Below are positions 1 through 64,000 of a DNA stretch of 64,000 bases, piece by piece. The position numbers were made by a program, and so were the translations under genes. The DNA comes from Strobilurus pachycystidiatus (lineage: Eukaryota > Basidiomycota > Agaricomycetes > Agaricales > Physalacriaceae): contig JAHLMK010000001.1 of the NCBI GenBank assembly GCA_019915135.1, positions 2,480,001 to 2,544,000 on the forward strand, in the 5' to 3' direction. Every line of letters begins with the position of its first letter. Within the stretch, counting starts at the first letter, position 1. The notes beneath the pieces are model-generated. The model was not told the DNA's origin, searched no databases, and saw only the letters and a program-made list of their open reading frames with translations.

Positions 1-2065
1 TACCCTAGAGCCAGTGTCAGATACCGCGGCGTAGTTGAAAATTGGCGACAAACCTAAATCCTTCTCGTAGAAGTTGTAGGACAGCAATATGGCGGACAGA
101 CGATCAATATGCTCGTTGCTCGGCGATTGAGCACCAATGTCGCTCATATTGGGCGATATTATGGAGTACCGCTTTGCACGCTCCTTCTCGCTATCGGGCT
201 CGTCGGTTGGCGACGTAGACCGTGGCGTAGAGAAGAGAGGCTGGTTACGGTCTGTCCGTCGGCAATCGACGTCAATTCGGTGGCGTTCCTAGCATTTTGG
301 GTAAGTGGACTGTCAACGACCAGGAAAAGATGCCTACTTCCAAAACGTCCTGTCGGTCGAAAACTTCGGGGACACCACACCATTCGTCTTTGACAGACTG
401 GTATTGCTGCCTCTTCTTGTCCCAATTCCGCGTTCGCTCCTCCGAGGTGACATCCCAGTCGAGCACACCCAGGAGATACGGCCATATTGTTTTCCGCAGC
501 GTACCTTTTGCTGAAATGCCCCGTCGGAATACTTCCCTCCGCATCTGTTCGACACGGATGGTAGGACGACCGTCCTTTCCAAACCACTGTGACCATTGCA
601 ATTCGTTTATTGGCAGCGTTGGATTCCGTGATGATTTTGGCGTAGGAAGGTTGGATGTGGAGTGTAGTAACTCAAAGATACCCAACGATGATGTCTCCTC
701 AGCAAGATTCGAGGACGAACTCGGGAGAGCCTGCGCTTCTTGTCTGCGCGCACGTTCACCCTCCTCTGCAACAATTCTTGCCCACCGAGCAAGGTACACG
801 CGTGCACTTTCGAATTCGCCAACGCCACCCTTCTCAACCCAACTCCCCCACGTCGACTCTCCATTCGCGTTCACTAAGCTTTTGACGGGGTCCGGAAGAT
901 GAGGGACAATAGGCTTGGCAAGTGGGTGCGAAAGGATATTCTGGGCAGCATGTCGCGTAGCTCGAGTGATATTCGAGAACGACTGAAGTAAAGCGGCTCG
1001 AGCTTGAGACTGCGACTGAGGACTGGCCGGCTGGGCAAGAGATCGGTGGAGAACAGAGGAACGAGTGGAGTACGGATTCGGAGCGGGCGGGGATGCCATG
1101 GAAATAGGACGCGGCCGGCGATGCGCGGGTACTGGGGAATGGGAACCGGCATAGGATGACTGGGCCAAGATGTCATCAACCGCATCATCGTCGAAGAGTT
1201 GGACCGAATGCGTCTCGATGTCGGCTCGAGAAGGATCGATCAGGAAGAGAGAAGGTTGGAGGTTGGACCGTAGAACGTGGGCGTAAGAGCGTAATCTAGC
1301 GAGTAGCACTTCTCCACCCCAGGCGTTTGTGGCATCTGTGGAGTGGGATGCAAGGGACGCCGCCGGGGGAGGGGGGTAGGACGCGATACTGTTGCGCTTC
1401 ATTCTTGGATTGATGGGTTTTGGTGCGGGCACTGTGAACGAACGGGACTCGTCATCGTGAAAGTACAGAGTGGGTAGAGTGTCCCCATTGATGAGATTAA
1501 TGCCGACGGATCCGTCTGCAAGATGTGAGAATTACAGTGATTGAGAGGAAGGTGATACGTACGCCACGATGAGAATGACGGCGGATACAGCACTAGCGAG
1601 TAGATCGAAGTCAAGGGAACAGAGAATGCGTACGACTCCGGCCGCTGGGTCGGCAGGTCGATAAGAACTACGTCTATTGTGGAATGATTAGTAGAGGCTT
1701 GCAATGGACAGAATGAACGCACCATCGTCCTCATCGTCAACGGGCGCCCTTTCCTCAATCTTGACAAACTTGTCCCACTCATCGGTGCCCTTCTCGTTGA
1801 GTAGTGTCTCCGGTATCCATGCTAACAGATGGGTCGGATTGACGGCTTCCTGTTCCTCAATGAGCTGGCAAGTAGCGGAGGATGGAGATGCACCCACTCG
1901 CTTCACGAGGGCTACAAAGCCGGGGATGTTGTCCCGAGCATAAGCTGTGGGGTTGACGTAGACCTTGGACTTGGAGTAGACGAGCCTGTATCTGTCTTCC
2001 TCGAGCGCCTGGGCCGCCCGCGACGACGAGGCGAGCATGGAGTCGGTCCGCTTGATTTCAACCAT
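1..2065 (-). CDS. GYP7-type Rab GTPase-activating protein (TBC domain), partial
   Basis: Seen: a spliced minus-strand gene starting at ATG 2065. Exon 1 runs to about 1723, exon 2 is 1673-1563, a long exon 3 runs from 1515 to about 340, and further exons reach the window edge. The N-terminal part holds the segment LPTLYFHDDESRSF, typical of the GYP7/TBC1D15 N-terminal domain. The TBC part begins at LLGVLDWD. After an intron it continues with RHRIDVDCRRTDR and then LLSYNFYEKDLG, both GYP7-type TBC signatures. The reading frame runs off position 1, inside or just after an exon start, so the catalytic arginine and glutamine fingers are partly outside the window. Known: this family accelerates GTP hydrolysis on Ypt7/Rab-class GTPases in vesicle and vacuole traffic. 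Inferred: an intact host gene whose 3' end lies to the left. Confidence 0.85.
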
Positions 2066-3005
2066 TGATCCAGACTGGTCGATGATAGGGTTAGGTGCAA
2101 GGCGTCAATGGAGTCGGTCGCTGCGCACCGAAAGCGTGGAGAACGAGCTGTCAAGCGACGACGACGACTCGAATGAAGACGAAGTGTGGCCGGTCATGAA
2201 ATGGCAGCGTTGGCGGCTATTTAATTGGCCAGTTCAATCAGCACTGGCTCCGGTAGCGCAGTGAGCGCAGTGAGACAGAAATGGTGCGTCACTTTCCACG
2301 TGCAAATCTATTGACGCGCCGAAATTCGATGGCCACGCGTTAGACGGCATATGCAATCAAAAATCGAGCGTCTTCCAGCATTCTGAGTGTTCTCGCATTG
2401 ACTAAGTTAACAGAGGGAATGGCGAAAAGTGCGATGATTGCGCTTGTACAGAAGACAGGTTAGAGACCGCTCTGAGATCGCCGCCATGGTCTCCGCTGTT
2501 GTACAACAACTGAAGCAAAATGCAATAGATACTTGCTAGGCACACGCAGGACTCATTCTGACTCAAGATGCGCAGCTGGGGGTACATCGGGTGGATGGCG
2601 GGAAAGATATCGCACGTAAAGGGCTGCAAGCAAAGTGAGCATATTGAAGTGCTGCGGAGCTTCTCGCTGCAGTCTCAATTTCCAGTCCTGGATTCGGATG
2701 AGGATCGTTCTCCTTGCGTCGCTCGGGCCCAAATGCATTGTGGAAGCTGTTGCCACAAGTATCCGAAGGGCTGCAGGAAAGTTGTAGCATATATGAGTCC
2801 TGCGTGGCGTCTCGCTGCAGTCTAGGGTTCCCATGAGACTCGTTCTCCTTGCGTCGTTGAATTCTTGGAACTGTAATGTGATGCTGTCTGCTAGAAGCCA
2901 ACGATCCAGGTTGATGTTGCTGGTAAATCAGGCGGACACGCATTTCACGAGAACATCATCTGTATAGCGCATGGAATCTCAAAGTACAGGAATCGTGAAA
3001 AAAAA
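2066..3005. other. Intergenic region with an imperfect direct repeat
   Basis: No protein-like frame is supported on either strand. It holds the upstream region of the GYP7-type gene and the downstream region of the eS21 gene. The only structure seen is a degenerate direct repeat at 2662-2721 and 2810-2856; both copies begin with TCTCGCTGCAGTCT and end with TTCTCCTTGCGTCG. Confidence 0.6.
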
Positions 3006-3424
3006 TCATTTTTGGTATGACCAGACGTTCCTGAGGACTGTAAAGCAGATGAGCGGCCAAGTACTGCGAGAGGGAGTATCACTCACGGCCAGCCTTCGTT
3101 GCCAACCTGTTCAGCGAGTCGTCACCCTCTCCCTGAGACCGCACCTGTCCGCACAGGGCAAAGGTGGTGGAGGTGTTCAAAGCACGGCCGTTGGCGTCAA
3201 CGTCGGCGATGTTGATCTGGACCGAAGCGTGGTCCTTGGAGGTGATGAGGCGGTCTACAAGGGCGCCCTTTAGTCCGTCATTATTCCCAAGTAGAAGTCG
3301 AATGAAGCGTACTGGTCGCCGCGCACTTGCGGGGGACGTAGAGATCAACGAGAACACCCTAAAATCGCTGCTTTTAGCTTCGCAAACGGCCTTGGCGCAC
3401 CGTACTGACCTGGTCGTTTTCCAT
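3006..3424 (-). CDS. rps21: 40S ribosomal protein eS21
   Basis: Four exons splice cleanly: 3424-3410 (MENDQ), 3358-3313, 3254-3087 and 3037-3006. They give 86 residues, the usual length of the family. Diagnostic segments are VDLYVPRKC, NRLITSKDHASVQINIADVD and CGQVRSQGEGDDSLNRLA, and the protein ends LLRNVWSYQK, the typical fungal eS21 tail. All introns have GT and AG ends and the phases agree. Known: eS21 sits near the small-subunit uS2 protein and takes part in 40S maturation and translation in the cytoplasm. The five-codon first exon is too short to be found by simple frame scanning. It lies 157 bp from the end of the ALKBH1-type gene on the same strand. Confidence 0.93.
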
Positions 3425-3581
3425 TTTGCTATAATCTACAGGTCGGCGGTGCGAGGGTCGATGTGCTTGATAGGTTTTTTTGGCACGTGACACTGAAACT
3501 GTACAGTTGACGATTGCTGTCCCACGCCACCACAAGAGCACGAGGGTTCGATTCCTGCTGGACGCATTATATACTGGAGGT

Positions 3582-5112
3582 CTACGCTACCGTTCCTTCT
3601 AATCCCGGGTCGAAATCTTTGGGGAATACTTGCCGAACATTGATATTTATTCTAGTGGTCTTCATGTACTCAGCGTATGGAAGCCAAGTTGGATCGTTCG
3701 TTCTTGATAGATGAGGCGGCAAACTGTCGTCCAGAATGCGAGGGACACCTGTCGGATATTGACGTTTGCATGCTGATATTGGAGTCCTTTTATCGACGTA
3801 CCGTGATACGCTCGTCTACAGGCAGGTCCCGACATTATTACAACATCACCAGACCGAAGGAGAATCGGTACGGGCTCTACGTCTCTGGTGGTGCCCCCAA
3901 TAAGGAACACTGCAGCGTTCCCGAGGCTTCGAATAGCAGTGAGTGATATCCTTAAGAAGGACTACACTCGACTTACGATATCGAGACCAGCGGTGCTGTG
4001 GCGCAAACTTCCGATCGGTCAACGTGGGCCATCAGCGTGTCCTTGAAGATGTTATTCACGCCTCACAGGAAGGAGACAAGAGTACCTTTGTTTGATAGAA
4101 ATTTACAATTCCAGCATCCGGCTCTGCGCCAAGTCAGTATCACTCTCAAGTCTCCAAGGTAAGGAAGTTCTCACCATAACTGTTGTCCCAATCTTTCCAA
4201 GAAAGTGCCTCGTCTCCCCAGTCAAGGTCCGTACCATCGTACACCTGACTCCAGTCGACGGATTGGACGGCCTGCTTGCAGACGTCTCTCAAAATATTGC
4301 TAACGAGAGCCTTCCCTTTCGTAAAGTCGTACTGTTTGGTGCCCCAATGATAGAACCAACCAATATTGGCCCAACGTAGTCTCCGACATAGATCAGAGCA
4401 CAGAGAAGGAGAAGCAGTAGTCACTGGTATTGCATCGGGTTTGGGTGTATTGACGATGGTTTTGAAGTTGTCTGTTGTCGCTGGTTCGTTATTGATCAGT
4501 TGGCGAGGACCTGAGGACTCTGTGGACAAGGCCGTTGGTGCAGTACGAGGTTGTACTAGCTGGTCCTCTTCTGGGTTCTCTACAGCCCGGAGATTGATGT
4601 TCCATATCCCTTCCTCGGGAAGAGCGTAGTGGATGTCAAGGTTCGTAGGATTGGGATGCTTCGCCTGGTCAGCAAGAGACCATTGGATGAGATCTCTTTG
4701 CTTCTGGTGTGGTATGAATGACGGTAAGACAACTAGACCTTCAGATGGTGAGGTGAGGTTTGAATGTGGACATCCGTATCATCGACATACCTGGTATGGT
4801 GGGTATAGCATAAGCGACACGCGCTTCGGACGTGTTCTTGAGCGGGATTTCTGTGAAATCAGCAGCCTCCCCGCGTCCTACCCAGTATCCCGCCTCGATT
4901 TCGTGTGATCGGGTGTCATCCAGTGTGGCCAAGTCTAATACGTTGGAGAGATTTGGCGGAGGGAATCTCGCCTTGTACAGCTTTTCGGCGGCTCTGAATG
5001 GTGTCCAGTTGGCTTCTAGATCATTATTTCTATTCCTCGTAGTCTTTTGGTGCAGACGCTGGGCCTTTCTGAAGGCGGCACTGGAAGAGTCATGGAGAGC
5101 AGAAACAGACAT
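3582..5112 (-). CDS. ALKBH1-type Fe(II)/2-oxoglutarate dioxygenase
   Basis: The spliced minus-strand gene contains LRWANIGWFYHWGTKQYDF, a hallmark of AlkB homologue 1. It then reads EPDAGIVNFYQTKDTLMAHV followed by DRSE, giving the metal-binding H-x-D in AHVDRSE. The downstream part has FLIGGTTRDVEPVPILLRSG, then YHG, and the 2-oxoglutarate-binding arginine in NINVRQVFPKDFDP, with the stop at 3584-3582. Four or more short introns lie between 4795 and 3700. Start choice: the open frame reaches 5238, but that codon is GTG preceded by a stop, and the first in-frame ATG is at 5112, which gives the N-terminus expected for fungal ALKBH1. Known: ALKBH1 proteins oxidatively demethylate nucleic acids such as tRNA and act in nucleus or mitochondria. 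It is divergent from the LETM1 gene across about 157 bp. Confidence 0.88.
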
Positions 5113-5269
5113 GACTTCGGCCTCAATCTGTGCATGTTTTGGTGGTAAATATTGCACAGCCACGCTGGCGGCGAGAATGACGAGCGGATGCGGCTGATGG
5201 TCCTGAACCACACCTTTTTCAATTTGGATGACAGACACTCATCGCCGCTAAACTACATTTCTCTTCCCT

Positions 5270-7514
<2,245 letters not shown>

Positions 7515-7644
7515 TACTCATAGACGGTGGAGATAGACAGTGCATGTTTTGACCATGTAGCATTCGAATCAGTTAATACAGAGTGGGATACGACTCGTCT
7601 CACACAGCATAACGAAAATACAAAACAGTGGGGATAGATAGTTG

Positions 7645-8379
7645 TTACGTGGGGATGGGTGTTCTCGCTCTGGAGATGGTTTTTGCGTCCTCTGAATCGC
7701 TCTCTGCAATCTCAGTGTCCTCGTCGTATGTCTCTGCCCAGAACCTGCCGGCCTGTAAGGCCAAGATGCCTGTGAGAGCGACGCTGCATATGAGGTTGCA
7801 GGACGCGAGGTCGAGGGTCGCGCTTTTGAGGTCTTTGGGGGTCGGATCCGCGAGTCCGTGCATTGGCAAGGTCGTAAAGCTGGTATAGACGACTGCAGGA
7901 GTGGAGGGTCAAGGTGGATGGATTATCCAGATGTGGTGATGCCGCGTACCTGGGACCACGGAGTACAAATACATAGACACGGTTGTGCCGAAGAGGACTG
8001 CAGAGACTGGTTAGTTGGGGGTCGGAGGGAATGAGGGTTCGCTTACAGATGCTTCCACCGTCGAACATGAGATTCCCAGCCTCGCCGTCACGCAGACTCA
8101 AAAGGATCGTGACGGCGCCGGTGAACACGATGAACGCAAGGGTATAGAACAGCCCGACAGGGCTCCTGGCGAGGATGGAATAGTAGGATGCGGCTGTCCA
8201 TACATTCTCGTCGGTCACCGGCGACTTCCAGAGGGTCAACGAGTCCGCCATCCAGTGTGTGAAGATGGAACCTGCAATAATATTCCGCGTCAGCCAATTC
8301 GCTCCGGTTTTTTTCGGGGGGAAACCATACCAAGCAAGAAGCTGGTTATGCAAACGACCAGACTCGACCTGAAACCCAT
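7645..8379 (-). CDS. SHR3-type ER chaperone for amino-acid permeases
   Basis: Starts at ATG 8379 (MGFRSSLVVCITSFLLG). An intron follows, then IFTHWMADSLTLWKSPVTDE, a segment characteristic of the Shr3 family, then NVWTAASYYSILA, a hydrophobic helix and LRDGEAGNLMFDGGS. After two more short introns the last exon carries LASCNLICSVALTGILALQA, a further membrane helix, and an acidic tail. The stop is at 7647-7645. Four hydrophobic segments are visible, as in the family. Known: Shr3 is an ER membrane protein that helps amino-acid permeases fold and enter COPII vesicles. The protein is about 190-200 residues, normal for the family. Confidence 0.85.
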
Positions 8380-8551
8380 AACTCGCTCAAGGAAAGAGAA
8401 GAAGAGAAAAGTTGAGAAAAAGGTTGAACGGGCAAAGTCAAGTGAACGTTCACTTGAGGTTGCTGGCCCTGGCCATGGGCATTTCCAACTCCGTCAAAGC
8501 TGGCAGAGCCATGTGAATTGCTCGATCAATTGAAGAGCGCCCATCATCATC

Positions 8552-9277
8552 ATGCAAGCTGCAGCAGCAATTCGCAGGCAATCCGCGCACGCGTTCCGCT
8601 CGCTGTCGACGACAACGGCCGGAAGCACACCCTGGTTCGTCGACAATGATGTCTCTACTAGACCAGCACGACGCCCAATGCCGCACAATGTACCGCCCCT
8701 CCCGACGGACGTCCCTCCTGTCCTGGAAAAACTCCATTCACAACTAGTCCACATCCCGCACCTCGATCCCGAGTATCTCTTTGTATCACGGCCAATGGCT
8801 ATCGAACCAGGCCCTCCTCTGCCTTTTCGCGGGCCCCAGGGAAAACGGAAGCGTGGTGGGAGCGATCCGGGCGAATCTACGTACGACATGCCCAACGGCA
8901 TTTGGAACTGGTTCGTTCTTGCCCAAGTACGCGTATATTGCTTGAACGTAAGATCTCCACCTGACCGCTTCTTCTTTTTAAGGTCAAAGAAGGAACAGAA
9001 GGCAGAGGGACGATTGAGTCTGTCGTCCGCGTAGTGAGGAAGACGGTGAGTTGGCTCGTTGCATGCGTATTTCCCGTCCCTCTGACGCGCCTTACCTTGA
9101 AAGCTATTGGAGGTTCGACCGCCGCTACCCATGCCGCCCAATGCCAAACGGCGAATGCTCAATGAATGGGCTATGATCGACGCTGGTGACTTTGCGGTTC
9201 ACATTTTCAGCAAAACAGTGCGAGAAAGATACTTTGCGCGTAACGGAGCAGCAACACGAGGGGACTATTACTTATGA
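8552..9277 (+). CDS. RsfS/Iojap-domain protein, probably mitochondrial
   Basis: Three exons: 8552 to about 8929, about 8983-9045 and about 9107-9277, joined with phase-0 introns to give about 200 residues. The N-terminus (MQAAAAIRRQSAHAFRSLST) looks like a mitochondrial presequence. The C-terminal exon has NEWAMIDAGDFAVHIFSK followed by RERYF, which matches the conserved end of the RsfS (ribosome silencing factor)/Iojap domain. The last residues are DYYL. Known: RsfS proteins bind ribosomal protein uL14 and block subunit joining; in yeast mitochondria this domain is part of Atp25. The middle of the domain is proline-rich and atypical, so the family call rests mainly on the C-terminal motif. 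Confidence 0.7.
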
Positions 9278-9437
9278 TCTATGGATTCTCCCCGTACCAC
9301 TTTCTCAATGATTCCAGTGTATTCAACACTCATACACGAAATTATGCTAGCTAGAAGGTACGAGGAAAGTACACATAGGAAATTAATGCATGCACAGCAA
9401 ACTACGAAAGCAAAGAACATGGAACATAAATAGAGCA

Positions 9438-11222
9438 TCAAGCATGAGCGGGCAATGGAACCGGCATTGCCATGGACGAGTATCCGTATCCAGCACCTCG
9501 CCCCGCCATTCCTGGACTCGAGCTAACATCCGAAAGCGCGGCCGGTGGCAGCATCTGCAAGTACACGGGAGTGAGATACGGATATTGTCCAGGTCCTTGT
9601 GGCATTGGTATTTGTGGTGGCGGAGTGCCCGCACCCTTGGAAGAACCGGGTTGAGGATGAGCAGGAGGGTGGTTCATGACATAGAATGCCGGCGTCACAG
9701 TCGGGACGGGCGAGGTAGTTCGCTTCGATGAGGGCGGAGTGGGTGCAGGCATGTAGCCATGTGGATACAGAGGCGGCGTGCGCGGTTTGTGCTCATCGTG
9801 ATGCGGACGCCGGCTGGATTTATGAGGGCGACGCTTGGAGGGGCGGGGCGAGGAGATGTGGTGCTGGGATACTTCGACGTCAGGGAATATCACATAGCTC
9901 TTTCGACGCCGCTGAGGCTTCCGCCTCGCGCTCCCGTGGCGCGAGCTGGTCGTGGCCGAGGCTAATGAGAGCGGCGACATCGTAGACCCAGCCGAGCTCA
10001 GCATGTCGAGACGATCGTCTCTTCGCGTGGCCCAGCTGAAGCGTGGCAGCGCGCTGCTCCTGGTCGTCGTGGGCTGCTCTACCACCGCTGTCTTGTCCTT
10101 GGGGGTGTACCACGGACGCACTGGCTTGCGCACAGGGACATGCACCAGAACGCGATCCCTACCTTCGGACTTTGCCCACTTCCAGGTCCAAGCTCCGCGC
10201 TTGATCCCGGGGAGGTAGTCCACCGTGACGCGTTCGGAGGAGATCCACGGCATCTCGTATAGAGTGGAGAAGAACCGGTGCACGGGATTGAGCTCCGTCT
10301 CGAAGGAAGGCTCGCTGAGTCCCCCAACGCTCGTGCCTCCTGCCTTGGTCAGAGACATGCGACGGTAGTCGTCCGCAAGGTGTGGATGGGCCTGGATCGA
10401 GGCTGGGTGGCTATCGTGGGCTGCAGGCGGAGAGTGTGAGACGTGTGAATGCCTGGAAGGATGCGGAGACAGAAGTGCCGATTCTCGGCGCTGTGAAGGA
10501 GGTGAAGGTTGGGGTGATGGAACGGGAGGCGGTGGCACTGAGGTGGGGCGTGAGGTCGGATTGCCGTTGGGCATGACGGAGTCTCTCGTATAGTCAACGG
10601 GAATCTCGGTCGGCGAGGGAGCATAGCTGTCTACTACCCGGGGAGGTGGGCCGTGATAGTTGACACGCCGCTTGAGAGCCTCTGGGGCCTGATTGACGGT
10701 GAGGTAGAAGGGCTGGGCTGCAGGCATCCTGACTCTATCAATGGGTGAAGGAGGATTGGTTGCATATTGAGGAAGCGTGGTAGTGCGTGTCTGATGACTT
10801 CCGCTGCCAGTGCCTTCTTCAGTGATTTCGTTCCTCCAGACAGGCAGCACTGGATCGCGTTTGCGGAAGGCACGTTTGACATTCGTCATGAACCCTCCGA
10901 CAAAGCGCCGCTTTGGCTTGGGGGACGTGTTTACGACGTGCAGCCCGAATCCGTTCGTCTGTGAGACATCCCCGGGGTGGATGTTCATGTACTCTTCGTC
11001 GTCCTGTTCATGCGGATTGGCTGGACGCAGGACAGCCACGGGAGAGGGTATTCCGTGGATAGGCTCTGCAGGAGGAGGTGGATTTTGCTGAGACTGGACC
11101 CAGGAACGAGTGCTCGTATGACTGGTACTCTGGAACGAGTGCGAGCCTCGAGAGCGACGATCGCGAGCTGCAGAGGTATCCAGAGGTCGAATGCTGGCAG
11201 AGTCTCGGATCGCTTCTGACAT
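9438..11222 (-). CDS. Long disordered proline/serine-rich protein, function unknown
   Basis: A single uninterrupted frame of 594 codons, unusual among the intron-rich neighbours. Composition is dominated by Pro, Ser, Arg and His, with many PPPP/SPSP stretches predicting disorder. One more ordered-looking segment lies near residues 300-345 (NPVHRFFSTLYEMPWISSER, then VTVDYLPGIKRGAWTWKW), which may be a small folded domain. A basic stretch (RRKPQRRRKSYVIF) could be a nuclear signal. I recognise no family. The first in-frame ATG is at 11222, which faces the HSP70 promoter region. Convergent to the RsfS-type gene, with about 160 bp between the stops. Confidence 0.7.
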   Translation of the reverse strand: MSEAIRDSASIRPLDTSAARDRRSRGSHSFQSTSHTSTRSWVQSQQNPPPPAEPIHGIPSPVAVLRPANPHEQDDEEYMNIHPGDVSQTNGFGLHVVNTSPKPKRRFVGGFMTNVKRAFRKRDPVLPVWRNEITEEGTGSGSHQTRTTTLPQYATNPPSPIDRVRMPAAQPFYLTVNQAPEALKRRVNYHGPPPRVVDSYAPSPTEIPVDYTRDSVMPNGNPTSRPTSVPPPPVPSPQPSPPSQRRESALLSPHPSRHSHVSHSPPAAHDSHPASIQAHPHLADDYRRMSLTKAGGTSVGGLSEPSFETELNPVHRFFSTLYEMPWISSERVTVDYLPGIKRGAWTWKWAKSEGRDRVLVHVPVRKPVRPWYTPKDKTAVVEQPTTTRSSALPRFSWATRRDDRLDMLSSAGSTMSPLSLASATTSSRHGSARRKPQRRRKSYVIFPDVEVSQHHISSPRPSKRRPHKSSRRPHHDEHKPRTPPLYPHGYMPAPTPPSSKRTTSPVPTVTPAFYVMNHPPAHPQPGSSKGAGTPPPQIPMPQGPGQYPYLTPVYLQMLPPAALSDVSSSPGMAGRGAGYGYSSMAMPVPLPAHA

Positions 11223-11710
11223 AGTAGAGAGCGGACAAGGAGCAGACGCGGAGTATGTTACGTCAAGAGGATAAGTAGGAAGTGCCGCCGACCATGCAAT
11301 GCCATAAAGACGTGTCTAACCTCGTGTCGTGATTTGCACGCGTTCACGCGGCTGCGGCGCGATCGACGCCTGGAATCTACGAGATCTGCTCGGAAGACGC
11401 GGACAGCATGGTCGCAATGCGCATCCGCTCTCGTCTCGCCGCATCGACGGATGGAGAACAAGATGGAAGAATCCGGAAATCACCCAAGGCAGTGATCGAT
11501 GACGCATTCGGCTTATGTCATCTCGCTAGTCGTGCACTGTCGACGCCGTGCATTAGAATCCTCCGACAGAGTTGGCCTTTGTAGCGTCTAGGTCCTTGCG
11601 ATCGCAATCTGAACCGTACAACATGCACCTTGAGCGAAATCTTGTGCTTTCCACTCCCTCACGGTCTTGAAATCTACCCATAATCTCTGAGAACTGGGGC
11701 GAAGAGTACT
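11223..11710. other. Intergenic region between divergent genes
   Basis: About 0.5 kb upstream of both the disordered-protein gene and hsp70. No coding signal is seen on either strand. It presumably holds promoter elements for both; only those near hsp70 are recognisable and are listed separately. Confidence 0.5.
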
Positions 11711-11730
11711 AGAACAGTGCAGAAAGTTCC
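11711..11730 (+). promoter_or_regulatory. Gapped heat-shock element of hsp70
   Basis: Read in pentamers the site is aGAAc-agtgc-aGAAa-gTTCc: three of four units match the nGAAn/nTTCn pattern bound by heat-shock factor trimers, with one unit missing. It lies about 50 bp upstream of the TATA box and 180 bp before the hsp70 ATG. A CRE-like TGACGTGA follows at 11741-11748. Confidence 0.65.
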
Positions 11731-11778
11731 ATAGGTCATGTGACGTGATGAGATTATTTTGTGCGGAGGGGGGGTTAG

Positions 11779-11786
11779 TATAAAAA
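11779..11786 (+). promoter_or_regulatory. TATA box of hsp70
   Basis: TATAAAAA about 125 bp before the ATG, in the expected order after the heat-shock element. It implies a long 5' untranslated leader rich in pyrimidines. Confidence 0.7.
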
Positions 11787-11911
11787 CAGCCAAATTTTTG
11801 CCGCTCCGCCAGTTTTTCTCACTTTTCCCTTCACGATCACCTTTCAAAACTAGGTCCGCTCTCAGCCTGCTCTCACCCTTTCCTTGTTACTCAAACTCTT
11901 CGTTAGACAAT

Positions 11912-14192
11912 ATGTCGTCCTCAAAAGCTATTGGTATTGATTTGGGTACCACCTACTCGTACGTGTCTCGCGCTGCTGTAGCGCCTCCTGCCTTTTACTA
12001 AAATTTCTTTCCCCCACAGCTGTGTCGGTGTATGGCAGAATGATCGTGTCGAGATCATCGCCAATGACCAGGGAAACCGAACTACCCCTTCCTACGTCTC
12101 GTTCTCCGACAACGAGCGTCTCATCGGTGATGCCGCCAAGAACCAGGTCGCCATGAACCCCCAGAACACGTATGTCGCCATTTTCTTCCACCGCCACAAT
12201 CCACTGATCGCCACTGATTAGCGTGTTCGACGCCAAGCGTCTCATCGGTCGTAAATTCTTGGACGCTGAGGTGCAATCCGATATGAAGCACTTCCCCTTC
12301 CGCGTCTTCGACAAGGACAGCAAGCCGTACATCTCCGTTGAGTACCGTGGCGAGACCAAGGAATTCGTATGTTCTATTCATTTTTCCTTCGTGGATTGCG
12401 TCTGATTGTGGCTCTAGTCACCCGAAGAAATCTCCTCCATGGTCCTCCTCAAGATGAAGGAGACCGCCGAGTCCTACCTCGGAACCACCGTCAACAACGC
12501 GGTCGTCACCGTCCCCGCCTACTTCAACGATTCCCAGCGTCAGGCCACCAAGGACGCCGGAACCATCTCTGGCATGAACGTCCTCCGTATCATCAACGAG
12601 CCCACCGCTGCCGCCATCGCCTACGGTCTCGACAAGAAGGTCACCGGCGAGCGCAACGTCCTCATCTTCGATCTCGGAGGAGGAACTTTCGATGTCTCCC
12701 TCTTGACCATCGAGGAGGGTATCTTCGAGGTCAAGGCCACCGCTGGTGACACCCACTTGGGTGGTGAGGATTTCGATAACCGTCTCGTCAACCACTTCGT
12801 TCAGGAGTTCAAGCGCAAGAACAAGAAGGGTACGTCCCTTACCCACACATGACGTCACGCGCCATCCTAATGGTTTTTTTTTCAGATCTCTCTTCCAACC
12901 TCCGCGCTCTCCGTCGTCTCCGCACTGCTTGCGAGCGTGCCAAGCGTACTCTCTCGTCTGCTGCCCAGACCTCCATCGAAATCGACTCGCTCTTCGAGGG
13001 TATCGACTTCTACACCTCGCTCACTCGTGCCCGTTTCGAGGAGCTGTGCCAGGATCTCTTCCGTGGCACTCTCGACCCCGTCGAGAAGGTTCTCCGCGAC
13101 TCCAAGATCGACAAGTCCAACGTCCACGAGATCGTCTTGGTCGGTGGCTCTACCCGTATCCCCCGTATCGTCAAGCTCGTCTCCGACTTCTTCAACGGCA
13201 AGGAGCCCAACAAGAGCATCAACCCCGATGAGGCTGTCGCCTACGGTGCTGCCGTCCAGGCTGCCATCCTTTCCGGTGACACTTCCGAGAAGACCCAGGA
13301 TCTCCTCCTCCTCGATGTTGCCCCCTTGTCGCTTGGGTAAGTTCTATCATTGGTGTCTCATAGGGTCCCTTCCTGACTTTTTCCCCTTCAGTATCGAGAC
13401 CGCTGGTGGTGTCATGACCGCCCTCATCAAGCGTAACACCACTGTCCCCACCAAGAAGTCTGAAGTCTTCTCCACCTACGCCGACAACCAGCCCGGTGTC
13501 CTCATCCAGGTGTTCGAGGGTGAGCGCGCTCGCACCAAGGACAACAACTTGCTCGGCAAGTTCGAGCTCTCCGGCATCCCCCCTGCTCCCCGTGGTGTGC
13601 CTCAGATCGAGGTCACCTTCGACATTGATGCCAACGGTATTCTGAACGTCTCTGCCCACGACAAGACCACCGGCAAGTCGAACCGCATCACCATCACCAA
13701 CGACAAGGGCCGCTTGTCGAAGGAGGATATCGAGCGCATGGTCAACGAGGCCGAGAAGTACAAGGGTGTGTTTTATCTCTCCTCGTACCTTCCTTCCCAA
13801 ATACTGATTCTCTTTCTCCAGCTGAGGATGAGGCCGCCGCCGCCCGCATCACCGCCAAGAACGGTCTCGAGTCATACGCCTACAACCTCCGCAACTCCCT
13901 GACTGACGAGAAACTCGCCGACAAGTTCGAGGCGTCCGACAAGTCGAAGCTCGAGACTTCTGTCAACGAGACCATCTCATGGCTCGACAACTCGCAGGAG
14001 GCTTCCAAGGAGGAGTACGAGGAGAAGCAGAAGGAGCTGGAGGCCATCGCCAACCCCATCATGCAGAAACTCTACGGTGCTGCTGGTGCACCTCCTGGCG
14101 GTGCACCGGGTGGTTTCCCTGGCGGCGCTGCTCCTGGTGGCTTCCCCGGCGGTGCAAGCGAGGACGGTCCCAGCGTTGAGGAGGTCGACTAA
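11912..14192 (+). CDS. Cytosolic heat-shock protein HSP70 (SSA type)
   Basis: Seven exons with short introns encode a complete HSP70. Exon 1 ends in the first signature ([11 protein letters not shown]). Later exons hold [28 protein letters not shown], the second signature [16 protein letters not shown], and the third signature [17 protein letters not shown]. The substrate-binding domain follows, then a Gly/Ala/Pro-rich tail ending [10 protein letters not shown]. The EEVD C-terminus marks a cytosolic/nuclear form that binds TPR cochaperones. The stop is TAA 14190-14192. Codon use is strongly C-ending, as in highly expressed fungal genes. Long open frames on the opposite strand are shadows of this bias. 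Regulation: a heat-shock element and TATA box are visible upstream. Confidence 0.97.
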
Positions 14193-14735
14193 TTTAGTCG
14201 TCCCACTTTTTCCTCCTCTTTGCTTGCTCTTCCCCCCCTTGGACTGACGATCTCGGCACAGTAATGACACGTTGTACGCTAGCATCTTAGATAAAAATCA
14301 CCACGACTGTATATTATTAAACCAGCATTTCTTTCATCTCTCAATCTTTTGTGTGAATCAAGGTTTTGGCTTTACGATGAGTCGAAAAGTGTATCATCTA
14401 GTGGGAGGGAGTTCAGAGTGAGACCCAGGGCGCCATGCTATGGAGTTCAGAGTGAGACCCAGGGCGCCATGCTATTAGTGTCTCGATCCTGATCCTGATC
14501 CTATCATCTAGTGGAAGTGATGCAAATTTGCCCGTTGAAATAAACCGTAGTGTGTCACTGTCAAGGAGCTTGGTTTCGTGTTTGTAATCAACTCAAGACG
14601 TTGACTGTCTGAAGTCTATCATACGTAGTGGGAGTGAGGCAAATAGTTCCGTATGCCCGTTGAATTTAACCGTACAGACTTGAAAGTAAACCTGATGTAC
14701 AAGAGTTGTAACAGGAAAGGGACCGGCTCGACGCG
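14193..14735. repeat. Intergenic region with a 34-bp tandem duplication and degenerate repeats
   Basis: A 33-bp sequence beginning GAGTTCAGAGTGAGACCC occurs at 14409-14441 and again, identical, at 14443-14475. A second repeat family begins near 14392 (partial), 14501-14550 and 14616-14674. Its copies share CTATCAT...TAGTGG(A/G)AGTGA and then CCCGTTGAA(A/T)T(A/T)AACCGTA. No coding frame is seen. The hsp70 3' end and the PhoD-like gene 3' end converge here. Confidence 0.8.
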
Positions 14736-17700
14736 TCAAGTCGCCGAACCGTTCGACTTGAGAACGCCTGCCGCGACACTTCCGCCTGCAACGGGACGAG
14801 CCAACCTGTTCTCCCCGGCATTAACAATGAACTCCGCACTAGGAAAGCCATCCAGGTTCTCGCTTGCTGAGTATCAAGAAGGGATATAGATGAGCGTTTC
14901 GGCCAGCGGTCAGGGATAATGACATTGAGGAGGTTGCTTACAGATGTCGTTCATCGCATAATACGTCGAGACTATTCTCTCGGCGCTGACTTTCAACGCG
15001 AAAAAGCCGCGATAAGAGCCTTCGCTCCACTGCAGGTCCGTGTTGTTGGCAACGAGGACTTTGGACAGCGCGTCCGCCTTGGCGGGGGTAATATTCGCTC
15101 CAAAAGCGGAGGTGGATGTGACGGCAGTTCCAGCGAACTCAACGCCGATGGCCCCAGCACCTGTCGTCGCATTGTATCTAGGCGAGGTAAGACCGCGATA
15201 TACGACATAATGCGGTGTATGCTAACGTTGTTGTGTCATTGGGGTCTGATTAGGGTATTCAGACTTGGCTCCAGCAAAGTTTGAGTAGTACGCACATGCA
15301 AGGTCGAACGCCCAGTTGGCATGGCTATCACCGGCCAGAATGACGGTGTTACTGATGTTGTTGCCGTACAGATGGTCCAGTACGCGTCTTCTGTTAGCCC
15401 TGTAACCGTCCCATGCGTCCTGGAACGAGCACTCGATCAGAGGCAAATTGCAATCTCCGCCACACCAGGCTCAAGAACGCACCAAATCGTCTAGAGGCGG
15501 TTAAGACAAAGGCTTAGGTGTACGATTTTCAGGGAAGTACGCACAAGATCCATTGGCATTCAGTTGCGAGAAGACAATCTGTTGGCTAGACGAGACCGGG
15601 AACTGAGCTCCCTCGCGCGAACATGAGCTCGAAGGGGATTTCCGGACGTACCCCACTATCCTCCACACTGCTCCTCTCGCTTTAGACTCGGAGAGTGTAT
15701 TGAGGAACCCTGAACCATTAGCTGAGGGCTCCGCCGAGCACCGAATTGAAGCGCACATTCTTCTTGCGCCGATCCCATCAAAGACCTATTTTCGAACGCA
15801 GCCACCGTGTTGACGACTATATAAATAGCGAACCTCCAGGTCAGTAAACTGTAATGCGGAGCGCCGTGCCGCGCAATGAACGCTCACATTCTAGAAAAGG
15901 GCTGTCAGACTTGCCCCACATTGTATCCGCTACTACTAACCCGTGTTGTAATAAACCTAATGCTCTCGTGGGTCAACTGAGCTCGCAAGAGTGGATATGA
16001 GTTGCCGCTCACGTCGGTCAAGTCCCTGTCATATTGTCCTGGTATTCAAACGTCAGTCCAGACTTGTTTAGTGGGGAGGGGAAGTTGTACGTGTGTCAAG
16101 CATTGTAAGGTCCATGAGCTGACCGATCTGGAAGTTTCTCCAAATACGAAGCTGGTCGTCAGGAGTAACTTGACGGATAGGCATCCATTCATGGTAAGCC
16201 CGTACAGCAGCAAGTTTTCTGTCAGTGAAACACGCGCCCGAGGGTGAAAATGAGCAGCCAAGCGCAGTATCGTTCGAGTCGGCCGTCCCGGCTTTCCTAA
16301 AAATACATACTGTATATGAGGTCGAACATACAGAGATCTCACGACAGACCATGCGTTGTCAGCGACCTAGAATGCCATGAGCCAGTCAATTGTGGTGATG
16401 CTCGTACCGCATTCAGAACGGTCCTACCTCATGATCATCCTACGTTGAATTATTCACTACTCAGTATCTGAATAGGATATAACAAAAACTCAGTCGCACC
16501 CTGTCGTCAATATATATGCCCTGATTCCTGTGTCCTTGAATTCGAAGAAGAAGCTACGTACCATACAGCGATCCATGGAGCGCTCTCGTGGGCTGCTCGA
16601 AGACCTGCGTCTGTTCTGTACTGTGCCAGGCGCTGTCGATAATCGTGAATGGTGGCCAGTTCGCGTCCTAAAGTTTTGCGGCCAATTGCAGCCCTGCCCG
16701 AAGGCCATGTCAATATACATGAGAAGATTCATAACACTGCGGTATACCCGTTTCCGAGCGACTCGTAAATCTAAGTACGAATTGAGTGAATTCCCACACT
16801 GAAAGGATGATGTAGGGATTGAACACTGACATAGTCACCAAGATGGATCATGTAGTCCGGGGCTAGATTTTGGGTAGCATATGCGTACGCATTGAAGTAG
16901 CCTAGAGAAATGATATGTCAACATGCAACTGCGAGGAACGAGGTATTGACAACACCTTGTTGATATTGAGAGCACGAGAATACAGCCAGGGTAATAGGAT
17001 TGCCTCCATTTATGTCACCAGGCGAGGCTTGTTGCAATGTTCCTTGTCAACTATAGCCAATGAAGTATGTGCCTACGACGTACTGTCGGGATGCGGAAGA
17101 GTCTTCGTTGCCCCGATCGTACTGACACTGGAAGGATCACTGCAGTCTGAGAACTGGAAGAAGTACTTGGTATCTGCGGATAAGCCGGTCGCTTCGACCT
17201 TGACGGTCCAATCCACGTCATAGCTTGTGAATGCCTCTCCCGAATCGACAATGGGATTCAAAGTCTGAGATGGAGAGATCTTGAATGAAACGCAAATCGG
17301 CACACTCTGGTCAGGTAGAGCGCCTGTTTCAGGAGCAGGAAGTGGTTCTGCCCGCGTCCACAATAGCACAGACGTGTCGAAGGGATCGCCCTGGCCATCG
17401 TCGTTACTTATGCTTCAGCCGGATCACTTTTCATAAGACGTACGCTCGCGACTAATACCGAAGATGAACGTTGAGAGACTGCCTCAAATCAGAAGAGTGG
17501 ATGAGAACTCTCACCAGAATGTGTAAAGTTAGCACCCCCGTTCCAAATGAAGGGGCTCTGATAATGCGGGAATATGAGCCCCCTTGGCACGATGTCACAG
17601 TACTAATGAGGAACTTGCATTGCTGAAGTCACTCCCATAGAACGACGGATAGTGGTCATCCTGGAAAGACTCCGCATCAACATATTGACGGCGAACATGC

Positions 17701-17907
17701 TGGATTTGGCGTTTCTGGATCGCTTGTGTGTCTACCGCAAGCTTTGATGTGATGAGAGATGAGGATGGCACACACGCAAATGTTGGCCACCTTGGAATTA
17801 CCGAAAGGCGAATCATAAACGAGATTTCGATCCAACAGGAGAGCACCATGCGTGCTGTTGAGGACTAAGGACGCGGCAAGAATGAGAAAGACCAGCTTGA
17901 AAATCAT
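14736..17907 (-). CDS. PhoD-like metallophosphatase/phosphodiesterase, secreted
   Basis: A highly fragmented minus-strand gene of about 20 exons. ATG 17907 starts a clear signal peptide (MIFKLVFLILAASLVLNSTH). Family segments in order are GDPFDTSVLLWTRAEP, SYDVDWTVKVEATGLS, PITLAVFSCSQYQQ, NAYAYATQNLAPDYMIHLGD, IYESLGNG, GRELATIHDYRQRL, WIAVW, DDHE (a 12-nt exon), VADNAW, YHEWMPIRQV, LMDLTMLDTR, RGAVWRIVG, QIVFSQLN, DAWDGYRANRRRVLDHLYG, VILAGDSHANWAFDLA, VEFAGTAVTST and a C-terminus ending LKSNGSAT. Metal-ligand motifs HLGDY, DDHE and GDSHANW are present. Known: PhoD enzymes cleave phosphate mono- and diesters outside the cell using Fe/Ca. Odd: between about 17590 and 17380 I could not join the N-terminal exons in one frame, so a lesion there is possible. 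Confidence 0.75.
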
Positions 17908-17922
17908 GATCTCCAGTGTCAA

Positions 17923-19354
17923 AGATTGGCGAGCTCCAGAAGATTGAGTAGGTCCTCGTCTTGAATGGTTGAGCCCTGACCTTTATCGCAGTAGCCATTC
18001 ACATGCTTCTTATGTCCACATTGTCACCGACGTCCCCCAACTTCTCTGCCCATACACACACGTGCGCCACAGATTTTGATATGAGGACGTGTCCTCACAG
18101 TCGAGCTCAAGACCAGAGCTAGGCGTAGTGTGATAAGGTCTACATGGCGTAAATGAGACGAACCAACCTCGCAGATGAGATGTAGTATCGATGGTCGACA
18201 GAGGCATACATGGTTTACATGAGGGTGCTTCTCCATAAGTGTGGGAAGGCAATGCCCACATGCAAGGAACCTCTGACGCGTTATCGATTTTGATACCACC
18301 CTGATATTAGTATATTGTTAGTCCACAGAACCTCTACCGTCTTTCCAACCGCACTTCCGTTCCAACAACGTCTTTAACGGGAGCCGCTGTCTCCAGTAAT
18401 AAAACGTTAGAGTCAGAACGTACCTATTCCGTAAGCAGGGAAATCCTCCCGATTTACGTATGCACAAAACATGGCGTCGCCGAGAAACGCGCCCAGAGTT
18501 TGTGGCGCACGGTGGTAGCCAGGTTCGCATGATGGTGGTGATCTTATGTTGCTTTGATATCTCCGTTCCACCGAACTTCGAGCCGAAGTGCAGACTGTGT
18601 CTCCGCGGAGTTCATCGCATCACGGCGAACCAGTCACGGAATGTATGACGCGTCTTCACTGCAGTTTTGGCCGTGCATGCGCGTAATGCAAGTAAGTCTT
18701 TGTGGTATCTGGCATCAATCGATCTTGAGTATAACCGTTTACTATACAAGGAGTGATGAGTTCGTTGAGCAACACACCAGTAATTCACAACTGCCTAAGG
18801 CACGGTCACGGAAACAGCGGACGCACCGGATTTACATGATAAGGCCTGCACGATGCGGTCCTGGTATCCCAAGTACTGGCACAGAGTCGCATATAGTTAG
18901 TGGTGTCTCTTTTCGTACACATCGGACGATTCGTAAGTCGCTGACACACTGAGGAGGGGTACCGCTACTTGGCGGCCGCATTAGAAGACAGAAGGGCAGA
19001 AACAGAAATCAGTATGATTTTCTAGATAGACGAGCAAAACCAGCCTAGAATTGAATGAATCTGATGAGCCGTTGACTTCGGGGTACCTCATGCCGTGTTG
19101 GGACACTCTATAGAAGACAGAGAGTGGCATTGAAGAAGAAGATGCCACCAAAGAACAAGGAGGACCAAATAAGGCGAGGCTAAAGGGTGTGAGGAGGTGT
19201 TACTCTTGAAACAGTCCGCATCGCAAATCGTCGTGTGCATTGAGTCGCGCCGGTAATTATAGTCTTTCCCACGTGGCGGCAACTTGGTTCGGCTTTAAAC
19301 ACCTGAAGCAGCTGTCAATGTCGTTTCCTCCCATCATAAGGACACGCTCTACTA
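17923..19354. other. Intergenic region, 1.4 kb, with at most a doubtful gene fragment
   Basis: No recognisable gene. It lies between the PhoD-like gene (start) and the Zn2Cys6 regulator (start), so both promoters must be here. A weak spliced-frame candidate on the minus strand is listed separately. Confidence 0.5.
18190..18615 (-). CDS. Possible spliced gene or gene fragment, unrecognised
   Basis: Three adjoining minus-strand segments look protein-like and are bordered by plausible splice signals: MNSAETQSALRLEVRWNGD from ATG 18615, then APQTLGAFLGDAMFCAYVNR with EDFPAYGIG ending at a GTACGT donor, then TAAPVKDVVGTEVRLERR and GGIKIDNASEVPCMWALPSH. I could not find a clean junction between the first two. 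No family is recognised. It may be a decayed gene or chance. Confidence 0.25.
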
Positions 19355-22225
19355 ATGAAAGTTGAGGGCGCCACAGACCGTTTTTCTCTGACTGACGGCC
19401 CCGCGGGGGAGGCCCAGCGCGGCGTCGGTGCTGACTCCGACTCGCTCTTTCGCTTCTATGCTGGCGATCACACTGATGGATCTGAGGACCACCACTCGGA
19501 TGCTGAGTCGTCCCGTCGCTCCCGCCGTCCTGCGCCAAAATCGTTCGTGCTGCTCGCATGTCTCTGGTCTCTGTTCTCCGTGCTCATACTACCTTGTCAA
19601 CATAGCTCAGGCGCGTGTGTTCATTGCAAATCGCTCAAGGTAAGCTCTCCGACCCTTGCCACACGCAGCTCGATATGAACATCGCCGTCATGTAGGTCCG
19701 GTGCGAGTTCACGCTGGGCGAAACGGCCTGCCAAAGGTGCCAGGCAGGTAATTACGAATGCATTCCTCGCTCGCGGAAAAAGCGCAAACCAGCACCGTAA
19801 GTGTGCCATTTATCGATCCACAACCCATCTCAGCTAGCTTCTAGTACGCACGAGGATCTACAAATGAAAGCACACAGTCTCGATGGCGAAATTAGTGCTT
19901 TGCTCTTAAAGTTCGACATCCTCAAGGCCCACAATAGGATACGAGACCGCGTGTCACGACTTGAACATGCTGGTATGTGCTATAATAAAGTTCGCCGCTC
20001 TCGTTCCACCAATTACATCCGTTTTCAGGTGGCAAACGCTCAATCCAGCAGGATAATTTCGAACTATTACTTCGCGGGGACTCGCCGACCGAGCTAGCGG
20101 TGATGAGCACTTTCTCCCCAAGTAGGAATATATCTCCCCAGCAAAACTACCCAACTACATCATCTCTTTAGGATCCACACATGCCGCGGGCATCCCCCGT
20201 CTGACTCCCCCGGATATTGTCAGATTTTGCTCTCTTTCTCCCAAGGATATCGAGGACCTGTTTGCAATGTGAGGCCGCCCACTACTCCCTTCGTCGTTCA
20301 CTAACACGCAGCTAGTTTTTTCGAACGCATCAATGTTGGTCAACGCCTTTTGTGGTCTCTGTCATTTTCCTCATCGTTATGACAGCCGTTTTTCTCTATT
20401 CTGGACCCAGGACTCCATACAGCGCAAGCATTGATCTGGACGAGTCCATATCTCTTTACCGTCAGTGAGTCACTATCACCTCGTTGTCTCGTTCGGGATT
20501 ATTTAGTTATTGTAGTTTGTTCCACTGCGGCCAGGTATTACGATGCACGGCCGAGTCTCTACGAATCTGCCCAAGACTATGCCCGAGACGCTGCCGCAAA
20601 GGCCCTTATCGATGGACCCAAAACCGTCGATGTTTGTCAGGCTTATTTGCTCATGGCCCTTTACCCGCCACCCAAGAAGAAATGGGAGGAGGATCGGCGT
20701 TGGGTTCTAATGGGCGTGGCTATAAGGTGAGCGACAGTGTCTTAATTACAGGCGGTCAAAGCTCATACTTTCGAGGATGGCTCTTGAACTCGAGCTCAAC
20801 AAGCCTTCGGCATCATGCGAAGAACGTGAAAAGCAGAACCGGATACGGACCTGGTTGAATTGCTTCTGCGTTGACGGGTCCCATGCTATACAGTTTGGGA
20901 AAATACCCATGCTTCGACTGGACGATCACATGGCTGTCAACTCCGAAGACTGGTATCGTTCCTCAGACTCGAATCTTCCGTTCGATGTGCACTTGTGCGC
21001 CTACGTACAGATCATCGTCATTATGGCCCAGTGGTCTAGGGACACGGGGCCTAACATTCGCCAGAAAATCCGTGAGGTGGGTTTCTATCGCGTCTTATAG
21101 ACTTTCGATCCTTATACATAGTACAGGGCTTTGATGTTGTCAAGCTGGCGATCGAAACGGAGGAGAGATTGGATCAAGAGATGAACCATTGGGCAACTTT
21201 GTATGACGAGCAATACAGCTACAACCGTAAGTTTTTTTCTAACTTTAGCTCTTGCTACAACCCTTATAATCGGATGAGTGCTAGCCCTTCAGATATGCTT
21301 GTACCGAGGAGACACAACGAGACTGTGAGTCTGCGTTATAAATATGTACAAGCAGGCGAGCCCTCATATTGACAACAGGATTACTGCTTACCTCCGGCTG
21401 GTGGTACTCGCCGCCGGTTTCCAACACGCGGCGAGAACCTCCACATTGTCTCGCGACTCGGAAATCTTGAAGCGTTCCATCAATGCTGCCAAAGATGTCA
21501 TTGAAGTGACTGTGAAACGGTTGTATCCTACTGGCAACCTACGATATGCGATGGAGGCCAACTTCGTGTATGTCTCCTTTGCAGCGGCTTACCTAGTCAA
21601 CGTAAGCCTCTCCTCCTCTGAATCCGAGCCTTTGTTGAGTCTGGCACGTCTTTCAGCTCTTACGACCAAAATTTCTTCACCTCATCCGCGAAGAGCTGCA
21701 ACGCGAAATCGTGACTACTGTTACGCATTTGGTCAAGATATTGGCTTCGGACGGTGTAGCTTTGGACGGCACACATACTCCTGCTCTTTACTCCCGATTC
21801 TTGGCCAGCCTCATGGCCAAACATAACGTAATAAGTCTTTTGCCAGACGGTGAAGTGTCGCCCATCGACCCCAGTATGTTCGAATCGTCACCGGTTGGCA
21901 ATGGGTATACGTGGCCAGACGTTCGGTATTCTGGCTCACCGCCGAATGTCAACAATGACATGGACTTCAGTCTCGGTAACTTCGGTACGATCTATTCAAT
22001 TAGCTCTCGCTCCGAATCTGACAGTCATCAGTCTCTTCAGTGACAGCAGTTTCCCAAGACGTGTCGCTGACACCGGACATACCTGTCGCGCACTTTGGGC
22101 CCTACCCACCTGGGCAGCCGTGGGCTGATTCAGCCCCGAATACATGGCAGGTCCACGACTCTACTGGCTATGTCAACCATAATCACCATTGGAACGGCTT
22201 CAATGGAGGACCTTGGCGCCACTAG
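19355..22225 (+). CDS. Zn2Cys6 fungal-specific transcription factor
   Basis: Multi-exon plus-strand gene. The DNA-binding domain is ACVHCKSLK spliced to VRCEFTLGETACQRCQAGNY then EC, giving C-x2-C-x6-C-x8-C-x2-C-x6-C, the Zn2Cys6 binuclear cluster. It is followed by the basic linker PRSRKKRKPAP and a short coiled coil (RIRDRVSRLEH). The middle region matches the fungal-specific transcription factor domain: LDPGLHTAQALIWTSPYLFT, ICSTAARYYDARPSLY, ALIDGPKTVDVCQAYLLMAL, KKKWEEDRRWVLMGVAIRMA. The C-terminus is Pro/His/Asn-rich and ends GFNGGPWRH at 22223-22225. Known: such proteins are nuclear regulators of metabolism. The target is not deducible here. The first exon before the cluster is acidic/Ser-rich, and its junction to the cluster exon is inferred. 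Confidence 0.85.
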
Positions 22226-22516
22226 CGCCTCCCCTTTTGATGGACATTCAGTTTGCTTCCTGCTATCCTATCTTTCGTCGGATATACACATACCACACCA
22301 TATATTGCTGATGGCTCCAGTTCTTCTGTGTACTGAATTCTTTTAATCTCCTTTGTATCTCATACTGCTTGTAGCCCTTACATATCGAAAAGACTTGTCC
22401 ATTGTTCAATGTTGAAAGTGCCACTGCCGACAATGTGTTCATTGGCCGAAAGCGGGCGGCAATTGACGGCAAATCCTGAACTCTGCTCCCTCCATCGCCT
22501 AAGTCACCGGCGTGAG

Positions 22517-25235
22517 ATGTCTTCAACGGCGAGGATAGAATCCATAGAGTCTGTCAGCGCTCTGTTCTATTGTCGCATGGGTTGACTGTGCGTCGTTCAG
22601 AAAGGTGTACCGGAATCTGTTCAATCCCACAACATCACTCTCCAAAATCAGAGATGCAGCGCTCGCCGACAGGCTGTTCACAACCATCGACGATGAACTC
22701 GAAGTTCCCGGGAGAAGTATTGCATGGAAGGTGTGTTGATAGCAAGCCCTCAACGCTTCACTAGCCTCGACTAACCTCGCTGCAAGCTCTTTCTGTTGCC
22801 GAGCGAGCCTTTGAAGACTCCCGTGGAAGCTGATGCATCATTCTTGCTTGACAATCTAAAATCCAACCGGAAGCGATATACCGACCTCCTTCTTGACAAA
22901 ATGCGCGCCCCCGACGGTGGCTACGAGGAGGGATTCACGGTGCCGGGCTTATCAACGTCACCGAAACGAGTATCCAAGCCTGACATAAATCTGGAACGGA
23001 ACAACCCTCTTAGTCTTGATAACGAGGTACCCAGTCTGTCCAAGATTCGGGAGTGCGTCTAAGACGATCATCTAGAATCCTTGGACAGAGTGGTTCGCTT
23101 CGGTGGACCTCAGAAAGACCATCCTCCAGGATGTTGAGCGAACGTAGGTTCCCATAATGCCCCTGTTGTCAGAACGAAGCCATGACCAGTCCTTAGCTTC
23201 CCCGAGGTCGACTTTTTCAGACTTCCCGAGGTTCAAGCCCAGCTTACAAGCATTCTTTTCATATACTCTGCCATGAATCCCTCTGTAGGGTACCGCCAAG
23301 GTCAGATCCATATCCGTGTGTACATCCTTGAGAACTTACAAACCGCGTAAGGCATGCATGAGCTACTTGCGCCGTTGTATTACACGGTTTATTACGACTC
23401 AATCGCAGAGTCAGATAATCAATCTCTGCAAGATACCGCGGTTCAAGAACTCTGTTCGACTCTATGGGTCGCCGCAGATGCATGGGCACTATTTGAGGCT
23501 GTAATGCGCAGTACATCTCGCTGGTACGAGTGGCGGGAGCCATCGCCAAGTACTGGTGGTATTCAATCTCCTCTGAGTACCCACGTCAATCTCAATGCCT
23601 CACAATACCGAGGCAGCGTCGACATCAAGCCATATGTCACGCCTATCGTTCAAACCTGTAATGACATCCAGTCCAACCTTCTAAGGACAACCGATTTTGC
23701 TCTCTGGCAACATCTACAGGCAACTGGGATCGAACCCCAAATATACGGAATGTAAGCCGTCTTCTTTAGAAACAGCTCTTCTCTTTCATCTTTATCACCC
23801 AGTCCCCTAGACGTTGGTTGCGCCTTCTGTTCACTCGAGAGTTCAGTCTACCGGATGCCATGAAGCTCTGGGATGCGCTTTTTGCATGTGACGCCTCATT
23901 AGATCTTGCACCCTGGATCTGTGTCGCGATGCTCATTCGCATCCGCAATGAGCGTGAGCTTGTTCATGTCCTTAATACCTCAGATCTAAGCGCTCACATA
24001 TTTGAACAGTCCTTCCTTCAGACTATACTGGACAGCTCACATGCCTACTACGCTATTCATCGAATCAGCACGCATATGGGCCACATGTCAATCACGCCAG
24101 CCTGCTGGTAAGACAAGCCGTCGCCTTGCAGATGTCCCCGACACCCGCCGCTGGAATCTCTTTGATAAGTGAGAATTGGAGTCTACTCAACATACCAATG
24201 GATGTTCCGGAACCACCTCCTGCGCCGCGTCGAAGAATGCCGCCCTCAGCTGCTCGTGGAAGGCCGTTGTCTACATCCGCTACGGCGGGCACCTCTTCAG
24301 GTCATACTCGCCAACAATCCTCCCAACCATTCGGTTTCCCCGAGATGTTGGCACGAGGTATTCTAGAGCGAGGAGAAAGCTTGGGAATCAATAAATCGTT
24401 AATGAGCGCAGTCTCTGAGTTGAAGGTGCGTCTTCTCGCACACATATTGCAACGCGAGATCTGAATGAGTACCTTTCTCTCGCAGCGAAATATTCCGGAC
24501 ATTGCGTCATCCCTGATTCGCTCACCTACAGCACCATCCTCGTTCCCCTTGATCGCTGAAGGGGAAGGCGAAAGGCCTCCGTGGGAACATCGATCTCGCA
24601 TCGATATGGAACATGAAGTAGCTACGCTCCAAGCGGTTCATAAACGTCTGGGCCAGTCACTGACCTGGATCGTTGATGTCCTCCTTCAGGACGAAAGCGA
24701 AACACCTGATTCTGATCTATTGAAAAGGCGAAGACGAGAAGCCGTGGAGTCACTAGCGTATGTAAGGGACGTTATGATCAGTAACACCACGGACGTCGAA
24801 GAAGATCGACTGTTTGGCGAAGAAGAGCGTAAACAGCAGAAGTTGAAGGCGAAAATGAAGGAGACTCGGGAAGCAGATATTTTGTCACCGACCTTGCCGG
24901 CGCCTGTACCTGTCGTTCACTCCGCCAGGCAATCGCAGTCCATCGTCGGGCCTTCTCGTCGAACGCCTCGCTCCCTGGACATATCGAGTATATCTAACAC
25001 TCGTCCTACACCTCAACCACCCCCGGAGCCTCCGGTGCGCGCCGCGCCTTGGAATTACACGCGGTCCAGCTTCGCCACGCCATCCTCTGCCATGGAAGCC
25101 GCTCTTCCACGACTACCACCCCCTTCGACCGTTTCGGAGAGACCTCCCCATCTGACTACGCACAGTCCTCGCAGGACACATGTTCAAAAAGAGTCGACAC
25201 CTGTTCTCCATGACCCCCTCGGTGCCATGCCTTGA
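22517..25235 (+). CDS. TBC1D5-type Rab GTPase-activating protein
   Basis: Multi-exon. The first recognisable segment is SFRKVYRNLFNPTTSLSKIR, then PGRSIAWK spliced to LFLLPSEP. NNPLSLDNE follows, then QGMHELLAPLYYTVYYDSI, as in TBC1D5 proteins, and DFALWQHLQATGIEPQIYGM joined to RWLRLLFTREFSLPDAMKLW and DALFACD, the end of the TBC domain. A disordered Pro/Ser-rich part follows, a helical part near 24600-24850 (KLKAKMKETREADIL) and a proline-rich tail ending HDPLGAMP. Known: TBC1D5 acts on Rab7 with retromer and in autophagy. The ATG at 22517 is the likely start, but the junction of that tiny exon to the next is not certain. Two TBC genes occur in this window, here and at its left end. Confidence 0.82.
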
Positions 25236-25612
25236 AGCATGACCTCTGTCATCACCGTCCATACTTAGCTCCTGCATAGTACTTTATCCACGCCTTCACA
25301 ATGTAGCTCTTCAAATAGCTTACACTTCACCCCGCGCTTCACATTCAATCAAGAGATCCGAGCATGATAAATCGTGTCTGCCCCGTGGCTTGGGTCCAGC
25401 TTCTGTCCTTCGACTTATAGTCTTCATGAAGCCCGAGTATTGCTGCGCCACATTGCTTGAAACATCGCCCCACATAGAAGAAACGTCATATCGTGCCGTC
25501 ACCAATAATTGGCTGGCTTCTTCCATAAAAAAAGCAAGGTTTGCAATCCAGGAGAAATTACAAAATGGCGAGATATCTGGGAGCTAAACTTTGAAGTAAT
25601 TGACAGGTAGAA
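25236..25612. other. Intergenic, convergent gene ends
   Basis: 3' flanks of the TBC1D5-type and GMC oxidoreductase genes. Nothing protein-like or repetitive is seen. Confidence 0.5.
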
Positions 25613-27904
25613 CTATTTCCAAGTAAGTTTGATGAGGTCTGCAGCTCTCTCTGCAACTATATACGTAGGGGCTTGAGTATGACCGCTCGGGACCAAAGGC
25701 TGCAAGCAAATCAATTCTGGTACTATAACCTGCAACGATTTACCTACCAGAATAGACGCGTCCACCACCCGGAGTCCAACGACTCCCTTCACCTTCAAGT
25801 CTGGATCGACGACACCGTAGCCCGCGCCTACTGGTGACATGCTCGCGGTTCCCACGGGGTGAGCAGACGTGCCAGCGTTAGCTCTAGCAAACGCTTCAAG
25901 TTCTTCATCCGTCGTCGCGTTGGCCAAATCACCATAGGGCTGCAGCACATAGTCATCCCATGCATGCGCCCCGAAGAAGCGAAAGGAGCTCCTGATGGCC
26001 GCCACCAGAGCGAAAACATCGAAGTCGTGGCTTAGATATTCCGGATCGATGAGAGGAGGAGAAAGTGGATCTGACGAATTAATAGAGAGGGAACCACCTA
26101 TAATGGAATCTTATCACCACTTGAAGAGTCATCATCAAGAAAGACCATACGAGAGTACGGTGTTACTACGCATGTTCCGGTGCTCACAAAATATCCCTCA
26201 GGTTCGAAAGAATTGGGAACTCCTCCGTTCTGAACGGTGAGTGAGTCCTGAACACATCGATCAAACAAGACAGTTGCCTACCTGAATTCCTACTTCTATA
26301 TGAGGCGTGTTCGGCCCAGCAGCAGGATCTGCGTATTTCTCGAAAATTGTTGAGTTGGCAGGAAGTCGATTCCATATAAGATGGCTAGGAAGGGTGTCCA
26401 CTAGTGGACCGGTCCTAGAGGTACGCCACTCATCGCGCAGCTCCTCCTGGTAGGTGTTGTTCCAAAAGACATCGTCCCAAGTGTCAGTGCTGTTGACATA
26501 CCACTTCGTCCAGACTTGAACCTGATCCGTAAGATTCTTACCGACACTTGGGAGGTTGAGAAGGACCGGTATATCAAGAGAGGAGAGGAGTGACGCATCC
26601 CCGATTCCGGAATGTAATAGAATGCTCGGCGCGCCGATTGTTCCAGCGGAGAGGATGACTTCTTTTGTTGCCTTAATTGTATGTCTTTTTACTGCCAGAA
26701 ACCTCCGTGAGATCATGAACCGAAAGCTGACTCGGAGGTGTGAGCACTTACTGCCCAAAGACTGTACGAATTCGACCGAGTCAATCTTGATATGCGATTC
26801 ATTGGACACGTCCTGTAAGACTCTCGTTGCCTGAGCCCCAAGGAGAACATCCAAGTTCGGCCTGCTAACGAAGTTTGGGCCCAAATACGACGTGGCAGAG
26901 CTGCTACGCTCGCCATCGTTGATAGTCGCTTGCAGCCAACCTCATGGAGATGTAATAAGTCAGTATCTCAAATACATGGTGCACTTCCTGGTAAGACTTA
27001 CCTACGCCTTGCGCTTTTCCGGGGTTTACGTCCAACACAAATGGAAATTCACCGGGAAGTTCTTGTGTGGCGGCCATGATGCGACCGCTTACGGGATGTG
27101 GATAACCAGCGAGACTGACGGCATTGATACCAGTAAGACTGTGAATCTTAGGATCGTACTGTCCGCTGGTGTTGTGTTTGTCAGCCGGAGGTGTCCATTT
27201 CTCGTTCTGTGGTGTCTCCAAAGTCAGCAGATTGGGCAACATATGGTGATAGTAATTGCCACCTTGGCAATATATGGTTGAACTGAGTCCCATGCCCAAC
27301 CTGAATCCCCCGATAGCTCGGAATAACGATTCCAATCATCTGGTGAGCCACGGGTGTATATCATGCCATCTGGTACAAGAAATCACGTCAACACCCAGCT
27401 CATAGATGTGTATCAACGCGTGAAAGCATTGTCAATCTTACTGATTGAGGTACTTCCCCCAAGTACGTGGCCCCGAGGAAACGCAGCGACGCGGCCCCCC
27501 AGCCCAGGCTGCGCCACCGTAGTGTAGTTCCAGTCGAACGCCGTTCCACCAAGAAGAGTGACCATGTACGGGATGGCTATGTCCTCAACATGGGCGTTGC
27601 TGTGATGTTTAAGGATATCATAGCCCGAAATATAGAAGTAGACTCACCTTGGACCTGCCTCGAGAAGGAGTACAGAGAAGTTCTCCTCTGTGAGGCGGTT
27701 CGCGAGGACACCACCAGCAGCACCAGCTACAAACAAGGACGTGACCAAAAGAGCTAGCTTGGTTCAACGCTCACCTCCGACAATGACGAAGTCGTAGTTT
27801 GTCGTTGGAAGATCCGCCACATCCTCATAGATAGCTCCTTGGCATGAGAGAAGAGAGGACAGACACAGAAAGAGGGATAGTGTTTGAGAATATACAGAGA
27901 CCAT
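25613..27904 (-). CDS. GMC oxidoreductase, aryl-alcohol-oxidase-like, secreted
   Basis: ATG 27904 opens a signal peptide (MVSVYSQTLSLFLCLSSLLS, then CQG). Next is YDFVIVG, split by an intron from the GG(A)AG part of the FAD-binding fold, then LTEENFSVLLLEAGP. Further exons hold MIYTRGSPDDWNRYSELSGD, HHMLPNLLTLETPQNEKW, LGPNFVSRPNLDVLLGAQAT, KEVILSAGTIGAPSILLHSG (GMC signature 2 region) and a C-terminal AHPVGTASMSPVGAGYGVVD with the conserved catalytic histidine. The protein ends with the FAD-domain closure QAPTYIVAERAADLIK. Known: aryl-alcohol oxidases and related GMC enzymes oxidise alcohols and deliver H2O2 outside the cell, often for lignin attack. This supports a wood- or litter-decaying habit (inference). 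About ten introns. Confidence 0.88.
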
Positions 27905-28623
27905 CGCAAGGCTGGGGCCGAGATATTGAGACCGTTACAGTCCGCCACTTTATATAGCACGCGTTGAAAAATTCACTCATTTGCTCATTTGAATGCGCTG
28001 GTTGCACCACAGACTTACGACTCGTTAGATAACAAAAAAAGCTCCTTCGGAATTCCTCATCTTGCGGTTGACTTCTTGCGCCCAAATGATCGTAAATCAT
28101 CCCAGTCATCAGAATAAGAAACCCAGGCCTAGGCCAAAGGTCGCGCCACACAGACCGGATTTGTGCTCTGAAGTAGGCCTCATTGACGCGGAGAGAAGGA
28201 GTGACAAGACGTAAAGCCATAGTACCCGAGAGGAGGTGAGTTCGCGGGGTCCATGCTTGTGGACAGGATTACTATGATGGTGGTGAGTGACAGACTTCGT
28301 TGATGATTGATCTACGAGTCCGACTAATATAGAAGCCATCGACCATCTGAGCTGATTTTGCTGCTGTGCTTGCACTCAAAAGACGCCTCGGTAGGGCAAT
28401 GGTGGATTCGGTGAGTCATGTGGTATACAAGTGCATTTGCAACAAATCACATGGAGGAGAGAGGAAAGAGTACGCGACTCGACCATGCGCCCCAGATAGA
28501 CCAAATACGGTAATCCCTCTTCCCGAAATTCTCAGAATGGCCTCCGCGCGAGCGGAATCTCCCGTCAATCTCTCTTGGATAAGGACTGCACCAGGTCTAA
28601 CAAAAACACAACAGCCAAGCTGC
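27905..28623. other. Intergenic, 0.7 kb, nothing recognised
   Basis: Upstream of the GMC gene and downstream of the Arb1-like gene. Open frames here lack protein-like composition or splice support. Presumably it contains the GMC promoter. Confidence 0.5.
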
Positions 28624-30627
28624 TCAACCAGACTCCGCCAATGCATGATAACTCGTCAATGTCAACGTCACCCCACTCACATACCAAAACCTCATTTCCC
28701 CGCGCTTACTCTTCTTCTTTGGCTTCAAGTTCTTCTCATCAACCTCCCCAAGGTCATCCACGCGCGCAATCTGCACAAACGACCCGCCAATGCCCAATCC
28801 CAGCGCCATAACTCCGCCGTCTCCGCCTCCACCAAAATTGTGATGTCGTCCTTCCACGGATTATGCGGCTTGAGGATCCCAGCACCCGACAATGGGCCTT
28901 CCTCACCTTGTGCTAAGACAGCGCCCATTGAAAGTTTGTGAATGGTTGGCTCGTTCACCGCTGGGTCGTTCCATGGAGTGAGGACGACACGCGTAAAACG
29001 CTGCTCAAGCTCAGCCTCCACTGCATCCGCACTAGGTCCCTTCGATATAGCGCTCTTTGGTGGAAGGGTGGTTGGGGGAGGTATGATTTGCGTAACACGG
29101 CGTGTGGATTGCTCAACGACGCCATGCGTGTGCGTAATTGGGAGAGCGGTTGGACCAAGGATGTGCATCAGAAATTCTGGCTCGGGAAGATTCCAGTCGG
29201 TGTCCTCCCACGGGTTTGAGATGGGTGGTGGATCGGTCAAAGCAGTGCCCCAAGAGCCCTCTCCGGTGCTTTTGCTGGTAGGCCATCCCTCATTGCCAGC
29301 TCCTACCCACGCCGACGATGTGCCCTCTGCAGCCGCAGGTGTAGGCTCAGCAGCAGGGATAGCCGCAGGTGTTGAAGATTCCGGCACAGCGTCAGAAAAT
29401 GCAGACGTCGGTTTGGGAAGAGCGGCCTCTGCAGTCATCTCGACATCGATGTACGGGGCCGTCTCAGGCAGCTCAGTAGATGCACTCTCTGCCCTCGCCG
29501 CCGCATCATAATCGTCTGGATAGTATACATCCGGCTTGATCTTAAAGCAGTTCGAGAGGGCTGAGTTGAACGAGTCGGGGAGCATTTTTGGGATCTTGGA
29601 CGTCAAAGGAAGCTCAGTGATAGCAATTTCAACAATTTTGAGAGCACGCATCAGCTTTTTCTCCTGGTCTGGTGAAAAGACGTTGTTCTTGATCAGGTAG
29701 ATGAGGAAGAACCGCACGAGGCGGGGAATGGAAAATATGATACTCTCCGAGCTGGAGAACGTGTCAAGCACCGTTCTATGGGAGGAAGGGAATCGCCCAC
29801 TAGATGAGGCCTTGTTCGAACATGTAGGAGGAGAGGAAGACCGAAACACTCCTCTCGGGATTGTCGCAGAATAACCACAGCTTCTCGCCCTTCTCGATCT
29901 CGGTTCGGGGGGCGCTTTCTTGGGTCATGGTCTCATTGTCTTGTGGCGCCATCCCGGGCTCTCCATCTGGGAAGTCATCGTCGTCGCCGTCATCATTGAC
30001 TTCGTCGACTACCTTCTTTTGGTTGTGATCCTGACGGCTATTGAGAATGCCAAGGTAAACCTGGAACTGCTAGGAGTGTCAAGGAATGATTGCTAAAAGC
30101 CTGTGGATGGAGCGCACCTTGTCCCATTGCTCGCGGATTGACATGGATGACCCAGTCTCATTTTCCTTGGGCCAGGTTCGCGCATTGGCATAGTCCTGCG
30201 CCGCCATACGAACGCGATCAGTTACAAAAATGTTCCTGGAAGTCTCAATTGGCAGGTTGCACGTAGGAGGAAGTGAGACGTACGGGTTATATCCGCCTGA
30301 ATGAACATAACGTTCGAGGATCTTCCAATCTTCGTGCCATTCCACTTTGGCTGGACCCGCGCCCTTCTTGCCTTTACGCGTCGTCGAATCTTTCCCTGCC
30401 TGGCTATACTGATTGCTGTTCGACTTGCATCTATCTGTGGCATGCTGCGCCCTGGAACCCATGGGTACCGTCAGGATCCCGAGCGCATCTCGTTCAATCT
30501 GGTCCAGCGACTCTTTCAGTAAACCAGTTTCCTGCCATTGCGCGAAGGGAGTGATTGTAACACCTGGCGGTGGCCCAGCGGGAAAAGGCGGGAAGCGCAC
30601 TTCGGTAGAGCTCTGGACCACAGCCAT
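28624..30627 (-). CDS. Arb1-like subunit of the argonaute siRNA chaperone complex
   Basis: Start ATG 30627 (MAVVQSSTEVRFPPFPAG). An N-terminal basic/disordered region follows, then EWHEDWKILERYVHSGGYN, FVTDRVRMAAQDYANARTW and an acidic stretch. After it comes LWLFCDNPE and the helical core FSIPRLVRFFLIYLIKNNVF, KLMRALKIVEIAITELPL, KMLPDSFNSALSNCFKIK. The core pattern (helix, VxNFLxYxxxHxVxPE-like, CexAxxELP, LPxxFNxAL) resembles fungal Arb1. The C-terminal part is a Pro/Ala-rich linker, then PWKDDITILVEAETAEL. Known: Arb1 with Arb2 and Ago1 forms the ARC complex that loads siRNA. Odd: the conserved-looking C-terminus (LGLGIGGSFVQIARVDDLGE to 28624) lies one frame off from the preceding exon near 28826, so a frameshift or an unusual splice is needed. 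The family call is by pattern only. Confidence 0.65.
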
Positions 30628-31069
30628 GATGTGGTTGGTGAAGAAAGCGTGACATGCGCGCCGGAAGTTACTATATTTTGCCGAACACATGCCGGCGCGA
30701 GTCTGATGAAGTCTGTGGGTGGTCGCTCGCCGAGTCGTCGTTCGTGTCTCCCTACAGTAATCGTTACCATCGAGTCATCGACCATAGGTTTACAACTTTG
30801 GTGCAGTACGCGGTGTTGCAGTTTGGGGGAATGAATGACATATGCACGCAGTACCATTCGTTGCTCCTCGCCCATCCGTTGACCTCAATAAAACCGTCAT
30901 TCAGGGTTCGCTCATCTCGAGGAATATCTGAGAACTTTTGCGGCTTCACGCACGAGCAGCGCACACACACCAGCGCATCAGAAAGTTAACCTGGAACTCT
31001 ATGTACTCTATACTGTACATTGACGAAACGGGTGTCAACAACTGGGATGTAAAGTTGGAAAGTAGTAGG
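30628..31069. other. Intergenic, nothing recognised
   Basis: Between the start of the Arb1-like gene and the stop of the SPF45-like gene. No frame with protein-like composition. Confidence 0.5.
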
Positions 31070-33106
31070 TCACAGTGGACCATTCAAGTCAAACCGACTG
31101 AACGTAGCCTCAGGGAAATACCTCGCACGTACAATTCGACCTCCGAAATACCGTCCATCCAATTCTCTGACCGTTTTCCAGGCCCCGACCGGGCCCCCAA
31201 AAACTACAAAAATCCTGACCTGGTCGGCAGGATTTGGAGGCGGCGGTTGGACAAGGTGCACGATTACGCGCTGAACAGTTCCATTCTTCGAACACTCTTC
31301 GCCTGGAAATATGAGTTCAATTAAACATGTTCATCGTGTGCATGGTTGAAGGAGACACGGACCAATTTCATCTTGCAGTTCCGCGTCTTCTGTATCCTCG
31401 GGGCCAACCATGTTTGTGAGAACGACAACCTTACTGGGCTCGCCAAAGCGTTCGCGGTCTTCTCGAGTTTTGGCATCCTCGTTGTCGTTCACGATCCGCC
31501 CGCGAGTTGACCCCGATGCGATCCCTTTCGCGCCTTTTCCTTTTCCTTTTCCTTCAGAGACTTGTTCTACGCTTAGTGCATTCACTATCCCAGTGGCATT
31601 GGCACCCAACCCCTGCCCATCTTTATGTCCCCACTTCGCCATCATGCGTGCAGCGAAACCGTGAGGGTCCGGTCTGGTAGCTGGGTCAGCGAAGTTGGCC
31701 TGATTGCCAGAAAAAAGAATTACCGTTTAGACGATTCAGCTTCAGCCGCTGCGGCAGCAGGAGGATTGGATGAGCCGCTGGCCAATGCAGACAGACGGGC
31801 GGCGATAGCAGCAGCAGCTTTAGCTCTCGCGTCAATGGCGTTCATGGGCGGACCGGGCGGAGGTGGAGGAACGGAAGGAGGAGCGAACGGATTGTAGGCC
31901 AAAGTTGGAGGAGACATTGGACGTGGCGGAGGTTGTAGTTGCTGGGGTGGTGGGGGAGGTGGGGCTGCGGCAGCTTTACCAGTCATAGCGATCCGTCGAA
32001 GGTATGCTTCCTCGCCAGTCTCCGGTCGAGGCACCTCTAGTTCAGTAGGTGGTGGCATTGGTGCGGCAGCAGGGGGCTGGGGTTTGGAAAGAGCGAGGCG
32101 ACGAAGATACGCTTCATCACCCGTCAGAGCCTTATCGACCACGACAGGTGCTGTGAGGAGAGGTAGCGGAGCAGGTTCGCGATTATCGTCGTCGTTCCGT
32201 AACGAAGGTTCATCGTATTTTCCTGAAAAAGTTCAGCACCACAGCCTATCATTCCTGCGGCGCAGACGCACCAGTTTTGCGTGGCCGGTTATCGTCAGAG
32301 TAATCGTCCTCGCTCTCTGTGTATTCACTGTCGCGGCCACGTTTACGTTGCCGTTCTCGCTCGTCAGCCTCTCTGGCCCGTCTATCAATTTTGTCCTTTT
32401 GCTTCCAGATTTTGTACTCGTTGTAGTCGTTGGGCTTCAAAAGGTCATACGGCTCTGAGGGATCCCATACGGCGACTACGGGCGCGTATTTGGCCTGATA
32501 ACTCTTAGGCACACGGCTGTGGACGGATAGATGGCAAAACACACCTTTCTGCCTTTCCCTTTGCCAGTACCACCCTTCTTTTTCTGGTTGCGCCTAAAGC
32601 CGTTGACATCCTCGTCCAGCACCATTGACGGAGGCTTGACTTTTTTGCCCCATCCTGTTGTCTCTGGCAGAGTTTCCTGCGGCTTGGGAATTTCGGCGGC
32701 AGGGACTGGGGACGCGAAGATGACGGCGTTGGAGGAGATGACTGCGTTGGAGGGCGCCAACGCGGCACCAAGCGGCAACCGGGCGGCTGGCTTGGCCTTT
32801 GCCTGATTGCGGCGGATGGGTGCAAAGGCAAGAGCAGCAGACCAGCCTTTGTATGCAATAAAGGTCGTTTCAATAAAGCAGATCTCAACATGAAAGACAC
32901 AATAGAGGAGGAGTACCGGCGGTGGGTTTTCCACTGGCCGACGGTTCGGCGGCGGCGGGCGCAGTGTCTTGAGTGGGCTCGGCGGGGGCGGGCTCGGGCT
33001 TGGTGTTCAGTGGCGGTGACTGGCTCGAGGTGGCGGGAGGGGCGGGAGGCACGGCCCCCGACTTGAACTGGATGCCGCCGTAAAGTCCTCCAGCGCGACT
33101 CGACAT
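31070..33106 (-). CDS. SPF45/RBM17-like splicing factor (G-patch plus UHM RRM)
   Basis: ATG 33106 ([17 protein letters not shown]). The N-terminus has [13 protein letters not shown], then [20 protein letters not shown] and DYNEYKIWK, segments shared by SPF45 proteins. Two short repeats read [13 protein letters not shown] and [14 protein letters not shown] proline-rich linker follows, then the G-patch [20 protein letters not shown]. The C-terminal U2AF-homology-type RRM has [10 protein letters not shown], then [15 protein letters not shown] and [19 protein letters not shown], where RYF is the usual UHM R-x-F position. The stop is at 31072-31070. Known: SPF45 binds ULM motifs of SF3b155 and U2AF65 and takes part in 3' splice-site choice in the nucleus, important for short introns like those seen here. 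About five introns. Confidence 0.9.
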
Positions 33107-33252
33107 TGTGTGTGGTGGTGGCAAGCTTCAGCTTCAAGCTTCACGCCCTGTCTGCATTTGTTCAAGTTGGCTTACCCAATAATGCCTACTTGCCGTCGGC
33201 AGGCTTACGAGTGCAATCTGAATTGACTGTCTCTCGGGCTCTTTCCTCAACG

Positions 33253-36200
33253 ATGAGCAGGACGAGAGTCGTATCCACATTCCACAACGCATCCTCTGTG
33301 GTATCGTCCTGTAAATGCCGCCTCACCGACGCCGCTACCGAGCATCTCGTCGTCGCCCATCCTGATAGCATCCAGGTCTACTCTGTAACGAATGAAGGGC
33401 TGGTCTTACAATGCACGACGCGAATCTGGGGCCGAATACTGTCGATAAGGCCGGTGCTCACCGCAGTGCGTCCCAGCCATCCATTCCTACTGCGAGCTCA
33501 CCCGGCACATAGTCTACACGAAAGTCCAATATTCTCGTCTTGCTCGACCATCCGAAACCCGAGTTGCTGTTCATGGCTCTTCACACCGAGGGCACTTCTT
33601 CACTGAAGGTAGCCCAAACCATATCTCTACTCGAATCCGGAGGCTTCATACCAGACTTCTTCTGTGATGTTCTTGTCGACCCAACTGGGCAAATCGGTGT
33701 AGTCAGCATGTACCAAGGAAAGGTCAAGATCCTGGAACTCCAAGACGGACTTTGCAATCAGGAGATAGACGCTCTGTAATTTTGATCCCTTTTGGTCTTT
33801 GTGTGAGTACCTGACTTTCCACCAGTTTGCCTGAGATCAATGTTCTGAGCCTCGAGATCATCGCCAACGACGTGGAAGGATATACCTTTGGGCTCGCAGT
33901 ACTGCATCTCACCCACAAGAAGGATGTTCAGCTATTGGTCCGTGACCTCAACACAGACGACTTGGCTCAGAATCACTCCTTCATCTTCAACCCCACTCTC
34001 ATCTCCGCCCTTACGCTTCCACATCCATACGACGATATTCCAAAACTGGCCTTTGCGCCAACCTTTGCTAAGGATCAATCTCCTGGAGCTATCATAGTTG
34101 CGGGTGGCCGGAAGACTCTTCTCTATGGCTTGAATTCGCCTGACACACGTCGTAGGCAAGCTCGGAAGGCTAATAAAGCAGATAAGGAGAAAGGGAAGGG
34201 CAAGAAGAACGCTCGCAACGCGATAGATGTCGATGAACCGAAAGACAAATATCGCAGTCCCTCTGCTTCCGTACAATGGCCGTTTCATACCGTCAGGGCG
34301 TAAGGCTGTGGTACCTTATTTGAAGTGCAAGCACTCACTGTGCTATTGCAGTTTATCCGCAATTGGCGAGCCTCCTTCCAAATGGCTCATTGGTGATACT
34401 TTTGGAAGGACTTGTCTACTTGTTTTGGAAGACTCTGTCTTCACTTTGATTGTTCTCGGCGAGGTGATTACATGTTCTGCTCTTCAATCTTTGACCGCTG
34501 ACTGTACTAGACTGCTTCCGCAGAGTCATTGACGTATATCGGCAACCAGGTGTTCTATGCTGGCTCATCTGGCGGTGACTCCAAACTTGTCAGAATTACC
34601 CCTGAGCTCGAAGATGCTTGTCCTGTTCCTATACCAGATGAAATCACTACCCTTCAAGAGTCAGACTTGGTCACTGGGCAAGGCGAAGACTTGCCTGAGG
34701 AGAAAGGCCGCGTGGTCGCGAGTAGCGGGTCTTACCTGCAGACGATCCGCACTTTCAAGAATCTTTCTCCTCTTCACGATGCTGTCCTGGTCAACCTGGA
34801 TAACTCGAGACACGTTCGTATATGTCCTGGTATCATTGCTCGAATCTGACCTAGCTGGCAACTTTTCAGAATCAACTCGTCACCTGCTCTGGCCGCGACA
34901 ATTCTGGATCTTTGAACATCATCAGGATGGGCACAGAGTTTGTGACGAAAGCTTCAATCCCTGGCCTCAGTGACATAGTGTCCGTGTGGCCTCTCCGTGC
35001 AATCTTGTCATCCAAGGAGGACTCCCACATCGTTGTTTCGACATTCCAGGAGACCTTCGTCTTCAAAATCGAGTCGGGCTCAGTGCTAATGCATCAAAGC
35101 CAAAACCTGGTGGAAGGCTTCGTGCACGACATCCGTACTTTGTGCGTCTCGAACATTGCGGGAAAGGCTCCAGGCAGCGCAGACTACGACAAAAACTCCG
35201 AGATGGCTGTACAGGTCACTCCGAAGGGTGTCTACCTCCTCGAACGTGTCCTAGACCACTACGAGCGTAAAGATGAGTGGGTGCCACCGGCGTCCCAATT
35301 TGAAACTACCATCACCGCCGCTAGTGCCAATGCGTCGTCGATCCTACTTGCGCTATCTAATGGTGAATTGCAGAACCTGAAATTGGAAAACCAGAGATTG
35401 GTGGCGGGGCAGTCAGTATCATTCTGTCCACTCACTTTTGCAATTGATGTAATCATTCCTCGCAGGATGAGCAGAGCTCCCATGGCGCAAAATGGTTCAG
35501 ACAAGACGGTACCGTTAGTCTTCCATTGTGGCCGATGCTGAAGTGGTTGCTCACAACATTATAGGCATGGGCCAAGTGATTACATGGCGGGATGGCCAAA
35601 TCGGATATCTTGTGTTACTTGCCTACCATACGACTCCAAGCTCTTCTCGCCTTACGTCGCCGCTGCCTTCTGGCACACCAACCAGGTAAAGGTGTACAGA
35701 ACCAAAGGCAATTTCACATTCTCGTGGGAGACTCCCGTGTTGAAGGCACCCGTAACATCACTTCTCATCACCACCTTCGGCACTTCGGCGAAGAAAGAAG
35801 ACGCGTTCCTACTGGCGGGGCTTGCAAACGGAACACTTGCATTCTTCAAGTGGCCAGGTGCTATAGAAGGCAATCCAGGCGCGCAGAATTCCAACCCTCC
35901 GCGGATAATCGCGATCGGGAACGGCCCTGTGTCACTTTCGACGACGACGGTTCGCGACGGACTGTCTGCTGTGCTTGCTGTCGCCGACAAGGCGGTGGTG
36001 ATTTCCTACCCAGAAAACCGGTTGCGTGTCTCTGCCCTCGCTCTCCAGGTCGGTTCCTCTTTCCCGATGACTTTCGCGGAAGCTGAACAGTTATCAGGAT
36101 GTCATGACTGCCTGCTCGTTGAACACCGATGCCTACCGAAACTCAATAATCCTCGCTACTCCAAGAGGTCTGACTATCGGCTCGATTGACTCTCTAACGA

Positions 36201-37717
36201 GTATGCACGTTCAATCGGTTCGTACCGCACAAGCCATTTCAGTGGCGATTTAGCTCAGTTGCTTTCGAGATCCCCATGGGCTACAGTGTACCTCAGCGAA
36301 TCGTTCACATTGACTCGCCTTCTGTGTTTGGGGTCGTATGCAGACTCATACGTCCCGATAGAGTTGGCTCGGTCGATCCAGAACAGCATTCATTCCGCCT
36401 CATGGACGACAACACTTTCAAGCGTATGTTCCTTCATTCGCATCTCTCCTTATACGCTAATCCGGACACAGTACTGACTCAATGGAATGCTAACCCGGAC
36501 GAAGTCATCCAATCTATTGCCACAGTCAAACTACCGGAGACTGACGTTACTGTTTTTGTCGTGGCCACCTATACGCTTAAGTTGGAAGAAGTCGAGGTTC
36601 ACGAGGGTCGCATTCTTCTATTCTCAGCTGAACGATCTTCGCTCGCGAAAATCTCGTCCGAGAGTTATCAATTGACTATGCTCACGTCTACGGCCATCGA
36701 TGGCTATCCAGCTTCCTTGACAGTCACAACTGATGGTATGTTGGTAGCAGCGGTCAACGCCTCAGTTCGTGATTGTCAGCTGTCGTATCCCGCTGTTCTC
36801 ACTTCTTTGTTAGGTCCAACTGTACTCCATCAACATCTCCAAGAGTCCAGAGCGACCGCCCTCGTATTCTCTTCATAAAGTTTCGGAGTACAGCCACTTC
36901 TACAGTGTCGCCGCCCTGACATCCATCGGGCAACGTGTCGTTGCGGCAGACACTTTGCAGTCCGTGTCCGTTCTCGAAATACAGCGCAGCGTGAAGCTTG
37001 AGTCTCTTGCTAAGGAGTACGAACCATTATGGCCACAGGCAATCAGCGTTTGCGAGAACGGTGACATCCTCGGGGCAAACGTGAGTGTTGTTGACTATGA
37101 CATTTCATTGACGAACACCGATTATTCCAGGATGGCTTCAATTTATTCACCCATTCGTTGGAGACTAGCAATTTGAGACCAACCCTCGCTAAGAAAGGCT
37201 TCTATCATCTCGGTGATTTCGTTTCCAAGTTCCTTCCAGGTCTGTGAGAACAGTCTCGACGACACTGGATACTGAATCATGCGGCAGGTTCTATGACACT
37301 TGTCGATCCATCGGCACCGCTAGAACCTACCCACCTGTTCTTGACAAGCTCTGGGTCCATTGGCATCATATCGGATGTCAAAGACAACGACTTTGGTGAA
37401 CGTTTGGCAGCTCTTCAAGGAGCCATGGAACCCGTCGTGACAGAGTGTGGTGGTACAAGTCACGCAAAGTAGTACCTAGCCTTATGTCTCCGACAGTTCC
37501 ACTGAAGCTCAGCCACAGATACCGTGCTCCGCGACGGCCACATCATCAGGGAGTGGAGGAAGCCGCATACGGATTCCTCGACGGAGACTACATGGAGTTG
37601 TTGGCTTCCCTTCGTGAGGATGCACCACAGGAGGTCAAGGCGTTACTCGCTCCCATTGAATTCTCTTCTGAAGAGCTTGATGCGACCCTAGAGGCACTTC
37701 AGAATGTACACATGTAA
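33253..37717 (+). CDS. ddb1: DDB1, UV-damaged-DNA-binding protein / CUL4 adaptor
   Basis: Start ATG 33253 (MSRTRVVSTFHNASSVVSS). More than ten exons and about 1,150 residues, in line with the family. Family order is kept: N-terminal propeller (HLVVAHPDSIQVYSVTNEGL, FLLLE-like HPKPELLFMALHTEG, GTLQILELQDG-type KVKILELQDG), IIVAGGRKTLLYG, SAIGEPPSKWLIGDTFGR, TYIGNQVFYAGSSGGDSKLV, TCSGRDNSGSLNIIRMGTEF, GLSDIVSVWPLRA, HIVVSTFQETFVFKIESG, LATPRGLTIGSIDSL. The C-terminal helices end FLDGDYMELLASLREDAPQE, then SSEELDATLEALQNVHM. Known: DDB1 links CUL4 to DCAF substrate receptors in nucleotide excision repair and chromatin control, including heterochromatin. The frame appears intact throughout. The stop at 37715-37717 is 55 bp before a foldback element. 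Confidence 0.92.
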
Positions 37718-37762
37718 TATATGTATTTATCAATTGTATCTCTACGCAAACAAGCCCTCGCA

Positions 37763-37839
37763 CTATTATCATAGTCCTGTAACTGGACCCTATATGGGCG
37801 AGCACGATATAGGGTCCAGTTACAGGACTACTATTATCA
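37763..37839. mobile_element. 59-bp foldback (MITE-like) element with 9-bp target duplication
   Basis: Perfect inverted arms of 24 bp at 37772-37795 and 37807-37830 (starting TAGTCCTGTAACTGGACC) flank an 11-nt loop (GGGCGAGCACG). Immediately outside both arms is the 9-bp direct repeat CTATTATCA (37763-37771 and 37831-37839), which looks like a target-site duplication. No coding capacity. A 9-bp duplication is typical of Mutator-like elements. The element lies in the 3' flank of DDB1 and would form a strong hairpin in its transcript. Confidence 0.8.
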
Positions 37840-39087
37840 GACAACTCTTACACATCCCACGAGGTATAATCCTTAGGTCGGCGACAGTATCGACCCGGCT
37901 TTGCGAGCCTCGCGGTCTCACCCAGGTCTCACCGCTCAACGCTCATGCAGTAACAAAGCTCAGTCGAGCATTTTGTGAACTTCGCGCCTCTCTCGGCCGC
38001 GTGTAACCGGCAGCGATTCGCGTAACGTGCGCACTCGCCCAGTGGGTGTCAGTTCAGAATTTCAGATCACTTGCCGCGTTGCGCACGGTTCCCGTGCCTC
38101 GCCTCACATTCGCACACGCGCTCTGCTCAGAATGCTCTGGGTCTGCTGCGTCTACGCTTCTTTTACGGCGCCCAAACAGAGGTGACGGACTCAACCCACT
38201 CGGTCTGCGCGCCGTTAATAGGGGCTGATGCATATGCGCATTTGTGTCGGATTTTGCAGCAGAGCCACTTGAAAATTACAGTAGACGACGGCGTATCTCG
38301 GTCTTTCTCTGGCGCCAGACTCGCATGATTTGTGTCTACTCTAGCGGCATTATGCTATAGAATGACTCTGCATCGTGATTCGGGCGGCTAAAGGCGGTCA
38401 GTGCCATTATTGATCACAGCGTCTGTGGTCACGCAGTGTGGTGTGCATCCATGTCAATGATCACCTTGGAAGGTATGTTACAGTTCTTCACGAAATTCAG
38501 GCTTGCTTCTTTTGACTATTGCAGTTTTTGACGGCTGTGGACATTCTGTGTTGATAATTGAACTGCTTTGATTGGACCCTAATACGGGGCAGGCCCGCCC
38601 TGGGCCCGCCTACCTGATCGATCCCCAATGGCAAACCCGACTATCTCATCTTTGCGAGGACTTGGCAACCCAGTGGCAACCTAAGTGCCAGTGTGTGCTC
38701 CTGAGTGGGCCTCGACGAAACATGAACGGCTTTGAACGGTACCTGGAAGCTAGAGGATACGGTTAGTCTTCTGTGATCCTGATTGCTTGCAGAAACCACC
38801 ACATGGATCTTCACACGCGAGCTCCGACCCGGCCCTTGGACCTTCGCCAAGCCATTGCCAAGCACTCCACAAACCGACGAATATTAAAGAAATCAATCGG
38901 CATCAGAGAAGCAATGCTTGATGAAGATACTAGGAACCATGTGAGAAGCGGGCGCGGCGCAAGAATCCATGTGCTTCGCTCTGTTATCTTTGAATGGAGC
39001 AAAAGATGGACGAGTTGTTTGGTATAATAGTCGCCTGATCACACTTCTGAAGTGCGGTTTCCCACCTGAAGCTCGTCGACTATAACG
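37840..39087. other. Intergenic, 1.25 kb, nothing recognised
   Basis: Between the foldback element and the POT transporter. Short open frames exist, but none has recognisable motifs or convincing splice continuity. The right end must hold the transporter promoter. Confidence 0.5.
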
Positions 39088-41914
39088 ATGGCCTCTACAG
39101 CGTCCCCAGCCTACGCCACTGAGAAGGATGCGAAGCCAACCGACGATGTGTCTGTTGCTAGCGAGAAGCATGACGGCGAGATCTTCGACGAGAACAGCAT
39201 CGTTGAAGGCTCTGAGGGGGTCACGCATAAGGAATTCGCGACGTTGAGGAAAGTTCCCGACAAGATAAACTGGTCGTCTTGGTTGGTGATCATCGTCGAG
39301 TTTTCTGAAAGGTGCGCTTCGCTACCCAGTACGCCAGTTTTTGAGAGCTAAACGTTCATAGATGGTCTTATTATGGGACGATTAACGTCCTCAATAACGT
39401 TTGTTCCTGTGTACTTTCTGCCGACTTGGAAGAATCTAACCCTTCTCCACAGTATGTTCGAGCGCCGCTGCCTCCTGGCTCGCGTAATGGATCGGTACCA
39501 AAGGCGAACCGCGCGAACGGAATTGTGAGGGAACCCCAGTAAAGTCACTGAACGAATAAACTCATCTACCTTTTTCAGGCTGGCGCACTTGGCAAAGGAC
39601 AGCAGAAGTCGTTCACTCTGCGAACGGTTGGTCGTCTCTGTCTCACACGTAATCTATATACTTATTCGTGTCTAGTTCAACAGTTTCTGGTTCTATGTCA
39701 CGCCATGGCTCGGAGGAATCGTTGCGGACTGTTACCTGGGCCGTTATAACACGATCATGCTATTCTCCCTTGTTTGTCTGTACGTTGTTCTTTGTACAAC
39801 GTCCGTACACTCCCATATACTAACTCTTCTCAAAGTGCTGGTCACATCATTCTTGTTGGCTCGGCCACTCCTTCCTCTATCGCCCACCCCGACCAGGCTT
39901 ACGGTTTGCTGTTCCTAGCAGTTGTCGTCATGGGTATTGGGGGAGGAGCTATCAAGGAAAGTCCCATTGTACGGCAAGGAATGCATCATGCTAACCTCCC
40001 CCCGTAAACTTAGGCCAACGTGAGTCCCATGATTGCGGAGCAATACACCGGAAAGTTGCGCAAGACTGTGCTGGCCTCTGGCGAAGAGGTTCTGATCTCA
40101 CCCGATGTGACCATCCAGAGGATATACAACTGGTCTGTCAAAAACACGCCCATGAATAATCCGGGAAAGTTGACCGGCGCATAGGTTCTACGCGTCGATC
40201 AACTGGGGCTCTACAGGTGCCATCTCGGCGTCATTCTTGGCCAGAGATCACGGCTTCTGGGCAGCGTTCCTTGTCCCCACCTGTCTCTTTGTCCTGGTTC
40301 CCATCGTTCTTGCTGTAGGAAGGAAAAAATATGTTATCACACCTCCTCGTGGCTCGATTCTGTTGGAGGTTTGTGGCCGGTGATGTTTGCATCTGAAAGT
40401 CGTGTTGACGATCCATCAGACGCTGCGGGTGATCAGGATGTGCGTTGGCCACAAACTCACGTTGAATCCGTCGCGGTCGATAAAGAACCTCCGCGCGCCG
40501 GGTTTCTGGGATGTCGCCAAGCCGAGTATGTGGTTTCAAACCGAATCAGCTTTCGTCTAACTCTACTAGGCCACTACCAGGAAGGACAACTTCCCAGGCA
40601 GAGTAAGAATTCAGACATTCTGATACTTCCTTATGACGACTAATCGCAAACATTCAGTCACTTGGGATGACCAATTCGTCGGCGAGGTTGTACGCACACT
40701 GAAAGCCTGTCAAGTGTTTGCGGCCATGCCGTTCTTCTACCTCTGTTATTCTCAAATCGACGGTAACTTGGGAACGGTTGCTGCTGGCATGCAACTCAAC
40801 GTATGCTGTTTCTTCTACCTACATTGGGGCCGATGACTGAGATAACTTTTGCAGGGAACTCCCAACGTGCGTACAGAATACTTTCACTTGTTCTTCACAT
40901 TCTGAGGTCTGATTTTTTGGGATACGTAGGATCTCATTCAGTCAGTCACCGCCCACTCTTACACACGATGTTCGTCCTAATCTATCACGTCTAGAAACTT
41001 GAACCCGATCGTCATTATCATCATCATCCCCATCATGGACTTCCTCGTCTACCCCGCATTGCGTAAAAGAGGCATCAATTTCACGCCCATCAAGCGGATA
41101 TCCTTGGGATTCTTCATTGCGGGACTCGGTGAGTGACACATTGTCTGCATCAAGACATCGTCGCTGATTTGCCCTACCCAGCCATGCTGTACGCCGCCAT
41201 CCTGCAGAAGTTCATCTACGAAAGATCTCCGTGCCACGATAACCTCCCATCAGAGTGTACTGACGCAGACGGTAACCCTAACCCGGCGCCTCTCAACGTT
41301 TGGTGAGTACTTGCTCTCTCTTTGACGTTCATGTCCATGTCTAAACAGTATGCAGGATTGTCGCTGGTCCCTATATCCTCGTCGGAGTGGCCGAGTAAGA
41401 CCAGCTTTGTCTTGTTACCCGCCTTCGCGGCAGCTGACGCGTAATCTGCATCTAGGATCTTCACCAGTCTTGTAGCAAACGAGTATGCCTTCACTAAATC
41501 CCCCAAGCGCATGAAGTCCACCGTCATGGCGTTCTCTCTCTTCATGAGTGTAAGTCGACCACATTCGTCGCACCGAGTCGTATGACTGACTCTTGGGCAG
41601 GCCATTTCTTCCGCCCTCAACTTCGCCTTGACCGCTGTGAACACGGAAGATGTAAGTCACAATCATAGTGATGGTGGAACTTGACCGACATTATATTTCA
41701 GAAATTCACCTGGCTCTTCGGGTCGTTCGCTATTGTCGCATGGGTGGTTGGAGGAATCTTCTTCCTCTACTTCCGTGACTTGGACAAGCAGGAAGCCACG
41801 CTGAATATCATTGGGAGGGGATCGCGACACGGCTTTGCAAACGAGACTGCCGATGTCACCACAGCAGTTCATCACCACGGCGAGGAGAAGTTGGGCAAAG
41901 CCGCTTATGTTTAA
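39088..41914 (+). CDS. POT/PTR2-family proton-coupled peptide transporter
   Basis: Start ATG 39088 after a pyrimidine-rich leader. The acidic cytoplasmic N-terminus leads to INWSSWLVIIVEFSERWSYYG, the PTR2 signature region (E-x-x-E-R-x-x-Y-Y-G form). Then come NSFWFYVTPWLGGIVADCYL with GRYNTIM (the second signature), GLLFLAVVVMGIGGGAIK joined to ANVSPMIAEQY, and YNWFYASINWGSTGA (with the conserved F-Y-x-x-I-N-x-G-S). Later helices include FKACQVFAAMPFFYLCYSQI and KFTWLFGSFAIVAWVVGGIF, and the protein ends GKAAYV. About 12 membrane helices are expected for this family. Known: imports di- and tripeptides across the plasma membrane with protons. About ten introns. Confidence 0.9.
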
Positions 41915-41948
41915 TGTGGGAAGCACCTTCGTGTACATGCAGTTATGA

Positions 41949-42309
41949 ATTCAGGGCCTCGTGAATACCACATCTCATTCGACCTTATACCTTCATGCAT
42001 AGATTACTAGTTCGATGCTCAATGTTAAGAACGGTTCTAGATGATTGTAAGTTAAGCAGCAGGCGTTCTAAATCTTGAATGCGTGAGTTTTTACTGATCA
42101 TAGCGGAGGCCACAAGCAATTGACGTATTGTGTATTCAGTGCCTCGTGAATATGACATTTCATTCAACTTTATTACTCCAAGCATAGATTACCAGTTCAA
42201 TGTTGAGAACGGTGTATATAGGTACTGTAGTTCCTTCGCATGTAAAAACAGCAAGCGTCCTAGATCTTGGGGATGCGCAGTGTTTTGCTGACCATGGCGG
42301 AGGCCCACA
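41949..42309. repeat. Diverged tandem duplication of the CHO1-like gene 3' end
   Basis: Copy 1 is 41949-42117 and copy 2 is 42134-42309. Both start ATTCAG(G/T)GCCTCGTGAATA and run to the matching AGCGGAGGCC / GGCGGAGGCC. Copy 2 holds the last codons of the phosphatidylserine synthase (SAMVSKTLRIPKI). Copy 1 encodes the decayed counterpart (SAMISKNSRIQD). So copy 1 is a partial, degenerated duplicate of the gene end plus its 3' flank. Confidence 0.75.
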
Positions 42310-43045
42310 ATCCAAATATCGCACTGACGACATGGAGTTCCCCACGGCCTCCGTCATCCCCCCACAATGTGATTGTCCCCAAAGGAATGCCCTGTTGTCC
42401 TTCTATCCAACCTTGTTTGACCCAGTATGCAAGTGTTCCGACGAGAACGAGAGAGGAAGGGATAGGCAAGCCTTCGAAATATTTTGCCTTGCCGCCATCG
42501 TCCTTGGGCACAAGGGCGACAGTCGCGTTGAAGCGCGCAAGTCGGGCGAGGCCGCAGCATATGAAGACCGTCAGCATGACAGTGTCGAGGTAGGTTCTGA
42601 GGCCAACGACGAAGGCAAGAAGAGCTGGAGCTACGCCAAATGAAATCTGCGGTGGAGTGAAAGTGAGAATGCGTGATGCTTGTCGGGAAACGACACCCAC
42701 TAGATCAGCCAGACTGTCGAGCTCCTGTCCGAGCATACTGCTGGACTTTCTCCACCGTGCGACCTTGCCGTCAAGGAAATCGAACATGAGACCGGCAAGG
42801 GGGAACCCTAGTGCCATGGTCAGGTAGTCGGGATCGTTCGAAATGAGATAGCGGGCGGAGGAGAAGATTGAGAAGGATCCGCAGACGCCGTTCATGATGG
42901 TGACAAGATCTGCCAGCCGAAAATTCCTGGAATAATGGTGTGAGAGGAGGCGACGGCGGCGAGCAAGTGGGGGCTACCTGACGAGCGAGAAGTGGCCCTC
43001 CGAGTCCTGGTACTGCTGCAGGGCAACTGCTTTTTGTTCGTCCAT
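42260..43045 (-). CDS. cho1: Phosphatidylserine synthase (CDP-alcohol phosphatidyltransferase)
   Basis: ATG 43045 (MDEQKAVALQQYQDSEGHFS); intron; then NFRLADLVTIMNGVCGSFSI. The CDP-alcohol phosphatidyltransferase signature D-G-x2-A-R-x8-G-x3-D-x3-D is complete in DGKVARWRKSSSMLGQELDS with LAD. An intron between CTA and ATT gives DSLADL spliced to ISFGVAPALLAFVVGLRTYL, the arrangement typical of type II phosphatidylserine synthases. Several membrane helices follow. The stop at 42262-42260 lies inside a duplicated segment. Known: makes phosphatidylserine from CDP-diacylglycerol and serine in the ER, the first step of the fungal route to phosphatidylethanolamine and phosphatidylcholine. Confidence 0.9.
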
Positions 43046-43218
43046 GTCGTTAGATTTCGTGACCGACGATGTTTTTCTTTGGCTCATGACGGAGAGAGGA
43101 GTATGTCGCTGATGGCGGTCACTGGGCAAGCCAGTGCTTTTGAACACGTGGCTCAGTCTAGCGTGATTGTTTTTGTTGACTTCACGTTTGCTTCACGTCG
43201 TTCAGTTGTTCCGTTGTC

Positions 43219-44921
43219 ATGTCTTCACCCAACTCGTTCAATTACCACTTATCATCCTCATTTTTCAGCTTTGTTGATAACCCGACGGCTACAAACAAAC
43301 TACTCACCCACTGGAATGTCGGCGAGGCGAATGGCCCTAAGATCACCCATAAGGACAAAACTCTCCCTGAGTTTTGTTACAGACCGTTCAGAGTGGGTGA
43401 CCCCATGGCAGTGGCTAACTGGCCTACTCACATACTTAGTACAGGAGAAGGAACAGTGGATCCCAAAAGTCATTTGTGACGACTCAGACTTCATTAGATA
43501 TTTGGCGTCCGATACAGAGCGCACCCATATCGATTTGAAGCCAGAGGCTGCTGAACTTCTGGGACAAGTCTGGCCGAGGATGGTGGTCAAATTCAATGGA
43601 GTACTCGCCACCGCATTCTCGGTTAGTACGGAGGAAGCTTACTTTCGAGTTTTTCATGATATGTGGGGTTTTATTAACCGCACATTCTCTGGCGGGACAT
43701 TGATCGAGACGCGCGTGTTCTCTTATTTGGTCTACATAAGTCATGTTGGCTAATTTCTCTCCAGATGCACATCCGCCGCGATGCGCGTGGTCGACTTCCA
43801 TGACCCCATTCACGAATGTCCAATTGCCAGCCAGATCCCGTACGCCGTCCTCATCAACACAAAGCTGAATAGCGTCTACCATTGCATGCGGGACTTGACT
43901 GGCCTGACCGGCGACATGCTACACCTTTTTCAATGGCCCGCCGTTGACAGTAGATATAGTCCTTCTTTGCCGGTTGATTGGCTGGTGAAGAAGCATGATG
44001 ACGTTCGAGACTCTAAGGGAGCCAGAATGCAGAGCTTAGCAGGCGGTGTGACGATCCAATCTGTCCGCTTCATGATGCGTCTACCTAGGAAACCGGTCCA
44101 TCTATGGACCACGGATGGCACTCTGGTGCGCCTTCATATCTTGGAGCTGAACGATTACAAAGACAATGATATTGACTGGCCTGTGTGTCCTACTTCAATC
44201 TCACTGTGCCATGTATCTCAGTATTACACAGGGAGTAACCTATCACGCAAATGTGCTTGAATGGGAGCTTGTCTGCCCCGCGGCGGCATGCCGGTGGATG
44301 GCTTTCATGATTCATCATGTTACGGTCACGCTCAAGGAGCAAGAAATCGAAGATCTAGAATTTGTGGCGAAGCTAGAATCCAAAGATCATATTTATCTCC
44401 AAGACACGACCTCTGCGCTCATCCGAAGAATGGCTGCTGGTGAAGGGAGTGGTAAATGGAGGCTTCCGTATGGAATTCCTGCATCAGAGGAGTACCTCGA
44501 CTGCTTCGCGTCCGGAAGCGAAAGTGAGAGAGAGAGTGCAGCCACGGCAGGTGAGAGGCGGAAGCAGAGGGAGATGACGGAGGAGAGCGAGAGCGAGAGG
44601 GAGCGCTCATCGTTCGGGAGCGCAGCCTCGGATGTGTCTGACACTCGAGGTTCATCTCCTGCGACCTCCTCCAAACGTAGACGATCTGCACTGGAGGATA
44701 TCCCGGACCAAAAGCTGAAACGGAGGAAGGAGGATGACGATGATTCAGAGAACCCTGGCGATGGCGGAGGTCGTCCTTCGAGAGCTACTAAGAGGACTCG
44801 GACCTCGAATGCGAAAAGCTGGCCGGTATCGGATACACCTTGCTTTGGTAATGGGGCAGGACCGTCGCAGAACACAAGGCGACGAACGGGTCATCAGCGG
44901 TCCATGAACGTGGATGTATAG
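43219..44921 (+). CDS. Unrecognised protein with basic nuclear-type C-terminus
   Basis: Four or more exons splice in frame. Exon 1 from ATG 43219 ends YRPFRV. A 48-nt intron follows (GTGACC...CTTAG), then QEKEQWIPKVICDDSDFIRY up to AYFRVFHD. An intron starting GTGGGG leads to CTSAAMRVVDFHDPIHECPI, LNSVYHCMRDLTGLTGD and HILELNDYKDNDIDWPV. Another intron leads to TQGVTYHANVLEWELVCPAA and FVAKLESKDHIYLQ. The tail is acidic/Ser-rich (ESERESAATAGE) with strong basic clusters (SKRRRSALED, KLKRRKEDDDD), suggesting a nuclear or chromatin-bound protein (inference). I recognise no domain. It is the last host-like gene before the transposon block. Confidence 0.65.
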
Positions 44922-45180
44922 CCGGCACTGGCAAATGTGCAGACACTGGATATACCTTTTACTAATACGTCTCACTGGATACTGGGTGAGGCTCCTCTGG
45001 GCGTTCCAGACTGTCCTGATCCTTTGCGTGAGGGTGTGCTCTTGACTAAGCGGGCTCTGAAAATGGCGGACGTGACAGAAAGGGCAGGTGTGTAGACGTT
45101 GTACGTACCCTCATGTGCATGGATGTGGCTTTCTTTACTCTTGTACTAGTACTTGTTTTCTTGATATTGTAGTCCTCATA
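44922..45180. other. 3' flank of the host gene and left junction of the LTR element
   Basis: No coding signal. The LTR starts at 45181. The five bases before it (TCATA) do not match those after the right LTR (TAAAA). Confidence 0.5.
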
Positions 45181-45404
45181 TGTAAGACCACGACCCCGTT
45201 GCTTAGTTCCCACAGAGCTACGCACAACAGGTAATACTATTGTGTAGCTACGTTTGGGTACAAGCGGATGGGTAGGTGGTAAAAAGTTATCTCTACTACT
45301 CGAAAATGTGGACTATATATAGGTAAATGGGAGTGCATGTGATAATGGGAATAAAGGCCATAACGAGCATAGAAAGAGCATACGGTACATACGAATGAAT
45401 TCCA
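45181..45404 (-). repeat. LTR, left copy (3' LTR of the minus-strand element)
   Basis: Begins TGTAAGACC and ends GAATTCCA on the plus strand, so both strands have TG...CA ends. Identical over its whole length to 55629-55852; identity even continues four bases (TAAA) past the right end. Contains the palindromic TATATATA. Confidence 0.88.
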
Positions 45405-45495
45405 TAAACGGAGAGCGGGGTTGAATCCTGATTAGGAAACGGCGTCATCCGACGCCGTATCCGTTACACCCGCCCCGACCAGATTAGTGACAGGG

Positions 45496-47801
45496 CTAAT
45501 CGAATACAATGAGCGGTCCTCCCGGTTGGATGGCTTCCATAGTGTGGATGAGAGCTGGTGTGATATCGACGGGGGAAACGACCGGCGAGGAGGGGATGAG
45601 AGGAGGGATAGATCCGAGTCCCGAGTCAGTGGACTGAGACGCGTCGTGTTCGGTGACCGATGCCTCCGTGTCTCCGTGTGCAGGGACAGGATGGACAATT
45701 GTAACGCGATATCGTAGGAACAGGCGTCGTCGGCGCTCTAAGAGCATGTTCAGGTCCCAAGACTCGGGGAACTCGTAGATCAACTCCGAGAAACCGTCCG
45801 GTAGCCGTGATTCACGGGCCATGGTCATGTTCCAGCGTCGCGGTAGTCCCACCACATTCGTATACGCGGCATACCGGATAAGAGCGTCGGTAGCAAGACG
45901 GCGCGTGGTTTGGAATTTGGTATTGGCGTACATCCACCGTAGTCCTACAGGGTCTTGCATATGAGACTGCAGGTCACACATCGCGAAATCGTGTTGAGAC
46001 TTATTTGCGTATCCAGGGTCTGCCGCGAAGCCGAGGCAAAGAGCATCCTTCAGGACGCACGAGGCTCCCGGAGTAGCTACAAAATCCCCGCTGGTGTCCA
46101 GGATCCAGCCCGTCTGGTTTTGAGAAGTTCAAGTGCGCCTGAAAAGCCAGAGGTCGCGGGATCCCATTGAGGGCGTCTTGGAGCCGAGAACGGCAACACC
46201 CTGAATGTCCAAATAAACAAGGAGATGCGCGAGTGGTGACATGCAGTTTCATATGCAAACGGCTGTAATACGCCGAAGAGCTGGGCGCAATCAAGCCCGC
46301 GATCAGTGATGCCACAAGCGGCCATGTGGCGTACCAAGTCAACCAGGGTCATGCCATCAACCAGGTTGGGGGGGTACGCGTGGTAATGGACATGTTCGGC
46401 TATCTGAATATCGTGTGCCGACCGAATTTGTTCGTAAGCTTCGGGGATAGCTAGAACAAAACAAAAGCGGATGTACAATATGTCCATCGCCGCTTTGTTA
46501 CGAACTGAGTTGGACGAGGGCGTGATCTGTCGATAGAGGAAGCTCCCGAACAAGAGGCGCATGTCCAGAAACTTTTTAGTGAATATCAATACGCGAGATA
46601 CGATGTGGGTAGCATGCCAGATGGTGTGGTTACGATACCCGACAAAGTCGGCCTGATTGCCGCGTGGAGGAGGGAAGGCAGGGATGGGGACAGGTGGAAG
46701 AGGAGGCAGGTGGACGCCTCTGACGCCGTCACCAGGTTTGGTGACAAACGTCGGGGATCGCGCCCAAGCAGTAGCTGATGGGTTCCCGCGTTCCGCCTGA
46801 ACAACCGTTAGAAGGCCCGTTTTCAGGTATGGATGCCCGGCGCGACTAATATGCCCCTTGATTGCCCGAGAATGAGAAGCACGTCGGAGGAATTCCCCGG
46901 CTACATGTGCCGCCATGAATAGATGGAAGCTGGTGATGTTATCCGATTGTCGTGCTGCTTCGAATAGGATATGTGCGTCGGCAGGTGTGTTGACCTTGCC
47001 GTATGCGATACCATCGTATAAGTCGGAGGATGGGAGCGTGTCGGGGAATGATGGTAAGGTGAAATCACCGACCACTGAGGCCGGGGCCCGTGGCACAGGA
47101 GGAGCAGCCACTATAGGGTCTAAGAATTGAACTGACGGGTGCGGCGTGTCTGCACGGCGTCTGGTTGGACGTCTCATGATGCCGCTCGCGTTGAGGCGGG
47201 CGCTACGAGCCGTTCCTCCGAGTTGTCGATCAGGTCGCCCGTTGAGAGACATGCCATAGTATCGATCTTGATCGACATCAGAGATCAATTTATTATAGTC
47301 TAAAGTCCGCGGCGTACCGTACGGGGTTTGCATGACGATGTCATTGGTCGGACTCGCGGCTTTATTGATGGTATGATCACCCAAAGTGAGCTCGTTGGTA
47401 CCGTGGATTGCGTCTGGCATCTCTGTATCAGTATGTGGGATCGCATACTGGTTGAGGTGGTACGTGCCTCCAATTTGGGTAGCGAATGATTCAAGAGGTT
47501 CGGCCATGAATGTGTCGAACTCTGTCTGGGAGGGACCAAATGGCTCATCACTCCACTTGAACGTGCCGTTTTCGGTGAGGAATGAGGGGAATGTGGGATC
47601 ATACGATTGGTCCATCGGAATGGCTGTATGTCCATATTGACTCGGTAGGGTCTCCCCCCGGTCATTGAGAAGTGTCGATGCCGGGGTCTGGGGCATCGGC
47701 GGCGGTTGCATCACTTCGTCGCACGGAGCGGGGAGTGGTTCCGGGGCCGGGGTGGTCCACGGATCAGACGCGAAAAAGTTGTAGATAGGCGAAGTAGACA
47801 T
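45496..47801 (-). CDS. Third reading frame (ORF3) of the LTR element, function unknown
   Basis: The open frame reaches 47825, but the first ATG is at 47801 (MSTSPIYNFFASDPWTTPAP) and runs to a stop at 46077, about 574 residues. It is Pro-rich at the N-terminus, with a more ordered part from about residue 260 (LPSSDLYDGIAYGKV, AARQSDNITSFHLFMAAHVA, KAAMDILYIRFCFVLAIPEA, LVDLVRHMAACGITDRGLDC). Protein-like sequence then continues in other frames: DALNGIPRPLAFQAHLNFSK near 46150, then DFVATPGASCVLKDALCLGF to 45496 (ending GGPLIVFD). Introns or frameshifts are therefore needed. It lies where other retroelements carry env-like or captured genes, but no signal peptide or membrane segment is seen. 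I recognise no family. Confidence 0.6.
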
Positions 47802-47879
47802 GATTGTTGTCGAAGAACGTTTCACGATGAGGCGGACTCGCTGTGAGGTGATGAATTTTCATTTAGAGTTGTCCTCATC

Positions 47880-47887
47880 TTTTTATA
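47880..47887 (-). promoter_or_regulatory. TATA box before ORF3 of the LTR element
   Basis: On the minus strand the sequence reads AGTATAAAAAG, about 80 bp upstream of the ORF3 ATG and just downstream of the pol stop. It suggests that ORF3 is transcribed from an internal promoter and not from the LTR. Confidence 0.5.
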
Positions 47888-47948
47888 CTCTGCTCATTGG
47901 ACTCGTGTATGAAGTCGTGGCTAGATAGTACCTTCCCACGGCTACCTA

Positions 47949-50900
47949 TTATGGCAGTGATGGTATCACCTTTCTGCCACGAGTCCGAGTCCGCGCGTTC
48001 TTGCCGCTTTCATCCACGTTGACTTTTGGAAGCTTGAGAGGGTCGGAGACTCCCTGCAGGCGTAAATATGCATCTAATGCTTTCAATTTGCTGCATTTCT
48101 TGAGTGGTTCTAATGTCCGATCTCCCAGAGACCAGTGCACGGTCAAATATAGTTTACCACTGTGCCATTCATGGTCCACAATTTCCTCGACGACTTCCTC
48201 CGCGCTGGCGGGACTCCCAAAATCATAGGGCTCGGGCTTTTGTCGATTCGGGAACAGTACCGCGTCGCTTTCCAGGTACGGTTTGATTAAATTCACGTGG
48301 AATCGATCGTGCACCTTTCTACGCGATAATTCTTCTGGCAGTTGGATCTGGTAAACTGACTTCTCTGCGTTGGCCTCAACTACACGATATGGGCCGATAA
48401 ACTTCGGCGCAAGTTTCCGTGTCCTTGATTTTGGTAGATTCAAGTTTTTTGTTGATAGATATACCATTGACCCCACCTTGATATCAGGTTCAGTTCGCCG
48501 CCGCTTGTTCGAATAGAACGTTTGAAACACACGCGATGCTATTATTGCGTCGTGCGCATCGAACAGATTGTTCATCGCTTGAGTCGCAAATGCGCGTACT
48601 CCCGGGGCGATCTCTGTGTCGTACCGGACTTCTCTCATCATGCTGGGTACGTATCCGTATGTCAGTTCAAACGGCGCGAATCCCGTTGTCTCGCTAACGC
48701 TTGCGTTCAGTGCAAACTCTACAAGTGGACATTTCGCCAACCAGTCCCCCTGGTCAGGACGGATACTCGCTCGGAAAATCTGTCCCACGGATCTATTGAC
48801 ACGTTCCGTAAGTCCATCAGTCTGGGGATGGTATGCAGTTGACATCAATAATTTAGTGCCCAATAGGCGATGTAGCTCTTTCCACCATGCGGACGTGAAC
48901 TTTGAATCACGATCCGACACTATGGATTCCGGTAGGCCGTGTAGTCGCACTATCTCGTGGAGGTATACTTTGGATAGATCCGTGGCGGTGTTTGTGGTAT
49001 GCACTGGAATTAGGTGCACTTGAGAGGTAAGTCTGCACACAATCACCCATAGGTAGTTTTTATCATTGACTTCGGGTAGTGGGCCGATGAAGTCCATACT
49101 GATAGATTGCCACGGGCGGGTTGGGGTCGGTAGTGAATGGAGCTTTCCAGTTGGGGATTGGTAAGTCCCTTTTGCAGTCTGACATGTGGGGCACGTCTGA
49201 CAGAACTTTTCGGTCATTCCGTAAATCTGCGGCCACCAGAACCATCGTCTGATGTAGTCCGCTGTTCTTTGGGGTCCGAAGTGCCCAACGGTCGCGTGTC
49301 CTTGTTCGAGCACGCGTCCTCGTAGCGAATCTTGCCCCGATGGGCTCTTAGGTACGCATAGTACCCGTTCCCCATTAAGGTTACTTGTCCATATGAGTCC
49401 ATCGGCAGTGGCCTCGAATCGAGGGTACTCGTTTGTGGCACTGAGTACCTTGCTGAATACTGGGTCAGTAAGGTATGATTGTTTAATTTCTTCTATGAAT
49501 TTATCGTGTTCACCAAGAATGATTGCACTCAGATCGTCTCCTCGCATACGCGAATCTATGACCGAGGGATCGCGCGTTCTGGGTACCTCCTCTGGGTTCG
49601 TCACTTCCTGCGCGCGCGCGCTCTCGAGCTCTGCAGCTTCTCGATTGCGTTCTTCGACGCGATCCTTCATTTCTCGTAAGCGTGTCAATTCGCGTTGAAC
49701 GCACATTCGTTCATACTCATCAAGCCGGCCAATGGGTAAGTCCTCACCTTCGCGGTCGATGCGGACATCAGCGTTGACATATTCGGATACGTCGTGTACG
49801 TCCTCGTGAGTATCGGTTTCGTAGTAGCGTGATAAAGCGTCCGCTACTTTATTGTTGACTCCCTTCACGTAGGTTATGTCACAATCAAATCGCGCCAGAT
49901 ATTCCATCCATCTCATTTGACGTCCGGAAAGTCGTCTTTGAGTTTTAAAGAATTCTAGTGCTTTGTGGTCAGTGACCACGTGAATTCTGTATCCCACTAA
50001 CTTATCTTCCCACTTGAGCAATGCCTCAAGTATAGCCAGCGTCTCAGTTTTGAAGACACGGTAGTTTCGCTGGGTGTCCGAGAATTTCTTGGACATGAAT
50101 CCCGCGGGACGGCATGATTGCCAAGTTGGACCTTGACCGTACATTGCGCCTACTCCGGTGAGTGATGCATCGCATATAACCCATATGGGCTCGTCTAACT
50201 TAGCGTTGATAGGTTTGAGTACCGGTGTCCGGCATGCCAAGTCCTTGATTGACTGGAAGCATGAGTCGTGAATCGGTCGCCAGAACCACGGCTGACCGTT
50301 CTTCTGCATTTCTGACAATGGTGTGGTATACGCAGTGACGTCTGGTAAGTAGTGGGCCACATAGTTGACGACTCCGAGAAATTTCTGAATGTCCCCATAG
50401 TCTCGGGGCGTTCTCCATTCCCGAATCTTGGCTAGCTTGTCTGTATCGGCGTGGATACCATCGTCGTCGATAAAGTGACCCAAGCAATCGATCTTTTCCG
50501 CGTACAACTGTATCTTGGCCGCCTTTAGGTATAATTTGTTCTCTATGAGCTTATCGAACACGATCTTTAGGTGTTGTTCATGTTCGTCTACAGAATTACT
50601 GAACACAAATATGTCATCCAGGTATACATGGACGAACCGTCCTAGATACTCCTGGAAGATGACAGTCATAAGTCGCTGGAACGTGGATGGTGCATTGCAA
50701 TCTCCCTGTTGCATGACATTACTGACATACGTTCCAAAGATGGTAGAAAATGCTGTTTTCCACACGTCCTCGGTAATGTTCCGAACTTGTTCGTAAGCAT
50801 TGGAGAGGTCGATCTTCGAGCGGAACAGCGCCCGTGCCACGTCTAACCGAATTGTGTCCTGGTCCGGGAACGGGGTGACATCCTTTACTGTATTTTCGTT

Positions 50901-51629
50901 CCGCTTTCTGCAATCGATGGTGCACCTCAATGTCTGATCCTTCTTAGGTACACATAGCATCGGTGCAGCCTGGTCTGAGGTACATGACTCCCACCACTTC
51001 GCGCGAGTGTACTGATTGATTCTGTCCAGTAGTTGACCCTTCATCGCGTCAGGGCATCGTGGCATATAGTAATTGTATCGTTTACCTTCCTCCTTGAGGG
51101 GAATGCGATGATTCACCGCTCGGAAAGGTGGTAATGACTCCGGAGTTCCTTGGAGGATGTCCGCGCAGTATTCCAGCCACTGTGCTCGTAATTGTGGTAT
51201 GTCATCTTTCGAGTACTTCTTATCTGGTTGTAGTTGAGTCTCTTTGAATGCTTCAGCTGCTGCTGTGAATCGTGTGGTAAGATCGCGAACTTTTTTGTCG
51301 CTTAGGTGTGCTGACTGGGATTCTTCCGTCACAGACCTTTCACTTTGCATTAGCAAGTATTCGTCAATGAGTTCGTTGACTTCGTTCACCACTGTTCGGT
51401 TCTTTTCCAACCGTGGGTCGAGTGTCCTCGCAGTCTGTACTAACTCTTTTAGCTCTTCTTCCGAGAAGTAATCCTCGGGGCTTAGAAGTACCGGTAATTG
51501 TCTATTTAACGGGGTACTCTCGAGTGTTGTATCCTCATCATTGACGTCTTCGACTCGTGAGTTCTTTGATTTCCACGGCACTTTTGTCGTTTCGGACTTG
51601 GCTATGTTGTATTTCGGCACCGGTCGTAG
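47949..51629 (-). CDS. Pol of the Ty3/gypsy element (RT, RNase H, integrase, chromodomain-like)
   Basis: Uninterrupted frame directly in phase with gag after one UGA codon; it has no ATG near its start (the first long-frame codon usable otherwise is GTG at 51620). Domains: RT with VYLDDIFVFS near residue 340; RNase H with CDASLTGVGAMYG near 485; integrase zinc region (GHATVGHFGP, then CQTCPTCQTAKG) near 780-810; integrase core with the first Asp in ISMDFIGPL, the second in SDRDSKF and Glu in DGLTERVNRS. The C-terminus has EEVVEEIVDHEWHSGKLYLT followed by VHWSLGDRTLEPL, a diverged chromodomain-like segment. Known: such domains guide integration to marked chromatin. All catalytic residues seen are intact, so the copy may be active. 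Confidence 0.92.
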   Translation of the reverse strand, partial: LRPVPKYNIAKSETTKVPWKSKNSRVEDVNDEDTTLESTPLNRQLPVLLSPEDYFSEEELKELVQTARTLDPRLEKNRTVVNEVNELIDEYLLMQSERSVTEESQSAHLSDKKVRDLTTRFTAAAEAFKETQLQPDKKYSKDDIPQLRAQWLEYCADILQGTPESLPPFRAVNHRIPLKEEGKRYNYYMPRCPDAMKGQLLDRINQYTRAKWWESCTSDQAAPMLCVPKKDQTLRCTIDCRKRNENTVKDVTPFPDQDTIRLDVARALFRSKIDLSNAYEQVRNITEDVWKTAFSTIFGTYVSNVMQQGDCNAPSTFQRLMTVIFQEYLGRFVHVYLDDIFVFSNSVDEHEQHLKIVFDKLIENKLYLKAAKIQLYAEKIDCLGHFIDDDGIHADTDKLAKIREWRTPRDYGDIQKFLGVVNYVAHYLPDVTAYTTPLSEMQKNGQPWFWRPIHDSCFQSIKDLACRTPVLKPINAKLDEPIWVICDASLTGVGAMYGQGPTWQSCRPAGFMSKKFSDTQRNYRVFKTETLAILEALLKWEDKLVGYRIHVVTDHKALEFFKTQRRLSGRQMRWMEYLARFDCDITYVKGVNNKVADALSRYYETDTHEDVHDVSEYVNADVRIDREGEDLPIGRLDEYERMCVQRELTRLREMKDRVEERNREAAELESARAQEVTNPEEVPRTRDPSVIDSRMRGDDLSAIILGEHDKFIEEIKQSYLTDPVFSKVLSATNEYPRFEATADGLIWTSNLNGERVLCVPKSPSGQDSLRGRVLEQGHATVGHFGPQRTADYIRRWFWWPQIYGMTEKFCQTCPTCQTAKGTYQSPTGKLHSLPTPTRPWQSISMDFIGPLPEVNDKNYLWVIVCRLTSQVHLIPVHTTNTATDLSKVYLHEIVRLHGLPESIVSDRDSKFTSAWWKELHRLLGTKLLMSTAYHPQTDGLTERVNRSVGQIFRASIRPDQGDWLAKCPLVEFALNASVSETTGFAPFELTYGYVPSMMREVRYDTEIAPGVRAFATQAMNNLFDAHDAIIASRVFQTFYSNKRRRTEPDIKVGSMVYLSTKNLNLPKSRTRKLAPKFIGPYRVVEANAEKSVYQIQLPEELSRRKVHDRFHVNLIKPYLESDAVLFPNRQKPEPYDFGSPASAEEVVEEIVDHEWHSGKLYLTVHWSLGDRTLEPLKKCSKLKALDAYLRLQGVSDPLKLPKVNVDESGKNARTRTRGRKVIPSLP

Positions 51630-51632
51630 TCA
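51624..51632 (-). promoter_or_regulatory. UGA-CUA leaky-stop site between gag-pro and pol
   Basis: On the coding strand the junction reads CAT TGA CTA CGA CCG GTG, with gag and pol in the same frame on either side. UGA followed by CUA is an established readthrough-promoting context in eukaryotes, including Ustilago maydis. Inferred role: a fraction of ribosomes reads through to make gag-pol. Confidence 0.7.
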
Positions 51633-54600
51633 ATGTTTACGAGAGTTCGAACTACTCTTCTTCATCTTAGCGTGTGCTATCTCTGTCACCATTGCTGAGA
51701 GGTGAGCCTTAGGTACGTCCTTGGGCCGTGACATTGTGTCAGATGTTTCGTCTTCTAGCTTTGCATTCATGGGTACCCGTTTGGCGTACCTCCTGGCTAG
51801 CTCCTGGGCTTCCTCCCCCTCCGAAAGAGTTGGTGTAGGAACTCCGCCGACGCGAATCGTGTCGTGTTCGAAATCTAGCGCAACTTTGTGTTTGCGCATG
51901 AACACTGTACCTACAATTAGGTCATATCTGTCGATGTTTGTAATGTCAAAGTAGTCGTTTCCTTCTACTTTACGGCGTTCGTTGCCATATTCAAACGAAG
52001 TCTCCGTTCCGTATGAGATCTTCGAGCGGCTGCCCTTGGTTCCCAGTTGCAATGGGACCGGGTTTGATAGTAGAAATGGTTTGATTTTTGCTACTCGGGC
52101 AAAATCTGGACTTATGGCATCTGAAGTACTTCCACTGTCAAAGAGTGTGAACGCCCATGTTCCGTTTAGTAGAACGAACGCGGGAAGACAGCGGTTCTCG
52201 GCCGCGGTTCGTCGTGGACGCGACTTAACACGTGGCATGTGTCTGGTGGGTATCTCGGCTATGTTGGGACGATAATACGTCTGAGCCGACACCGGGTCCA
52301 CTACCTCTTCCATAGACGCCATGTATTCCCCGTAGTCCATTGTCAACTCGTCGTGAGACGCGATGCTGGCGTTGTCATCAAAATCATCGTGATCCGACTC
52401 GTTTTCGTCGATCACCGTGAATATCTCCTCTCTCGTACCGCCATCATCCCGTATGGCTTGTAACCGTTCAAACGGCGTCTCGCGCATTGCGCTCATGTTC
52501 TCATCTTCACCGTCGTACTGGCTTCCTCCCCAAGGATCTTCGGACACTATCTCGGTATCAATTTGCGCGTCCCGATCGTGTCCACCGTCCGTATCAGGGG
52601 CCGCCCAGTCTGGAGTGTCATTCTGAGGATCTCCAAGTGCGATATCATATATCTCCTCATCCGCTAATCCTTCAGTGATCATATTCAGACGCTCACCATT
52701 CGGAAACAGCGGTGTCTTACCGTAGTTTGCGCAAACTGGGTTGTTGGAAAAGTGACCAGGGCGCCCGCAACCCCAACACAGTCTTTTCAGTGGCTGTCGA
52801 TTGATAACTGGCCTCTGTCTCGATTGAGGACTCGCATCTCTTGCTGCCTGTAGGCGTGCCTTCTCGTTAGCGGCATCCGGTCGCGTGCTGTGACGCACAC
52901 CTTGGACTTTCTTGAACCGTCGAAAGGCCGGACTCGGAGAACGCGGCACTGTAGTTCGCGGCTCTTCTGCCATGAACCGCACAGATACTTCGCGTGACTG
53001 ACGGGACTGCCGTTCATAGTACTTTTCTGCCCGAAGGCCCTTCTCAATGGTGAGTGCACGTTGCATAATTTGGTTCACCGTTGAAGATTCGGCGATAATA
53101 CCATCTTGATTGAGCTTGCTACGAATTGTAGCAGGCGTAGATAACATCAACTTATGTTTGAACCGGTATACATCCGGCGGACATGGCATCATGCCCGTCC
53201 AGCGTATCATGTCGGCGAATAGCTGACGCATGCCGCCTTCAGATCGATATTTAACGCTTTCAAACTTGTGAATCAAGTCATAAAGTGACGATTCGTGTAT
53301 GAAGCGTCGGTATAGACTAGCGACGACTTGCGCAAACGTAGATTGTTCAGGTTCGTCGTCATCGTCTGTCATATTCCATTGGACTTCCTCAACTGCTTCG
53401 TGATACCAAGCACGAGCGTCTCCTTCTAGGAAATTTCCTAGGGTTGTTGTTCGCTGACTGTCAACACTGGATACGGTTTCCGTTCCATCGTTCGCAGTGT
53501 GATAAGCCGGTCCGCATATATTTGCAGCTTTCAGCCAAAGTACTAATGATAGGAACCATTCATCGAACTCGGCAATACTGGCCAATCCGTCATACTTGGA
53601 TGGTTTGTGTAGTCCTTGCATTGTAGACTTCTGGATGTTTGGGTCGAGACCCACTCGTATCGGTAGTAAGTGTTTCTTGATGTATCGTTCATAACGTCCG
53701 AAGATTGCTAACATCGCTTCAGTGTCTGAACGCACTACTAGGCGGTAAGCAAACTCTTCTTTGGTCGAGTGTTGGTTCGGACCGACAGACTGATGTCTCG
53801 CACTTGAAAAAGGAGCGGGTGTGGGCGATTTCCTTCCCCGATCGCTAGCGCTAGTTGGGTCATGATTTCCATCATCCCCACCGCCTCCGCCACCTCCAGC
53901 GCCTCCACCGGGACCGCCTCCACCGGGGCCTCCGCCGCCGCCAGCGCCTCCGCCGGAGCCGCCTCTACCGGGGCCGCCGCCGCCGCCGCCAGCGCCTCCA
54001 CCGGGGCCGCCTCTACCCGGGCCGCCACTTCCTCCAGGATTTCCGCCGCCGCCAGAACCTCCACCTCCGCCGCCATTGCCACCCGGACCAATAGGTGGGT
54101 CACTAGGATCGACCGGTGGGTTCGGTGATTCTTCTAAGTTGGGTTCCGCGGTAGCCTCTTGCTTGATTTCCGGGTTGATACCCTTGTCAGTGGGTTTGGG
54201 AGACGGGCACCAGGCTCGCACTACACGATATTCCTCGGGATTGGATGAGTAATGGGGCACTTGTACAAGTATTCCCTGGAAGGACGGGTGGGACACATAT
54301 CCAGTTTCGGAGATCTCGACTTTTTGATCAACTATGTTTGACCGTCCGTAGTGTTCGATATCCATATTCCGGAGGACTTGCATTATGCCACGAACATATA
54401 AGTCGTGTTGTTGCGCGTTCATTGAATCATTACCAAACGGTCCTGAGGACGGAAAAGTCTTGTTGGACGAGACATCTGTCCATTCATCAATTCCTCGTTT
54501 GGTGTTGACCCGTCGTACAAACTGTGACTGAGTCTCATCATCTTCCTTGCTTAAGATATCCTTGACATCTTCTATCGTCAAATTGGGATCAAGGTTAACC

Positions 54601-55541
54601 TCGAAATCTCCCTGAGTTTGGTTGTATTTCCCCAATTTGGGAAGTGGATCGCGAGGTTCAGTTCGAAGCTGTCCTTCGCGAGTCAAATTGTCGGCGAGAT
54701 AACGATTGATGGCTAGTGGAGGTATAGCCACGTATGTTTCTCCTCGAATCGTCTGACGTTGAGTTGCCAAATTGAGGATTCCTTTCTCATGCTTGTGTAC
54801 GAGATCTTCATGAACTTGAGCTCGATATGCTCGTTTGCCAAGTTTGCGGATGAAGTCATGATTGACTTCCGGTTGGTTGTACTTTCCAAAGCCTTTCAAA
54901 GTCTCGCTCATTGCGTTCACGAACGTGTTCTTATATTGCGTGAGCGCCTCGTCATCAAGTTGAGACGTGTCTGGCATGTCTGGCCAAGCATTAGACCTAG
55001 GTCTACTTCTCGCAGTCAACTCATTGTCGAGTTTCTTATGTGCTACAATGGCCCTTAGACGTTCGATTTCTGCCTCAACGTCGGCAATCGGTCTACTCTC
55101 TATAGGAATCGATTTCGGTCGAGAGGAGGCTCTTGATCCGTGCTGAGATCCGCGCTGGGATCCGCGCTGGGACTCATGCTGAGATTTCTCAGCTTTTTCC
55201 TCGAGGGATCTGACGGAGGCGCGTGACCCGGGAATCGATGGTTGAGGGGATCTGAGAATTCCCATTGTGTTTCCCGTGTTCTGTGGAGATGAGGAGTCAA
55301 AGTCGTCAGTTTCGACAGATGACGACGAGAAAGCAAGTTCAGATAACGATTGCTTGTTTTCGGAGTTCTGAATACGCTGTTGCTGCCGGGTGAGGCGAGT
55401 GAGAAGCGGATCAGATTTCGGAACACCCTTGAGGGGGTGTGAAGGACGGTAATCGGCTTCGGGATCGTCTCTCTTTGATCGCTTCCTTGCCGCGGTACCG
55501 GATTTAGGTTGTTTGTTTTTAGATGTCCGGCGAGGGGGCAT
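51630..55541 (-). CDS. Gag-protease of the Ty3/gypsy element
   Basis: ATG 55541, 1,303 codons. The N-terminus is basic (MPPRRTSKNKQPKSGTAARK). The middle holds a glycine-rich tract (GPGG, GGGAGG repeats) at about 54100-53860. The retrotransposon gag region follows (KPSKYDGLASIAEFDEWF, RRFIHESSLYDLIHKFESV). A zinc-knuckle-like CWGCGRPGHFSNNPVC lies near residue 925, with a longer last spacing (x6) than the usual CCHC. A retropepsin-type protease with active-site LFDSGSTS lies near residue 1135, then DLIVGTVFMRKHKV. The frame ends NSRKH-UGA at 51632-51630. Notable: long gag (over 1,300 codons), with protease before the stop. Confidence 0.9.
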   Translation of the reverse strand: MPPRRTSKNKQPKSGTAARKRSKRDDPEADYRPSHPLKGVPKSDPLLTRLTRQQQRIQNSENKQSLSELAFSSSSVETDDFDSSSPQNTGNTMGILRSPQPSIPGSRASVRSLEEKAEKSQHESQRGSQRGSQHGSRASSRPKSIPIESRPIADVEAEIERLRAIVAHKKLDNELTARSRPRSNAWPDMPDTSQLDDEALTQYKNTFVNAMSETLKGFGKYNQPEVNHDFIRKLGKRAYRAQVHEDLVHKHEKGILNLATQRQTIRGETYVAIPPLAINRYLADNLTREGQLRTEPRDPLPKLGKYNQTQGDFEVNLDPNLTIEDVKDILSKEDDETQSQFVRRVNTKRGIDEWTDVSSNKTFPSSGPFGNDSMNAQQHDLYVRGIMQVLRNMDIEHYGRSNIVDQKVEISETGYVSHPSFQGILVQVPHYSSNPEEYRVVRAWCPSPKPTDKGINPEIKQEATAEPNLEESPNPPVDPSDPPIGPGGNGGGGGGSGGGGNPGGSGGPGRGGPGGGAGGGGGGPGRGGSGGGAGGGGGPGGGGPGGGAGGGGGGGDDGNHDPTSASDRGRKSPTPAPFSSARHQSVGPNQHSTKEEFAYRLVVRSDTEAMLAIFGRYERYIKKHLLPIRVGLDPNIQKSTMQGLHKPSKYDGLASIAEFDEWFLSLVLWLKAANICGPAYHTANDGTETVSSVDSQRTTTLGNFLEGDARAWYHEAVEEVQWNMTDDDDEPEQSTFAQVVASLYRRFIHESSLYDLIHKFESVKYRSEGGMRQLFADMIRWTGMMPCPPDVYRFKHKLMLSTPATIRSKLNQDGIIAESSTVNQIMQRALTIEKGLRAEKYYERQSRQSREVSVRFMAEEPRTTVPRSPSPAFRRFKKVQGVRHSTRPDAANEKARLQAARDASPQSRQRPVINRQPLKRLCWGCGRPGHFSNNPVCANYGKTPLFPNGERLNMITEGLADEEIYDIALGDPQNDTPDWAAPDTDGGHDRDAQIDTEIVSEDPWGGSQYDGEDENMSAMRETPFERLQAIRDDGGTREEIFTVIDENESDHDDFDDNASIASHDELTMDYGEYMASMEEVVDPVSAQTYYRPNIAEIPTRHMPRVKSRPRRTAAENRCLPAFVLLNGTWAFTLFDSGSTSDAISPDFARVAKIKPFLLSNPVPLQLGTKGSRSKISYGTETSFEYGNERRKVEGNDYFDITNIDRYDLIVGTVFMRKHKVALDFEHDTIRVGGVPTPTLSEGEEAQELARRYAKRVPMNAKLEDETSDTMSRPKDVPKAHLSAMVTEIAHAKMKKSSSNSRKH

Positions 55542-55628
55542 CCACAGTCGTACGAATGAATCGACGACTGTTTACAATAGCTTTGTAGCGACGCAAATGT
55601 ATTGCTTTATTACTGATGCGTAAAAAAG

Positions 55629-55852
55629 TGTAAGACCACGACCCCGTTGCTTAGTTCCCACAGAGCTACGCACAACAGGTAATACTATTGTGTAGCTACG
55701 TTTGGGTACAAGCGGATGGGTAGGTGGTAAAAAGTTATCTCTACTACTCGAAAATGTGGACTATATATAGGTAAATGGGAGTGCATGTGATAATGGGAAT
55801 AAAGGCCATAACGAGCATAGAAAGAGCATACGGTACATACGAATGAATTCCA
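55629..55852 (-). repeat. LTR, right copy (5' LTR of the minus-strand element)
   Basis: Identical to the left LTR. TATATATA at 55762-55769 could serve as the core promoter; because it is palindromic it does not fix direction. An AATAAA lies about 38 bp further on the plus strand. Gag starts 88 bp inside this LTR. Confidence 0.88.
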
Positions 55853-55947
55853 TAAAAGATCAGTATGGGCCATCGCTGCGCGTGGCAAGCCGGGACACTT
55901 TTTCTCGCTACATTCTCGTATCATCCCTTGCCCCTTCTACTACTCCT
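55853..55947. other. Junction between LTR element and Helitron frame
   Basis: 95 bp after the right LTR and before the Helitron stop codon. No clear CTRR end with a preceding hairpin is visible on the minus strand, so the Helitron 3' end may have been split or lost when the LTR element inserted (inference). Confidence 0.4.
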
Positions 55948-58900
55948 TTACAGTAGACGCTTATATATTATCAAACATGCTCTTGCTGTCCCACACGTCA
56001 ACAGTCCCTCTCGATTGACTGCATAAGTGCCCTCATTCTGTGCCAATCGCCTCAAGTATCCATCATATCTCCATATAATATCACTGGAATCTATCCATCT
56101 TGCCATGAAATGGCCTCCAGCACCCACTTGATCAAAGTAAACTATTCCTGACAAGCGATATCCCACACTTTCACCTTGAACTCTAATTTGTATTTCCAAG
56201 TCTGGTATAATATTCAACATAGGTTCTTGCATCCAAGCCTGTGTTGCAAAGATAATAAATGGCATTGATCGCTGAATATAGTGCTTCACTTTACAATTAG
56301 CTGAACGACATGTACGGCACGGTGTACTAGTTTCGTATCTTCCTATATCTTGATTTACAAAGTCTTGAATACTGTCATATCGTCCACGTTTTGTCCAGAA
56401 CAAAGATTGTCCAGTATAAACTGTTCTTTCATGGCCTCTTTCACATTCATGAATTATTTTGATTGAATCCTCCATATATGATAGAATAGTTTCTAGTATA
56501 TCCTCAACACCAGCATTATGACCTATTTGAAAATATTGTGGTCTTAGAACTGTCAATCTGTTACGAAATTCATTTCTTGCTTCATCAATTCCAATATTTG
56601 AGATCATTGTAAATTGTCCTAAGAATCCTTCAAGTATATACATCTCCTCATTTATAAAAAATTCACGTTCATTTATCAGAAATTCAGGATTTGTACGCCA
56701 GTTATTGAAGAAAATGAATAGTATACTATCATAAGAACAACTATTATTATTCCATTTAGGCCCATAAGGTAGTATTTGCTGTACCTCCAAATGTGTACCT
56801 TGTACTTGACGTTTTGCACTCGACTTAAATATTGGTACTTTTATGGGTTTGCTGCTTTCCTTTACCTCCCTTGTTACCTTCGATATATCTATTGCTTGAG
56901 TACTTGCAGTAGTTTTGATAATGGTTTTTTCAATCTTTTCCCGTGGTGGTAATATGTGCCATTCAACATGATCCGGATATTTTGTCTCATCAATTTCAGA
57001 CATACTTATTCCTACATGAATATTTTTAGGCATATATTTATAATTTCGTTTATATGTACGATAATCTGCAATCATGGTATATCTTGTATCCATTGATACA
57101 TTATAAGGGAGTTTTCGCTCAAAGCGCAATTTGCATATTTCATCCAATAATTCCAATTCACGAAACTCCTGTCTAAGATCACCCATACTGCCACCGGATA
57201 TTTTTCTTGAATCAAAATCTTGTAAGATTAATGTACCTTTAGCAGTCTTTCCTCTAGATAAAGCTGTATATATTCCAAAATACATAGGACAATCATTGAT
57301 ATGAACTGGATTATATGGTCGACTTTTACCCTGTGAACAATAATCCGTCATGGCAAAGTTCAAACATGCATCAACTTGAGTTCTTGCAACACGAATTGTA
57401 TTATCTGTTGGTAAATTGATAGACATTGTACTAGTAGTGCAGCCTACTGGAACCACATTAACTGGTAAACCCTCAATTTGAATATCTTTAGGTGGTTCAA
57501 TAAGTTGTATGAATAATACATCTAACATCAATTGTCCTTTTGATCCTCGTTTTGAACGCCATGAATACACACGTCCTTCTTGTCCCTTTGTCACATTCAA
57601 TTCAGTAGCAATATTTCTGCGAACCATAACTGGCATTCCAATACATAATGATAATTTTGCAGGAATAAGACTTTCACTTGTACTTGAAGGTAAACTCCAT
57701 AAAACCTTTTGCAAATCCATACCAATATTTTTAACTTTCTGTTTAATACCTTTTGATCTACGATCTTTTTGCTCTGTTTGTGTTTCAGAAGGGGAATCAT
57801 CACAGAAAAAATGTAATAAATTTTGATTAGTTTCTTTTGCAAAACGAATTGCCCCAAGTCTATTAATTTCATCACGATGTGCATTTCGAGCTGTTATGAT
57901 AGGAACATTTCTGAATTCTGGGTCATTCAAAGATTTACGACCAGCAACGTTACTGTGAATCAAAGTACGTAAGAATGATATATCTTCAGGTGTGCAAGAT
58001 TTATATCGCATATTCTCTAAAGCTGTTCTAAAGCGTATATCTTCATCTGTCATACCTTGAACACGCATATTTTTTCGTAATATAACAACTTGCGTTACTT
58101 GATGCCATAATGCTTTTCCAATAGCAGCAGCCTGTCCAAAATTACTTTCCTCATGTTGACCAACTTTACGACTCCAAAGAGGCTTATGAATATGCATTTT
58201 TACAGGAGGTAATTGTGCAAAATCACCAGCAAAAATCATATTCAAACCACCAAAAGGTAAATCTACTGCATTTTGAGCTTTTGCAAGTCTTACACTTATT
58301 TTATATAAATCACCACACGATAACATTGAGACTTCATCAAGAAAAATATAATCAACGCCCTTCAATCTGGATCTAATTTGCAACATGACTGTTGGTGCTA
58401 CTACATCACTGTAATATTGTCCATTTATACCTAATAAATAATGATATGTCATACCATTCAATAACGCTGCTGCTGAACCTGTAGGTGCTACAATTACCAT
58501 TCGATATCGCTCATTACGTCGAGAAAAGAATTCAATAAGAGCATGTAAAACTCTGGATTTTCCTGTACCACCCATACCCGCTATATACATTTTCAAGGGT
58601 TCTGCATATGGATTAGTTGCATGTTCAGCTACTATATTAAAAGCTCTTGCTTGTTCTTCATTCAAATCAAAGTCTTTTACGATGTTATTACGCATTTCAG
58701 TGTTAATTTGTTTCATTTTGACTTGTTCATCCTGATTTTGAATTTCATTTTTTGTTGTTTCCTCAACAAATGGATTTATTTCCTTTGGTTTATATTCACA
58801 ATATGGTTTTTCATCATCATCATTATGAATATTTTTCATACCGACTTTATAAGACTCTTGTACTTCAAGACGCAATTTTCCTAAATCCATCATCCAATGA

Positions 58901-61900
58901 TGTGAACTTTGATTTTTTCCTAAATCCTCTGGATGTAAGTTTATACCCGTAGGTAATTTGCTCTCATCAGGTTCTGTCCATCCTGTTTCTGTAATCATAC
59001 CCCATAGAGCACGTGTGGCCGCTCTTGCCTTTATATATGATTTACCAAATCCTAATTCTGTTAATTTTGATAATCCTAATTCATCTAAATCAACGTCTTC
59101 TATATTCTGATCTGTATGATCCAATGATTCTAGATTATCTATCAATATTTGTTGCTCAAGATATTCCTCCATTTGCTCCCACTCTGGATTAATCTCTGAG
59201 CCCTTACGCATTTGAGCCCGATAATCATCTCTTGCATCTAAACATTCATATCGCAAATGAAAATTTTCCATAAGTTGAAGTTGTCTATTTGAAAATTTGT
59301 ATTCGTTGAAAGTTTCAGACCATGAAACATTCTTTTCTTTCAATTCTAAACCCGATCGCCAAGGTTTGAAAAAAGTTAACATCGTACAACAATAATAATC
59401 ACGATCTCCACTATCACGTCTTGGTAACATATCACCTGCTATATTAGGAATGACTGACCCTGTGTCTTCAACACAAGAAACATAATGTGTCTTATTATAA
59501 TTATGATCAGGATGTAAATTATATTTTCCACATTCAAATTCTTCTATCAGTATATTCTTTAAATTTACATGTGCATCGGAAAAACTTTCCAATGTTCGAT
59601 GTAACATTTCATTAGGATCAATAATTGTAGCTTCAGAATCACTCAGGTACTGAATATCATCTTCATCGACATTATTCAAATTACTGTCATCTCCAACTAA
59701 TGTCTTTGTAGGTGAACTTAATATATTTTCTACATTATGAATATGATTATATTCATAATCAACTACACTGGAATCTTCAACTTCTATTATATCCTCTTCA
59801 ATTCCTAATTCATCTTCAGGTATCAAAGTTTTTGTTTTAACACCAGTACACTTTTTGATTTTACATAAGCGAATCCAATCCCACAGACACATTGAAACTA
59901 ATTCTATAGGACGAAATTTATAATCCTCTACTTTTGATATTCCAATGATCTTTCCATCTTTTGTTTTGCGTAAAACCACCTTTTCATTTATAACATGAAC
60001 ATCATCATTATTCCAAGTTTTACGTACGTCTGAAACATATGACTTCCAAAAAAATAATTCAAATTTGGCGTTAGTATAATGATCAGGAAAGCCTAATAAG
60101 TATGAACACATCATAGGATTTCCAAATTCCATCTTTACACCCAATGTATTTACAATTCTTGTAATTAACTTACGAGCTTTATCTTCAGATGTTTGTGTAC
60201 TATTCAATAATACTTCACTTCTTTTAAAGACAGATCTAATTGCTTCGAAAATCACATATGTTTTGAGACTAGGTTTCACTACATATTCTGATACATACAT
60301 GAGAGCTGCCTTAACCGCTGTACCAGATTTTAACGATGTCACATCTGTATTACAATTCATACAGTATGTTAAAACTGCAGTTATCATATTCAACGCAGAC
60401 TCTTCCTGTTTCATATTAATATGACCATCTTCTGTAATTTCTGTAAACTTGAATAATTCACGAGGAAATCTAGCCTTGCATTTTTTCCATTTATTATCTA
60501 AACATCGTTTCCCTGTTTTTCGAGCATTTCGTTTTCCATCACTGTCAAACATACTACTACATTCATGAATTTGTAAAATCTCCAAGAGAAAATCAACAAT
60601 TTCCTCAAAATGAGACCACCACTTCTCAGTTGCAGAGCATAAAGTACATTCCTTATCTTGTTCACTTTCATCTTCATCATCATGATTCACAGTACAATTA
60701 TCAGGTGGCATCTTTGGTAAACAAGTAAGAGGATGTTTGAAATCAGATCGTTGAACAAATTCTGCATTCAATTCCTTAACAACATGATGGGGTCCTCGCA
60801 TAAAAGCACCTTGATGTGCTGCTTCTAAATATGCAACAAGTCTTTCTGCAAATTCACCCTTAGGATCTTTAATTCGATCACGAATCTCTTGTGGCGATAA
60901 ACTTCCTTTTACCCAAATAAGAGTATGTGCATGTAAAGTCAGTCGTCCTTGTTGTTCAATTGCAGCATAATACCATGATACATCACCATATGCACCCTTA
61001 TGTTCACAATCTACTCCAAGAATATGAGTAATAAATGTTTCAATCATAAAATTGAAGAATTTTGCCCCCGCGACAGGATTTTCAGTAACACATAATTTTT
61101 GAGCATTAACATCTAATGGATGATTTGGTTGGAAAGTTTCTCCAGTTTCTGCCCAATACAAACACAAAGGATGTGTAAAATCAGATGGTGTCAATGTTAT
61201 ATACCATGTTGGTGCACCTTCAGAAGACATTAACGAAAATAGTTCATTTCTCATATACTTTTTACTTGTAATAGATCCGTCAACATGACCAGCAGCTAAA
61301 TCTAAATCACGCAATAATTGAAAACATTCTTTTTCGTTATCAGTTACAGGTTTAAAGTGCCCTCTAGCTTTTGTCACCTCAATAATATTATCCAGAATTG
61401 TTGGGTCCAAATTTAAAAGACGCTGACTAATGTCTTGGAATTTAGGCTTTTCTGCTAATAAAAACCCGCTAGTATTTGCCTGTTTCATTTGTTGATGACT
61501 GAAAGCTATGAATGGAAAATTCTTATCAAGTTGAAATCTTTTATCATGATAATTAAGCAACCATCGATAATGCTCATTGGGAGATAGTGCACTATGACCA
61601 ATTCCACCCACTCCATACGGAAATAGCCAAGGAAACATTAACGGATAAAGTTCTGGATTTTGTTTATGATACATATTCTCAGCTTGCTTATATCGACCAA
61701 CGGCAAGAACACCATGATTATTATCAAACCATCGAAAAGCCTCTTTACGCATAGCTTCCCATGTCATACCCTCCAATTGCTCTCCTACTAATCCATGCAT
61801 AATAAATCCACATTTGTCTCCTTCAAACCCGTCTTCATCTACAGTGCTATGTACAGCAGGATTGACAGTAGCATTCGTATCACTCTCACCTTGACGATAA

Positions 61901-63171
61901 ATAACACCAACAGGTGGTGTATCTTCAGGATAAGACGCCATATTTTTTTCAGAAATAATAACATCATCGTATCCTGCGTGATTTATAGCTAACCATTGTA
62001 GTGCTTTCATAACAACTTTATGACGTACAAGAAGAGGCATCTTTGCAAAATCTGCTTCCAAAGGTTTTTCAGGACCAGTAAAAAAAATGACTAACGCCTC
62101 ATCTAATTCCTCTTTTGGTGGGGGGAGAAATTTATACATCTTTGGTGTTGGATTTTGGAAAGCTACACAATGAGCAATCATCTTGCGATATCCTTGATCT
62201 ACTTTGACAAAGCAGGCATTGTGTCTGACTCGAGCTACTAAAATTTGTTCAACCCAGTTTAATTCAGTCAATTCTGATGGTACCGGACCTAGCCATAGAG
62301 AATTTGCTAGTGCATATTTAGGTATTTCCCCTTTACGAATAACTTCTCGACAACGATTACATATATTTAAACACATAGGATCAACTACAGGACCACCTAT
62401 TTCTTGCACTGATTCTGTTTGTGATTTACGTTCACGTCGTGTAACACCAGATACATCTAATATTGGCAGTAAATTTTTGACAGAACGTATTCTAGACATA
62501 TTCTTGAAGGGTATCAATTGTCCACATACACCACAACCACCTTCTTGGAATTCTTCAGGATTCATGTCTTTACATACACCTCTTACGATATCCTTTTGAA
62601 GGGCTTGTGTCAATGGTTCTGGTGGAAATATTTCTTCAACCTGACTAGGTGCATACTTATAATTTCGCACACAGCCTTTTGCATCATGTCGAGGAGCTCT
62701 TACTGATGTCATTTCGACATTGTTGCGACGACCTTTAGGTTTTGTTTTCTTGGTCTGTTCCAACTCCAAGTAAGTCATCATTTCCTTACAAACATCCTGA
62801 CAGACATGAGACTCCATCAGTTTAATCATATCGCTTTTCCGAAGAGAAGATGGTGCTTTCTTTGACACAACATTGTGATGCACCATAATCTTACATACTT
62901 CAATTTTATTCACTTCATTCAGCAGAACCTCAAAAGGAACACGAACACATAGACGCTTTTCATCTCCTTCACTCATATCCTTCGGAAGTCCATATCCAAC
63001 ATACTTGTAAGAAGCGTCATTCTCTATTTGAATAGACTCATACTCCTGCAGAATTTCAGATTTGAATCTCACTACACGCGGGGCACCACCAACTTGACGA
63101 GGTTCATTGTATTTTCGAGCATAGCCCTTGACATCAAAGTCCACGTTATATAATCCTGATACAATCAACAT
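55948..63171 (-). mobile_element. Helitron-type rolling-circle transposon coding region
   Basis: Defined by the Rep-helicase frame; true ends are not identified. 63171 is the first ATG within the Helitron-like part. The block is strikingly AT-rich and intronless compared with the host genes and the LTR element beside it. Confidence 0.8.
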
Positions 63172-63980
63172 TATGGCAACGACTTTGAACAATATGTCAA
63201 CAAAAACAGACCGAAGACACGCAATTCGAATCTGAGAGAAGTCATTGGGTTCAACTGTGTTGTACACATGGCTTCCATGGACCGCAATCAGCGGGTGCTC
63301 GTTCGGAGCAATGGGATAATCCGCAATCGGCGGGTGCTCGTTCGGAGCAATGGGATAAACCGCAATCGGCGGGTGCTCGTTCGGAGCAATGGGATAAACC
63401 GCAATCGGCGGGTGCTCGTTCGGAGCAATGGGATAAACCGCAATCGGCGGGTGCTCGTTCGGAGCAATGGGATAAACCGCAATCGGCGGGTGCTCATTCG
63501 GAGCAATGGGATAAACCGCAATCGGCGAGTGCTTGTTCGGAGCAATGGGATAAACCGTAACGGACCTGTGGTCATTCCTAGGATAACAGTCATTACGGTC
63601 CAGTATGTTGATATCCTGTGTATCAGAAATTCCTGGGCATGCATCTATACGAAATCCCTAACAACTATATGAGATATTGTGAATGATGCGGTGATTAACA
63701 CTCACCAGCGGTCTGATGCCGTTGGCATAAACCCCAACAGGCCAGTTATGAAACGTCCTTCCAGTTGCGATACAGCGGCCTGGATGTGGCTAGCAAAGAC
63801 AATTGGACTCTGCTAGATTTCATATGAAGGAGACGTACCATTCCCCACCCGGTAGAACCCAGCATCACAGCCCAGTAGAACCTAGGAATCTCCTGTGATA
63901 CCTCAACGGTACCAGAAGGCAAGAATCACCTACCACAACAGCAAGGAGCACAGTAATATCAGTTTTGAGGAGCTTGGCAT
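55948..63980 (-). CDS. Predicted chimera: signal-peptide/repeat protein fused to Helitron Rep-helicase
   Basis: Exons 63980-63934, 63881-63839, 63789-63706 and 63657-55948 join in frame with GT-AG introns, about 2,627 residues. Exons 1-2 start like a signal peptide (MPSSSKLILLCSLLLWFYWA). Exon 3 has HPGRCIATGRTFHNWPVGVY. Exon 4 opens GFRIDACPGISDTQDIN, then seven 13-residue repeats of the type YPIAPNEHPPIAV, then the transposase. Helitron parts: Cys-rich N-terminus (GGCGVCGQ, CNRCREVIRKG, ALANSLWLGPVPSELTEL); Rep with LHAHTLIW (HUH type) near residue 965 and paired tyrosines MYVSEYVVK near 1180; Pif1-like helicase with GMGGTGKSR near 1752, FLDEVSML, GDFAQLPPV and ALSRGKT. The C-terminus has NNSCSYDSIL near 2365 and GGHFMARW near 2575, as in papain-fold/USP-like proteases. 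If the 5' exons are not used, translation could start at ATG 63171. Confidence 0.7.
63283..63555. repeat. 39-bp minisatellite, seven units
   Basis: Seven head-to-tail units of 39 bp start at 63283, 63322, 63361, 63400, 63439, 63478 and 63517. The unit begins CGCAATCGGCGGGTGCTCG. Only scattered point differences separate them (first unit and last two). Because 39 is divisible by three, copy-number changes keep frame. On the minus strand the units encode 13-residue repeats in the same frame as the Helitron protein. Confidence 0.93.
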
Positions 63981-64000
63981 GAGCGCAAGATTTGAGAAGT

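Follow-up and report, generated by a model that had tools for sequence, protein, structure and literature searches.

An in-frame array of paired stem-loops, a candidate cis-acting element, in the 5' leader of a Helitron transposase gene of Strobilurus pachycystidiatus

The ends of eukaryotic rolling-circle transposons are well described, and to our knowledge little is known of cis-acting elements in their interior. Among other transposons, maize Spm/En has a downstream control region, a repeat rich in GC and CpG close to where the transposase transcription unit begins, at its 5' end; this region is not known to be an in-frame stem-loop array. Fungal RepHel Helitrons, for example those of Pleurotus ostreatus, encode an HUH Rep and a PIF1-like helicase in one large ORF, as set out in the main text of PMC4289320, which makes no mention of tandem repeat, signal peptide, transmembrane or N-terminal. 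Similarly, the main text of PMC12730594, on TET/JBP-carrying fungal Helitrons, does not mention tandem repeats or minisatellites. PARCEL sequences, going by the available part of their description, are tandem coding repeats with dyad-symmetric DNA, found in ORFs that are associated with mobile elements and with membrane-targeting sequences. Among the titles listed in literature searches, none describes a comparable array in a Helitron.

The window analysed here (64,000 nt of the S. pachycystidiatus genome) contains an HUH-type Rep and a PIF1-like helicase in the same ORF, as defines a Helitron, together with a Helitron-type 3' terminus, in which a hairpin and CTGA precede a T and the element ends at 55860. 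The 3' hairpin motif was also found at the sister loci C16, C9 and C1:4.9M; for an LTR element, no target-site duplication was seen. The C-terminal domain of the transposase is predicted to be a USP-fold deubiquitinase. In the C-terminal fragment, C38 and H247 are invariant across 26 aligned sequences, and, going by the USP boxes, they would be the catalytic Cys and His. The features of the element are as follows.

63934..63980, reverse strand: exon 1, 47 nt, signal-peptide-like MPSSSKLILLCSLLLW (splice models; best 12-residue hydropathy 2.47)
63839..63881, reverse strand: exon 2, 43 nt, a length recurring among the listed models in six of seven lineages (splice models)
63706..63789, reverse strand: exon 3, 84 nt (splice models)
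55948..63657, reverse strand: exon 4, remaining leader and Helitron transposase, 2,569 codons plus stop (ORF, domain matches)
63271..63582, reverse strand: tandem array, period 39 bp, eight units in register, seven of them well preserved (repeat and fold analysis)
63151..63207, reverse strand: hydrophobic, transmembrane-like segment VFVDILFKVVAIMLIVSGL (hydropathy 2.45 over 19 residues)
63073..63093, reverse strand: conserved transposase start VGGAPRV (comparison of sister copies)
61939..62334, reverse strand: DUF6570, aa 442-573 (E 4.4e-39)
60916..61569, reverse strand: Helitron_like_N, HUH Rep region, aa 697-914 (PF14214, E 5.3e-30)
58051..58665, reverse strand: PIF1-like helicase, aa 1665-1869 (PF05970, E 2e-21)
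55951..56778, reverse strand: C-terminal domain, predicted USP-fold deubiquitinase (structure comparison, alignment)
55860..55890, reverse strand: Helitron 3' end, a short GC-rich hairpin, CTGA, then T (sequence)

An earlier note, made from the letters alone, had proposed that three small GT-AG exons splice in phase into a 7,710-nt exon running through a 39-bp minisatellite into the Helitron Rep-helicase without a stop. Both points were confirmed in the sequence, the latter by the ORF and its domains: exons of 47, 43, 84 and 7,710 nt give 2,628 codons with a single terminal stop, separated by introns of 52, 49 and 48 nt (GTAGGT..TAG, GTACGT..TAG and GTGAGT..TAG). In a splice-model search that used a hand-made consensus score, this four-exon model ranked second (16.75); the top model (18.05) places an additional intron where exon 4 begins, and the start at 63980 and exons 1-3 are common to both. 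Models for the other lineages were weighed by shared exon lengths and conserved peptides; in C16, C15 and C5 the top models place introns in the array or shift the frame, and the recurrent 43-nt second exon is not in the top model in every case. The stop directly before the leader ORF is TAG in six of the seven distinct lineages (by chance one-third of stops), and listed models use this TAG as an acceptor in four of them (window, C5, C8 and C3).

The minisatellite belongs to a group of related Helitrons. Of the 12 Helitron loci of this group in the genome, 10 have an in-frame array at the corresponding place; in their conserved region these 10 are 56-100% identical to the window copy. The other two, C19 and C1:5.31M, are more distant and lack the array. 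Unit length varies among loci (13, 14 or 15 codons; periods of 39, 42 and 45) and is always a multiple of three. In the window, repeat finding on the 39-bp array delimited 63281-63557 (7.1 copies, 97% matches), with a degenerate 5' unit, and each unit consists of two 13-nt stem-loops, GCTC-CGAAC-GAGC and CCGC-CGATT-GCGG, plus an 11-nt spacer, the stems being 4 and the loops 5 nt long. The arrays are CpG-rich (observed/expected 1.03-1.58 versus 0.48-0.72 in the first 2 kb of the core). In 7 of the 10 loci the region upstream of the array holds a distant TET/JBP-like gene, with scores of 25.9 and 25.0 bits against the Tet_JBP Pfam family (gathering cut-off 34.9). This dioxygenase-like protein had no database relative at E <= 0.001 among 63 candidates, and solved structures yielded only three weak, unrelated chains (E 0.36-0.56). 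Tying the array to the TET-like gene is an incomplete account, as C8, C3 and C32 have the array but yielded no such gene at E <= 0.001.

The stems covary between units. Forty-three distinct units were picked because they scored 20 or more matches out of 28 with a seed unit, a selection that favours structure (all seeds were perfect-stemmed except for one G-T pair). They had 93.6% of stem cells paired, both sides changed in seven of eight stem pairs (reached in 4 of 500 shuffles) and a covariation of 0.458, versus 0.219 in shuffles (reached in 0 of 500) and 0.021-0.142 in slid controls. RNAalifold, unaided, recovered the identical two stems. A set of one hand-chosen modal unit from each of the seven lineages was 100% paired (0 of 500 shuffles), with both sides changed in four pairs (15 of 500) and a covariation of 0.482 versus 0.194 shuffled (0 of 500), and with a measure of further pair types that was not above shuffles (358 of 500). 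The stems are not dictated by the peptide: in the six lineages with both stems perfect, synonymous codings that keep both make up 0.17-0.78% of unit codings; the seventh, C15, has one G-T pair in its stems. Taken singly, the modal units of the six had P values of 0.006-0.020, and that of C15 was not significant (0.17). Hairpins with a loop of five numbered 6-25 per leader across nine leaders, versus synonymous-shuffle means of 2.4-6.9, although for C15 and C5 the highest count among 300 shuffles equalled the observed one; loop-7 hairpins were raised too in several leaders (8-13 in five of the nine). Searches of the 51.8-Mb genome with the paired motif gave 16 and 23 matches, all at Helitron array loci, and the backwards control gave none. 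An Rfam search of seven loci found no family at E <= 1. Strand assignment from wobble pairs was also tried; G-T showed no clear excess over A-C (12 versus 9), so neither strand is favoured.

The reading that best accommodates these observations, to which we assign a probability of roughly 0.55, is that of one transposase gene, belonging to a Helitron lineage and having an inherited, fast-evolving 5' leader, in which the in-frame paired stem-loop array is a candidate cis-acting nucleic-acid element of the transposon. The array could work through hairpins, formed either in the sense RNA or in the single strand displaced during rolling-circle transposition, or alternatively through dyad sites bound in double-stranded DNA; its partner might be the Rep that the element encodes, or a regulator. 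Coding constraint on the leader peptide would be weak, and in some lineages this peptide would supply a signal sequence together with a membrane segment. It is also conceivable, though we hold this only tentatively and think it doubtful, that the array is a single-strand recognition array for Rep or regulator binding or for complementary-strand priming, iteron-like and doubling as the code of a leader that in some lineages bears a signal peptide and is membrane-anchored. A serious rival, somewhat unlikely in our judgement, is that the array is a mutational by-product of no structural function, in which hairpin-forming units expand via replication slippage, template switching keeps the palindromes perfect and frame constraint retains only multiples of three. 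Such an origin fits the perfect stems of the amplified modal units (one G-T in C15) beside degenerate edge units, the unremarkable folding stability of the window array (z -1.23 sense, -0.31 antisense) and the frequency of one-sided stem breaks: among 38 distinct within-array stem changes, 30 were one-sided (G-T 9, A-C 8, other mismatch 11, pair kept 2) and eight two-sided, five of these Watson-Crick. It sits less well with the persistence of the array at 10 loci up to about 44% diverged, with equal stem-loop size and loop length, and with a motif that, as searched, was unseen elsewhere in 51.8 Mb.

Whether the leader matters as protein bears on the remaining alternatives. The repeats might matter mainly as protein, with the transposase tethered or sorted by a type I membrane leader made up of a signal peptide, the repeat domain and a membrane segment, which we consider quite unlikely. 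A signal-peptide-like first exon (hydropathy >=2.0, judged by hydropathy only) occurs in four of the seven lineages, and in all four (window, C1:5.65M, C8 and C3) it accompanies a hydrophobic segment, weaker in C1:5.65M (1.77), while C15 and C5 have neither; in addition, the peptide motif [AV]P.[EA].[SP]P[YIF]A is common to the units of six of the seven lineages, and leader dN/dS is below 1 (0.24-0.57 in three comparisons). The ratio was unavailable for the post-array stretches of C8/C3 and C15/C5, where synonymous sites are saturated, and core values of 0.87 and 0.86 were set aside because they come from pairs with the C6 copy, whose frame is broken. Against a membrane leader, C16 combines a membrane segment with a weak signal peptide (1.12), C15 and C5 manage without either, and the peptide leaves the stems unexplained. 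Signal-peptide-like starts were found in 10 of 60 database homologues (about 17%) versus 10.1% of shuffled leaders, with 10.5% after internal leader Mets and 0.3% after core Mets, and so show no clear enrichment; 32 of 92 homologues had been dropped from this count for a non-M start, no alignment near the core start or a leader of <60 residues. A conserved signal peptide as a defining feature was therefore ruled out by the four-of-seven distribution and the homologues. Leader tandem repeats, scored at the protein level only, reached >=0.67 in 11 of the 92 homologues, at least four of these being Lys-rich repeats just before DUF6570. The opposite possibility, that translation begins only after the array, leaving the exons untranslated and their open frame a matter of chance, appears more improbable still. 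Exon 4 of the window copy has no Met before the array and a sole Met between array and core (63171), and C15 has a Met inside its fourth unit, so a later start is possible in both, and the splice models are consensus-based. However, no stop interrupts any of nine leaders (the seven distinct ones comprise 1,489 codons, 680 of them array), the periods are all 39, 42 or 45, and the dN/dS values are those given above. Moreover, C5 has no Met from the array to its VGGAPR start, and an ATG start that keeps this conserved start must traverse the array, because both leader Mets lie before the array and the first Met of the core comes 46 residues in. The earlier note had further suggested an insertion of the transposon into the gene of a secreted repeat protein at this locus, or a capture of exons by the element. 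An intact frame, clean introns, a signal-peptide-like start and a leader GC of 0.46-0.55, unlike the body at about 0.29-0.42, would suit such an origin. However, the in-frame array is shared by 10 loci whose conserved region is up to about 44% diverged from that of the window copy, and it therefore arrived with the element; relatives of the leader within the genome were confined to Helitron leaders (three in one search, eight in another), and none of 41 candidates from a database of 5.8 billion proteins reached E <= 0.001. Host-gene capture would be marked by a source gene outside the element and by a chimera confined to a single copy or subfamily, and neither was found. Local fusion or capture was rejected on these grounds and is highly improbable; what stands of the proposed chimera is the in-frame model with its hydrophobic start, repeats and transposase, while its character as a one-off fusion does not.

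Compared with described RepHel elements (main text of PMC4289320), the element shares the 3' hairpin and a CTRR-type end followed by T, but differs in its multi-exon leader with an in-frame stem-loop array and its predicted USP-fold C-terminal domain. The TET/JBP-carrying Helitrons of PMC12730594, as described in its main text, are matched by the distant upstream gene at 7 of 10 loci, in contrast to the three array-bearing loci at which it was not found. Helitron-borne OTU and VTD deubiquitinases, in the available part of PMC9741609, likewise place a deubiquitinase-type domain in a Helitron ORF, although the fold predicted here is nearest to USP structures. As in PARCEL, on the available description, the coding-repeat DNA shows dyad symmetry; however, the PARCEL unit has 25 residues and is of DUF285 type, whereas units here have 13-15 residues with two short stem-loops and lie in a Helitron transposase, and the window ORF had no DUF285-type Pfam match. 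A minisatellite in a transposon gene can mimic a protein fusion yet turn out to have a nucleic-acid structure, and if the array is a slippage by-product only, it offers a good natural example of repeats that evolve through hairpins while the reading frame constrains them. In placement and composition the window array is like the maize Spm/En downstream control region, and as a coding array with covarying stems it provides a concrete candidate for an internal cis element that is open to synonymous mutation.

The features from which an earlier note had proposed an in-frame fusion of a secreted repeat protein to a Helitron transposase are all present in the sequence: three short exons, the first of them signal-peptide-like, and a 39-bp minisatellite in frame with the Helitron Rep-helicase. 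Spliced together, the four exons of the window copy give 2,628 codons, the last of them the only stop, across introns of 52, 49 and 48 nt with GT..AG ends. A five-exon variant scored slightly higher in a simple splice-model search (18.05 versus 16.75 for the four-exon model of the earlier note), and the first three exons are common to both. The ORF matches the Pfam families DUF6570 (E = 4.4e-39), Helitron_like_N (5.3e-30) and PIF1 (2e-21); a 300-residue C-terminal piece matched no Pfam family. GC content is higher in the leader, the part of the gene before the conserved VGGAPR-type start (0.46–0.55 in 63201–64000), than in the transposase body (mostly 0.29–0.42).

Features of the Helitron gene in the window
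63980–63934, minus strand: exon 1 of the 2,628-codon splice model
63881–63839, minus strand: exon 2 of this model
63789–63706, minus strand: exon 3 of this model
63657–55948, minus strand: exon 4, an ORF of 2,569 codons
63281–63557: minisatellite array, 7.1 copies, 97% matches
55951–56778, minus strand: C-terminal domain of the ORF, predicted USP-fold deubiquitinase

Searching the genome (51.8 Mb, 61 contigs) with the DUF6570/Rep region of the window copy grouped 12 Helitron loci at 44–100% identity to that copy, the other matches being weaker, more distant Helitrons. At 10 of these loci (56–100% identity), an in-frame minisatellite lies upstream of the VGGAPR-type start. Its period is 39 bp at seven of them (C1, which is the window copy, C16, C9, C6, C1:5.65M, C3 and C32), 42 bp at two (C15 and C5) and 45 bp at one (C8). 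No tandem array was found within 1.5 kb upstream of the match in the two most distant loci, C19 and C1:5.31M (44–45% identity). The array-bearing leader is a family trait of these Helitrons, represented below by seven distinct lineages, with C16, C9 and C6 counted once and the broken C32 copy left out. C32:13439–15040 is interrupted by three TGA codons and C6:429761–431559 by a stop and a frame change, while at C9:1188294–1193346 a dioxygenase-like gene is split by a gap of roughly 4.5 kb, which suggests a nested insertion. Database homologues P0019, P0024, P0027 and P0028 carry Lys-rich repeats of 18–19 residues directly before DUF6570, a second tandem-repeat site in this transposase family.

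The earlier note had explained the leader by landing of the transposon in a secreted-protein gene or by exon capture. That no source gene was found in the genome or protein database speaks against both the landing and a recent capture: all eight genomic matches to the leader peptide at E ≤ 1 fall in Helitron leaders, the array DNA has three matches, only to itself and C3, and a search of 5.8 billion proteins with the first 134 residues, which answers the check proposed in the note, returned nothing at E ≤ 0.001 among 41 candidates. An inherited leader of the Helitron lineage replaces the fusion reading.

In six of the seven lineages, the leader ORF is ended upstream by a TAG, which is the 3′ splice site in listed splice models of four (window, C5, C8 and C3); those of C1:5.65M and C15 take another acceptor. 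A 43-nt second exon is among the listed models in six of seven lineages, though not always in the top model, and that of C8 is 37 nt. Small-exon peptides are recognisably common to C15/C5 (dN/dS 0.57) and to C8/C3 (0.34); dN/dS is 0.24 for C16 versus C9 in the part of the leader that follows the array, from six differences only, and 0.06–0.22 in the core, the transposase after the leader. The leaders contain no stops in 1,489 codons summed over seven lineages, 680 of them in the array. Both leader methionines of C5 lie upstream of the array, with none between array and core, while the sole one in C15 sits in the fourth array unit, so an ATG start forces translation across the entire array only in C5.

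The signal-peptide-like start holds for the window but not as a constant feature. First-exon hydropathy is signal-peptide-like in the window (2.47), C1:5.65M (2.01), C8 (2.24) and C3 (2.14), weakly so in C16 (1.12) and not in C15 (0.16) or C5 (−0.68), and such starts occur in 10 of 60 usable database homologues versus 10.1% of shuffled leaders. Hydropathy of a segment that lies between array and core and looks membrane-like divides the lineages in almost the same way (window 2.45, C1:5.65M 1.77, C8 2.57, C3 2.27; low in C15 and C5 at 0.39 and 0.56), C16 combining a weakly signal-peptide-like start with the segment (2.49). This co-occurrence is only suggestive, since there are seven lineages and three of them (C1:5.65M, C15 and C5) are close (76–79% DNA identity).

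The best reading of the repeats is that of covarying stem-loops arrayed within coding sequence. In register, each unit comprises two 13-nt stem-loops (4-bp stems, 5-nt loops) separated by 2 bases and followed by a spacer of 11, 14 or 17 nt. The stems vary between lineages yet remain paired (first stem GCTC/GAGC, GTGC/GCAC or CTGC/GCAG; second stem CCGC/GCGG or TCGC/GCGA and, in individual units, TGGC/GCCA, TTGC/GCAA or CCAC/GTGG), the C15 unit carrying one G-T pair. Across 43 distinct units, 93.6% of stem cells pair (80.2% shuffled, 24.1–41.9% slid), covariation is 0.458 versus 0.219 in shuffles (0/500 reaching it), and seven of eight stem pairs show two-sided changes, as in 4/500 shuffles. 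RNAalifold, with the alignment as its only input, predicted the same two-stem structure. When each lineage is represented by its modal unit alone, 100% of stem cells pair, covariation is 0.482 versus 0.194 (0/500) and two-sided change affects four pairs (15/500), while the measure of further pair types is not significant (358/500). The stems are not dictated by the peptide, because only 0.17–0.78% of synonymous codings of the first ten unit codons retain both (six lineages with both perfect). Loop-5 hairpins number 6–25 in nine leaders, against means of 2.4–6.9 in whole-leader synonymous shuffles, although the best of 300 shuffles equalled the count in C15 and C5; loop-7 hairpins are likewise raised (8–13) in five of the nine. 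Two paired-motif patterns, which do not fit C15 or C8, gave 16 and 23 genomic matches, all at array-bearing loci, and none in the backwards control.

It is credible that hairpins themselves drive slippage and that the array is a mutational product: the amplified units typically have perfect stems and those at the array edges have lost them, as would be expected under such slippage. Many stem changes inside arrays also lack compensation and the window array has ordinary folding energies, both against a functional structure, and wobble pairs favour neither strand (12 G-T, 9 A-C). However, persistence at 10 loci and two-sided changes between lineages favour selection. The array may be a methylation-sensitive island, as CpG is retained (observed/expected 1.03–1.58) relative to the first 2 kb of the core (0.48–0.72).

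A distant TET/JBP-like dioxygenase gene lies upstream of the array, on the same strand, at 7 of 10 loci. The window also contains a recent LTR retrotransposon with identical LTRs. It has a pol ORF and a large ORF that weakly matches a retroviral protease, and it starts no more than a few bases from the 3′ end of the Helitron; comparison of its flanks gave no matching duplication.

Neighbouring features
L004:1125–2935, just above the window end, minus strand: TET/JBP-like gene
45181–55856, minus strand: LTR retrotransposon, two 228-bp LTRs
12871–13902, plus strand: Hsp70, ordinary host gene
28725–29924, minus strand: Arb1-like (Argonaute chaperone) protein, ordinary host gene
42260–42973, minus strand: CDP-alcohol phosphatidyltransferase, ordinary host gene

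Literature searches covering open-licence papers brought up no account of a Helitron with stem-loops arrayed in its coding sequence. The nearest described relative in kind is PARCEL, a coding repeat in tandem that shows dyad symmetry and is linked to mobile elements; its units have another length and belong to another protein family (PMC2996958).
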